In this document: positions 1 through 64,000 of the stretch, in pieces | How the letters are laid out: every line of letters starts with the position of its first letter | How positions within the stretch are numbered: position 1 is the first letter of the stretch | From: Pomacea canaliculata | Lineage: Eukaryota > Mollusca > Gastropoda > Architaenioglossa > Ampullariidae | Length of the DNA stretch: 64,000 nucleotides | Direction of reading: 5' to 3' | Assembly: GCF_003073045.1 (NCBI RefSeq) | Contig: NC_037594.1 | Location: forward strand, 31,236,737-31,300,736 | Position numbers and translations under genes: made by a program | Notes under the pieces: generated by a model | Database searches by the model: none | What the model saw: the letters and a program-made list of their open reading frames with translations, nothing else | What the model was told of the DNA's origin: nothing

Positions 1-418
1 ACATATTGTAAGGGCCTTGACCTTTAGCACAGGTTAGCAGAGTTCACTGCATTCACTGACAAAATGGATGTAGTTTCAATCACTTTCTGTGAATTTTATG
101 CAGAAAATTGTATGTCAGCAAATTCCTCAAAGTAAGTGGAACAAGATAAAGCTATTAAAACCCTTAGATCATTTAAAAGTAAAAAGTAATTACTAAAAGA
201 CTGCTATCAAAGCTAATGAAAATGTATCTAGCCTTTGTGAATACTCGCTCATCTCCCAGTGTGCCAGGTTACTTATTCTTGGGTTTTGTTTTGTTTTTTT
301 TTGCAGTACCATCTTTGTGTCTCACATGATTTTCATGTTTAATTTATTGATGATTAAGAATCTTTGACCGAGGTAAATCTGATGTGATTCCTCAGTATGT
401 TTTTATGGTTATTTCTAG

Positions 419-3400
419 AATCCTACTCCAGGCTTGCAGACATTCCAAGCACCATTTCCCTATGCTGAAGTGGACTCAGAGTTTCATCTATGCCCTTTAC
501 CGAGGTATTTCAGGAAAGACACACATGCTAACACTCATGCTGCCACACAGCGTAGGTACTTGGATCGTGAGGTGAGTAAACCAAGATAAATTAAATTCCA
601 GTATGAAAATAAAATGAAGTTTTAAGTGTACATCCTATTCAACATCAGCTCTAGACCATGCATAAGAAAACTTTCTTAGGGAGGCAGCTGTTTAAAATCA
701 AGGATGGAGGAACGAGAACTGGTGTATAACTTCTCAGCTTGTCCATGTCCAACATGAATATTTTTTAAGTTTGCTTACTGAATGATTATATGAGATATGA
801 CTACCAAATTCATAATTCTTCTTCTTTTTATGATCATCAGTTATTACCCCAGTGTCTGTGTTTTATTCTTTAATCCACTCATGACGTTTAAGAAAATATC
901 CTGTTGCCACCTAGAGCTCTTCATGATCATATGTGCATATACACAATCACTTTCTCCTACACACACAATCACATCATACTCACTTTCATTTGTTTTCATT
1001 CACAAGGAGTGTGCTGTTCTCAAACAGATAAATGAATGATGTTTTATGCTGTACTACCAGTTGTGGCTAAATAACATCAAGTCAACCAGGTGCAGGAAAA
1101 TGTAACTTTTCTGTCTTACAGGACACAATTCGCAGCATAATGAGTTGGAAAAAATTTCCTTCACAAGGACTCATCTCATTAGTTAACTTATCAACACTTA
1201 CCAATGTTTGGGTTCCTCGGTGGTAAGATACTTCATCTTTTATTCTACTTTTTCAGCAATTAAAATTTGTATCGGCACTGCAGGAACACACACTGCAGTA
1301 AATTGTGATTGTAAATTAGCTTTTGCCAAAACAGACTATAAGCTTATAAGTTGATCTCCATTATCTACATTTATTGATATAACATTGATAGCAAATTGTG
1401 CAATAGGGTAAGTGCACAATATATAAGGCTCAACATCACTACATGTGTTGCAGCTATTCCTTGCTTGGCCAAAAGATATTAAAAACACTAAGGTTTATTT
1501 CTGCCACAACCACCTACCATCACTGAAGAAAAAGGTTGATTTCTATGCATGCACAGCAATGACTAGCACATCAGTCATTGCTTTCATCAATTAAGATAAC
1601 AACAAATAAAAGAGTTTTTTGTGGTCAGTATTATGAATTAAATGTGGTAGGAGTCTGTGTGAGGTGTCTCCTGGCATCGTCAGCGCTTTGATGTGGTATC
1701 TGACCCGACCTGACCTGCCAGTGACCGCCACGAGTCTTTGACTAGAGCAGCCTAGATCATTCTAGAAAGTTTGTGAACAACTGTGACTGATGCAAGCTTG
1801 GTACCTGGAATGTTCAGTGCGAGAGAGTACACGTGTGACGATAAGATGCTGGATGTTTCCAGATAACTTTTGTACAGTGTGTGTAAGCCCTGAGTGAGAG
1901 TGAGTGTTAGGGTAGTTGTGAGAGGAGTAGTTGCAGTTGCTGTTGTAGTCGCACTCAGAGTAGTGTGGAGTGAGACAGTAGAGAGTTGAGGAAGCTAACC
2001 CTGACAACGACATAGGTGCATGGGACTTACGTTTTGTCACTCAGTCTAATACGGTAAACAACCATCATGTTTGTAACAGTCAAATTAAAAATCTTTTAAA
2101 GCAAGTTCAAAATTAAAAGTAAAAAAGTGATTTAAATCTTTTCAGGGATAACAGTTTCAGCACTGACCTGTTACCAGCATCAGTGCCTCACTTATTAAAT
2201 GGCTTGTCTTCAGAAGATTTGAGTGCAATGGTAGAGGAGTAAGTGTATTTTAAACACAATTTTCTTAATAAATATGAAATTATTGTTTAAGGTGTATTGC
2301 TAATGTGCAGAATTATTTTTTTCTTATAATTTTTAGTGGATGGAGCATCAAATTTCAAAAATAGTTACCTCTTCAGATATGCTTTATTTTCTACTATTTA
2401 TTTATGAAGTTGCTTGTTGATAGACAAGCTGAATATTGACCTCTTACACATTGTTCTTCACCAATAAGTTTGTAAAGTCTACGAGACCAAAAAAGCTACT
2501 TTTTGCATTAAGGGAAAGATTAAAGAAAAGAAAACCAGAAGGGCAATAAATTCTACTATCACTGAGGTGGTAGCCTATAATTACTTGCTATAGATCATGC
2601 TTCAGACAGAGATGCCTAGTAGCCAGACCAGAATAATCTAGTTTTCGTTGAAAGACTTAAATTTTATGAATCTTCTTATATGATTTTGGTGTCATTCTTA
2701 TGTGAGTGTTTTTACAGGCATGAATGTAAGCATCAAGAGTTCTGCCTTACACCAGATATGGTTAGTGCACAGTTTGCACTTGTACAACAAACAACACTTC
2801 CAGAGGACAGACTTCCAGTGTATGTGTTACTTTATTTAGATGAAAGTTAGCATTAGTACATTTGACAAATCATCTTTCTCTGCTTTCAAACTTTTCTAGA
2901 GTTAATTCATTAAAGAAATAGCACACATGGAAGAAATAAAGCATTTTTCCTGCTAAAAATATAAAGTATCATAAATTTTGCAACCTCTTGAGAGTTTTGC
3001 ACTTCTATTATAACCAATACGTCAGCCCCTGATGGCTACGTAGGGGTTGGCTAGTCGTACAAGAGCACAACAAACGATGGAAATAGCCACACAATTGTAG
3101 ATTTTATTCAGTTTCACTTGGTGGCTGGCCTGCCATCTCTCCGCTCTTACTTCCAAAGCAAAAATGTCTCCCTCAACTTTAAGCTATGCCGTCAAATGTT
3201 CTAGAACCATCCACACCCTTTTCCCATTGTCTCGTCCTGACCTTTCTCAGCCCCCGTGGTCACCCCTGTCTGGTCATTGTCTCCACAAGTGGCTCAGGCA
3301 ACTTCATAACTTCTGGTGTAACAGTAGGTCCAGTAGTCAGCTGTTATAGGTGGACAGTTCAAGGCTGGCTATTATGCAAGCAGCTGGAGTGAGAAAGGGA

Positions 3401-4597
3401 CAGTCCTGGGAGCTGTTCGACTCCTACCATCTACAAAGAACGACATAACTTAGTACACTAGTAGAGTGCTACACTATGATTTCCTTTTTCTTTAAATTGT
3501 TACTTAATTGATTGAGTTTTTTTTAAAAGACAGATCAGTTTAGCTGCTGAGCCTAAGATCAAATGAGATAAGCTCACATTTTATTTAAAAACAATTTTAA
3601 TTGCACTGACAAATTATCCAATAAAGGAAGCAAAAGAAACTATGGAATATATATTTTGTAACAGATGGGAAAAACAGTGGTTCTTTTAATTTTTCTGGAG
3701 GGGAAGGAGTAAATGAGCAGTCTGTTTTGAGTTTTGCAGCTGTAAGGATTGACTTGATTCTTTATTCTGGCAACATACACATACTTGGAACACTTCTACT
3801 GGTACAAGAAGTATGATGTTCTGTGTATTTAAAGTTTGTGAAGAAATATCTTCTCTCACAATTGTGCCTTGAAATCACATAATCTTTCTCTCTTGCATAA
3901 TCTTTACAAAACTATGTAAGATAATGCATATCATACAATGTCAAGGAATTTTGCATGATGCTATTTGTACATGTGATTTTTTTTTTTTAGAGATGCTGTT
4001 CCTTTTGGAAAAAGGATGCCTGCTTTGAATATTCTTGTTGGTTCGCAAGGACAATTGTCACGGTGAGATATTTTGAAGATAAAGAACTCTTTTTACTTCT
4101 TATCACATGTAACATCATTTGAGGAGCCTTATGCAAATACTGGGTTGTTGGAAAAGTCATGACACATTTTTACAATAGTTGGTGTTAGTTCATTTTAGGA
4201 AGTATACTAGAGTCTTTCTCATCTATGCTATTACTATCTGACAGCTGACAGTTGTACTTTCAATCTTGATAGAACCTATAAACACTAATCTCACAATGTT
4301 GTGTTTAGTCTTATGTAGTTTTTATGTGATCTGCATATTTCAGCTACTGAATTCATAACTAAATTCTCGTGTGAGACATAAGGTTAAATCACATTGTAAT
4401 TTATTGTTGCAGTGATGACTAGACATTGAGTATTTGATACACTGTTTTCTTTTCTGCTTTTTTTAAACAGAGAAAAAAGGGAGGAAGACTTGGAGTACTG
4501 TATGACAAAGAAATACAACCGTTTAGGAGCTAAAATTGCTCAAAAGAAAGCACACTTGAACTCAATGTTAACTGATGCACAATTGCTTCTGCAGTAG
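419..4597 (+). CDS. 3' half of an unrecognised multi-exon gene (six terminal exons)
   Basis: Six exons join in one frame: 419-571, 1122-1222, 2146-2238, 2718-2819, 3991-4062 and 4471-4597. Each has an AG acceptor and GT donor, and phases match at all five junctions. The fragment begins NPTPGLQTFQAPFPYAEVDS and ends in a basic, probably helical tail (EKREEDLEYCMTKKYNRLG onward) closing with TDAQLLLQ and TAG. It has no signal peptide or membrane segment, so the protein is probably intracellular. I do not recognise the family. The gene starts left of the window. The intron between exons 4 and 5 (2820-3990) holds an unplaced repeat-like block around 3010-3450. The phase agreement makes a real gene much more likely than chance. 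Confidence 0.8.
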
Positions 4598-7300
4598 CTT
4601 TTCACCATATGCTTCACTTCAATGTCCACATTTTAATCTGATCTTTTGAACATAGTCGAATTTCCTTTAAGTGTGGGGAAGGGGGTAGAAATCTCCAAAC
4701 ACCCCGGCAAATATACAGTCTTGTCCATTGCATCTTAAAATGTCCATAGTTAAGCTATTTCTCACTGTGAAAATTCTTTAAAAATTCATTTGAGGCAGGA
4801 GCTTTTGATTCAGATCTTAATTTTAAAATGTTTCAATTTCTACTGTTTTGCAGTATGTCAGATCTATTGTCCCAACACAGGCAAAATAATCTCCAATTTG
4901 CATAATAACTTTAGAAAAGTTGTTTCAAAATATTGGCACAAGTCACAAATGTGAATGACTATTATCGGTGATCAAGGAAAAAAAACATTTAAACTGTAAA
5001 ATAGAATGCAGAATGATACATGCACTTAGTACAGGGTCTTATTTGCTTCACTATCTTGATTGTGAGCAGGTGTGCATAAAGTGCACGGAGGGAAAGTGCA
5101 CATTTTCCTCAGTTCACAGATCATCATTGGTCAAAGGGAAGTAAATCTTGGTTTTAAGGACTTTTTTTGCAAAACTATTATTTGCATTCAGAAAAAGTTG
5201 GTTCAGTGTATTTAATCAGTTGCAAAACAAAGTAAAAATGAAAGTTGAGCTTTTCTTTTTCTTTTTTTTTCCATCAACCTCAATTGGACTGTCACTTCAA
5301 TAATTTTACTCAGCATAAAACTGTCCATATTATGCGCCTACCAACACCAGGGATAAAAACATTAAAGTATGCTAAGATGCTGAATCTTTCAAGACAGCAA
5401 CAAAGTTCTTGTGGTTTGTTAAATGTTTGATAAGCACTAAAACTACCACTGTGTTTTAATATTGCACCTGCAATTATCACTTGCTTATTCATCTGCAAGA
5501 ACAGTGTTTTTATACGTGGAATTTACCTGCTGCAAAATATTTTAACTATGGTGTTCAGTTTTTCTTCACCATGTTGTTTGCTTGAGAGGAAGAGGGGCTG
5601 ACATACTGTTGGTGTTATGTTTGCACATACAGAAAAGCCATAAGCAAATTAATGGAATAAAGGATTTAATTACTTATTAGCTTCTACTTTTACCTAGACA
5701 GTTGATTGACATTAACTTCCATCAAATTGACAGAAAGCAGTGTTAGAAAGCAGAAATTGCAAGAAACTGACACACAAAAAACAGAAACAAAATTGTAAAA
5801 TGCCATAATTTTACAGGCTTGGCCATTTTCCATAATTTTGAAGGTTTTCTATAATGATTATGGATAGATATGCAATATGTGTGGAGGAATAGGCAATATT
5901 TTTAGAAGAGCTAAGTGAAATGGGAGGTTAGTCAATAATCAGCGCCATCAAAACAAGCTGCAATAAAATCTGGAAAAACAGATTATGACTTTCAGTAGGG
6001 TCTAGTTTCACTTTCTAAAAAGGCCTATGGCTGCTGTTGAAAAGCTGTTGCACCAGTGGCATTATTATAGTCACTTGAGAAAAGGTATCTTGTAATGCAT
6101 AATTGCACACTTTTTTCTAAAATACATATGCAATTTATAAAATGTATCATATAATAATATATAAAATGCTTAAATGCTTGGCACTTTTGTGCGACATAAG
6201 AACAGACTTTTCACTTTGGTATTTGCACCAGTTGCACCAGAACAAAAGCTCTCTGTAGGATTTATATATGATATTTCCACTCTGTTAGTTACAACAACAA
6301 ATATGGGTTAGCTGAGGCCTGAGGTGTTTCAAAATAGTCACATTTTTCTGCTTACAAATGCAAGAAAATTAGTAGGTATACTGAGCTGTCACATCACAAA
6401 CTAATATCCGTCCATGGTCACATGTACACATTGTACTGACAGATGATTTGATTCTTGTGAAAAAAAGTGGATTTGCATGGACTAACTGGATTGCGTGTAG
6501 CACTAGATTTGTCCTAAACTGCTAGGACAACAAGGACTTCTGCATAAACATTTTACATTTTGGACACAAAAATCACACGAAGGTCCACAGAAAGTATGAG
6601 GTGCTCATATTATGATATGAAATTGTAGTAATAGATGTAAATAGGCTATACAAAGCAGTATTAATATTTTCTTAGTAAATATTTTTGATTGCAGTATTGC
6701 AGACATTTTTTAAAGATTTGTGGCTGTATTTTTCTTTTATATTTTTAGCTGATAAACATACTGATAATTATTAAACTTTGATATAATAATGTGTTGATGA
6801 ACATAACATTATGTATATAGCTACAAAAAGCTAAATTGTATTATATATATATATAAGAATAACAATGCATTTGTGTATATGCTTTATGAAATATTAATAT
6901 TATCCTGAAGATTATAATACAGGGGGGCCACTTAAAAGTAGCCCACCTCATCTGATCCCATGATGTATTATATGTGTTATATTGTAAGGATAATAAACCC
7001 ATTTAGAAAACATTGCTATAAGAGTTTGTTATCTAAAGAGAAAAAATGAACAGTTTACCTCAAAGAATGCATGAATATATCATTAAAATTTTTAATTATT
7101 CAAGAGTTATGTGATCAGCGTGTCACTATAATTATTATTTTGCAGTAACATGAACACAGTAATATACAGGTAAATTTAGGAACAGCTTTTACAGTTATGT
7201 TTTCAATAGTTTTCAGTCACCTGATCATACATAATTTTATTATGCATTTGTGTGTGTATGAGAGAGAGAAGGAGTCAGAAAAAGAGACCAAAATATACAT
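4598..7300 (+). other. 3' UTR and AT-rich intergenic DNA
   Basis: Very AT-rich DNA follows the TAG at 4595-4597. An AATAAA at 5656-5661 is one possible poly(A) signal; another lies near 6990. No coding exon could be supported. A TATATA run lies near 6840-6855 and a GT microsatellite near 7300-7315. Confidence 0.5.
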
Positions 7301-7329
7301 GTGTGTGTGTGTGCACACAAACAGCATGA

Positions 7330-8665
7330 TTGATAAAATGTTATGGGGCTAGCTTCTGCAAGTCCCAAGCCCGCTGCTTTCGTTGCGGCTGTACAGGCCA
7401 TGGGCTGCAGCTGATTGTTCTCAAAAGCGCCAAGTGTGCAAACTGTGACGGACTATGCTTCCTCTACCTCCTTCTACAAGCTGTGGTGGCACCCGGTCAT
7501 CACAAAAATCTCAAAGCTCACAAGCATCTCAAGCCACACAAGCATCACAGTCCAAGCATCCCCTTTCACCAGTCAGAAACACTGCTCGCCAGCAAGCAAG
7601 CAACACAAAATCACCAAAGATCAAAAATACCATACTGCAGATGGACAAAAACAAAAAAAAATCGCCAGAAAAATCCAGTATTCAGCAGAAAACATTTGGG
7701 ACTACCACAGCAAAACCATCAAACCCTGTTTCTAACCACTTTGCTTCTCTTGGCGAGCAAGGCAAGGATGTGGATGAGCGGCGTTTAGTGTCGCTTTTTT
7801 CCATCCCCTTCCGCTTTTTTCTTCTCCCTCTTCATCTGTGAGGCGCTCTGCATCTTTTCCTCACAGATAAACTATGTCTACAATCCGCAGGGGAACTGTC
7901 AAGGGATCAGAGCATACAATTCATGCAGCACTCCTTCACTGAACAAGGACATTGTTTTTACTGGGGGTCCTGGCCATGCTGGTATCTCAGGCAATTGCTC
8001 GAGCAGGCCAAGCTGCCAAGGCTGCATATCAGTCTCATTGCAAATTACACTCGCTGGTATCATCAGACTGTAAAACAATCTTCTCGGCCTACGTTCAGTC
8101 CCTAGGGCAACGCTACCTGCAACCCATCCCTGTCTTTCCGCCCGCCTACCTTCGTGCCATCCTGTGAGGCGGAGGAGGTGGTCATGACTAGATTAAAGTT
8201 AGGACACACCTATGCCACGCAAGGGCACCTCTTACAAGGTGAACTACCACCAGTTTGTCCATGGTGTTAATGTGATACATGTTTCGATTGATTGTCCTGA
8301 GCTCGAAAATATCTGCCGACAGTTTTTTTTTACAGCAAATTCTTTGTTTTCTTTGTTTAGGTCCATCAAATTGGCAGCAGTCTTTATTTACATTTTTAAG
8401 GAGGACAGTACTCTACCATCAGATTTAAGAAACTGTAGGCCTGATAACTTTTATCTCTTGGTTTTATTGGTGGCCTTTTTGGGCTTCAATACTCCTTTTT
8501 GCACTTTATCCACTTTTTTACATATTGTTTACTTCTTGTGTTGGTTTTTAAGAATGTAATGCTATCTCACTCAGGGGCTTTGTCCCTAAATTTTTTTCAG
8601 GTAAGATTAGTTTTTGTCGCCGTGATATAGCCTTTGATGTTGGCACGGCGTTAAACACAAACATT
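7330..8665 (+). mobile_element. I-group LINE, internally deleted: ORF1, RNase H end and 3' tail
   Basis: The 5' part reads as a non-LTR ORF1 with a nucleic-acid-binding Cys/His knuckle (CFRCGCTGHG, then CANCDG), followed by a Ser/Gln/Lys-rich stretch. From about 7950 another frame reads GGPGHAGISGN, close to the RNase H motif of I-type LINEs (WVPGHVGISGNE). Further on, IDCPELENICRQFF matches the conserved cysteine-containing end of such ORF2 proteins. The endonuclease and reverse transcriptase that should lie between are missing, so this is an internally deleted copy with several frame breaks. The 3' end (about 8617-8665) carries the palindromic tail GCCGTGATATAGCCT, then GGCACGGCG, then TAAACAC. 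The same tail is found on a SINE near 31.1 kb. Confidence 0.75.
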
Positions 8666-8682
8666 GGCTTTTTAAGACGAGG

Positions 8683-8965
8683 TTGTGGTCATTAGTGATA
8701 TCCACGCCTGGATATGCTATATTCTGGGACGTATTGATGTTTGATTGGAAGTTTCACACCAGTAAGATAAAATCGATCTGGTTACGGATCTACCCATTGC
8801 AAAATGAATGCCCGGCTCACCCGGTATCTCGATTTTTTAGGGACAACATCATAGCACCCTGGACCATCTTGTTTTTATTGAAACGTTCACAAGGGAGGCA
8901 TTTGTCTGTAAATACATGTTCTAAGGGTGTTTTTTAATTTGGAGAAGGCGTACGACACTATCTGT
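8683..8965 (+). mobile_element. LINE reverse transcriptase fragment
   Basis: A broken reading frame resembles the finger/palm start of non-LTR reverse transcriptase: a stretch like STLDHLVFIETFTREAFVCK around 8855-8910, followed at 8935-8960 by an FxLEKAYDT-like motif (NLEKAYDT). It has the same orientation as the LINE 3' end just upstream but lies downstream of that copy's tail. It is therefore a second fragment or a rearranged piece. Several stops and shifts show it is dead. Confidence 0.65.
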
Positions 8966-9581
8966 ATTGCATTCGAATTATATATTATTATACTTTAATA
9001 GGATACTGTACATAGGATACTATACATAGGATTTTCGCTTAATCATTCTTAACACTACCCAAGTTAGGGACCTAGAGGTAAATTATCAAATCCCATGAAT
9101 ACCAGACCCGTCATCGCCCAACAACTTATTATATTTTTACCTATGCCGCACCTTTGCCCTTGTGATATGTCGATCAGGAACTGTCTAGAAAAATAATTCT
9201 CGTGTAATAACACGTGTGATTCTCGAACTCATCAGGAAGTCCAAGTGACAGCCTCTGACGAATTGTATTTGCCTAAGGGAGGTGAACATCACTAAAAGCC
9301 GTTCTCAGGCTCCCTATCAGTTAATATTTCGTGACTAGCAGCAGACAGCCTGGTTTTTCTTGTCTGAAAATACACCTGTGGCCTTTTAGCTGTCTGCTGT
9401 TACAGAACTGAAGGCTCACGCTTTGTACTGAAGCAAACTCCTTGAGCAAGGTGTGTTCCTGCTGTAACCACCAACAGTTGTTGTAAATATGATTCAGTGT
9501 TGACTGCTAGGTTTCAGTTAGTGGTTCTGTGCAGGTGAGAGTTTGAATACAATCAGTCACCAAAACACACAGACTCTGGAC
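8966..9581 (+). promoter_or_regulatory. 5' flank of the Reeler gene
   Basis: About 600 bases between the LINE fragment and the Reeler ATG. It must contain the promoter and 5' UTR unless a further 5' exon exists, but no clear TATA box or initiator could be singled out. No other gene was seen. Confidence 0.3.
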
Positions 9582-12500
9582 ATGCTTGTTTTAAGATTCT
9601 TTAGCCCTATAGCAGTGGCTATAATGTGGATGGGGTCTACATCTGCCTTCCCTAGTGGAGCACCCATCTCCGCATGTTCTCACCTGTTGCCTATTCACGA
9701 GGATGCAGTTCCGCAACAATCACCGGCTCCTTACTGGCTTCTGCTCTCCGACACAAACTACACATCTCGCCGACCGATTTCATGTATGTAGAAAACTCCT
9801 CCTAAACTCGTTCTGTTTCTCGAAATATCTTAATGTCTATTCTTCTTATTATTATTATACAACAGGTCTATTCCTGCGTTCCTTCTTTGTTTCTGTCTTA
9901 TCGTCTTAACAATATTAGTAGAGGTGTTGGTGTGGATGATGTGGCCGTGTTGTTGCTAATTAGTGTATAATAATAAAACTGAGTAATGTATGCTTACAGT
10001 ATCTAATAATGATGATGAGAAGAAATACTGGTATAATTTAGATGTAAAATTTAGATTTTTTTGAAGCCATAACGCCAGATTATAAGGTAGACACACGGAG
10101 CAGTTAACAGGTAGACATCAGTGCAAAGTTCAGTTCTTGAGATCCGGGGCTTTGATGGCTGTTACCTGCGTCAAGATACGTCAATGTGCAGCCTTTTTTA
10201 AAACAAACAAACAAACAAACAACGGTCTTTCGACAAGGTCAGTCTCTTTTATTTGTGCTCGAAGGCTAACCACGTGTTATTATTATTGTTCTTGTTACGA
10301 GACCCACAAATTTAAATCATCTGAACTTTCGTTTTGTATTATAGGCTGCACAGCTTGGGTCTTCTGACAGTTTCATTCTGCTCGTATGAATTCTCGGAGG
10401 GTCAGATAACATTAAATAAAGTTTGCAGTCACCCAATAGCTTCTCTTAATTTTACTCACCTTCTCTCTTTACTATTCCTTCTACCAACTCCACACTTGGA
10501 AACCTCTGGCTTAGAACACGAATAGGGTTTAAGTGTTTAATAGTAATTTCGACGAAAAAAGCTTGAAATTTTTTAAAACAAAAGGAGTGAAATTTTTTTA
10601 TTATGAATATTGTAAGAAAAAAAAAAAAAAAAAACACTCAACGAAAACTTGTTTATGCAAAAACTATGTCAGAATGTGTCTGACAAATATATCTTTTGGT
10701 GTGCAAGATTAAATGTATTCACAAACAAAAAGCAGTTAAAAGATAATTTATAATGGAGAAAGGGTGTACTGATTTATATAAAATATCCCATGTTGTCAAA
10801 AACGGGGCGGAACAAGAAGATAATTTGGCCAAGAAAGCCCCAGAGCATTGTAAATGATGGATAATCAGGACATCCTTCTTGTCCTGCCGGTGTGTGATGG
10901 ACAAGCACCACTCCCTGGTCTCCTGACCCATACACCCGCCAGCTACACTAAGACTAACACTAACACTAACACATTTTAGTGCCAGTTTAGGCCAGTGGTG
11001 GGAGCCGCATGTGGTTCTTTCATCCTTGTGCTGCGGGTCTGTGCGGCTTAGGGAAGTCAATTAGAAATATCCCATTGAAATCCATTTTTTTTTGTTAGTT
11101 CATTATTTTATTGTAGTTGTAAACTGGAACATTATTGTGATATTGAAATATTAAAACTTTTTTTTGGTCGTTCTCAATATACGTGTCTCTAGCGGAAGCC
11201 GTTAGCCTGTATACCCGCCAGAAAACTATGCATCTATCGAGACTTTTAACCCCAATTAGGCTAGTATGGAGAAATATTAAAAAAAGAAAAATATCAGAAG
11301 TAAATAGAACATTTACTGCTGCTAGGCAGATTCATTTACATTCACCTCTGACGAGTGTGGCCTGCCAGTTTGGCTAATTTGTGGTCAGAAACTCGCCAAC
11401 AATAAAAGATCAAATGTCGAAAAACATTTCCAAAATAAACACCCTGCCTTTCCTGAAAAGTATCCGGGGGTAGAAGAGAGACAATACGCTGTTTCGGAAC
11501 TGAAGCGAAAAGCTAATATGAGTAAAAGTCAATTCAAAAAATGAATGAAATCTGCAAATTCAACTACCTGTGAAAGTGTTGTGGCCGATTAGTCAGGAAT
11601 GGGAAGCCGGAAAATATATGAAAGAATCATTCACCAAGATTTCAGAACACATATTTGTGGGCTTTAAAAACAAGAGTGAACTTGTGCAGTCAGAGACATG
11701 CCTCTTTCTGCTAAGACTGCCAGAGACAGAACCATAAAAATAGCAGAAAATATCAAAACAGCAAATTCTGCTGCAGCGAACCTACTTTATGTGCTTGTGA
11801 AACAAGTAAACAGATAGGTATAAAATTTTTCCAATAACTTGTGAAATGAGTCTCACACAATTTAAAAATATCAGAATCTCTTTCTGTGTACTCTTAGAAC
11901 TTTTGTTTTAATTCTTTTAATGAACATGTTATGTTAGTTTAACCCTTTTCACTCCAGCCCTAGTTCGTCAGTATCATGCTCTGAGGCTTGTTTCTTTGGA
12001 AGTTTTCCAAAGGAAGGTGAGGAGAGATTTTAAAAAATTTATGTTTGTTTTCTGTTTCTAGTTGTCTACATTAATTTTCAATTAGAAATCAAGATTAAAA
12101 TTAAGATTGTAACAATAACCTACTTAGCCTTTCACCTACAAAACACAATCTTTCTGTTGTGAATGTTTCAGTGACTGTTGGCAGTCAACAGCCATTCTTA
12201 GCTTTCATGCTGCAAGCTCGTGCGAAAAATTCCAAGCGACCTGTCGGAAGATTTTTTTCTGCTCCACAAGCTTCGCAGTTCCTGAGATGTGAGAATACAG
12301 ATGATACCTTCAGCCACGCTGCTGCCTTCGGGCGGACTGAGATGACTGTGATATGGCAGCCGCCAGACGAAGACGTTGGACAAGTTTCAATTGTGTATGT
12401 GTGAACAGTGTAATACTGTGCTACTGACTTCAAGAGACAGCAATGTTTCTGATTTAAATAAAAATAAAACAGATTATAACACATCATAATTTAACATAAA

Positions 12501-13366
12501 ATATTGTAAATCTTCCATTTACGTGCGTCGACTTTCCTTTTCGAGTCTTTAGTAACTGACTTTGAGGCTTTTTGAATGTATGACTTTCTTTTGCCTGCAG
12601 GTGGTTTGGGTTTTTTAAATTGCATTAGCTGCCTAGCTCCTTGACCATTAGAGTGTGTTAATTTGCTTAAATTCCTAAACCTACGGTGCAGAACTTTACG
12701 ATCATAAAGACCTTCTGCTCTCTGTAGTTCAACCTACAACATTTCTAGTATTTGAGAATAAAGTGATAACATGTAAGATGAAATATTTTAAGAGAATGTT
12801 TAGTGACTTACAATCAAAATATTCACTGTTTCCGTATTTTTGCAGAGGTTCAGTGGCTCAGAATAAATATATATTTTGGGTTGTTGAGTCAGATATAATG
12901 GAAGGCTCATCAGGTAAGTTGTTAAAGACTTTATATATATATATGTACTAGTCCTCGCTCGCACGCTCTCTCTCTCTCCCCATATATCTCTAACACACCA
13001 GTTCCTATGCATGAACATGTTGTGTGTGCATTGACGAGTGTGCTCAACCGTGCACGTGTATTACGTTTTCAATATAGGAAAAAAAACTACTCACATCTCA
13101 CATACTCTTCACTAAGATGTATTTGACTAAAAAGTTGAAGAGGATGTGACATGTGCGTGCGTGTGGTTTTTTCCCGTATATTGAAAACGCAATGCACTAA
13201 GCTATTGCATATACATGTTCCTTTTTCTGTGTTAAACCGAGAAATTGCTGTTTATGGCAAATGTCATGTTTGCTTTGTTACAGCTGCTGTACACACAGTG
13301 CCGCTGACAGACCACACTCACTGGTCCTCACTGTCATCTGTGCTGTCAACTGTTTATTCTTGTTGA
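9582..13366 (+). CDS. Secreted Reeler-domain protein (putative defence-protein/reelin-N family), complete
   Basis: Four exons: 9582-9783, 12172-12394, 12846-12913 and 13284-13366, totalling 576 bases (191 aa plus TGA), with matching phases. The N terminus MLVLRFFSPIAVAIM is a signal peptide, and the mature protein should begin near FPSGAPISACSHLLP, the typical Reeler start (YPxGAPxxAC). Exon 2 has the core FLAFMLQARA, then GRFF, LRC and TVIWQPPDEDVGQVSI, as in Reeler domains (GFLLQAR, then WxPP). Exon 3 adds the closing strand NKYIFWVVESD. The short Thr/Ser-rich tail ends in SC. Family members are secreted and some are immune-induced in insects; a role here is inference. There is no DOMON or cytochrome b561 part, so this is not a ferric-chelate reductase type. 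The chosen ATG precedes the only hydrophobic leader. An AATAAA at 13575-13580 is a plausible poly(A) signal. Confidence 0.9.
13056..13199. repeat. Foldback (inverted-repeat) element in Reeler intron 3
   Basis: The left arm begins TACGTTTTCAATATAGGAAA at about 13060 and runs through ACTCACATCTCACATACTCT to about 13112. The right arm is its approximate reverse complement (TTGAAGAGGATGTGAC from 13135, then CCGTATATTGAAAACGCA ending about 13193). The arms are about 55 bases with a short spacer, so the RNA would form a long hairpin. The shape fits a small foldback MITE. No target duplication was identified. Confidence 0.6.
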
Positions 13367-16300
13367 CATTTCTACAGAACCAGTAAAAGTTTAGAGTTGT
13401 CTTCAGGGCAGTCTACACATTAATAGCTGAGATTGTAAAACAGAGACTGGTGTATGTGTGGTGTGAGTGGACTTCCACCATAGCAATCAAAAATACCAGC
13501 AGCTACCATGTTCTTTGAAATTATTTTACTCTCATTTCTGTTTTCTAACCTCTGATGCTTTTGCTCCGAAAGGAAATAAAAGAATTAAAAAAAAAATGTT
13601 ATGGTCATTTGTGGTCAGGACTGGACTCAAATATTCTATAAAGCCTTCAGAGTTCCTGTATTCTTTACAATCTAAATTTGGTCCATTATCTGAAACTATG
13701 GCTGACCCAAACATTGACCTAAACCACACAAGTGTTTGGCAAATCCAGTGTCGCTCCTGGCTACAAGTGATTTTTGTTTGCTTTGAAGCACCGAGCATGT
13801 CAGCAATCGTCTTTTCTATACTGAACTTTGCACGAATGTTCAGAAAGTGTGACTGGGCTTTATCCTTTTTTTACATCAATACAATCAGTCTCTACATTAA
13901 AACGTGCTCAGCTAATGACACAAACATCAGTCCACTTAAACAACCAACTGAAATATGTGTGTGCGTACGTGCGCGCGTGCGTGTGTGGCCACGTGTAGGG
14001 ATGCTAAACACATCCAAAAAGATGAGATTTAAAAAAATTTCTGAAACGGTCGGGTATCTGAATATTGGTAAAAAAAGGTGAGTATTCCAGACTACAGGGC
14101 GAAGAACTCTGTCATTGAGTTTTGTTGGTTTTTCCCCCCGTTCGGCAATCAAACGGTTTTGTGAACATCAGTTTCCATAAGGCGAGATGGATCGAAAGAA
14201 GTAACGTGAACTTTTGTTTGGCAAAGGTTGCAAACCTTATTTACATGATCATTTATTTTAAAAAAAAGCTTGTCTGCCTAGATCACGAGCACATTCAGTA
14301 AGGGAAAGTTCGCCGTGCTGTATAGTTAGTCTCAGACTGATTGGCTGAGCCAGTGTTATCATCAACAATTATTAAATGTTAGCATCATTTAATTGCAGTT
14401 TACTAAACCCGACACCTGCGGAAGTTCTCAAGGCAGACAGGAATGAAGAGTACTGACCTAGTCTTGTTCATAGAAGCAGAGCTGCTTACAAACAGTACAC
14501 TTAGCAATCTAATAATAATAAAATTATACAGCTTTTGCTAGTGGTTCTGTTTTACATCAATGAAATCAAGCCACAGGACACAGAGAATAAGTGCAAACCA
14601 TCGTGAATTGGAACAAAAATGGACTTTATTTATAAGTTAGTGTTTTCACTGTCTACATTGAAAAACAACAGTGGAAATAATCTCTCTTTTTCTTTCTCTC
14701 TCACACATAATTATAAAATTCGTTCATAGCAGGAAGGGTTAACACAGGGAAGACGTTTGGCTCTCCCCCGGTGTAGGTGGGACCAGTGCCCCGCCAGAAG
14801 TGATGACAATGGATGATGCAGGGCTGTACACATCTTTTCTTACAAAGTGAAATAACGGAAAAGTGTCAGGTTCAAGTGGCGGGTAGCTTTCGGGTGTTGG
14901 AGTCCGAATGGCAACGGTAAAGCTAATCACTGGCAAAGACTTTGCTTCCTTCTCCCTCCCTTCATCTCCTCCACTTCAGACGTGGTGCCATTGCAATGCA
15001 GATTACAATACAAAATATTTTTACTAATCTTTTCAGGAAATTGTTTTCTGCAAAAAGGGGCACAGACTCAGACCTGTTGAGGGAAAGTAGCAGCTTCTCG
15101 GAGAACTGATTGTAACAATGAGGCCTGTGTTTACTGGCTGACATTCATTATATGACCACAGTTTATTGTTTGAAAGTTCTGGTTAATGCAGTTCGCTGCC
15201 TTTTGTAGTTGATGGACACAGTTGACAGACTTGACAGACTAAGCCACTGAATCTTGTGTAATGTCCAGTTTATAGCAGCGACCGTCCAACGAAGATGATA
15301 ATGATGAAGTTTGCAGCACAGTGGTAAAAACCTCTACAATATGTTTCGCCATTAATAATAATGTGATTACAATAACCAACATCAAGTTGAGCTGAAAGCA
15401 CTTTACACAAAACAAATACTAACAATTAAGTTTTGAACATAGCAAGCTACTGCGCAGTTTTCCAAACAACTCTACATGAAAATGCTGGAAGAAACTAAAA
15501 AAGAACCCCACGCCCGACTGTCTATTATTAGTGTTTTGTAATTGTATTTAAATATGCTAGCCCTCAGATCTTCATTAATTTTGCAAATATGGATTGTTAA
15601 AATACTTTCATTATTGACAAGGACAACAGCAGAGCATATTAACATCCAAAAGAAGATGGAAAATCTTTTCTTATTATTTCAATTATTCTTTTGTAGTTCC
15701 ATTCGTCTTTTATATAAAAATGACCGCCAGGGAATTTATATAAAGTGAATGAACCGCTCGTCAGCTGACTCCAACCTGAAATCAGTAACCATTAATGTCC
15801 CTCATTAATGTTCATCAATCTCACTTGTTGAATATAATTAGAAAAGAATAAATTGATTTGGATACTCGGAAAGTTGTTGTTCGGGGGACAGGAGTGGGGG
15901 GGTGTCTTGCTACAGGCGAGAGCTGGAGGTGTGAGGGGAAGGGGAAAGATGATTGCGAGGGGAGGGGAGTAGACGAGGGCTTTGCTTGGGGCTTGTGTCA
16001 GGCAGGGGAGGTGGGGAATCGCTTGTCAGATGACTGGGCACGGGCAGTATCGGTACTGGGGGAGGAGAGGGGTCGTCCACAGAAGTTGGGAAGGGGATTT
16101 CTCATGGTGTGGTTCTGGGTGTGACGGTCCGTGGAAGGTGGGTAGGTGGGTGGAAGACAAGGTAGTGTGTACTGCGTTGCTGTTATACGTGATATTCTAA
16201 TGGACTTTGTTTATTTGTAGTCTTCACCTGAGCCAGTGATCGCGTATTTGAAGCTTTTGATTGTCTTTCTTTTTAGTCTTGACGCCCTGGTGTCGTATGT

Positions 16301-16775
16301 AAGGTGTTTCTAACAAATGTTCTTTCCTCCGTTTGTGTGCATACTTTATCCTTTATTAAAGTTCACGAAGACATCGAGAGATCCTGTTGGTGTCAGATAT
16401 ACTTTACAGCATTTATTCTGAGGTGATAAATAGAGTTGTCACAGTTTGTATGCTTTTTAATTGTTATTCTTCTGCAGGTTTGCATGCAGCTGCTCTATCC
16501 AAATCTCTATCATTGCTTTTCTCAATCTCTTTCTGTTTTGGGTGTTTGCTAACTTGATTTGTTTTGCTCAGTCAGTGCAGTGGTTATAGTTTGTGCTTCT
16601 TCTTGTCACTCAGATTATGTCAGGGCTTCTTGACAGGGTGATGTTGGCATTATTTGTCTATCTTAGTCAATATGGGATAAAGGAAGCTAAATAAAATAAT
16701 TTTAATAAATTCTAATAAAGAATAAACAAAGAACATTCAATATAGCAACAACTAATAAACAAATGTTCTCAATAC
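13367..16775. other. Intergenic region between Reeler and thioesterase genes
   Basis: No gene could be supported. The segment at 15330-15410 read on the minus strand ends like a LINE 3' tail (TGTAAAGTGCTTTCAGC followed by AT-rich triplets on the other side). Around 15860-16130 the plus strand is strongly G-rich. The missing last exon(s) of the thioesterase, which must encode its GGHF-type histidine motif, should lie here, but I could not find them. Confidence 0.45.
15880..16130 (+). repeat. G-rich tract with repeated GGGG runs
   Basis: The plus strand is unlike its AT-rich surroundings. It carries many runs of four or more G, for example GGGGAAGGGG and GGGGAGGGGAG near 15937-15970. Such spacing could allow G-quadruplexes. 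It lies where the 3' end of the minus-strand thioesterase gene would be, so the pre-mRNA would be C-rich here. Confidence 0.5.
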
Positions 16776-19700
16776 CTTCATAGTCATGAACATTATCTTC
16801 TGCGCCGTCAAAAAAGGTGATAGGACAGGAAAGAGGAGGGTGTCCGTCTGGCGGCTCAGAGCTGAACAAAAATGTGATTACTGTAGTATTTCATACGAAC
16901 ACTTTGGCAACAATGAACACACATTATTCTACTTAATAGAAGTACCTTAGAAGTGCAAAATATTTTTCTACTTATTAGCACATACAAACACTTACACAAT
17001 CTGATTCACAATGGTGAAGTCAGCTTTTAATGTAGGCAGAAACAGCTTAAATAGGTCCTGATTCTCCAAAATCTCTGGAGGTGTGCCACCTAGCAATTAA
17101 AAAAATATTAACATCAAAAATAAACAAAATGATAACGAGAGATTTTCATTTTATGGATTCATTAAACTCATCATCATTGTCATAACTTGATGCCTATAGT
17201 CAATTTATTTTGGTGCGATGTAGACCCTTACATTAATACTCAATTGCTGCATTCCTTATGTTGACATGTTCAGTGAACCATGCTGTACAGTCTGGACTGG
17301 TCGTCCGAGGGCTGCACGGACTGATAAAGCTTGAAAAAAGGAGCATTTCGTTGTCGTCAGTAGGCAAATTCTGCATAGTACAATCAGTCCTTCCATTTAT
17401 TATTACCAGCAAGTTCTTTCTTTATCCCCTTGATCGATGCATACCTGATGGATGCTCTGAAGATCAGTCTTACAACACTATACTGAGTCAAAGGCAAAGG
17501 CACATGAGCCCGCGTTACTGTTGTCAGAAGGAGCTTCTGGTGTTCCTTCCTCCACAATGGTGCTAAATAGAACTGGCGACAGGATCCTCCCTGACAGACA
17601 CCCTCTGTTGTCTGAAAGTCTTCTTACTAGATGGGTGTTAGTGAGTACTATGATCACTGAGTTCTCGTACATAATTTCGATGACTTGGTTGTTGAATCTT
17701 CTCGTGACATACCATGTCCTTCATACTGTATATGAAGCGAGAAACACTGATACTTTGTTTACGTGCTACTTTCTAGACTCTTATCGTTTTTGTATGCACT
17801 GTCACTGGACTTGCTTGTCTTGATGAGTATCCTCGTGTGATACTCCTTTCACTTCTTTAGGATCTCCCTGCTTCTGACTTTTCTGTTTGTATTACAGGGA
17901 CACAGATAAATTGTTCACACAAGACGAGATCAGAGACCTAAGCTGCTGTCTCATGCAAGCTCAACTGACTGGCAGCCATTTGTCATAATTTTTAATTATA
18001 AAAATAATTTATTGATGAGTACATGATTTTGTTTCTTATACAAACAAAATTTTTTTATGACCCCACTAAGTCAAAGGTTCATAATCTGATGTCATCTGTG
18101 AATCATTAATTCCCTAATTCTCATTACAGTTTTGTTATTAGTCTTTGATTCAATATTCACTACTCGCAGTTATAGCTGAATGTAATGAATGCTCGGAAAC
18201 ATTTTACCTCAGAAATATCTTACCAAGCTCTTTTACATACTGCTCGAATTCTTCGTCACTAGTTGTAGATAGGTCTTTTGATTCTCTTCGTCTACTTTCA
18301 GTCTGCAAATGCATCATCATCATCAATCATCATCATCATCAATCATCATCAATCAATCATCATCATCATTATTTCACATACTATTTGTGACTATTTCTGA
18401 GAGCGTTCCCCATTTCTTCTCCCTCGCTGCCTTACCTTCTTCTAATGAGTCATGCACCCGTTTCCTTTCTCATCATTAAATAATAAAGCTCAAGGCCTGG
18501 ATGCTCCATCTGGTATTTCTTTTTTTTAGATATTAATTACATTGAAATTCATTATTAGTACAAGACTTAAAATATTAGATTGATAATAGTTACTTTCCAG
18601 GTGTATAGTCTGAAGCCATAATGTTGTTACTGTACAAAGTGATATGTGATATAATGAGTGATATAATGTGATATAATGAGCAAATAATGAGTCCTATGGT
18701 GACAAGAGTTATCTCACATGTGGTGCAGAAATACCAGACAGATACAAGTGTTGCGGTTCCTTTCCATACACAGTCTTCAAGAAGACGGCCGTTTGAAAGC
18801 ATAAAAGAGCGCCCATGCTGAAATTAGAGAAAATAAAACGAAGTTTACAAGCCTCTAATAAACTGCATTCACATAAAAAATAATAGGTTTTTAAATTTAT
18901 AAATGGAGATGGAGGAGGTTGTAGGAACTTAAAATATTCTTCTGAATCAAAATTTTATATTTCTGAGATAAAGAATTACTTTTAAAGTTTAATTTATTAT
19001 TAATCACAGTCTGTTCTTTTAGCATCATAAAACTTCTAGACGAAAAAGGTAGATAAGGAGAAAGGATGAAAAAAAACGGGAAATTAATCAATTAAAACCT
19101 TACCTAATGGATGAGTAAAAGCAAATTTTTTGTGGATATAACATCTAATATTAAACAGTAAATATATATTTCTTATTTTTTTGAAGCAAAGTGTATGGGA
19201 ACTAATTAAACTTGCTATTACCTGTGTCCAAACAGTATGACAGGCTTCTCGCCATACTCTGAGTGAATGGTGGAAGCTATCTCGGCGACTGTCTCCGTGG
19301 CGGACACACAGGGTGTCTCTGCAAACCTAGATTCTCTGCCACGAAGTGTCACCCCAAACACTGAGAGTGAAAGAACTACATTGATTAATCTACGGTTTTG
19401 TAACTCATTAAAAATGGAAATGTTAAGTAATACCTCCTCCATATCTTTTATATTTTCCGATATATACCGGAACAGGCAATAGGAAAGACACCAAGAACGA
19501 GACAAGGGCAAGATACAACGGACAGAACAAACAAACATTATGTGAACGACGGAAGGATAAACAACAGTACCGATGACGAATAAAACAACTAATACAGATA
19601 CAGAGGAACCAGGGGGGATGAGCGATGAACATCGCGGAGGTGGACGTGTCTGCACCTCTGTGTGAAGAGAATGTCTCTATTTATTTACAATAAAAACTTT

Positions 19701-20432
19701 CCGGCCTGTGTGAGTGGAGTAAACACTCTCAGAAATCACTGTTTACAGTTAGCTCAGAACCGTTTGAAGCTTTGCTAACAATTTAGTGTAAGTGTTTGGC
19801 TACACAACAACATGTCAGGGTGAGAGGGCAGAAGTATCGAGAGTGAGATTTGCCCGAGGCAGAGGATATTCCTACACCTCTGGTCATCCTTGTGTTCCTT
19901 TGTTCACGACATGATTGATTTCAGTTATTAATTGCATAATCCTACTCCAATTCTGATTTTTCACTAAACATTTCGCAGAATTCATGTTTGAGTGTTGTAA
20001 TATCTTGCTTGCTATTTGATATGTTTATTTATGATCCATGCGAGAAAGATAAGATTTATTGTGTACTAAATATCGTAGTCTACTTTGTGGTTAGTTCTGT
20101 AAAGTGTCTTAAGTAGCATTAATAGTCGGGTAGAGCACTCAATAAATATTATCATTTCATTACACAGTATACGCTCTACTTCTTGAAGATGATAAAATAT
20201 TGTCTTGCTCTCTATTCTGTCGAAATAGTTCAACGTATTTTTTTAAGTAATGAATATTATTTTATCTGCAGTAATGATGAGAAAATACTAAACTTTAATT
20301 AACTAGTTACCTTCAATATTCACTGGCACATCTTTTCCCCACCTGGCATAGAAATTCGAACCACCTCCTGCCCAGGGGAAGCAGAAAAGACGGAGGCTTG
20401 AATCTGGCTGAGGGTATCGGCAGTTCATCATT
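16776..20432 (-). CDS. OLAH-like: Type II thioesterase (OLAH / S-acyl fatty acid synthase thioesterase family), 3' incomplete
   Basis: Six minus-strand exons: 20311-20432, 19222-19360, 18718-18817, 18224-18302, 16996-17089 and 16776-16861. All have GT/AG borders and consistent phases, giving 206 codons. Family landmarks appear in order: LRLFCFPWAGGGSNFYARWG near the N terminus, VFGVTLRGRESRF, the nucleophile elbow GHSMGA (split across exons 2 and 3, active-site Ser), LYLSGISAPH, SDEEFEQYVKELGGTPPEIL and PPLSCPITFFDGAEDN. These enzymes are alpha/beta hydrolases that release acyl chains from fatty acid or polyketide synthase carrier domains. Human OLAH is 265 aa, so about 60 residues with the catalytic His are missing; the terminal exon was not found. 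An acceptor lies just before the first ATG (20431), so a 5' UTR exon, or an upstream coding exon, is likely. Confidence 0.9.
17250..17830 (-). mobile_element. Probable LINE reverse transcriptase fragment in thioesterase intron 4
   Basis: On the minus strand a frame at about 17478-17672 reads GCLSGRILSPVLFSTIVEEG, resembling the QGGILSPVLFN motif of reverse transcriptases. The surrounding frames are broken and the fragment is short. It sits between thioesterase exons at 16996-17089 and 18224-18302. Clade could not be decided. Confidence 0.4.
18315..18373 (+). repeat. CAT/ATC microsatellite
   Basis: Repeated CATCAT and CAATCAT units just upstream of the acceptor of thioesterase exon 4 (which begins at 18302 on the minus strand). 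On the transcript it is a GAT-rich run next to the splice acceptor. Confidence 0.8.
20097..20160 (+). mobile_element. LINE (L2/CR1-like) 3' tail fragment
   Basis: Carries a TGTAAAGTGTCTTAAGTAGC then AATAAATATTATCATT pattern, as in the 3' ends of L2/CR1-type LINEs (TGTAAAGCGCTTAGAGC followed by AT-rich triplets). Only the tail is visible. It lies in thioesterase intron 1. Confidence 0.4.
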
Positions 20433-20751
20433 CTGTTAGAGAAGGAAAACAAATGTCTACAATAATATTCTGTCAAACTTTTTTAATTAGGTTGAAACTT
20501 ATTGGCAGATTCTGTTCTCTAACCCTGCAACTGACCTGCTTTCAACAGATTTCTTATGGCTGTCAGGATGAGTCTGAATTGAGACTAAGAGACAAGTTGA
20601 CAGATGGAGTGAATGAGGGTATTTTAAGGGTAGTAATTCAAAGCAAGACCGGATTTTCAGTGTAGATTCGTTTTGTGCCAATTACCAGTTGGTCATGGAT
20701 CGATTAAAACTGGTGTGCAATCAACACTGGACTAATTAGTGTCTCTGGCGA

Positions 20752-20848
20752 TTTAAACATCACTTTGCTGACATAGGATGACTGTCGGACCACCTGACAT
20801 GCACCTGACAAGTGGTCCGTGGTCCACACTTCGAAAACCTCTGAACCA
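20752..20848 (-). mobile_element. Partial copy of a hAT MITE (same family as 44722-45055)
   Basis: TTTAAACATCACTTTGCTG followed by GGACCACCTGACATG and TGGTCCGTGGTCCACACTT is the approximate reverse complement of the left third of the 44.7-kb element. Only that end is present and it is more diverged, so this is an older, truncated copy. Confidence 0.65.
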
Positions 20849-23800
20849 GAACAACGATGGAGAACTAGAGCCGCCAACTATGTGAAGTAGGTTATCTTCC
20901 AACACTTAGAATCAAAAATCCTGTAGTGTAATAGTTCACTGTTTTCTTTTTCAGGGGAATGATTAAAGGTAAGGTTTTATTAGAGTGGACTGGCAAGGTG
21001 GCTTTTGCTCCCTTCACTGGCACGTTTAGGTGGAAACAAATTATGGGATGTGGCAAAGACAGTTCTGAGGGCGAGGCAAGCGGCAGATAACTGAGGCGAC
21101 AGTGAGTGATAACAAGGCCCAGGCCCGCAAACCAACTTGTCAGACCAACTGAGGGCCCCTGTCTCCTGTAACAGGAGTAGTGTAGCAGGACTGGCTTAAA
21201 ATGTCCCACGGTGAAAGCGATGATAGATGACACAAGAGTAATGACACTACTTGACACCAGCAATGTCATGATGGCAGTCACATGCAGGTGTCAACGCACG
21301 TGGGCGCACACCTAGCATGGCAAGACACGCTCTCTAACACGTACACTCTCCATGGACCACAAGAAAGTCTGGGTCACTGTAGAGTTGGGAAAGTGGGAGA
21401 TGGCGGAAAGTTCGGTTGGGATGGGATAAACAGTGTGGAATTTGGCAGAGCCAGTGCTAGGGGGATAAGGTGACCTAGGCAAATAAAATGGCGGGGCCTT
21501 TGGAAGCCGGCACAACATACGGAGCAAAGCAATCAAAGACAGACGTGTTGGTTACACATGGTGGAGGCATAAATTCAACCATTCCAACAATCATTATCAT
21601 CTAAACTGGAACCTCCTCTCCTTTGTCTTGAGATATCCTTTATTGTTTTTCTTTACTTTTTGAACTTTTGTTCACAAAATAATGTATCCTGAATATTTTG
21701 CCAGGAACAGTTCTCAGAGCTTCAGCCTCAATACCGTTTTCTGTTATAAAAAAACTGAATAATAATAAAAAACAAACAAAACAATGGGGAAACACACGCC
21801 TTGTCTCGGAACAATAATCCTGAGATAAAATGCAATATAATCCGGCAAAACGGATGAGGAAAAACAATGTCATCATCAGCTGATTAGTTGATTTTCACTG
21901 ATAAATTTTATAAATCCTCAGCCTGTTAAGAGCGAGAAGTAACATGTTTTACCTTTCTTTGTCCTGAAACAACCTGAATAACAAGGATAACAAGGAAGTC
22001 AGCACTCTTTATAGCTGAGAACAGGTGAAACGATAAATTCATTTTATATTTGTAATACATTCAAACATAGAAGTACATTCTAAAGAACGAATTACTAAAC
22101 ACATAATGATAATGATAAAAAGACAATTTATTTGACATTGCATTGTCTTATCTCGAGTGATAGGTATAACATCTTAGAACAAAAGAAAATATCGAGATCA
22201 TGCTACAGAGCATAGTAGACTTACCCAACATACCCAGTGCATTCCCGAAATATTAAAAGAGAATATTTCTGCCAAATTTGATGGAGATCGGAAAAATTGT
22301 GTGGAAATAATCGCAGTCTCTCTCTCACACACAAACTGCTTTATTTATAAGATCATAATTTTTATTCAGTAACGATACGTACATATAACATTTTGGAGAT
22401 GAATGGTTGTGTCCACACTCCACCTGAAGGTTGGAGGCCAAGAGACAAAGTGTCCTGGCTGACTGATGAGTTTGTCATCGCCACAACACATTTTTTGTCT
22501 TCCACAGATTTCATCTTTGGCTACACTACTAGACAAGGTGACAGCATGAAGGTAGGAGCATGGGAGGTGTTGCCAGTTGATGTGTCTATAGGTTCAGTTT
22601 AGTTTACTCCTCGAGGAGCGGTGGGCCACACCACCACCTCGCCAGCGGACAGCCCCCTGTGTATATAGTTTTAGCTAATATCAATTAGCTCAGGTTTCTT
22701 TTACAGTAATTGCTGTGAAGCTGCATCTGGACTTGCATTTTGTCATATTAAAACACTCTTTCAACAGATGTTAACATGAACTCCAAATGGGCAGTTAAAG
22801 AAGTTAAGACATCGTATTAAGACCACTTTTTCGGTTGGAGCTGTTTCATTAACAACTATTGTGAAGAGTGTCTAATAACTCATAACAGAGGTCAAGAGGG
22901 TAGGTATACTGTCAGTGCTCAGTCTCTGGTATCATTATTATCTGCTTTGTTATGTTCAGTTCTCTTTGCATAGATTTTTTTTTTTAGCAAGAGTACATTT
23001 ACACTTAACTGATTGGCACTTTTATTTAAGAATAGAATTCAATTTAATAAGTATTTTGTTTGTTTTGAGCCTAAATGTTCAAGTAATATCATGTGTTACA
23101 GTGTCATGTCAGCATGAAACCCTTCAAATACTTCCTACTTTTCTGTCAAATATTTGTACAGCTGTTACATATACTTTGTGTGAGAAGCCTTTATGTAGAA
23201 GACTGTTGATAACCAAAACATAACTAGTCAAACATAACTAGTAAAGACGGAAGCGCAAGACAGTCATCTTACTGGATGCACAAGGTGAGTGGGGTAGACC
23301 CCTGTTTTCTTCCGGGTATGTACGCGTAAGTGTATTTCTGCAATCACTTTTTTTCTTCTCTTTTTGTCATTTTTATCTACATGTGATTAAACTTCTTGTT
23401 TGCACCGTCCATTTCGTCTGTGTTGTGGCCTACGTTCATCAAAGGTTCGACAGGCACGTGGCGTCCTGTACGATGCTGGGGCGATACTCGACATGGTCAG
23501 GACCAGATTACAGGGTACACAGAGAAAAACCTACACCACTATCTCGTTTATTTATGGGTTTGATGACACGAGGTAACGGATCGTGTCAATATTTACTTGG
23601 TGTGACTTTTAAGAATTATAGGTTTTGTTTTCTTCTATAAATTAAAATGAAAGATTGTAACTGTACGGGACAGAGAAAAAATCGTGAAATTAAGTCAAAA
23701 GTACAAAATTTCTCTAAAAATATTTATACATTATACACAAAACATATAGTGCCAAAACATACTTTATTAAAATAGAAATTAGATTTTTTTTAAAAGCTGT

Positions 23801-25135
23801 TAAAGGGGAAAAATCCATAATAGAATTAATCCTGAGTGTAGTAGGGGTTTTCTCCCTTTAGTATTCATTCGTTAGCACAGCGATGTGTTGTTCGACACAA
23901 CCCTAGTTGAGAACAGGTTTACATCACAGTGTTGTGTCACGTAGGCAGAGAGAAGACATCTGATACTGATGTCTTCTGATCATCTTCTGACATCTGATAC
24001 TGATTGCAGCCAGGCTTTGGATGGCCCCAAGATGTCGTTACTACTTCAGTTCTGTCACGTGATCATCTGTCGCTGGGTGGACGTGACGACTGCAGTAAGC
24101 AAAGCGCTTAGTGACCAGCGGGTAAACAATTAGGCTTAAGTATAGTTTTTTTTATATACATTTCAAAATAAACTTGTGTGCATATTAAGACACCCAAGAT
24201 CACATCAGTTAAACATTCTTCCTTAATGGTTTTTGTTTTCACCATATTCTTCTTCTGTCTCCATTAACTGCCTTTGCTGTATGATTCTATCGTCACATTA
24301 TGTTATTTTTATTGTTATTTTTTGACAAAATAATTATATTTTTGTTTCTGAATAATTTATATTTTAACATTATAATTTCTCTCTTCTCATTACGTTTCCA
24401 TTTCCGAAGAATGTGTCTTTTAATCAACACATCTGAAGTGCATCCTTTTAAATAAAGGTAGACCCGTTTCCTTTGCTTCTTGGAAATATTTCTTTCCTGC
24501 AAAGGGAAGTGTAAGGCGATAGACGTGCCTTGGCCACGTGACAGACCAGCTGCACGTGCTGCTCTCACATTGCGAGTCAAAGAAACATGGCGGACGTGAG
24601 TCACTTGTATCCAAGGTGACAGACCTGAATTCGGAAGCGTCGATAACTGGAAAACATAAAATTTTAAAAAATTAAATCAGTAATATTATAAGGCTTTATT
24701 AGAATTATAAATTATTCTTTTAAAATTAGAAAAAATAATCACATGTTGATATTTGTTTGCAAATGTTATTTTTGTTAAAAAAAAAATACATTCCTCGAGT
24801 AATTTATAAGTATTGCATAGGAAGATGTTGTATATGTAAAAATATTTATATATTAATGTATGTAACATAGACAGACATGTATGCTATATATTTGTAGTAC
24901 CTGGTGGCTCTGTAATTTATTTAGATTATTTATTAATTACGATATTAAAAGCAGTTCGGTATTATTTTCTGGGTGTTTGATTCTTTTTTCTTTTAACAAA
25001 TCTGCTCTCTTATTGAAATTTTATGCGATGCACAAAAAGAATATTAAAATTAACAGTTAATTTTACATCAAGTTAAATGATAAATCTATTATACATTTAT
25101 GTTTAATCAATAATACCAAATAGTATGTGCATCAC
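20849..25135. other. Intergenic region between thioesterase and dermatopontin gene A
   Basis: No gene supported. The last exon of dermatopontin gene A (expected to hold the final Cys) should lie here but was not found. A short duplication (ACATCTGATACTGAT twice, about 23956-24003) is the only clear repeat. An ATGCACAAG followed by a good donor GTGAGT at about 23275-23290 could be a tiny first coding exon, but nothing downstream supports it. Confidence 0.4.
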
Positions 25136-26989
25136 CTGGTTTTCAAGTCAAAGGAACTGTTGATCGCTCTGAGTATCATATCTCTGGGCACTTTAAAATA
25201 TTTCGGGACACTGGGCGATGCTTTGCTCCACCGAGTGAGGCTGCATCCATGGATATAGCTATCTGTGGACAAGAGCATACTGACAGAAACTTCTAGATTC
25301 TGGATACAAGGTGTTGCCAGAAAGTCATGGTCACCAGGGATGTATCACAACACAGGAAGAAGGAAGTTCAGGGAGGAAAGTGAAACCAGAATAAACCTGA
25401 TCGTCTTTGTTTATAATAAAGATCAGTCTTCAGTAATGTAAACGAAGAGCTTCATTATGAAAAAGACAATGACAGATTTATGAAGGGCAGTAAAATATGG
25501 GGAAAGATGGTTTTGTTATGTTGTCCAGCTGCCCTCTCACTTACAGTTGTCAATACCGCTAAGATATTTAATTTGGTATTTGCAGACAATGTTTATTTTG
25601 TCATTTCAAGAGACTGATTTTAAGGAGGGGGAAAGGGTTATAAAGTAAAATGAATGAATAGAATGTGTTGTCAGGTCGAATAAGCGTGCAGTAAGAGTAT
25701 GCCTAAGATGTCAAGCAGAGTTTTGCACCCTCCGTTGATCTGTTTCTATTGTATGCGAACTTCAAGTTCCCGAAAAATATAAAAAATACGTTTACTGTGA
25801 AAACATTTCATTACAAGACTGTGAATGCTACGAATGTTAGCGACAGCGGGGAACGAACAAGCCGCTTCTCAGTTTGCAAGACAGTGCTGTCATTTACAAT
25901 TCCTGAAAGAAAATTGTTTGGATACCTTGTGACTTGGAAAAGATAAACACGAATGTTAACATAGAATACCAACTGAAAAGCGTTAAATTTATGAGAAGTG
26001 TGAAGATGATTTAGCTCAAAAGAGTTTGGCGACACAGGAGAACAACGAAAGCCGTTTAGAAAATGGGTTTCATTCTAGTCACGAAGGTCAGACCTGGACA
26101 GGGTGCTTCCTGTTCACTTTCATACCTGAAGAGAAAGATGTAGAATAGTTGGACAACATTTAATAGTTATGCTAGTTCTCATTTTCTTACTCTGAATTTC
26201 ACAACATGTAAAACGGAAACATCGCTCCCTCTTGTCCTTGTCATAGTGGCTTGTTACACCAAAGAAATAGCCGTTTCCTGGGCACTGGAGCATGTATGGC
26301 TCGTCAAGTTTATGTTTGACTTCATCTGAGGAAGAATAAAAGAAATAATTTAACAATGACATGAGAATGTCGATGTTAATAAAAATTGCGCAAGACCATG
26401 CAAGCTGTCGAGAGAGACAGAGAAGCAGAGAAACAGAGAGAGACAGAGAAAGAATAAGAGAGAGAATAAAATAAAGAAACTTGAAAAACAGCCTAAGTGG
26501 AATAAGTGGATTTATAAGAAACGATAATAATAATAAAAACCGTAAGCACAATGAAAAAAGGATAAGAGCAGTTTCGTGAATGGACTGTTGTACGAGAGCA
26601 ATTAAGTTGTTAGAGCCCTCACATAATTATTAAAAAAAAAAAAAAAAAAGAAAAGAAAACTCAAGTCTTTATGTTTCTAGATGATTTCTTCATGATTCTT
26701 ACAATCTGTTCCCCAAATCCTTTTGTCTTTATCAACTACCCCCAACACTTTATTTGCAATATTGTAGCAAGTCACCTGACAAATTGCAGTAAGTAGTTTT
26801 TGCCTTCCCAGGTAGCGGAGAACAAATGAACCTCCAGATGTGGTCCCGCTTGTCACTGGAGAAGCCCATGATTCCACTGACTGACTCATTGGAGGAACAC
26901 TCAGAATGAAAACTCTCATACGGACGTGTTTGTTCTTTATTTCCTGTAACTCCCAAAGCCACGAGAAGCAGCAGCCCCAGTGTCAAGGT
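25136..26989 (-). CDS. Dermatopontin-like protein, gene A (partial)
   Basis: Three minus-strand exons found: 26776-26989, 26191-26325 and 25136-25262, with the same phases as genes B and C. The first carries a signal-peptide core (TLTLGLLLLVALGVTG) and repeat 1 ending in HIWRFICSPL. The second carries repeat 2 (LDEPYMLQCPGNGYF, then CFRFTCCEI with the paired Cys). The third carries repeat 3 (YIHGCSLTRWSKASPSVP). Dermatopontins are small secreted extracellular-matrix proteins; in molluscs several occur in shell matrix or as lectins. By analogy with B, a tiny first exon (ATG plus one codon) and a last exon are expected; neither was located. The W-x-ND-Y/F motif of B and C is absent from repeat 1, so A is the most diverged member. 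Confidence 0.83.
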
Positions 26990-28200
26990 CTGTAGGAAAG
27001 AGTTCACAGAATTTTAGTGTCATCACACTTTGAAATGGCCTTCATGTCAAGTGCTGAAATGAAATGTCTTACCCTTACATCTTGCTTTAGTATGGCCATG
27101 TCAAGACAAGTGGCAATCCAGTCGACATTAAACTTTAAACTGTTTGCACTAACACAACCGTTCATTGCCAGAGACAAATCATATCACAAATAAAAACACA
27201 AATACAGTGACGACATTTTGAAGCAGATAACAAACCTCGGCATCGGCATTCTCTTCCTAAAAACTGAAATAAACCTATAGTATCCTTGTAGCAGATCAGC
27301 GGAATGTTATTTATTTATATATGTATATAGAGCAGCGGTTCTCAACCTGTGGGGCGCGATCCCCTGGGGGAGTGGGAGTGGCGCGACGTGCTTACAAGGG
27401 GGTCGCAAAGGTGATCATTTTTTTAAAGTTTCTTATACCGGTATTAGTGAAATTAGCTTACATTGCTGGCTAAGGGGGGCGCGCGGACGTACCTTTGTTC
27501 GTCAGGGGGGCGTCACAAGTAAAAGCCGCCGACAGGTTGAGAACCGCTAACCTACTAATTTAAGTTCCTTGGTTATATGAATGACCCTCCTGTGGTCGAC
27601 AGGACTAAATCGTCGTCTCTGAGGCATGATTAAAACGGCGCATATGAACCAGCAATAAACCCTAACATGACTGAGTTGTGTTGGCAATGGACAGGGCTTG
27701 CACATGCACTGCATGTTTTTCACTGTTCAATTCTGCCTTGTCATATGGATGTGTTGCTTATGTTCGCATTTTTGTGTGGGTTCAATGACTTGTTTTGTTT
27801 AACTGCTTACCTGCACTGTACTAAGCAAGCACAAGATCAAACTGGATCGTCATCAAATTCACGTTAACTGTTCATCCACACAAATTTTTTTTAATGAATT
27901 TCTGTTTAAAATATGAAGGTGGCCTTTCCATTATTTTGAGCAGTGTATATTCCCGACACCTGCAGAACTCCGACTCCTACTTGAATCAGAAATACACGTG
28001 CACATTATAAGCAGAGTGAATGGGTGGGTGGTATTTCGCGATTGATACCAGTGCAGATCCACGTTGTTCGTCTAATCCTCGCCAAATTTAGTTCCTTTCT
28101 TCTATGGAAAGGTCACACATTACGGCCGGTTTTTTTTTTTTTTTTGTTTGGCCTGGAACATATTTATTTTACCCGTTATAAAGGGTTGGCGCATTGTAAA
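26990..28200. other. Intergenic DNA upstream of dermatopontin gene A
   Basis: Must contain exon 1 and the promoter of gene A on the minus strand, and holds one hAT MITE (27333-27549). No other gene seen. The conserved upstream block shared by B and C could not be recognised here. Confidence 0.4.
27333..27549. mobile_element. Old non-autonomous hAT copy, relative of the 38.1-kb element
   Basis: Ends CAGCGGTTCTCAACCTGTGG and AGGTTGAGAACCGCT form terminal inverted repeats almost identical to those of the element at 38134-39299. Internal stretches also match, such as the TCTTATACCGGTATTAGTG segment and GGCTAAGGGGGGCGCGCGGA. The whole transposase part is missing. No convincing 8-bp target duplication remains, so this copy is older. 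Confidence 0.85.
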
Positions 28201-28714
28201 AAGTCTGTCGTCGTGAGATAAAGCTTAGTGACTCTATGTTAGGAACAGTGGGGTGGGGTGGTTACCTCTGCCTGTAGGCTGGGATTATCGCCCTTACCCG
28301 TGCGTGAGAGAGGGGAAGAGGGGGTTGCTGCGTCATAATCTGTCGCAATTTTGTTGCGTTTTCGTTTTTTGGCGGGAAAAAAGTGAGACCAGAGAAGGAA
28401 ACACATGGCGGCGGACTGAGTGAGTGAAGGTTTTTGCTCTTGTTATTCTTGCACTAAAGTTCTTAGATATTGATCAAAAATCGAGACAGTTTAAAAATCT
28501 TTAATAAATTATATTCGTTTATTCTGAAGATAAAGATATAATATATTTCATAAAAATATATTTCTTAGAGTAATTTATTAAGGTGACCAGAGGTTTCGGG
28601 GGCGAAAGCGGAACACGTGCCGATGCTGCATGCATGTGTCCTCGCCGTCAAAGAACGCCGAAAAAAGTGGTGGGGTTGGCGCTGTGGGGGGCCTTTCCTC
28701 TGACTTTAAGATAA

Positions 28715-28765
28715 GATAAGATGAAACTTTATTTGTCTCAGAGGACAATTCTGAATGCGAATCAG
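28715..28765 (-). mobile_element. RTE-like LINE 3' end
   Basis: AAGATAAGATAAGATGAAAC followed by TTTATTTGTCTCAGAGG resembles, in reverse orientation, the GATAA-repeat 3' ends typical of RTE-type LINEs. Only a short end is seen. Confidence 0.4.
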
Positions 28766-28787
28766 CGTACGGTTATCAGATTTTTAA

Positions 28788-29236
28788 AGACAACTGGCGA
28801 TGTAGCAAGATATAGGACCTCTCGCCAAGAATCGAACTCCATGCAGCGAGGTATATGCAGACGCTGGGTTTTCTAGTGTTGCTAAATGGATTAGCAGACA
28901 TTTTCGTGGTATTATTTTTATCAAAACCAAAAATAAAGCGTGAGTTGTATGTGTTTAGCTTTTTTCATGTTATTTTTATTTAAATTTGAAGTGTAGTTAC
29001 TCCTTAGCAGACGATCAAACACCCACTCGCGCAGTGATATCAAAGAAAAAGTCCCACTATACACATCTCTTTGCAAGCTGTAATTATTTGAACCTTAAAG
29101 TTTTATGTGTTTCTCTACTGTTAAATTTCATTTTGTAGCATGCACAGACCATTGGTTCTCGCTGAGAGCTCGGTTCGGTCCTTACAACACCTCGCTGGGA
29201 GTTCGATTCTTGGCGAGAGGTCATATTTTGCTACAG
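28788..29236. repeat. Inverted repeat pair with B-box-like core
   Basis: ACCTCTCGCCAAGAATCGAA at about 28817 is the reverse complement of TTCGATTCTTGGCGAGAGGT at about 29201. The similarity extends over about 55 bases on each side. One arm reads GAGTTCGATTCTTG, like the pol III B box of tRNA-derived SINEs. They are probably two oppositely inserted SINE halves about 320 bases apart. Confidence 0.55.
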
Positions 29237-29339
29237 CGACTGTCTTATGCACATGTTTCCCTTATGTCGACCAAAACAGTGGATTACTTTTCTGTCTGCA
29301 CCTGCATTCCCCAGACAAACAGTTCCTGACGAGTCTAGC

Positions 29340-32300
29340 ATGGAGATCACGAGGCTTTTCGCAGTGACTTGGATTTTATCAGTTTGTTATGGTAAGTTGA
29401 TTGTTTAGAGCTCGCGCTCAGTCTTAATGACTAATGAAAAGCAGGGATTTCTGTCACAGGCCAATAGATGACATAGATGACAATTTGTAATGTTGTTTGC
29501 CTGCAAGTGATGAACAGATGGTAGTTATTATGTGTGCGTTAGATGTCTGTATGAGTATGTTTGCCTGTGTAGCGGACTGAAACTTCCCAGCAGTACTAAA
29601 CGTCTGTCCGGCTTTGGTCGTTCTTTTCACCGCCATCGCCAACTGCGCTTGATCTCCATGAGCACGTGAATTGTCGTTCACAAGTGTTTTGGTTGAAAAT
29701 TTGCATGCGATAGCCTTTTGAGGCTCGTTTCGTTATCACTTAGTCTCTCGTTTCGTTATTAATCGTTGCTCTAACTGCATAGCCATTTTTTTTTTCTTTT
29801 CTTCGCCGATTTACTATAACTTTTTTACTTTTACTATTTTACTTGTTAACTCTAACCACCTGTTTAACTCTAACCACGTGTTTTCTTGTACGTCTCGGTA
29901 TGTGGTTTCATTATTTAAGCAGTTATGATACACCTTGTCAAGTCTCACTTTTCGTCGATTTACTTTACAGGTTATACATGATTCATAGCCTCATTTCTTT
30001 TAAGATTTTAAGTTTGTGTTTTTTTGTTGGTTTTTTTTTTGTATTTATTTTCGCCGTCAAAAATGCATCTTATAATAGGAAACACAAAACATTACAAAAA
30101 AGTTGCTTTGTAGCAAAAATTCACAAGCAAAAAGTAACCTATAAATGTTGTAATTAAAAAGGAGTACTGCAAAAATTTGTTTAGGATTGAACAATGTGCA
30201 TCCGTACAGCATTCAAAAAGAAAGGTGTGCAGGCACACACAAAAGAGCAGAGACTGAGAAACATATGCAAAAGGAGTAAACTGTACTAAACTTCCCAGCA
30301 GCCCACAGACATAAGCACTCCCGTTTGAAGTATCAACTGACCAGTAGGAGAGATTAAATGTGTCACCAAGAAAGCAAAACACCATCACTGTCCAATAACA
30401 TGTGGCAACCAAATGATTACAAATGTCTCAGAAACATTTGTATTCTTCTAAAACATACTTCTTAGATCTCCTGACACTCTGATATATTGTTTTCATCATA
30501 CCTGAGTTTGGGGCTGTACTAGTACTACAATTACTGAGATGCATACAATCAACCCATTACCTGGAAAAAATTTCAAATTGAGGTGATCTGTGTTCAGCAA
30601 CTGCATAACAAGGCATACCACGAGGCATAACAGCATAACACCTGCACCTTTTTTTTTTCAAGCATTTTGTTTATGTTTAAAGGAAATTTTTCTTTCACAA
30701 AGATTGATTCAATACAGATTATGCATATTTCTAATGCAGACATTCAAAAATTTTGACAGTACCCATACGCTTCATTCACAATTTGACCATTTCCCAAACT
30801 CAGAAAATATCCACATAAAAAATATTCACACAAGAAAAACTCTGTAAGTGATATATTAAAAGACCCATCTTAATTAACACCAAAAATAACTTAAACAAAA
30901 TGTTAGTCCCTGAAACTTTGACATGAAATCATTATTTTCATTCAAAAAGTTTGCATATGTAGCATCACTACTAAACAGACTTCTTAGTCCTGTTTGCCCC
31001 CTTAGCGCCTGTCACCAATACAGTGAAGGTTGGCTGCCCAGAGTTCATTTCTCGTCTCGGGCACGCTGTTCTTTCTCTGCACGTGGCATCTGTTTACAGG
31101 GCTGGCTGCTTGCCGTGATATAGCCTTAGTTGTTGACACGGTGTAAAACACCAATCCCCCCCCCCCCTGTTTGCCCCCACTGGAGCATAGAACTGCAAAC
31201 AAATCAATAAACAGTACCCACATAAATAACAGATCAATAAAAACAATTAGAAGTTGCACAGTAGTTGACGTGATCGTTGGTAGAATATGGAGGAAATTAT
31301 GTCTGTTTAACATTTGTTTTTCTCTTTACCTCCCAGGTGATTGTTTGTTGAAAGAAAATAGGATTTTTTAAAACTAAATGCAAAACAAATTAAATGTATT
31401 TTACTTTTCTTGTTTTACCTCTCTCCCCACCAGGCAGTCACATTATTATTATTTTTTTTAATATAAAGTCGTGAAATTATATATTTTCCGATAAACTCAT
31501 AAAATTCATATAATCAGCCCACCTTATTATAAATTCCTGCAATTTCATATTAACAAGTGCACTAAATTCCTCAGTCTTGTATTTTCTGTTTAACTGCAGA
31601 ATAAAAACTATTAAGTCTGGCTGTTTCTTCTCTATTTTATATTTATAGATAAAAAAAAACTTTGCTTCTAGTAGTATATTTTCTAACGTCTTATCTATTG
31701 GACAGTTTGCTTCATATCCAAATAGTATTACAGATTCATTAAGTGTTAATTTATTATTTTTAGAGCATTTTTCCCTTATTGCCTTTTGTAGGCTTGTTCA
31801 AAATAGTTTAGTTACCTTGTTCAATTGTCTCCCTTTCGTTGCCACAGAAAGTGCATTTATTATTAACTTCTAACCCCATATATTCTGCTAGGGAGTTTGT
31901 ACCTAGAATTCTGTGGGTAATTCTGCACTGAAACCATCTCAGTTTAATATCTTTTATTCCTTGAACCTTGGAAAATATTATTTTCCTGGGTAATTGGGCC
32001 CCTATTTTATTTTCCCACTTATCACAACATTTGGGCCTGATTGTATTGTCTGTCAATATTTTGTAATATTTGGAACCTTTCTTTATAGAATTAATTAGTT
32101 TAATAATTTTTGATGTTTCTTGTGCAGTGTTGTTCCTAATTGTAATGCCCATTGACTGAACAAATTTTTTTATTATTTTTGCACAGCCCATGAATGTAAC
32201 TATATTGTTGTTCCATACTTGGCATTAATTTCACCCAGGGACAAAAGTACTCCAGATTCATTATAAAAATGTTGAATTCTATATAACCCCTTACTAACCC

Positions 32301-35300
32301 AGTTTTTAAAGAAAATAGCCTTCTGGCCAAGCTGAAATCTACTGTTTAAGTGTGTTGGTTCTGCCATCACCTCCTCTGATGTCTCTGGCTTGACATAATA
32401 ATAGAATTCCTTATAAGCATTTAATACATCTTTCCAAAATTTATTTTTATGTTGTGTGTCACAGTACACATTTGGGCCATATTTATCTATATCTATGAGT
32501 TTTGGGTATATCTTTATCACTATATCTTTCCATTGGGTTCAGTGACATTTAGCTTTTTAATCCATATTAGCTTTAGCACTTTTATATATTGATAATGTTG
32601 GGTATATTTAAGCCACCATTGCGAACAGTTTTCACTACACAGTTTTGACTACTCCATCCCACACACAGTTAAAGCATTGCTCTTGGAGTTCTTGTATATC
32701 TTGGATAGGGGGATTAGGCAGCAGTATCCATAAATAAATTAATTTTGATAGTTGATGATGATGTCTATTTGTAATGCACAGGTATCCATTCAGAAGAATG
32801 CTCATTGTGCAGCAAAAAAACAAAAAATAAAAAAAGAAGAAAAAGATAAAGTGAACAAATATATAAAACACCAGAAAAGTAAAAATAAAGACTGAAGTGT
32901 TGCTTGGTTGTTTAAGTCTGTCTTAAATAAACAGATGGGTCTTCAGTCTTTTTCAAAAGGTGGTTGGTGAGGTGATGGTGGAGAGTGACGATGGCAAAGC
33001 ATTCCACAGCTTAGGTGCCGCATTTTTGAAGGCCCTGGCTGCGCTTCTAGTTTGGTGTCTTCCACTGCAGGGAGACAGAAGCGTGACTGGGAGCCTAAGC
33101 GATGGTAAGGAGGAACTATATCTTGCAAATAGTCAGGAGCAGTTTTAAACATGCAGGACTGAGCAATCGAAAGTACTTTGGGGTCAATGCGCTTGTTCAT
33201 TGGGAGCCAATGAAGGCTCTGTAGGATAGGGGTGATGTGCTCAGTGGACGACTTTGCACGGGTGACAATCCTGGCGGCTGTGTTTTGAACTCTTTGGAGT
33301 CGATCCAACTGAGTAGCAGGTATACCCCACAATGCACTGTTACAATAGTCCAATCGTGATGTGATGGTAGCCACAGCAAGTGAGTTTGCAGCAGCTTGAG
33401 TAAGCATGGGCTGATAATATTAATGATTTTAGCACAGCCACTCTTCCCATTGGTGTAATAACTCGTTTAAGCCAGGATTTCATTAAATTCCTCGTTTCAA
33501 CATATTTTTCCTTAATGTTTAGAGAGTAACATGTTTCTAACTTAGTGCTTAGCCATATCCCTAATATTATAAATGCTGATGGGTTCCATTTAAACTTCAG
33601 GTGTGGGGAATATTTTATTGGTGAATTTTTTTTTATTTCCTAACCAGATAGCTTCTGTTTTTCCGAAATTTATCTGCAGTCCTGACATTCTAATGAATTT
33701 ATTTAATGTAACCAAAGTGTTATTAAAAGATAATTCGTGGCCTTCCATAAAGATTTGTGTGTCATCGGCAAACTGTAATATTTTGTGTTCTTTTTCATTT
33801 ATTCTAATACCTCTTATGCTAACATTCTTCCTTATCATTACTGCTAGGACTTCAGCACAAAGTATGAATAGGTACGGTGATATTGGATCACCTTGCCTAC
33901 ATTTTATTTTGAACCAATCTGATAGTCTTCCATTAACCATAACCGCTGACTTAATGTTTTGGTAGAATGTTTTTATCCAGTTACAGATACACTTTCTCAA
34001 AATCCAAACTAAGCAATAAACCCGGTAGATTTTTGTGGTCAAGGTATACTATCAGGTCATATATAAATCTAATATTGTCCCCAATGTATCTATTTGCCAT
34101 AAATCCTGTTTGGTCATCTGCGACTAGTAATGGAAGTACTTTTTTAATACGCGTGGCTATACATTTTGAACCTATTTTATAGACCACATTTAAGAGCGAT
34201 ATCGGCCTCCAGTTGTTAATAAATTCTTTAGACTTGTCACCCTTAGGTATACAAGTAATGAGTCCTTCCTTCTGAGGATGTGAAAGTTCCCCATCTCTGA
34301 AGGCCTCGTGAGTGACCTTATGATAAATGACCCTAATTTCTTCCAGAAAAACTTAAAAAATGTTTGCTTCCTATTTGTATTGAGTGCAGGGCTGCTGTGC
34401 ATTTCTTGCATTGTTTTGCATGCATGTTGTGGCAGTTGAGTTTTCAGCCACTTTTGAGTCAGTGTTGGCAACTCCCACAATTCAGTTTTGCTTTTGTTTG
34501 CCTTTGGGGGTCTGAAAATGAATTATGCAGCTTGCAGGTGTCACATAAAGGTTAGGAATAGAATTTTTTTTGTAAATTGCCTTCATTGCTTCTGTATGTA
34601 TTGGGCTTGACACAAATCTGCTTTGTTTGAAAGCGGGTGTATATATGTTATGATTGTAGCTCCAGATGAATACTTGCTGCTTGGTCAGAAGACTGAAATC
34701 AGTCGTTTGGTGATGGACTCGGACATGAGTGACGATGGTGATGACATGATCCTGCCAATTCAAGGCTTGAAAAGTGTCAAAGCCCTTGCGTATGACCCAG
34801 GCCAGCAACAAATCTACTGGATTGAAGGTCGCCAGAAGATGATCAAGCGAGCTCCTGATCATGGCAGCACTGTATGATTGATTTTTTTAAAAAAAATCTC
34901 ACTCATCACTTTGCTATGTTGGTGCATATTTGTATGCACATGCATATCTGTGATTAGGAATAATAATGTAAACTCGAGATGCATACCATTAAAGGGATAC
35001 TCAAGGCTTGTGATAAGGCTCTGTTTCAAAAATATATTTAGTTACAATTACAGAGCAATACAGGAGAAATAAAGGATTCGTTTCTCACTTAATTACCACT
35101 TATTGCACTATTTCGGTTGCCGATGTTTATAAAAATTGAAAAAATCCAGCGTGTGTCCTTCCGCCGAGTAACCATGATATCTTCCCGAGATGGTCAAGCA
35201 GAGGAGTCTCCTTGTGACATCAGTCTCCTTATGACGTCGCATGCACAGGAAATGTTTGTGGTCGTTGTGAAGATTTCACGCCGTCGTCTGTTTATTCGTA

Positions 35301-38300
35301 TGACGCACTCTGTTTGTAAGGCTCTGTCTTTCGGAAGGTGTTGAAAAGAAAATTTTGAATCTTTGTCCATTTTTTCGTGGCAATCGGGTGCAGCACATTC
35401 TCGAGGCATGGTTCTCACTATGGAAACCACACGTCATAGGGTCACGTGACGGAGAACAAGACTTCGTGGAAGCAAAAAAAAAAAGAGTCTCCTGTAATTT
35501 CTCTTATTAAACACAACATTCTACTAAAAATCTTCAACGTTTTCCATATAAACACACATATAAATAGACAAGATTCAAATTTATCCTACTCTTTACGCGA
35601 TTCTACGCAGTTTTATTTTGCCTTCAGAATCCCTTTAATTTCCTTAGTTTCCTGCTTTGTAGTTTTTGTTTAGGTTATAACAAAAAAAGTTTGTTTAGTC
35701 TTTTTAATATATCTTTGGAAGCATACTGCTTGCTGAGTAGACTTCAACTGTTTTATGATTCCATTCATGCTCTGAATCGTCCCTCTGCAGCAGTATGAGG
35801 ATATTTAAACCTTTTTTACTCATATTTGTATTGTTAATGTCAGGTGAAAATTTGCTTTTAGTTCAATTACACACCTTGTTTTTGTTTTTGTTGGTAATAA
35901 GATGATGATGATTACATTCATGACGCAGTGGTGTGATGATGATGACTGAGTATTTTGCTTCTCCACCAGGTTGAGGTGGTAGTGAATGGTAAAACGCGGC
36001 CATATGACATTGCCATTGATCCATTTTCAAAAACACTTTACTGGACATGCTCAAAGCACAATGTGATTAATGTCACTCGTTTGGACATGACTCCAGTGGG
36101 TGTCGTGCTGCAAGGCCCAAGCAATTTCAAGCCCAGGTCCTTGGTGCTTTTCCCAGAACGTGGGTAATCATCTTTTTAAGTTATCTACTTCCTGCGTATA
36201 ACTCATATTTCTGTTATTTTTAGTGGGGGCAAAATATTAAAAATACCATGAATGGCTTACAGAATGTAGTATAACACCCTTGCACTGTTCTGTTCATGGA
36301 ATGAAAATCTTGATGGTGTTTAGTGAAAGATAGAAAAAGCATAATGATTGTCAAGAAGAACAAAATGCAGATTATGCTGCTATTTGCTAAGTAATACATA
36401 AAAGTCTCTGCATCAGTGGATAAAAAACATCATAGAGAAGGTAAGACAAAAATCATAATATTAGTTTGCACATGCCCACACTGTCATGCATTAGAAATGA
36501 CAGTAGTGCATAGAAAAAGGACTGTGTTGGCATTTAGATTTTCAAAGTACAGATGTCTTATTGCTTATTTAATATCTATTGCTATATGATTTGTGTGAAG
36601 TGAAATAAATTCCATTGCTTACACAAAAATTGAAATTACATAGCACTAAGCTACTTGTGGGTATGTCAATGTTCAGCAAAATCTTATAGAAAGACAGTGA
36701 GTAGATATGCACACAAAGCTGTATTCTTGCACTCGGAGTAGTTTGTCACAGGAAGTGAAGGTGTCACCTCTCCCTTTGTTTTTGTTCTTTCTTTTAGTCT
36801 CAGTCTGTCACAATACAACTAGCAGCTACTATGCCAGTATTGTAGTGTTGTCTCTTGAACAGTGTTGTTAAAGTTGGAATTTTTGTTTTATCACCAAGAT
36901 TTTTAAAAACTTGTATGTGAGTGGGTTTTTTTTCCCGATCCCTTCTTTCCTTTGTCATCTTTGGGTCTTTTATGCTTTCACGCAGAATTTACTGCAGCTT
37001 TGGATCCTGTTTATTGTGTATTCAAAACATTCTTTTCTCCTTCATGGCTTATTATAGCAACATCTGTATCTGTTTCAGCTATATGTTCTACACAAACATG
37101 ATCAAATCGCCCCGCATTGAATCGGCACGCATGGATGGTTCAGAGAAAACTGAATTATTTATCAAGGGCCTGGTCCACCCTGTCTCTCTGACCATCGATA
37201 AGACGGAGAGAAAGCTGTACTGGGTTGATGCAGGAAAGAATCGCATTGAGATGTCTGATCTGACCGGGCGAAATCATCGAGTTTTCGTGGATGGTGATTT
37301 GGTTGCACCGTGGGGATTAGCTGTTCATGGCCAGTTTTTGTATTGGTTGGATCTGGATCAACAGCTGCTGGAACGCTGCCAGAAGAAAACAGGTGCCAAA
37401 CGTCTATGGGTGCGAGGTCGTATGCAGGAACTCAGGGATCTTATTGCTGTCCAACATTCACTTGATGTTACCAGCCACCCCTGTGCTGTGGGCAATGGAG
37501 GCTGCTCCCACATTTGTATGGTGGATTCCGACATCAAGGCACGCTGTTCCTGTCCGTACAACCTAGTGTTGAAGAAGGATGGCCTTACTTGTGCAGATCC
37601 CCCAACTTGCCCACCTGATCACTTCACGTGCAAGAGTGGGGGTATCACCTGCATACCTTTGGTCTGGCGGTGTGACAACATGTCAGAATGTGAAGATAGC
37701 TCAGATGAGCAAGATTGCCTAATCTGTGGCCCCACCCAGTTCCACTGCCAGAGTGGGGAGTGTGTTTCAAAGGACAACCAGTGTGACGGAACTGCTAATT
37801 GCAAGGATGGCAGTGATGAGAGAGGCTGCTGTGCTGGGGTACCCTGTGCATCATGTGAGAGTCAGGGTCAAGGAGCATGTGCACCAGGGGAGCTGCAAGA
37901 CTGCAGTGAGGGTGAAGCCAAATGTGTGCACCAGCCAACAGTAGACAAAGTACAGGACAACGCCACACATTACACCATTTGTATAGTTGTTGGTGCTATC
38001 TATCTTATCGTCCTCATTGTTGTTATATTTTACTGTCGTCGCAAGACTCGACATGTGCCGTTTACTGATGACGACATTCCTCCACAATCTCACACACTCT
38101 CCTCCCGTGGAGTCAAGACTTCAGCTTCTAGAGCAGCGGTTCTCAACCTGTGGGTCGCGACCCCCTGGGGGGTCGCGACGTGCCTACGGGGGGGTCGCGA
38201 AGGTGGTCATTTTTTAAAAAAAGTTTCTTATACTGGTATTAGTGGAATTAGTTTACATTGTGTAACCGAGTGGTGCGGGGGCTCAAACTCCAAATCTCTT

Positions 38301-39837
38301 CTCTCTATTCAAGTACACTGTCTCGGCATGCAGTGACTTCTCACTTCCAAAACTCAAAACACAATCTCCCTCTCAACAATTAAGCCTCCAATCTCCCTCC
38401 TCTCGCCTTTTGCCCTCTTTCTCCCCCAATCTCTCATCGCTGACTCCCCTATATTACACCACCATATTACAAACAACTGACAAGATGAATGCTTTCGTCC
38501 GAAAAATTTCGTTGTGGACGCAAAAGATACGCCAAGAAAATATTTTTGATATGTTTCCGTGCTTGTGTAAGTGCAAGGCTGACGTTAACTTGGATCTTGA
38601 TCAGGTGAAGAATGTAATTATTGCCCATCTAAACGGACTGCAAGAAAGGTTTCAGCATTATTTCGCTGAAATTGATGTGACTAAATACGATTGGATTCGT
38701 AATCCATTTCTGGCTGATCCTAGCACAAGCGGGTTGTCCACGCAAGAAGAAGAGCAGCTCATCGACCTTTCGAGTGACCAATCCCTGAAAATGGTCTTCC
38801 AAACAACACCAGTGCCAACATTCTGGATTAGCATCAACGGTGAATATCCTCTCCTTTCTGAGAAAGCAATGAAAGTTCTGCTGCCATTTTCAACTTCGTA
38901 TATGTGTGAGCAAGGATTTTCAGCATTGGCAGCACTGAAGTCTCAATACAGAAATCGTGTGGACGCAGAGGCTGAGCTGCGAATAGTAGTGGGTACGAAC
39001 ATCGCACACAGGTTCGCTTCTTTATGCAACAGCAAGCAGGCTCAACCTTCTCATTAATCAAAGTGAGTGTCCAATAAAATAATATTTATTAGCTTTAGTA
39101 AAATTTCATTAACAGTTATACTTCTTGCAGATACGAACTTTGTTCTTCCGTTGTTGAATTGCATTGATTTACTCGACGCGGCGTTCGAGGTTAGCTAAGG
39201 CTCCCCACCTCTTCCACCGACCTAGCTGGCTAAGGGGGGTCGCGGACGTACCGGTGTTCGTCAGGGGGGTCGCCACATGTAAAAGGTTGAGAACCGCTGT
39301 TCTAGAGGTTTATCCTTGAGTGGCACATCGTTGGCCAGTGGACTGCCACCATTTTATGATCACAGTCATGTGACAGGAGCTTCCTCCAGCAGCTCCACTG
39401 GGACTCAGTATCCTCAGGAGACTTTGAATCCTCCCCCAAGCCCAATTACAGAACGATCAGTTTATACTGGGGGAGGCCACTACTGCTCTTCACAGAGTGT
39501 GGGCACTGTACAATCAGCACTCAGGCAGCATAAGCCACACAGGTCTCATCACTACCACCACCATCATCATAGTCACATTCCCCCCACCACCACCCCGCCT
39601 TGCTCCACAGATGTTTGTGATGACAGTGAGCCTTATCCTGCAAATCTTTTTCTTTACTACTTTAATAATTCTCTTGTAGATGTCAGTTATGACTGTGACC
39701 CCTATCCACCTTCTCCCACCCCTCACCAATACTTTTCAGACGATGTGAGTTGTCCACCCTCACCTTCAACAGAGCGGAACTATTTCAATCCTTATCCTCC
39801 TCCCCCTTCCCCAGTAGGCAACTCTGACTGCATGTAA
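29340..39837 (+). CDS. LRP5/6-like: LRP5/6 (arrow)-type Wnt co-receptor-like gene, short form, last exon split by a hAT transposon
   Basis: Coding blocks: 29340-29391 (signal peptide MEITRLFAVTWILSVCY), 34660-34871, 35970-36163, then 37079-38133 continuing at 39308-39837. Exon 2 starts DEYLLLGQKTEISRLVMDS, matching propeller 4 of LRP6 (TFLLFSQKSAINRMVID). YWTC and NVINVTRLD follow, then LYWVDAGKNRIE. Next come an EGF module (HPCAVGNGGCSHIC), two LDLa modules (CDNMSECEDSSDEQDC, then CDGTANCKDGSDERGC), a non-canonical Cys cluster and a membrane helix (about 37970-38035). The tail has all PPPSP-type motifs (NPPPSPITER, CPPSPSTER, YPPPPSP and others) that bind Axin after phosphorylation. LRP5/6 normally has four propellers of about 1,600 aa; here only the fourth is present. 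Without the transposon the frame totals 681 codons. With it, a stop at 38334-38336 gives 571 aa lacking the PPPSP tail. The signal exon assignment rests on phase and position. AATAAA at 40030-40035. Confidence 0.9.
31005..31155 (+). mobile_element. SINE with LINE-derived palindromic tail
   Basis: Starts GCGCCTGTCACCAATACAGT and includes a B-box-like AGAGTTCATTTCTCG. It ends TGCCGTGATATAGCCTTAGT then GACACGGTGTAAAACACCAA. The tail matches the I-type LINE end at 8617-8665. The body matches 60846-60937. The GCCGTG and CACGGT halves form a small hairpin. Confidence 0.7.
31440..34450 (-). mobile_element. L1/Tx1-type LINE (broken), in intron 1 of the LRP5/6-like gene
   Basis: Minus-strand pieces in ORF2 order: around 34190-34320 (INNWRPIS-like), 33981-34187 (DDQTGFMANRYIGDNIRFIY), 33590-34042 (CRQGDPISPYLFILCAEVLA, then QFADDTQIF, the catalytic ADD), 32200-32520, and 31808-32191 ending in CTFCGNERETIEQ. 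The palm motif and the Cys-containing end fit the L1/Tx1 group. The frame is broken in several places and the copy is interrupted at about 32940-33410 by a second LINE. It is antisense to the host gene and fills most of the intron. Confidence 0.8.
32940..33410 (-). mobile_element. CR1/L2-type LINE 3' fragment nested in the L1/Tx1 LINE
   Basis: The minus-strand frame reads SRLDYCNSALWGIPATQLDR, LQRVQNTAARIVTR, then HITPILQSLHWLPM. These are the hallmark C-terminal motifs of CR1/L2-type ORF2 proteins (YCNSLLYGLP, RVQNAAARLV, HITPVLKELHWLPV). It lies between the palm and C-terminal parts of the surrounding LINE, so it inserted later. Confidence 0.85.
34988..35641 (-). mobile_element. P-element-like fragment with THAP domain, in LRP5/6-like intron 2
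   Basis: Ends TTAAAGGGATACTCAAGGC and GCCTTCAGAATCCCTTTAA are inverted copies with about three differences. Inside, on the minus strand, 35194-35406 encodes MPRECAAPDCHEKMDKDSKF followed by SFQHLPKDRAL. This is the start of a THAP C2CH zinc finger (two N-terminal Cys, LPKD motif), the DNA-binding domain of P-element transposases. The rest of the transposase is absent. It is antisense to the host gene. The target duplication was not resolved. Confidence 0.6.
38126..39307. mobile_element. Young hAT transposon with 8-bp target duplications inside the LRP5/6-like last exon
   Basis: The element spans 38134-39299 (1,166 bp). Terminal inverted repeats are CAGCGGTTCTCAACCTG and the matching GGTTGAGAACCGCTG. 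Flanks are identical 8-bp TTCTAGAG copies at 38126-38133 and 39300-39307, as hAT transposases make. An open frame at 38485-39057 encodes the C-terminal half of a ZBED/SCAND3-like hAT transposase (MNAFVRKISLWTQKIR, then the dimerisation region PFSTSYMCEQGFSAL). The N-terminal zinc finger and most of the catalytic core are missing, so the copy is non-autonomous. Perfect duplications and an unbroken partial frame suggest recent insertion. Confidence 0.96.
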
Positions 39838-41500
39838 ACTGCATGCAGCTTGCGTATTCTTCCTGTACATGCTAGTCACCCAGTTGTGTTTCTGTGGAAA
39901 AGTTGTCAGATTGCATTTGAAATTGCTTATTATTTTCAGAATAATGGTCACATGTTGATAAAGCACAGGTTGCAAGACTGATAATTTTGTCAAATACAAG
40001 TTTTTACGTGTTATTCTGGTAATGCATTTAATAAAACCCTAATCCTTAAATTTGTGAACAGATTGATAATACTCTCAGGTAAATCCGTAAAGAGATTTTG
40101 TTTGTTCTCCTGAACACTTTTTGATATTGGTGAAGCCAGTCTGAAAGAATATTCAGCATCTTTTCCCATTTCCACATTTTGTCCATTTTACAGTTGAAAA
40201 TACCTCATTCCTTTGCTTTATGTTGTATCCCCCACTTGTTTTTTTATTTTTTATTTATTTTTTTGTGTGCTATCTGTGTCACTCCTTATAGTCTCTTTAT
40301 TCATTTTAATTTTACAGTATTTTAGTAGTTGTCTGTATAAGTGATCTCAGTGTCATGCTCTGATGGTGACACGACCTAAGTTACTGTTTTTGCAGATTAC
40401 GTTTCATTTTTAAGTTCTTTCTTTTCTATCATTATGTTTTGTCATGGTCATTGATGTTAAAATTGAATTGGGGCTGATGTTACTGTCAAAGAGAGTCCAC
40501 CAGATGTGTTTAAGTGGATCTTATTGCTCTTTGTAGATATGATGATGTAAATAGTTACAGAATGCACAGTTGCTAGAGCCTTGTGTTTGACAAGATGCAG
40601 GATCCACTGTTGTGATTTATTTATTTCAAAGATGGAAGAGGTGAAATATTAAAAACAAAATCACCCTCTCAGCTATCAAATATGACAGTGATCAGAACTA
40701 TTGATATGTAGAACTGATTTTATGACATTTAACAATATTGGAGAATTTCAAACTGCCATTTTTTTTAATTAGCTTAGTAACATTAAACAAGGCTTAAATA
40801 GGAGTTAGTGCTACCTTATTGTACTATTGTATACATTGGACTTGAGATTTCTATTATTTAAAAAGTTTTCACTTGTTTAAGTCTAAAATGACTATAAAAA
40901 CATCAGTATATGACTAAAAGTATTTCAAAGCCTTAAAATATAAATTCTTGAATGATGAGATGGGGATGGGATTTATAATCCATGATTTTATTTTGTAGCT
41001 GATAGTTTTTAACTAGTAAGTATTTAAATGAAAATTTTATTCATTTATACAGTTTCTGACAGTTTTGCTATTAAGAGGCGATATATATTCAGGTTAGAAT
41101 ATAAATGGCATCAGCATTATTTTATGTTTTGAAGTTGATTATTGTTTAAAGTTCTAAATGTTTCTTCCAAGTTTAGCTTAAGCATATAAAGTATTCATTG
41201 TTTACTGTGATTAAAGATCACTTCCTGCCAACGTGCAGGGAAGATAATTTTTAAATTTTAATTTTAATTTTTAGATGTTCTGTGTTGAATTTTATTCCAT
41301 AACTTCATTGTCATGGCAACCAAAGATGCTCACGAACGGATGGTTATTCTTTCAACAGACTGTATGTTGGTGCAGACCTTTACCTGACAGCAGCAATAAT
41401 TAAAAAACTAATTTTACCCACTGTCGTCTTCAGTCTTCAGTTATTAATATATTTATACTTGTATGTCTTAAAAGAGATGTGTAAATAGGTTGTTTGAATC
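39838..41500 (+). other. 3' UTR and flank of the LRP5/6-like gene
   Basis: AT-rich, no coding potential. A poly(A) signal AATAAA at 40030-40035 lies about 195 bases past the stop. No repeats with clear ends were seen before the LINE fragment at 41.5 kb. Confidence 0.55.
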
Positions 41501-41529
41501 CTGATCCCTATAGTATAACAAGCACATTT

Positions 41530-41850
41530 TTACAGCGGCATCATCCAGACTCTAATCGCTTTACATACATACAAGTCGATGAAATTGATGTACATCGGTG
41601 TGTTCCATTTGCTGCTCTGCTCCAGAATTTGTCGCAGAATGAAGATGTGTTCAGAGAGGGATCGCCCAGGACGAAATCCTGCTTGCTGTGGTCGGAGGTC
41701 TTGACAGAACAATCTTGCTAAAGACCTTGCTGGTGAGGGAAAGAAGTGTTATGCCCCTCCAATTGTTGCAGTCTCCAAGATCTCCTTTCTTGGGTAACTT
41801 GAAGATGAGCCCTGTCTTCCACGCAGCAGTGATTCCCAAACTTGCCAGAA
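41530..41850 (-). mobile_element. RTE-like LINE reverse transcriptase fragment
   Basis: The minus strand reads AAWKTGLIFKLPKKGDLGDC, then NNWRGITLLSLTSKVFSKIV. In another frame it reads QAGFRPGRSLSEHIFILRQI, then NTPMYINFIDLY. These are consecutive reverse transcriptase blocks in the right order, split by at least one frameshift. The wording fits RTE-type elements common in molluscs and flatworms. Confidence 0.8.
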
Positions 41851-41929
41851 GATTTCAGTCAGCTTTTGAGCTATCACGTTCACATCTGCTTTATCTGAAA
41901 CCAAGCTTTTGCGAATCTCGCTAAGACAA

Positions 41930-42255
41930 AGACGTATGGACAAAGGTCTTTCTCCTACCAAGCCCCATCAACTTGGAACGGATTACCCATCAGCCTTCGT
42001 CCCTCTGATTCTCTTAACACCTTTAAGTCCAAACCTAAGACATCTTTTGAGAACGACTTCACTGTAACCCTGTCCTGACTGTGCGTTCATGACATGTATC
42101 TGTATTTACTCTGTGTATGAGTAGCGTCTGTAGTAGGAGTGACCGTTTTATATGCTAATATGGGTGCATAGTTGTTTATGATCTTGTCTATGCACGATTT
42201 ATGTAAAGCGCTCAGAGCAAAAGCATTTTGGAAAGGCGCTGTCCTCATTATTATT
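41930..42255 (+). mobile_element. CR1/L2-type LINE 3' end
   Basis: The plus strand reads SYQAPSTWNGLPISLRPSDS, then NTFKSKPKTSF, the standard last residues of CR1/L2 ORF2. A 3' UTR ends TGTAAAGCGCTCAGAGC, then GGAAAGGCGCTGTCC and ATTATTATTATA. It abuts the RTE fragment in the opposite orientation. Confidence 0.8.
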
Positions 42256-44721
42256 ATATTAGATCGATTAATGATATAACACAGCAGGTACGATTCGCAC
42301 AGAATCTACACAGTGACTTCTCACTGTCACTGCGCAAGTCCCATCACTTTCTACCTTCAATGAGTCTCTCAGTTAAACTCAAAACACACTATTCTAGAGA
42401 CTGACTCTAGTTACGCTCCGCAGCGACCTTACTTGCCTTGCTAGGTTTGAGCCCACGCCCCACAACCTAGATCTGTCAAGTCGTTTGACCTTTAACCTTC
42501 TGTAAAAATAACATCATGTAGGTCTGTCATCTGCCAGATGGTCTCTGGAAGGTAAACTAACTTTGTACCATACCAGAGCTATCTACATGACAATGACAAG
42601 ATCAATTATGAATACCAAACAATCTCAAAACCAACAAGTATGTCTATAATTGGAAACAAAGAACAATATAGAACATTCATCAGTCCCATAATAAATGTGA
42701 AAACATAATACTTTGCATGGTCAGGCAATCAGAGTAACAGTAAAATCTCGGAGCATACTAGAATAATTAAGTTAAGAAATTGTATAAACTAACCACCCTA
42801 ACATCCTCATTCAACTACCTTTGCAGTTCAAGTTGCAACATCTTCATTTAAGGAATATCATGTGTTTCTCCCAACATTGCAAAAATTTACATCCAGTAAT
42901 ATGCACATCCTTCAGAAGTTTCTAACAGTCTTCACAATTTTAGGAATAAGACTTTCATAAGTTGCCTTTTTAATTGCATGAAACATTGCTGACCGTCACC
43001 CTTTCAGGGGAGGGAGCAAAGAAAAAAATGGTATGGTATGGCAGCCAGCAAACACAAAATTTTGGTGGAATTTCTGCTCAGACAAATTTCATGCGAAATA
43101 CTGAATATCTTAAAAAAAAAAAAAAAAAAAAAAACAAGACAGAAAAAACAAAACCAGAAAAAAAACAACCAACATACCTAATGAAAGAAGTGTGTGGTCC
43201 CTTCCAAGGGCAAGGTTACGAGGAATTGTCTGAGAGGCACAAACCTTGTTTCTGTCAAGCAGCGTCAGTGCACTAGGTAACAGGTATTTGCAAGCCTGTT
43301 TAGATAAAATCTCATTAGGGTGTAGTGCATAATACTGCAGAAAGAAGGAAAACAAAGAACCTACCTAAAATAACATAAAAACTGCTTCTTATTGTTCCTA
43401 TTCGCCTCCAGTGGAGCATAGGGCTGCAACATAAAAACTGCAGCATACTATATTTTAGCTAATACATTTAAATTATCTCATTATTCTACCCATGCCTAGA
43501 AAATATCATACCAAAGGACACAAAACAGATTATTGGGAAAAAAATCTCTTCTGATGTAGATTAGTATATAATAATAAAAAAATGCCATAGCTAAAACAAT
43601 TAAAGCTAATCTGTTTTTAATGCCATTTGAATCACATCTACCAGATATGCCTCTGTTGACCTATTGTTTAGGTACATGCATTTGATGTGAACATTCAGTC
43701 CTAGGAAGTGCTTTGGTAAAGGTAGAACAGGTCATGGTGCCTATCTCCTCTCTCTCACTGCCTTATCTTTCCCAACCCTCTATGAAGTCAGGTATATTCC
43801 TGCCAGTTGGGTTGACTTCAAGTCGTTTGCTGTCCTACATGGACATTGAACCAGTGTGCCTCTCGGTTCACTCCTACACTTTAACCACTCATTTGTTTCC
43901 CCCTCTGAAATGCTTTGATATGCTTGTAAATGTGCACAGCTTATTCTGTCTACCTCAATCTGATTAGTCTTGATGGTAATTAATCCAGTAATAGATTACT
44001 CTGGGTATTTTTTTTTTTAATTTGGAGATGGCTGCATGATTTTGTGTTGCTTTTACAATTAATATTCTCATATGAATACATAAGGTTATGTGGAGGCAAG
44101 AGGTAGTTGATTTTTCCACAAATGGATCATAACATACACAGCACACATACACAGAGCACTGACACATCTTTAAGTCTAGTGATTGTCCAGCCGTCATGCA
44201 ATGTGTGTTTCTCTCAACTCTGGTCGTCTTATCTCCCCTTCCTATGTCTTTACCCTTTCCTTACTTATTCCCCCAAACCTCTTCCCTCTAAGAAATAGGA
44301 ATCAACAGGCTGGCACACTTTACACCAGCCTGTGAAGCCCACACCGGATTACCATTAAAAAACTTGCAAGAATTCACAACATGAATGAAAAATATTGTCC
44401 AGAAAATCAAGAAAAGAATAAAATCAAATAAAAGAAAAACTTTACAACTTTCTTCGCTTTAAATACAAGCAATGTGCCCCTCGGATGACAAACCACAAAG
44501 GCCTATTTCTAATACTCCAAGACCACATGGATTAATACAACTGAAATGTAGCAGAAGAAGAAACATGGAGCTATGAAACATGTGGTTCTGAAAGTGCTAA
44601 CAATTAGCTTCTGGTCACACAAATTGCCAAACGCTGCTGTCAGGTATAATGAACTTACGGATGTGGTAAGGGCCGTCATGTCACCATGCAAAGGCTTGCA
44701 CACAATGTATATTCCCTATAC
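42256..44721. other. Intergenic DNA, no gene seen
   Basis: AT-rich with an A-run near 43112-43135. A short block TCCAGTGGAGCATAGGGCTG at about 43411 resembles CCACTGGAGCATAGAACTG at about 31178, so both belong to one unplaced repeat. Nothing coding could be supported. Confidence 0.4.
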
Positions 44722-45063
44722 CAGTGGTTCTCAAAGTGTGGTCCGCGGACCACTAGTGGTCCATGGGCATGTCAGGTGGTCCGCGGCTGACGGTTGTCAT
44801 GTCAGCAAAGTGATGTTTAAAGTGATGCATTCCTCGCATTAACATTTTAATTACAAAGAACGAGGTACGTAGTTTTGTCAAATTGTTACTATACTACTGT
44901 CACAAAAGGACATTTAGTTTTAAATTGTAATGAAACAAATGCGGCAATTTAAATTAGAAATTCATAGTACAGACTGATTTTTAGGACTTGGTGGTCCGCC
45001 ATACTTTTTACTTAAGTAAAGTGGTCCGCGGTCCGAAATACTTTGAGAACCACAGCCCTATAC
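44714..45063. mobile_element. hAT MITE with 8-bp target duplications
   Basis: The element spans 44722-45055 (334 bp). Ends are CAGTGGTTCTCAAAGTGTGG and ACTTTGAGAACCACAG. Identical 8-bp CCCTATAC flanks lie at 44714-44721 and 45056-45063. It has GGTCCGCGG-type subterminal repeats and no coding capacity. A truncated relative lies at 20752-20848. Confidence 0.93.
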
Positions 45064-45967
45064 AACCAAAACATAAAATAATTCTAAAACAAACAAGCAA
45101 ACTAACGAAAAAAGAAATTTCTACAATGATTTTCATGGTTTTCTTGCAGATTTTACCAAAAGACATGTTTTAGGTGATCTCACCCAATTTTAAAAATAAT
45201 AACCTTTAAATGGTATGAAAGAATTATAAAACATCTACATTTTAGTATGAAAATCTGCATGGCTTAATTATTAATTCAGGTCTTCTGCTAAGGCTAAATT
45301 CTTTGGGGTCCCAGGGACCCCTTCTTCAGATTTTTTTGTTTATCCTACTATAAATACATTATACAAACAGGACATTTGAATGCTTTGAATGTTTTGTTTT
45401 TATGAACTTCTCCAAATCTGTCAAGATATCCTGTTTGACCAAGCATACCAAACTGAAATTTCTCATTCAGTTCAACTGTTGAATGATTACCCGACTTCTT
45501 GGAAGGATGACCAAACCCATAAAACTATAGAAAGTGTTTGGAAAAAAGCGGTTCGCAAGTCAGAAAGAGGGGTTCACAAGAAAAAAAAATTTCATAGATA
45601 ATTTTAAAAATTATCAGCAAAGAAAACAGTCGACAGAACACGACGGTTGAGTTGTAATTCACGTGTTTTTAATTGTTAAATTTATTTGTTGACACCACAA
45701 CAAAGCAAATAAGATAGACCTGTATTTATATATTTATTTCAGGCATCGCTAGATGACGGAGAAAACATGTTGGGTGAGTTTGTGAGTGGGTGGAAGAAAG
45801 CATAATTTACCTTAGTCGATCTGACAAAAGTCTGTCAACTGAATGTCGGATCTTTCTGTCAGTTAATGGCTGATTAGTAATAACTGCTGCTGTTCTGTCC
45901 AACAACACTAAAATAACACTAACATTAAGGCTATGTCCTTGTTATGGAACTGCATGAACTACTGCGG
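45064..45967. other. Downstream flank of dermatopontin gene B
   Basis: No gene seen. On the minus strand an AATAAA at 45733-45738 lies about 230 bases past the gene B stop and is the likely poly(A) signal. Confidence 0.5.
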
Positions 45968-48793
45968 TCAGCGGAGATCCAAACGGGTGGACACATTGTT
46001 CGGGTACTTGGCTCGGGTGCAGACTTCAAATTTGAAGCGCCAATCACTAAATTAAAACAAAAATCAAGAATGATTAATACAGATGAGAATAAAAAGACAA
46101 GCAAAGCAGAAAAGTTATGGTAAGTATCAGACTCAGGGATTCTCTAACAGAGTATAGCAGCATGGTTGTCCCTCCTGTCCGAAAAAAACATTTGTGAATC
46201 ATTTGAGTTTGTGGCTACTGAAGTGAGTCCGAGGTTCCCGTGTAAAAGCACAGAGTGGGGCACAGATGAGCCATGAAATCATGTTGTCAAGGCGACTGTT
46301 GGGTGAACCTTTGACCTCGTATCCCTGCATCAACAAGTCTATGCCGCCGGTTGCGCTCAGAGTTTATGTATTTACGTATATTGTAAATAGGAATAAATAA
46401 AGGGAAAGTTACTGACAAAAATAATTATTAGGTTGGTGAGTTTGAAGTTATTCTCAGTCCAATAGTCGCTAAGAAAGCTTCATGTGGATTCTTACTTGTT
46501 TTGATCATTGCCTTGGCTGTGAACTGCACTCAGCAATGTTCCTTCAGGAACAGTAAAGTGTAGAGGTTCACCAGTCTTTTGCCAGTCTGTGGTGTTGCAG
46601 CCATGCAGCATGAGAGCTGTAAACAGGGGGGCATGGTAAACAAAGGTGGGACAGCACTTAAGTGTGTGTGTGTGAGTGATCTGTCTCTGCCAACGAGATA
46701 ATACTAACAGAAATATGAATTAAAGAAACAATATCATACAAAATATATTAAAATAATTGTTGACCTTATTCTAAAACAGATATGAAAGCTGAAAAAAAAA
46801 CAGTAAGTCCTCCTGTTACGATAAAGTTACAGTCTCTGCTAAAAATGTTCTCTTTGAAGCCCCGTCTCAAGATTCGGAGCTCCAATATGAAAGAACACCG
46901 ACACAACAGTCTGTTTATGATTGCCCAGTCATGAGACACCCACACACACACCCACAAACACACCCACGTACACACTCACGTACACACCCACGTACACACT
47001 CACGTACACACCCACGTACACACTCACGTACACACCCACGTACACACCCACGCACACACCCACGTACACACTCACGTACACACCCACGTACACACCCACA
47101 CACTTCCATGCAAATCAATCGTCATTCGCCCACCTTCTCTGTTTCTGTTCCTATCCAAAGGACGGGTATTGTTAAAAGAACCATCACCTGGGATCTAACC
47201 ATCACAAAGAAAATATAAAGATGAAAGTTGTGGACTGTTTGTCTGATTGTGTCACTCTTCTGTCTTCATCTGACATACTCTATGGCAGTATTAATAGCAA
47301 ATTTCATTGATTGTACTATTTGGATTGACTTATTTATTAGCACATTTATTAAAACTAATTCACGTGTTTACTTACAAAAAAGACTGTTCGTGGCTGACCA
47401 AGCACAACAGCACCATGAGATTAGCCACCATCAGTATCAACTACACGAGTACCTCACAACACTGTTTGTATACACACACCAGGCACAGACACAACATCAT
47501 CATGAGATTTACCACCGAATACCAACTGCATCCTTCATCATACTACCCTCACGGACACCATCACCAACTTCACATGCAGACACAGAAGAAAGAGCAAATC
47601 TTCAAGATCAAGTCCACTAGAAAAGAACTAATAACTTCCCACCGTTAACTGAAAACTATGCAGTGAGGCACGTGACAATCATAAACAAGCTGCAGCAGAT
47701 TGTCAAAGGGAGAAATCATTGGGTTTACTTACTGAGGTCTTCACAGCACTTAAAAGAAAATCTCCTGTTCTGGAATGGGTGATTAAAATAACTGTCCACA
47801 CCAGCGATATAACTATTTGTCGGGCATCTGTAGTTGACTGGCTCGAATATGCTGTTGGTGTAACCTGCAAGGGAAGAATATAAGTAAATATAAGTAAGGG
47901 TAATAAACTATACACCAATATACTGTACTAGGCGACTGTGCTAATCAACTGTTTATAACCAACATAAGTACAACAGTTAGTAATGTCTTAACTTAAATAT
48001 TTGTCAAATATTTGTTAAAGATTAGTCTTGCACTAGCAATTAGCAGTAGTTATAAAAATGGTAAACCCTTGCAAGAGATATCATGTAGAAACACCTGTAT
48101 TTTAAACATTTTACCTGACCACGAGCATCCAGACTCGCGACCACCTTCTGTCACCGGAGAACAGGTGAAGTTGTACACGTGGTCATCATTGTATTGCCTG
48201 TAGAGGTAGGAGATGGCGGACACAGACTGACCACGTGGACAGCTGAAGCTAAAGGACCCGCCAAAGTCATTCAACCAGGTGGCGGCTCCCGGTAGGGTCA
48301 CAACAACAACAACAACAATCAGCAACTGTGTTGACAGAGCAACGCCCTCGGTTAGTAACACCGAGTGCAAAGAGACAAATCAAAGCTTAAAGTGCTTGAA
48401 GCGAGCAGACGAACGAGCTTACATACACACATACACGAAAACACGCACGCACAGACACAAACACACACACATACACATGTAAAACGCACACACGTGCACA
48501 CAACATGTGCATGAAGCTCACATCTCGAAGCATCAGAGGTACTTCGGGTCATAACTTCTTCCTAAAACTCAGAAAACAACTGAAATATCATTAACCAGAG
48601 GCGAAACTTATTTTCTCGGTTTTGTGTGAGACACTAAAACAATTCATTTCAAAATAGTTTTAAGCTCGTGCTGTGTCGAAGACTACTGTACAAAATAGCA
48701 ATACACACATACCACCTTTATGATACCGACATAATAAACAAGAAAATAGTTAGCAGTCCCACCAGAGAGGATACCGGTTCAACTTACCAACAT
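45968..48793 (-). CDS. Dermatopontin-like protein, gene B (complete, 182 aa)
   Basis: Five minus-strand exons: 48788-48793 (ATG TTG only), 48115-48325, 47733-47864, 46496-46616 and 45968-46046, summing to 549 bases with consistent phases. The product has a signal peptide (MLLLIVVVVVVTLPGAAT) and repeat 1 (WLNDFGGSFSFSCPRGQSVS, then HVYNFTCSPV and CSWSGY). Repeat 2 follows (FEPVNYRCPTNSYIAGV, then RRFSFKCCEDL), and repeat 3 (GEPLHFTVPEGTLLSAVHSQ, then DWRFKFEVCT). The WxNDF start, CCxDL pair and WRFKxxxC end are dermatopontin hallmarks. These are secreted matrix proteins that bind collagen and glycosaminoglycans in vertebrates; mollusc members occur in shell matrix and as lectins. The start codon sits two codons before the exon 1 donor, as in gene C. 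Confidence 0.93.
46930..47103 (+). repeat. Minisatellite, CACCCACGTACACACTCACG-type units
   Basis: A 24-bp unit (CACCCACGTACACACTCACGTACA, here described as a CACCCACGTACA half plus a CACTCACGTACA half) is repeated about seven times with few changes. It lies in intron 4 of dermatopontin gene B (between exons 46496-46616 and 47733-47864). It creates long spurious open frames of Cys-Val-Arg type. Confidence 0.9.
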
Positions 48794-49110
48794 TTCGTGA
48801 GTTTAAAGTCTTCCCTTGTTGTGGAGAGACAAAGAAACGAGAGAACAAACACTTGGATGATCCTCATGAGCTGTGTGACTTGTAGCAACAAGTGTTGTTC
48901 GACGAGCTTGAGGATTCTTGAGATAAAGATCCGTTATCTCTGATGTCGTCTTGTAGACAACTTGATAAAAACCTCCGTGAAATGACGCTGATGACGCGGC
49001 AATGATAACATTAATTGATCACGTGAGCTCATCGATAACACTGAGAACATGTGATCATCAGCCGAGAAAATATCATTCCTTTTGGAAAAAATACACACTG
49101 AGCTCAATTC
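48794..49110 (-). promoter_or_regulatory. 5' UTR and promoter of dermatopontin gene B (shared block)
   Basis: Read on the plus strand, 48987-49034 has GCTGATGACGCGGCAATGAT, AAC, then ATCACGTGAGCTCA. Gene C has nearly the same block at 52739-52782. It contains a TGACG (CRE half-site), a TGATAA GATA-type site and a CACGTG E-box. Between block and ATG, the untranslated exon also shares a TCGTTTCTTT stretch with gene C. Conservation where the proteins themselves differ suggests a promoter kept after duplication; function is inferred. Confidence 0.6.
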
Positions 49111-49159
49111 ACGATCTTTACTTAATTAGAACCTTTTCTCAGAGACAAATTCAAGTTTT

Positions 49160-49265
49160 GGTTATTCAGAAAATATGTGGGTGGGTGTGTGGGTGTGTGA
49201 ATGGGTAGGTGGATGTGTGGCCGGGTAGGTGGGTAGGTGGGTGTGTGAGTGGTTAGGTGTGTGGA
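49160..49265 (+). repeat. GTGGGTGTGT-type low-complexity tract
   Basis: Irregular runs of GTGGGTGGGTGTGTGG and GGTAGGTGG. Simple sequence just upstream of the gene B promoter block; no coding sense. Confidence 0.8.
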
Positions 49266-49570
49266 TGCTTGGGGCAGATGAAAGTCTCACCACTGATTTC
49301 TTGACTAGAAACTTCGCACTACCCCCGCCATGTTTCGCTTTTTTCGTCGGATTTGAGTTTAGTTCCCTTAATCCTTTGTCCTAAAGCCTTATACAAAATA
49401 CAATCTAATAAATTTTTTAATGAAATAAATTTATAGAATTAATAACATCGTTCACAAAGTTAATGATGTTATTCGTAATATTTTCTCACTAACGTTGAGT
49501 TTTCTGTTTTTATGAACATTTAAAATACAAACACTTATCTTCAAGTAACGATGTTTCTTGTTCTTACCAA

Positions 49571-49642
49571 GGTCTACAACACATTGCAAGAATGGGTAAT
49601 CGTCCGGCTTGAATATGTTGCGAAACGCATCAATGCTTGTCA
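49571..49642 (-). CDS. Orphan exon, possibly the last coding exon of dermatopontin gene C
   Basis: A minus-strand frame beginning SIDAFRNIFKPDDYPFLQCV continues to a stop near 49452. It has the phase needed to follow gene C exon 4 (which ends in two bases of a codon) and offers an aromatic stretch followed by Cys, as in the end of gene B. The acceptor has a poor pyrimidine tract and the sequence match is loose. It could instead be an unrelated exon. Confidence 0.3.
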
Positions 49643-49856
49643 AACATATTTTATTAATATTATTGTCCTTTACCTCAATTACATTTCGTTATTTCTTACA
49701 GTACATGTTTAGATGGTATAGATTGATTACATATTATAACATCTGTAAACAAAAAAGTCGAAGGCGTATAAGGGTTTGTAATATTTATGATGACAGTTGC
49801 TGCTTTTCTGTGACCTTTCACCTGACGAAATGTGAAGACGTTGGTCATTATGGCCT

Positions 49857-49995
49857 CTCGTATGAAGCAGGAGATCAGTGGCCATCATTGTCTCTCCTAT
49901 GAAGCAGGAGATCAGTGGCCATCATTGTCTCTCCTATGAAGCAGGAGATCAGTGGCCATCATTGTCTCTCCTATGAAGCAGGAGATCAGTGGGCG
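49857..49995 (+). repeat. 37-bp tandem repeat with hairpin core
   Basis: Four units start at 49857, 49894, 49931 and 49968 and are nearly identical. Each holds CTCCTATGAAGCAGGAG, a perfect five-base stem (CTCCT/AGGAG) with a seven-base loop. It lies between dermatopontin genes B and C. Confidence 0.92.
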
Positions 49996-50399
49996 TCAAG
50001 GAACAGTAACTGTTATTAGTTAGCCGAGCAAACTTGGAATACGAAGCGCTGAGTACTAAACAAACAAAAAACACAAAAGACACATTAAACAACAAAAAAG
50101 TAAACCCTTATGATTAACTTGATAAATGTTCTGATGATTACAATCATCCTTCTGACAAGCATGATTTATTTTCACACACACGTGCACGCACCTACACACA
50201 AACACAGACAAACTTATTTACATTTTATTCATGTTACTACATCAACACATTTTTCATGAATGGTGATGGGACAGTTTGGGCAGACCTTGGTGTTGTTTTA
50301 TTATTTACAAAAATAAGAGTTGTAGTGTGGGGCTTGCTTCTCTGGCTTGCAGCATCTAATGTGTGTTCCTGTTGTCTAGACATGTGTACTTCTTTTATA

Positions 50400-50440
50400 T
50401 ATCTAGAAGGAGGAGGAGGAGGGGGAGGAGGAGGAGGCTG
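50400..50440 (+). repeat. GGA/GGAGGA purine tract
   Basis: About 35 bases of almost pure GGAGGA on the plus strand (CT-rich on the gene C strand), just past gene C exon 4. It could serve as a polypyrimidine stretch in the transcript. Confidence 0.75.
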
Positions 50441-50569
50441 CCAAATTCACGAGTCAGTCCCATCAATGTGAACAAGAAATAGTGCACAGCAAAATACTCA
50501 TAACCTTAGTGAACTTCAGTTAACTCTTGTTCAAAAAGTCTGTAAGAATGTTTTAAGTTGTTGTCTTAC

Positions 50570-52522
50570 CTGGGGTTGTGGCCTTCGATGTGAAACCCTT
50601 TTAGCAATTTTCCTGCGGGTACATAAAAGAGTACTAGACCCTCGGATCTTTGATGAACAGTTGAGTCAAAACAGTCCCTCATCTTGATATCTGTAAACAA
50701 CAAGCATTTAAGCGATGGAATTTGCAAGAAATTAGTTTTTGTTTTTTTTTTTGGTCTAATTTTAAGTGAAAGATGGGGGCTTCATGGAGTCACGAAACAT
50801 CCTGTCATGAAGGTAATTACGAGAAAGAAATTAAGAAAAAAATATTTAGACTATAATTACAAATATAAAGTGTTAAATAATGAAATATTTTATTAGAATA
50901 TATATTGAACTTCAAATATCAGTTATAGTTATATTTTAATTTCGCTGCTGGAATACAAAATCCATGTACAATTGTAAACATCAACCACCTTTAACGTGGC
51001 TCTTGATTTAAGGACTCGTTGCCTACTTTTCAAATATAGCAAATTACCTCTCATTAGTTGACTATTTTAGCTCATTATTAGAAGTAATTCATAGTGAAAT
51101 AATCCCTTGGTTTTGCCAGGTATAATCATTTTTCGCATAGTGATGTGTTTTGTGATTGGAAGAGAAAGCAGCTACAGGATGTCAGAGAAGTGAAGACTTA
51201 CTATCACTAGTGCAGCAATAGATGGAAAACTTTCGGACATTGTTAACATAGGAACTGATCACACCATTGAAGAATAAATTTCTTGAGCAATCGTACTTGT
51301 CTGTCTTGTAAGGGGAATTTGCATAATCTAAGACACAGAAAATATATCAGTAAAAATAATGAAAGATACAGAAGTATATTGTACTAACCAACAGTTATAA
51401 ATAAACCAATCTTTTCTGACTACACGAATGTCTTAATGCAGGGATGCCCAACCTACGGCCCGCGGGCCATATCCGGCCCGCGAAGCTTCTGCCCACAGTA
51501 CAGGAAATCAGCATGTTAGTAATAAAAAAACCCGAAAATAATATTTAAAAAAAAAAAAAAACGAAAAAAAGGGAAGAAAAAGTATTTATCCCTACGTAGG
51601 GGCGTCTCTCAATCTTTCGATGGATTTCATTCTTGATTTTTGCGGTGAAGCGGCCCGTGAAACATGTGTCGGAAATGGAAATGGCCCGCAGGCCGAAAAA
51701 GGTTGGGCATCACTGTCTTAATGTAATATACAAGTATATATTGTACTAACTGTTATCACTAAACCAACATTTTATATGTTGATGGATGTCTTAATATGAT
51801 ATACAAGTCTATATTTACTAACCTATTGTTATCAACCAGCACATTATGAGTACATGAGTATGTTAATGTCTCCAATACAAAATACAGCCTTGCAAATACC
51901 CAACAATAATTATCAAAGATTTCGCGAGAGAAAATCGTAAAGGAGACAATGTTAAACGCATTTTAACCAACCTTCTTACCTAAAAAGAGGCACGCATAAT
52001 CGGTATTAGGAATGGAACCACAAACAAAGTCGAAAATTCGGTCGTTCAAGACAATGTTATAGATGCTGAAGAAGGCAATGATAACCTGATCATTGTCACA
52101 CATGAACCTGAAATCTCCTCGATAGTCGTTCATCCAACCATCCACTCCTGTAAAGGTGAGAAGGACGAAGACTACCAGCCACTGTTCACACAGGAACAAG
52201 TTGAGGTCTTAACACAACTTCTAGCGACAACACCTCTTGAACACACACACCAACACACTAGCATATACAACAACACGCAAATAGTGAATGTATGGTTGTT
52301 ATTGTGTCTTTTCTTGTTTGTTTTGAGTTTTTGTGTTATTTTGTTAAAGACCGAATTGAAAGACTTCTGAAGCAGGCTCGGGATGACATAAATGGAGTGA
52401 AACTTGAACAGACGGCACAAGAGGAACATGAAGCTAGTGAGAACAATAGACAATGACCACACATCCCATTAGTAGAACAATAACATGATGGCGAAGTAGT
52501 TGACAGTCAAACTCACCGACAT
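50570..52522 (-). CDS. Dermatopontin-like protein, gene C
   Basis: Minus-strand exons 52517-52522 (ATG TCG), 51980-52181, 51202-51327 and 50570-50690, with the same exon count order and phases as gene B. Signal peptide MSWLVVFVLLTFTGVDG, then the hallmark WMNDYRGDFRFMC. Repeat 1 ends RIFDFVCGSI, repeat 2 carries YDCSRNLFFNGVISSYV and FSIYCCTSD, and repeat 3 reads LVLFYVPAGKLLKGFHIEGH. The last exon, needed for the final WRFxxxC strand, is uncertain (candidate at 49571-49642). The product is a secreted matrix-type protein as for gene B, with which it shares a tandem-duplication origin; the two proteins are well diverged. Intron 2 carries a hAT MITE. Confidence 0.88.
51360..51870 (+). repeat. 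Three-copy ~70-bp direct repeat split by a MITE
   Basis: Units around 51365-51438, 51724-51795 and 51796-51870 share TATATTGTACTAAC, AACCAACATTTT-like and GATGTCTTAAT segments. The MITE at 51439-51715 sits between the first and second units. Confidence 0.55.
51431..51723. mobile_element. hAT MITE with 8-bp target duplications in gene C intron 2
   Basis: The element spans 51439-51715 (277 bp). Ends are CAGGGATGCCCAACCTACGG and AGGTTGGGCATCACTG. Identical TCTTAATG flanks lie at 51431-51438 and 51716-51723. Subterminal GGCCCGCGGGCC palindromes are present and there is no coding capacity. The family differs from those at 38.1 and 44.7 kb. Confidence 0.93.
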
Positions 52523-52830
52523 TTCAGGAAGGTTTTCAAATTTTCTTTAGAGTTGGCTTGGTAAAGAAACGAAAGGGAAAAAGTATTTGATGTACAGTGT
52601 AATCTCTAGATGAAAGCTGTTTGATCCTCATCAACAGACAATATTCAACAGACAAACATCTGCCGTGTCTTCCCAGACAACTCCGGGACTTGTCGTTTGA
52701 TTACAACCGTCAGAGTGCGCTGATGACGTGGCGATGATAACGAGAACTAATCACATGAGCTCACGAATGAAGCTGATATTAAGCCGACAAAACAAAACAT
52801 CTTTACTTTTCTTATGGAAAATATTGTTCA
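52523..52830 (-). promoter_or_regulatory. 5' UTR and promoter of dermatopontin gene C (shared block)
   Basis: Counterpart of the gene B block. On the plus strand 52739-52782 reads GCTGATGACGTGGCGATGAT, AAC, then ATCACATGAGCTCA. The TGACG and TGATAA sites are kept; the E-box is changed from CACGTG to CACATG. A further TTTTCTTATGGAAAATAT stretch near 52805 parallels TTCCTTTTGGAAAAAATA near 49077 at gene B. Confidence 0.6.
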
Positions 52831-52954
52831 GAGAGTAGACATGCAGGATTGTTTTTGCAAAATAATCAAAACCTGATTTCGTACAAATTTCAATTGTTTG
52901 GTACTGAGAGCATGAAAGACATTTGTTGGTCTACTCTACTGTGCTTACCTTCGC

Positions 52955-53030
52955 AGGTATGAGTGGGTGCAATCACTGAACAGCTGTCCACATAAAGAGT
53001 GAACAGGGTAAGGGAAGTGTCGGGGTCAGC
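52955..53030 (-). CDS. Possible exon with a VDSC motif (unplaced)
   Basis: A minus-strand frame reads SLTLFTLYVDSCSVIAPTHT, then CEG and a good donor GTAAGC. The wording recalls the Cys-containing strand of ZP domains, but no neighbouring exons were found. It may be chance or part of a decayed gene. Confidence 0.2.
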
Positions 53031-55582
53031 ATGACGACCCCTGGCCAGATGACTAGAGGTTCCACTATATTTCCTTAGCGGAAAGAAGAACCTTAAAGGG
53101 GCGTGTGGATTTTGAACATAAAAGCAGGAATGGGTTGGTAGACAAGTAGAACTCTTTTTATTTATTTTAACTTCGCTCCGACTGTCAGGTTCTTGATGGT
53201 ATAAACTGTGAGTCTGTCCCTCTGTATTTCTCTCGGCCTTTTATTATAGTCATTCGGGTGTGTAAAGGTCACTTGCACGGGTACTAGACAAACATTTTAA
53301 CAGCTGTACTTGTACTCGAGGCTAACTTTCCATTGAAGCAAAACCAAACCAGTGACAGTCTGACTGCAGGTCCTTCCACACCTTGAAGCTGCCAGGTAAG
53401 CCTCCAGGTGAACAACAAGTTTACTCTGAGGATCTTTTTGTACCTGATGTCTGGATAATTTGTGACCGCTGAATGCTGAAGCGTGCCAGCAGTTTACAAA
53501 ACAACTCACTTTTCTTTGAAAGCTTTTCTGCTACAAAGTGAAAACTCCTGACGGATAATTCTTTGCTTTGAAACTAACCGCGTTTGTTATCGTCCTTGTC
53601 ATCTAAGCGCCGTGAATGTAGAAAAACGTTTGTAACGAAAACAGGGGGAAATTACTCTATTCAAGAGGCTGGATCACCCCGTGAGTTGAAGCTGTCATGG
53701 TAATAGGATGTGACAAGTAAATGGTTTTACTTAGACCCTGTCGGCCCTCATGTCCGCGAGTCTTCAGCTTCGGGAGCGGGTGGGTCACGTGATCTGTCAA
53801 TGGAGATGGCTGTCCAGGCTTGCCGGTGTCTTTTGTTACAGTATTTAGTTTGAAAGAGGTGAACAGACATTTAAACCAATATGTAATTTTGCAGCCAAGG
53901 AATGAAACACCTCCCACACGCAGTCAAGTTGATCGTTATTGTGGAGGCAGACAGGAGGACAGGAAAAATAAAAACCGTGCGACATCTTAAAGTGGGGAAC
54001 TGGCGTCAAGTTCTTCTGTCCTGTGTTAAATCACAGCAATGCCCACACGTCTTATCTTTTTCCACACCTGCATGCACAAGGTTCTATGTGAATTATGCAG
54101 GTTAAAATTATTGTAAGAACACTCAAATAAAAATTCAAGATTCACTGGCGAACACACGTGTAGACGAGGACGTGTAGACAGAATCAAGTGTTGCAGTGTT
54201 AAAACACTCTCTTCAAGAAAGAAATCGAAAGCAAAAACAACACCCCCTCCCAAATGTTGACAAAATGAGAGAAGAAAAAAATGAAGGAAACAGTGAACGA
54301 GTGAATGAAAAAATGAATAAAAATAACCATTACACTACTGCTGGCCCAAACCATATTTTTTTAAGTGCATTTAGGGCTTTACGAGTAGACAAACATGCAT
54401 ACTCCCTTCAGATATTTCTCTTATCTCTCCTATCTTTGAATCTTTGAGCATGCCATTTAATGCTTTTGACTTTCTTATCTTTCTCGGCATGAATTCTCCA
54501 TTGATGTTCACGTGACCATGGCACAAAAGACTTATCAGCGTCACCCGGGGTGGATGTCGTCTGTTGCTATTCATCAGAAATAATTTATGACACTTCGTTT
54601 AACCAGTGACTGGCCTGTGTCCCCCCACAAACCCCACCCAGTGTTTGGTCTTTATTAAAGCTGCCAGTGCAGGGAGGATGTAGTCCTCCTGGGATGTCGG
54701 AAAAAGGAAGAAAGGTATGTTGATGAAAACACGCTCCTCAGTTTCAACAGTTCGTTTAAAGAGAAATAATTTTCTTTCTTGTTTGTTCATTTGTATATTT
54801 GTTTCTTTTTCCAAACACATCTTTTACTGTTTAAATGTAAGTATTAATAATTTTATCGTGTAATGCAAAAGTTAATTTTTTTCTATAATCGTGTGTAATT
54901 GCCAATTTACACGAAACAGGTGAAGCTGGTTGTTTCATGAAAATGTGAAAAGAAATAAACTACACAAAGGTTAGAAAAGCACTGAGTAGTTATGAGCACC
55001 GAATTCTCCATTCACATTAATCGGATGGTTGCTGCATTTTCTGATTGAAACCATTGAAATGATGTGTCAAGCTCTGTATCTGTATGAATGATGCGATCAT
55101 CTGTTGTAAAGACCAAGCACTATGCCTTACAAAAACTTTAAAACAGTATTTTGAGAAAAGATCAACAAGGCAGTGATAAGAACATCCAGTGTATCTACTA
55201 TCTTTAAAATACAAAACAACTCAATCATTTAAAAATTACAATTAGAAAAAAATAAAAGGAAATCTTACTTTGATAAAAAAAACATTATTAGTCGTAAACG
55301 AACTTTTATTTTGAACAAATATAAATGTTACACATGTGCATTTTTTTCTGGTTAAATAGAATTTAATTTTTGTGGTAAAATACAATTTTTCGAATGATTT
55401 GTTATATTTTTTCTTAAATGTTTCAGAGTCTACTACAAAAATTTTATTACAGTAAACAACGACATTAAAAAAAATGTTTTCTTCATGTTCAGAGTCTTTT
55501 GACATAGGTATTCGGTTGGAATGCACGCTAACCTCCTTGCACTATTCCCCTGTGTACTCAGCAGAGAGTAGATAACATCATC
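53031..55582. other. Intergenic region upstream of the SLC43-like gene
   Basis: No gene could be supported over about 2.5 kb. The last few hundred bases must hold the promoter and 5' UTR of the transporter. No TATA box or clear motif was singled out. Confidence 0.4.
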
Positions 55583-58500
55583 ATGGCCAGAAACGCTCAT
55601 CTGGACAGCGGGAGGCTGCGGTTCCTGTATGTCACGTGGGCGGTGCTGGAGACCATGTTGTTTGGGGGCCTGATGAATGGCTGGGCCTCCCTCGTCTTCA
55701 TCCTGAAGGAGGATGGACTGTATAGAGACCTGTGTGAGAACAACAGCTCTCTCACTCTGCTGGGTGAATACCAAATCTTTCTTTCTAGGAGTAATCACAA
55801 ACACATAATCACTTAATATCTCTCTGTCCCTAAGGATAAAACTATTCATATATTAGCAATTCATTTTGTACAGACACATCAGTACTAGAAAAAAAAAATT
55901 AAGGGCAATTAATGCCCAGACACAAACACAATTTCGACTATTGCCGGAGTACTATGAGAGATAAACTCATTTATAAAACTTTTGCAAGTTTTTCAACTGA
56001 ATGTGTGTAGGCAATGGGAGCTCACCACACTCCAGCATCTGTACAGAACAGGATGCCATGCTCAATCTCTGGTTCAGCATCGCCACTGGGCTGAGAAACA
56101 TCTTCGGAATAGTTATCGGACTTATCATCTTCAAGTTTGGTACTCGTGTGGCCAGACTTCTAGGATGGTAAGACTACCGCATTTAACTATTCTGATTGGG
56201 TTTTTACCTACCTCTCCTGTGCTTTCAAAACTTGGGAAATAAGTATCTTCCACGTGTTTTGACAGTCAGTAATGAAACTATAGCAAAGTTTATATGGAGC
56301 TATTCTCACGACAAAGTAAACGAATAACTGTGTTCTCCTATCCTTCTTCAAATCGTATGAAATACATAAACACAAGGAATTTTTTTGTCTGTAACAATAT
56401 TTAAATAACTTTATTATTAATTATAATCATTGGATTTGTTGACGTAACAGTCAAAACAATCCTCACTTCAAATTTTTTATATAAGCTTCCTATTACACCA
56501 TGTTTATATACTAATACATTATTAATATATTATTCTGTATTTTTTTTCTTCTACTCTTATTTTTCAGGTTTCTGTTTAACGTTGGGGCTCTCATGATGGC
56601 TTTTTCAGACAGCTGTATGGAATACTACATTCTTTATTTACTGTGATTTTAAATAAATACTTATTTATTTTAAAAGAAATCCTATGTCATTTTTTTTTCC
56701 ATTTTTTGCTTTGGATTCAATTAGTTTCATCTGCACGAGATATAGAGAGTGCCTGTAGCGGATGGAGAGACTGGATGATAGCTGATTCAATTCCTTTTTG
56801 TAGGACCGAAAGAATGGCATAAAAACAAAGAACAGAGAGAGAGAGATGGGGAGAGGGTGGGAAGAAATTGTTAATTCTTTGCACGTAGTAATTTCTGCAG
56901 ATCATTCCTTATTGTTGTTTATTTCCCGAGAGTATTTGTCAATCTTATATGACACTGTATTGTTGTTAATGTTGTTTGTGTTGTTGTTCCCTTGTCTGCT
57001 GACAGCCGCTCCTTGGCTGGTGTTTCCGTCGTTGCTGGCCTTGTCGTATGGAGGAGGAACGTTGCTGCTGACCAACGTGCAGTTATCGTCCCTCTTTCCT
57101 CGAGCGTCTGGAGTTATCGTCACCCTTATTTCAGGTGGCGTTGACTTCTCGGCTACCACACAGCTCCTAGTGAAGGTAGAATGGTTTGCACCTCAAAATA
57201 TCAAGATAACTTTCTCTATGTCATTCACACGAGCACAGGCACGCACACTAATCCACAGTCCTCACCCAGAGCTTCAGTCTTAGGAGAATTCAAATTAATT
57301 CAATGTCTGTACTTTTTAATTCACTTTCCATATCTATCCTTTGTTACTTTTATTTTCTTCATATGTGCACATACCCTACCTTCCTAACCTGTTTTAGCCG
57401 TGATGTAATCGTTGTTGCTGTCACGATATTGTAATATACAATCCATCCATCCATAAAGTGGTCAAGTATCTTTATTCCAGTTACTTCGAGAAGCTGGGAT
57501 TGCCCGCAAATCCTCCTACATAGGCATCACCATTGCACACGCCTGCCTCGCCATGATCAGCACCATGTTCTTCTTGCCCAAAAAGCTGTACACGCGGAGA
57601 CCCAGCATCTTCCAGTTCAGGGCAGACGACATCGATCTCGAGCGATTGAATACGATTGCGAGAAAAGCCCTCGCCGCCAAGGAAGAGGATGAAAGTCAAG
57701 GCGACGATGAATACGACAAGAGAGAGGTCGTTTGTGATGATCAGTGTGGAGACGACAAGAGGAACACGTGTCAAGAGGGAATGAGGTATGGCAATCACAC
57801 AAATAATAATTGTCACAAGACCAGCACAGTGTCCTCCCTCCAGCACACAGGCAGTGACCTCATTCTTGACCCCCGGACGCTGTTGACGAGCGTTGAGGAG
57901 CTGGACACAAGATGCGGCGCGTGCGGCAAACATGTCTCCACAGAATCTGTGGGGAAAGTGAGAAATAACACGGATTCTCTCACATCTGCTCTACAGAGAG
58001 AGAGCACGTGCCACACACAGCAACGAAAAGGCTCAATGTTCGATGGAAATATTCCCAAGTGTAGCCTCCCTTACAGTGGCAACCATTTGCTTACAGAGGA
58101 GAAAAAAGTCTACATTTCCATCGTAGACGTTCGTTTTCCAAGTCAGGTGGTGAAACCAAATGAGAAAGATGAAAAGACAATAACAAAGGATGTGTCCACT
58201 CATAGTGACGGACGTCCACCAAGAAGGCAGAGTGACAGACCGACTGCTCATGTGCGCCTAGTGTTTCCAGAATTTTCCAAAGAAGCGAATGAAATGGGTA
58301 AATAAAAGATATTTTTTATGACGGCTGCTTTATGTTCGTTCCTCTGGAACGCTGTAGTTTCGATTGTCTGTCTCGGCTAGAGGCACAGTAAGAAAAAAAA
58401 AGTAGCGTGTGGAGATTCGAACTGTCAACTTATTCATTGCATGGCATCACAAAGTTATGTTTCTTTGTTTACCTCACAAGAAGACGGAGACGCTCCAGGT

Positions 58501-60579
58501 TCAAACCTTGGCAGTCCAGTGCCACAAACCTCGTCCCATGAACTCTACCCGACCCTCAAAAGCTGCGTGACGTCACCAGTTTTTGTGCTCCACGTGCTAT
58601 GGACGTCGTTCAACGTCCTCAGGCTGGCGTCCTTCTTTGGTCTTATCAACTCGAAGCTTAACGCAATGTTTGAGGGAAACACGGAAAAAGGTGAACATAT
58701 TAATTTATTTAAATCTTTATGATTACCTTCTTTCTTTTCAGAAGTTTGCCTACAACAGACTTTTATCAATAATGTGTTTGCAGTGAGCTTCTACACCAAC
58801 GTCTTGGCCTACTTCATGTTGTCGATGATGTGTGTCTGCTGGGTGTCTGGGGCTGTGTACGACTGGCAGTCTTCTGTATTCAGAGGTAGGTCTTAGGGAG
58901 GGGTCAATCTACGAACCCTCTACTAATTAAATCCCTTAAAAATATTCTCAGCCATCATCTAGAGACATTGAGTGGCTTTCTGTATGACCTCACCAAAGCG
59001 TTTGACCAGTCTAAAAACAGAACAGCCAAGCTGGCATTAGGTATCGTGGCAGTTTTCTCATGCAGTTGTTGTCTTGTTTACCAGGAAGACGAAGCTTATT
59101 TCAGAAGAAAGTCCTCCCCGGTGCGCTGCCATTGGCCATGACGTCAGCACTGGGCGTGGCCATCTCTGCCATGGCGTTGAGTGACAGCGAGATGGTGTTG
59201 TATTTCATGTTTGCATGTTTCGTCTTCTACAACGCCTTCATCTTTGGCGTCTGCCTCAGCTTCCTGATGCGAGTGTAAGAAGTTTATCTCTCAGCCAGCG
59301 AAACAGTTTCTCTCATTTCTATTTGCAAATATTTTCACTCTGTAGTAAATTATTATTCTTCAATTTTTTGATGGAAGTAAGCTTAGACATATTCAAAATT
59401 TTATCACATTTCTGGAAGCAATCCCAGACTCTTCTGTTCATTGCATCTGTAAATGCATTGGGTTTTGGTGAAGTACATGTTTAGATACATGTAGACTATG
59501 TGACAAATTATAATCAGAGATCAGGAAAACCAGTTCAGCTAGATGCTGCAACATTTATATACACATGTTCAATCGCCTATTAAAATTAAAAGGATTTTAT
59601 TTCTGCGTGGGTTAACTAAGTAATAATTCACATAGTTTAATGTCTGGTACATTTCTTAATCCTCTTAGACACGAGCACAGTTTGAATTTGGCGTTTTAAT
59701 ATCCAATGTTAAACAGGAAGAAGGAATTACCAGGTTAGCAACAGATTATGTCAAGTTTCATCTCCAAGTCAAGCTCAGTGACATGGTCCAATTTTATATT
59801 TAGACATTACAGTAATGACACTGAATCACAGCTAGTAATGTGAAGTGGTTTACCGTGTCTACAGATTTCCGGAGAGGTTTTTCGGCATCCTCAATGGCGT
59901 GCTGTCCATCGTGTCCGGCATCTTCTGCTTCTTGCAGTATGGTATTTTCCGCTGGCATGATGTACAGCCTGATGGACCAGTGCAGGTGAATAGTAGCCTT
60001 GCTTGCTGCCCAATATTGTGTACAATATGTCATCGGCCCTATGTTGAGTAATGAGCTTTGATGAGTCATTAATGACTAATAAACTGTAAGTTTAAGGCTA
60101 TAGAGCATGTTTACACGCAGCATAGAACAAGAATTGTTTTCCTCTGATACAAGATATTAGTAAATATAATTCAATCCAAGCAGGGATTTTTATGAGGTTA
60201 TAATCTTTATCAGATTTTCCTTTTCTACCAGATTCATAATCTCATTTTTTTAATCTGTTAGCTGAGCTCAATGTGTTTACTGATACACAGCAGAAAAATG
60301 TAAAACTCTGACTACACCTCGCACCACTACGGTCAACAATTAAAGTTTTATTTCTCTGCTGGTCAGGATCATCACTGGGTTATATTGAGGATTTTTATCC
60401 TTTGTTAATAACAGAAGGTCTTTCTTGATAAAATATACATTATATTATGTCTTTTCCTGTTAGCAAACAGATTTGTAACTTTTTTGTTTTTGTTTCAGGC
60501 CAACATTTTCATGTTGTCACTGGTGGCAGTAAGCTTTGTTCATCCTCTCTACCTTGTCCTTACGTGCCTTCGTCGGTAG
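55583..60579 (+). CDS. SLC43A3-like: SLC43-family transporter (SLC43A3-like), complete, 691 aa
   Basis: Ten exons: 55583-55763, 56011-56167, 56568-56614, 57006-57175, 57481-58297, 58481-58690, 58784-58885, 59085-59274, 59865-59985 and 60499-60579, totalling 2,076 bases in matching phases. The N terminus reads WAVLETMLFGGLMNGWASLV then FILKEDGLY, the SLC43 signature. FKFGTRVARLLGW (loop after TM3), LLLTNVQLSSLFPRASGVIV and FPERFFGILNGVLS follow, and the last helix ends LVLTCLRR. SLC43 members are 12-helix plasma-membrane carriers of the major facilitator fold. A1/A2 carry neutral amino acids and A3 carries purine nucleobases; the substrate here is inferred. The central cytoplasmic loop is greatly enlarged by the 272-codon exon 5, so the protein is longer than the usual ~490-570 aa. 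The ATG at 55583 has a good context. Confidence 0.93.
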
Positions 60580-63500
60580 ACGACTTCTGAAACTAAAACA
60601 TGGCATCTTAAAAACGAAGCGAAAACACTTAAATCTGACTAAAGAAGTTTATAATCAACAATATTTTTTAAACTGATAACTGCTCTGTAGTCAGTTCATT
60701 ACACAAACATTATAGCACATGACCTGCTACCTACCTGTCATGTGGGTACCCGAGGATTCTGAAGGTAGATCAATGAGAGAGACAGAGACAGGGGAGATAA
60801 GGTTCATCCGGAATATCTGTGGTCTCACTCCCCAAGGACCGAGGGCGCCTGTCACCAATACACTGAAGGTTGGCTGTCCTGGTTCATCTCCCTGTCGGGC
60901 ACACTGTTCTTTGTCTGCGTCTAGCGAGAGGAGGAACTCGTTTACAAACGTCCAGGAGAAGGATGAGGCGTGCTCATGAAAATACAAAGCGATACATCAA
61001 AGTACTCAATACCGTGATATTTATACACGTAAAAAATATCTTAGCCACGCGTGCAGCTTTTTTAAATAATTTACTGGAACAACTTTTTAATCTAAACAAA
61101 GAGGCGTGACTTCATACCTGAGATATTTCTTTTCAAAATGTGATAATAGTGAGTAACAATCAATTGAACCTCGTTCTTTGTATTCGTTGTCTTTGAAATG
61201 AAAAAAGCTTCTCGAATAAGGCTAGAGATTCTAGGGGTACCTACATTCACGGACGGCCAGACGTGCCCCACTTCTGGTGTTACAGGTGACAAAACCAAAA
61301 TCTCGGCTCGAGAATGACATCACCTTTCAAACATTCATGTGAGAAAGAAACCGGAAATGGGGGATTGGATCAAGGACGAGTGATGTGAGTGTTTTTGAGC
61401 ATCTCATGTCCTCAGGTAACAAAAATCTTTATCATTGAGTGAAACTGCGAAAGTGTAGGGCTGTGGGGGAAGGGAGGCAATCGACCTGCTTTTGTGATCA
61501 ACTGTAGATTGTCTCCCTTGACCTGCACGGTGAACTTGTCTTTCATGGGTCATTGTGGCATCAACTCTTATTTATAATTATTTTATGATTTCATTACAAG
61601 ACGACGGAACTGAATAATATTTCTGTGTTTGTTTAGAAACTGTTACGGCACGTTTGTATTTAGATTGTTGTTTGTTTGTGATATGAAAACATCTCCATGA
61701 AGACAACAGTGTGAAGCTGTGTGGTGCTGGATACAAAGAACATTCTTTCAGTCTAGGTTTTGCTTATGTTGATATTTCTGATAATGATAGGACATCAAGA
61801 AGCACAGATAAAGAAAAGAAAGAATGTATCTATTGAATACAAAATGATGTGAGCACACATGTTGAGGGAAAATTAATATATATATATACATCAGTATATT
61901 TGTAAGATACTACTGGTGTGGCGTAGTGTGACAGAGGGGTGACATGAGGTTAATTGTTGCTTGATTTTGTGCATACGTACGTTGTGATCGCTCGTCCCCA
62001 GAGACAGCGCCATTTTGTTTATAACGTCTGACTCCGAGTGGAGGCATCAATGGTGTTTTGTTTGTTTGATTGTTTTCTTATTGGTTATGATATTGTGCGT
62101 GTGTCTGTGTGTGTGAAATTGAGAGTAGTATCCGATTAGTCATCGGTGAAATCAGTGTTGTGCCAGCCTCTAAACTTTATTTTTCTTATGTTTGATCATC
62201 GGCCAAGAAAAATAACTTTCAAGAATGTGTTTCAAATCACAGATCTTAGATAGTAGATAGGACTGGTGAATATATGTTTACTTAGAAATTATTTTAAACA
62301 TTTGTTGTGTATTTTTATTGATTAAATTTAGTTACTATTAATAAATGTATACAGGCCTGAAAAAACTGTGACAACAGGTTGTAGAGAACTTCTATCGTTT
62401 CCGAAAATACTTGATTGAGAGAGAAACACATTAATACATGCAACATGAGATATCAGGTTAATAAAAGTAGTGACCATTAGTCTGTTAGTAAACAACGCCC
62501 AGTGAACACACTAACAGTCACAATGAATGACAACAAATGTAATTTTATCCCACGGTTAAAATAAATAAATATGGTGAAGGCTGTTAACTGCTCTTTTTGA
62601 TTTGTCATTTCTTGTGGAGAACTAGAGAGTGAAATAGTCACGTGTTGTAGCAGACTAGCATTTATTGCAGATAATTACAGACTTCCCATCCTCTCTGAGC
62701 ATAGACAGCTTGTTAGGAAACTGTTCATTGTGCTTCAGTGTTGTTAGAACATGTAATGTACGTGAATTGTTGTAAAATGAAACTCTTGTACTCATTGAAG
62801 TAGATACAAATGCTTTAAGAGAGATAGCGTTCAATGTTAGAAAACTCAATTATTATCTAATTGCTATACAACCGTTAAAGGGGGAAGGGGGTATACTGCT
62901 AAAAATATTCCTTTCTTTCTTTGTGAGAAAAAGTGTCTAGTCATTTGATAAATGAGTGTTTTTTAAGAGCTTTCAAGATATGTGGGGGATATGTAGTTAA
63001 CTCGCAAAGTTCTGACATAAAAATATTCAGAATTTGATCTGATAAAAGAATAAAATATATTGTTTGGATGCATCTTATAACGCACTCTAAACACTGTCAA
63101 AAGCAAAAAACAAAAACAAAAAAAAAAACTAAATATGTGGGAAGAGAGGAAACACATAGACACACATCGTCAGGCACACACTGTATGTAGCAGGACACAT
63201 GATTATATGGCAGTCGAGACACTCATCGAGATGCACTCTGACCTTGTCATCGAGAAACTAGGGGCATTGTCAGAGAACACACTCTTCACACTGTGAGAAA
63301 GTTGGCACGTGACTAAATACGTGGACTGTGACATTTGCAATAACCTCGACTACAGCCTCCATCACACCAACAATAAACTTGAAGCTGATTTCACAGCAAA
63401 AAACTCGCCCAAGATGCATCCTGCTAACTGTAGTCTCAATAATCTGAGCAAAGAATTTCCTGTTGAAGCTTTTAACTAAGCTGGATGTGATGCTTTGGCT

Positions 63501-63815
63501 CGGTGTAATCTCTGTGGGAAACATGGTTTGGTGGAAACAGGGAAGCTGATCACTGACAAATCGCAACCAGTTACAGAAAGTCCCACGTAATTGTCAAGAA
63601 GATGACATAGATAAGAAAAGAGGCGATTGTGGCTCTGACGAAATTATTTGTAATGATTACCATTAAACTCTACTTGCACAATAATTTCCTGCTACACTAA
63701 AATGCATCAGAAAGCATACAGCTCACAAAAAGTTAAGAGAGAGAGAGAGAGAGAATTAGAAAACTAACAGAAATAAACAAGCGTTGAAGAACTCCTTTGA
63801 GTTTCTTTTGAATTC
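60580..63815. other. 3' flank of the transporter and intergenic DNA
   Basis: No further gene supported. A SINE copy lies at 60846-60937. A minus-strand open frame at 63270-63566 (98 codons) has no recognisable motif. A GAGA run lies at about 63737-63755. Confidence 0.4.
60846..60937 (+). mobile_element. SINE body fragment (same family as 31005-31155)
   Basis: GCGCCTGTCACCAATACACT, GAAGGTTGGCTGTCC, then GTTCATCTCCCTGTCGGGCA and CACTGTTCTTTGTCTGCGT align base by base with the 31-kb copy. The B-box-like GGTTCATCTCC is clearer here. The palindromic tail is missing. Confidence 0.75.
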
Positions 63816-64000
63816 GATTATTGTGCAGCTAAACAATGGAACTCTCTTCCTTTCCATACCCGCCATCTACCCACTATTGAATCCCTTACACCTGCACTGA
63901 AAACACACCTTCCTTCAACATGTCTCCTAACAACCTTTCCCATAATGCTCGTCCTTTGTCACACCCTTCCTTTCGCAATGTCATGTTACTCTCAGCTCTT
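63816..64000 (+). mobile_element. CR1/L2-type LINE 3' coding fragment, running off the window
   Basis: The plus strand reads AAKQWNSLPFHTRHLPTIES, then LTPALKTHLPSTCL, the usual end of CR1/L2 ORF2 (WNSLPxxIRxxxS, then FKxxLKTHLF). The tail lies beyond the window. Confidence 0.65.

Follow-up and report, generated by a model that had tools for sequence, protein, structure and literature searches.

LRP5, LRP6 and Drosophila Arrow are the closest known receptors to the gene described here. LRP6 carries three LDLR-A repeats, and tail-less constructs of it (LRP6 delta-C) are a known experimental comparison. Among hAT transposons, the Buster group has the target site duplication (TSD) consensus nnnTAnnn, with TA in the centre. 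Phosphorylation of the PPP(S/T)P motifs is described as necessary for Lrp5/6 activation (PMC11576741), and the phosphorylated motifs are described as docking Axin (PMC3160902); in the latter account, an inactive LRP6/5C chimera sometimes behaved as a dominant negative. The terminal inverted repeats (TIRs) of hAT elements are given as short, about 10-25 bp (PMC8961557), and Buster1 as having subterminal TGGGTCGCG-type repeats (PMC4298943). In the snail locus these two systems meet: a hAT element interrupts an LRP5/6-type gene, or a partial copy of one, a clear event of a known kind in a notable gene.

Structure, identity and age of the insertion

The window, i.e. the whole 64-kb stretch of DNA that was analysed, contains the following features of the insertion.

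38126..38133, no strand: target site duplication, upstream copy TTCTAGAG (repeat comparison)
38134..39299, + strand: non-autonomous hAT element, probably Buster-group, 1,166 bp (TSD, TIRs, PF05699, GGGTCGC subterminal repeats)
38134..38149, + strand: left TIR, matching the right TIR at all 16 bp (sequence comparison)
38334..38336, + strand: TGA at which the receptor frame stops, 67 element-encoded residues into the insert (frame reading)
38485..39057, + strand: what remains of the transposase, its C-terminal 190 aa including the hAT dimerisation region, and the stop (PF05699)
39073..39078, + strand: AATAAA polyadenylation-type signal within the element, sense to the receptor (string match only)
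39284..39299, - strand: right TIR (sequence comparison)
39300..39307, no strand: target site duplication, downstream copy TTCTAGAG (repeat comparison)

The insertion site lies in a coding exon, with the membrane helix on one side and the first PPPSP motif on the other. An earlier note on this DNA had claimed a 1,166-bp element with matching terminal repeats and perfect 8-bp duplications, and agrees with sequence comparison base for base at 38126-39307. Element and one TSD together come to 1,174 bp, which leaves a remainder of 1 after division by 3, so that the frame shift claimed in the note is borne out, and the stop that it had placed at 38334-38336 is found there as a TGA. The insertion thus shifts the receptor frame and brings it to a stop. 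When the window was scanned for inverted repeats with arms 60-4000 bp apart, only this element paired arms of at least 12 bp with a perfect 8-bp direct repeat. Lowering the arm minimum to 10 bp added a single further structure (24777-28140, flanks TTTTTGTT), and at that minimum none arose in 40 first-order Markov resamples of the window. The insertion signature exceeds chance.

The element is a non-autonomous hAT copy that has kept the last 190 transposase residues, which upholds the family assignment of the earlier note. It has the 8-bp TSD, in two perfect copies, and perfect 16-bp TIRs within the hAT size range, and its longest ORF (38266-39057) matches the C-terminal dimerisation region PF05699 at residues 180-236 (E 1.5e-4), with a score barely over threshold (21.9 bits against a cut-off of 21.4). 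This region is all that Pfam finds in the ORF; the BED finger and the catalytic domain are absent from it, which makes the copy non-autonomous while leaving it within the hAT superfamily. GGGTCGC repeats at 38152, 38170, 38192, 39237 and 39267 correspond to the subterminal TGGGTCGCG-type repeats of Buster1 and suggest that the element probably belongs to the Buster group. The TSD is compatible with a central TA and equally with nTnnnnAn, the pattern given for the Ac group. A second copy of the same family, of 217 bp, lies in the window at 27333-27549.

Searches elsewhere returned little. Exact 31-mer and 21-mer queries from the left end of the element had 0 matches each in viral contigs, and the 21-mer had 0 in bacterial and archaeal genome contigs; neither collection reveals much about animals. 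For the transposase remnant, tblastn confirmed 0 of 22 pattern-matching stretches in viral contigs, and the single match among solved structures (E 0.2) is at chance level. The three NCBIfam matches among four ORFs, spread over two of them, were all far under the cut-offs.

The element is young, with a neutral divergence of a few percent at most. The recent age proposed in the note is supported by the perfect TSD and TIRs and by a simulation of frame survival with 2,000 trials for each of two fractions. With indels set at 8% of substitutions and any indel taken as disruptive, the two fractions multiply to 0.077 at a divergence of 2% and to 0.021 at 3%; when stops only are counted, they multiply to 0.065 at 8% and 0.031 at 10%.

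The interrupted receptor gene or partial copy

The receptor gene is represented in the window by three exons, the last of them cut by the element, and by a severed tail.

34660..34871, + strand: LRP5/6 exon A, in which the fourth YWTD propeller begins (tblastn with a hand-typed probe, E 3.7e-12)
35970..36163, + strand: LRP5/6 exon B, part of the fourth propeller (best phmmer match an LRP6 chain, E 2e-25)
37079..38133, + strand: LRP5/6 exon C, to the upstream TSD inclusive (Pfam PF00057, PF00058, PF14670)
37965..38033, + strand: membrane helix, approximate (by eye)
39308..39837, + strand: severed cytoplasmic tail, five PPPSP-like sites and stop (joined-frame reading)
39626..39679, + strand: possible 54-nt mini-intron GTGAGC...TTGTAG (in-frame length; candidate only)
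40030..40035, + strand: AATAAA beyond the tail, likely the polyadenylation signal of the gene itself (string match only)

Exon A is bordered by AG before 34660 and GT at 34872, exon B likewise has AG/GT borders and continues in frame into exon C, and splice borders and frame are intact throughout A-B-C, across introns of 1,098 and 915 bp. The Pfam scan gave no match in exons A and B. By phmmer the fourth YWTD propeller is nearest to LRP6, exon B reaching 2e-25 against 2.9e-21 for LRP4. Exon C comprises the rest of propeller 4, an EGF-like domain, two LDLR-A repeats (two PF00057 stretches by Pfam), the membrane helix and 33 cytoplasmic residues; when its matches are ordered by whole-sequence E, LRP2 (2.1e-294) and LRP4 (1.5e-176), both repeat-rich, rank ahead of LRP6 (8.1e-123). 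The LRP5/6 identity given in the note is supported for the parts that are present; propellers 1-3 were not found in the 34.6 kb upstream.

When the flanks are fused at a single TSD, the frame stays open up to the tail's own stop, as the note had claimed in describing the tail as severed and the frame as restored by removal of the element. The tail has five sites, all 3' of the element: PPPSP (39430-39444), PPTTTPP (39580-39600; only loosely motif-like), PPSPTP (39706-39723), PPSPS (39754-39768) and PPPPSP (39796-39813). We take these to be the five PPP(S/T)P motifs of LRP5/6. No relative of the tail appeared among solved structures (35 weak matches with E no higher than 1, the lowest being 0.0073); in the one alignment shown, the tail's His-rich stretch pairs with the start of the matched chain.

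The candidate mini-intron has 31% GC against 51% in its flanks and is covered by the sole cluster of low-GC windows in the cytoplasmic part (35 of 579; exon C, 8 of 1001). Two site pairs within the receptor coding sequence score over the splice thresholds. Since 51 of 200 codon shuffles also contain at least one above-threshold pair, and the window rate is 0.53 per 2 kb, the splice sites of the mini-intron alone prove nothing. If the intron is real, the exon bearing the element may not be the last coding exon.

Predicted product and competing readings

Taken as a whole, the locus is probably best explained by a recent sense insertion of a hAT element into an LRP5/6-type gene, with a membrane-anchored, tail-less product. 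An internally deleted element, probably of Buster type and presumably mobilised in trans, duplicated TTCTAGAG on entering a coding exon of such a gene or of a partial gene copy. Transcripts would end at the element's polyadenylation signal, or the frame would at least stop at 38334; given the sense orientation and the AATAAA at 39073, the copy is expected to yield a membrane-bound stub. With 33 native cytoplasmic and 67 foreign residues and no PPPSP motif, this stub should not recruit Axin, and if its ectodomain were complete it would be either inactive or dominant negative. The note's view of the allele as null or dominant negative is a prediction from LRP6 biology; its dominant-negative step rests on LRP6 deletion work and vertebrate assays. 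Were the downstream 54-nt intron real, read-through transcripts would be targets of nonsense-mediated decay and the allele null rather than a stub; should propellers 1-3 really be missing, most of the ectodomain would be missing from the stub. The copy presumably survives because only some chromosomes carry it, or because another locus is the main LRP5/6 gene of the animal.

It is somewhat favoured that only one haplotype, or only a few individuals, carry the insertion and that the empty allele is normal. The tail is still open and motif-complete, TSD and TIRs are perfect and the age bound is a few percent; moreover, LRP6 is described as essential for embryogenesis (PMC3160902). This reading is a sub-case of the recent sense insertion. 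If the locus is the main gene and the insertion segregates, an element family with recent activity in the genome would have produced a natural allele of an essential Wnt co-receptor that lacks the tail, on which dose and dominance could be tested directly outside model species. Our literature search found no paper on a transposon that truncates LRP6 from within a coding exon; no wider claim is made.

A 5'-truncated partial LRP5/6 copy or rearranged fragment, in which the element landed in little-constrained DNA, is a serious alternative, if somewhat less likely than not, and is compatible with the recent sense insertion. Only the fourth of the four propeller-EGF units was found in the window; the others may lie outside. 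Three scans turned up neither propeller 1-3 nor EGF 1-3 exons in 1-34659: tblastn and phmmer with the hand-typed probe, a motif scan of ORFs of at least 25 aa, which reported only the exon C ORF, and Pfam on the three + frames of 1-37003. The two introns seen in this gene are short. The motif and Pfam scans are weak negatives, both having missed exons A and B as well, and for this reason the Pfam scan cannot be called fully sensitive; Pfam coverage as a whole took in the window except the - strand of 1-12999 and, two ORFs apart, 42003-64000. The 34.6 kb upstream hold instead pieces of other genes, which is why the locus may be a partial copy: a thioesterase-like piece (15666-15788, - strand; whole-frame E 5.1e-8, no stretch passing alone), a dermatopontin-like piece (26174-26329, - strand, E 1.7e-10) and a Reeler piece (12159-12395, + strand, E 3.2e-13). 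However, genes nested within long introns occur in animals, and exon A begins where a phase-1 intron coincides with a domain border, as in an ordinary gene. Exons A-C and the tail also retain frame, splice borders and motifs, so that any duplication must be young or still in use. Were the locus a partial copy, the event would be a routine insertion into relaxed sequence.

Removal of the element like an intron, which would leave the receptor near normal and which the note had offered as an option, is unlikely, and was set aside as leading explanation since its signals fall within the range of random inserts. In all, 100 GT-AG pairs would give an open frame into the tail. Scored with a home-made matrix of consensus frequencies, the best of them (donor 38273 with acceptor 39365) reaches a sum of 10.5, against 12.2 and 8.4 for the two introns of the gene and a random-insert median of 7.0. 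Yet 57 of 300 random inserts of 1,166 bp drawn from the window score as high or higher, as do 133 of 300 when the acceptor must lie within the insert or TSD (best 4.9, median 4.4). The exact junction 38133/39308 has no GT-AG, and 11 of the 12 best printed pairs use tail acceptors and lose sequence before the first PPPSP motif. Introners derived from non-autonomous DNA transposons are nevertheless described (PMC9860276). Splicing into an LRP-transposase fusion has 320 frame-open pairs, counted without a control.

It is very improbable that the insertion is fixed or at high frequency as a terminator cassette which, through its own stop and polyadenylation signal, would have made in one transposition step a stable tail-less LRP5/6 decoy, a dominant negative tuning Wnt signalling beside an intact paralogue. 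An assembly artefact joining unrelated pieces is scarcely credible: nothing specific speaks for it beyond reliance on a single assembly, and a misjoin would not make a perfect TSD, TIRs and a restored frame.

Comparison with known systems

The 8-bp TSD of the element fits the TA centre of the Buster group, as it does the Ac-group pattern. Shared with the Buster group, as far as it is described in PMC4298943, are TGGGTCGCG-type subterminal repeats, the hAT dimerisation region and the CAG-type TIR of Buster1, Buster2 and their MITEs; against the printed TIR of Schmidtea Buster1, 11 of 15 positions are equal and 4 of 15 differ. The element differs in having 1,166 bp with only the last 190 transposase residues, and its placement in the group is probable. 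Introners from DNA transposons, in the account of PMC9860276, are likewise non-autonomous, bear TSD and TIRs and lie within an exon. In contrast to these, the splice signals of the element lie within the range of random inserts.

With LRP5 and LRP6 the snail gene shares the fourth propeller, the EGF-like domain, LDLR-A repeats (two by Pfam against the three of LRP6), the membrane helix and the five-site tail; it differs in that propellers 1-3 were not found in the window and that the element separates the tail. The predicted stub resembles LRP6 delta-C in keeping the membrane anchor and losing all PPPSP motifs, but it would be the product of a natural insertion, with 67 extra foreign residues and an ectodomain found from the fourth propeller on.

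The insertion and its age

The sequenced copy of the LRP5/6-type receptor gene carries a real, recent and probably non-autonomous hAT insertion which severs the signalling tail (39308-39837); as an event, the insertion is of a known kind. The 1,166-bp element is bounded by perfect copies of its 8-bp target site duplication (TSD), TTCTAGAG, at 38126-38133 and 39300-39307, and its ends are inverted copies of each other over 16 bp (terminal inverted repeats, TIRs). Across the whole window, a search allowing 60-4000 bp between the arms finds inverted repeats of 12 bp or longer combined with a perfect 8-bp direct repeat at the element only. Lowering the threshold to 10 bp adds a single inverted pair, one with a low-complexity repeat, and no such structure at 10 bp was found in 40 Markov resamples. 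The receptor frame reads through 67 foreign residues inside the element and ends at TGA 38334-38336; when the flanks are joined at a single TSD it stays open to the tail stop at 39837. Recomputation of the TSD, the TIRs and the frame thus agrees with the coordinates and arithmetic of the earlier note, with the stop it had placed in the receptor frame and with its claim that removal of the element gives one open frame.

Once the element had inserted, the transposase remnant should have been free of constraint, and so should the tail of this copy. Age was simulated in 2,000 trials for each of these two stretches and the two surviving fractions were multiplied; indels arose at 8 % of the substitution rate, and any one of them was scored as disrupting the frame. 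With indels included, the two frames remained open at a frequency of 0.077 at 2 % divergence and 0.021 at 3 %; when only stops were counted, the values were 0.065 at 8 % and 0.031 at 10 %. The remnant alone gives a weaker bound: 0.04 at 5 % when indels are included and 0.13 at 10 % when stops alone are counted. The low survival of both open frames therefore argues, as had been proposed, for a young insertion, here on the scale of a few percent.

The receptor gene and its upstream exons

Exons A (34660-34871), B (35970-36163) and C (37079 onward) keep the frame across GT-AG borders. Exon A was found solely by an approximate probe. Exon B matches LRP6 best (2e-25; LRP4 2.9e-21), over chain positions directly ahead of those matched by exon C (e.g., 3s2k 385-441, then 442-620). 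Ranked by whole-sequence E, exon C matches LRP2 (2.1e-294) and LRP4 (1.5e-176), both rich in such repeats, and then LRP6 (8.1e-123); its Pfam domains are LDL-receptor class B, EGF-like and two class A, and a membrane helix was read by eye. Downstream of the element lie five PPP(S/T)P-like sites, which we take to be PPP(S/T)P motifs. The claimed LRP5/6 identity is well supported for the part present, the tail being assigned from these motifs.

Exons for propellers 1-3 and their EGF repeats were not found in 1-34659 by motif scan, the approximate probe or Pfam on three forward frames; the motif scan and Pfam are weak negatives, as both missed exons A and B, which the probe found. Pieces of other genes lie there instead.

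Pieces of other genes in the window upstream of exon A
12159-12395, + strand, Reeler piece, E 3.2e-13; no solved-structure match and no further exon identified
15666-15788, - strand, thioesterase-like piece, whole-frame E 5.1e-8, no single stretch passing
18715-18822, - strand, second thioesterase-like piece, E 0.039, below cut-off
26174-26329, - strand, dermatopontin-like domain piece, E 1.7e-10, two stretches in frame

There are two alternatives: the intron ahead of propeller 4 is longer than 34 kb and has other genes inside it, or the locus is a partial LRP5/6 copy, to which the missing exons and the foreign pieces in their place lead us to give somewhat less than an even chance.

A reverse transcriptase domain spread over two frames (33647-34250, - strand), a few hundred bases upstream of exon A, is probably a LINE. 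Elsewhere, open frames at 56804-58305 (+ strand), which we take to resemble an SLC43-type transporter, comprise two ORFs without a Pfam match, and the one ORF searched had no NCBIfam match. Two tandem arrays also lie in the window, one of a 12-bp unit (13.7 copies, 46936-47099, within an open frame) and one of a 37-bp unit (3.7 copies, 99 % matches, 49855-49992).

Transcript, product and signalling

The earlier note had placed the insertion in the last coding exon; the exon is indeed coding, but whether it is the last is uncertain given one feature of the tail.

39626-39679, candidate mini-intron of 54 nt, GTGAGC start, TTGTAG end after a pyrimidine-rich run

Its length is in frame, its GC is 31 % versus 51 % around it, and the cytoplasmic part has no cluster of windows this poor in GC (35 of 579) other than the one in which it lies. 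Against it, at least one comparable site pair arose in 51 of 200 codon shuffles. The exon bearing the element may thus not be the last one. If real, the intron would spare the PPPSP-like sites and create a separate last exon, with a junction 3' of the new stop, so that read-past transcripts would be open to nonsense-mediated decay.

Inside the element, an AATAAA string lies in sense orientation at 39073. It could end the transcript early, and nonsense-mediated decay would then be bypassed. The sequence itself shows the insertion, the frame, the stop and the AATAAA string; we infer the transcript end, its stability and the signalling effect. The most probable product is a stub anchored in the membrane, predicted to have 33 native residues followed by 67 foreign ones on the cytoplasmic side. 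Removal of the element by splicing is possible in principle but unsupported: 100 GT-AG pairs would reopen the frame and the best (sum 10.5 with a simple home-made matrix) exceeds the random-insert median of 7.0 and lies between the sums for the two introns of the gene itself (12.2 and 8.4), but 57 of 300 control inserts, sampled randomly from the window, did equally well or better, the best pair with its acceptor within the insert or TSD (4.9; median 4.4) was equalled or beaten by 133 of 300, and the exact junction 38133/39308 has no GT-AG.

Tail-less LRP6 can act as a dominant negative. Lrp5/6 activation needs PPP(S/T)P phosphorylation and Lrp6 without its extracellular domain is constitutively active (PMC11576741); phosphorylated motifs dock Axin and an inactive LRP6/5C chimera is dominant negative in some cases (PMC3160902). 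The importance of the insertion hinges on LRP5/6 copy number, haplotype frequency and transcripts.

The element and its relatives

38266-39057, + strand, longest ORF of the element, ending with a stop; 190 aa from ATG 38485
27333-27549, MITE-like relative of the element, 217 bp

The ORF contains PF05699, the C-terminal dimerisation region of hAT transposases (E 1.5e-4, 21.9 bits versus a cut-off of 21.4), which, with the 8-bp TSD and the TIRs, upholds the hAT identity first read from the sequence. Pfam found neither a BED finger nor a catalytic domain in it, and this copy is therefore taken as non-autonomous. The relative has a left end identical to that of the element over 15 bp, a right end with 1 mismatch and two stretches that share 82 % and 80 % identity with sections of the element; it lacks a flanking duplication, so an older copy of the family is present as well. 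At 44722-44736, CAGTGGTTCTCAAAGTGTGGTCCGCGGACC looks to us like the left end of another hAT family. Broken open frames at 11326-11814, presumably akin to a hAT transposase in its N-terminal region, give a weak spin-doc zinc-finger match (E 0.0092, below its cut-off).

We take the TSD TTCTAGAG to match the Buster pattern. It also fits the Ac pattern nTnnnnAn (PMC10368747, PMC8961557), and because it fits both, membership of the Buster group is probable, not proven. The GGGTCGC subterminal repeats of the element resemble the TGGGTCGCG subterminal repeats described for Buster1 (PMC4298943), and the TIR printed for Schmidtea Buster1 equals that of the element at 11 of 15 positions.
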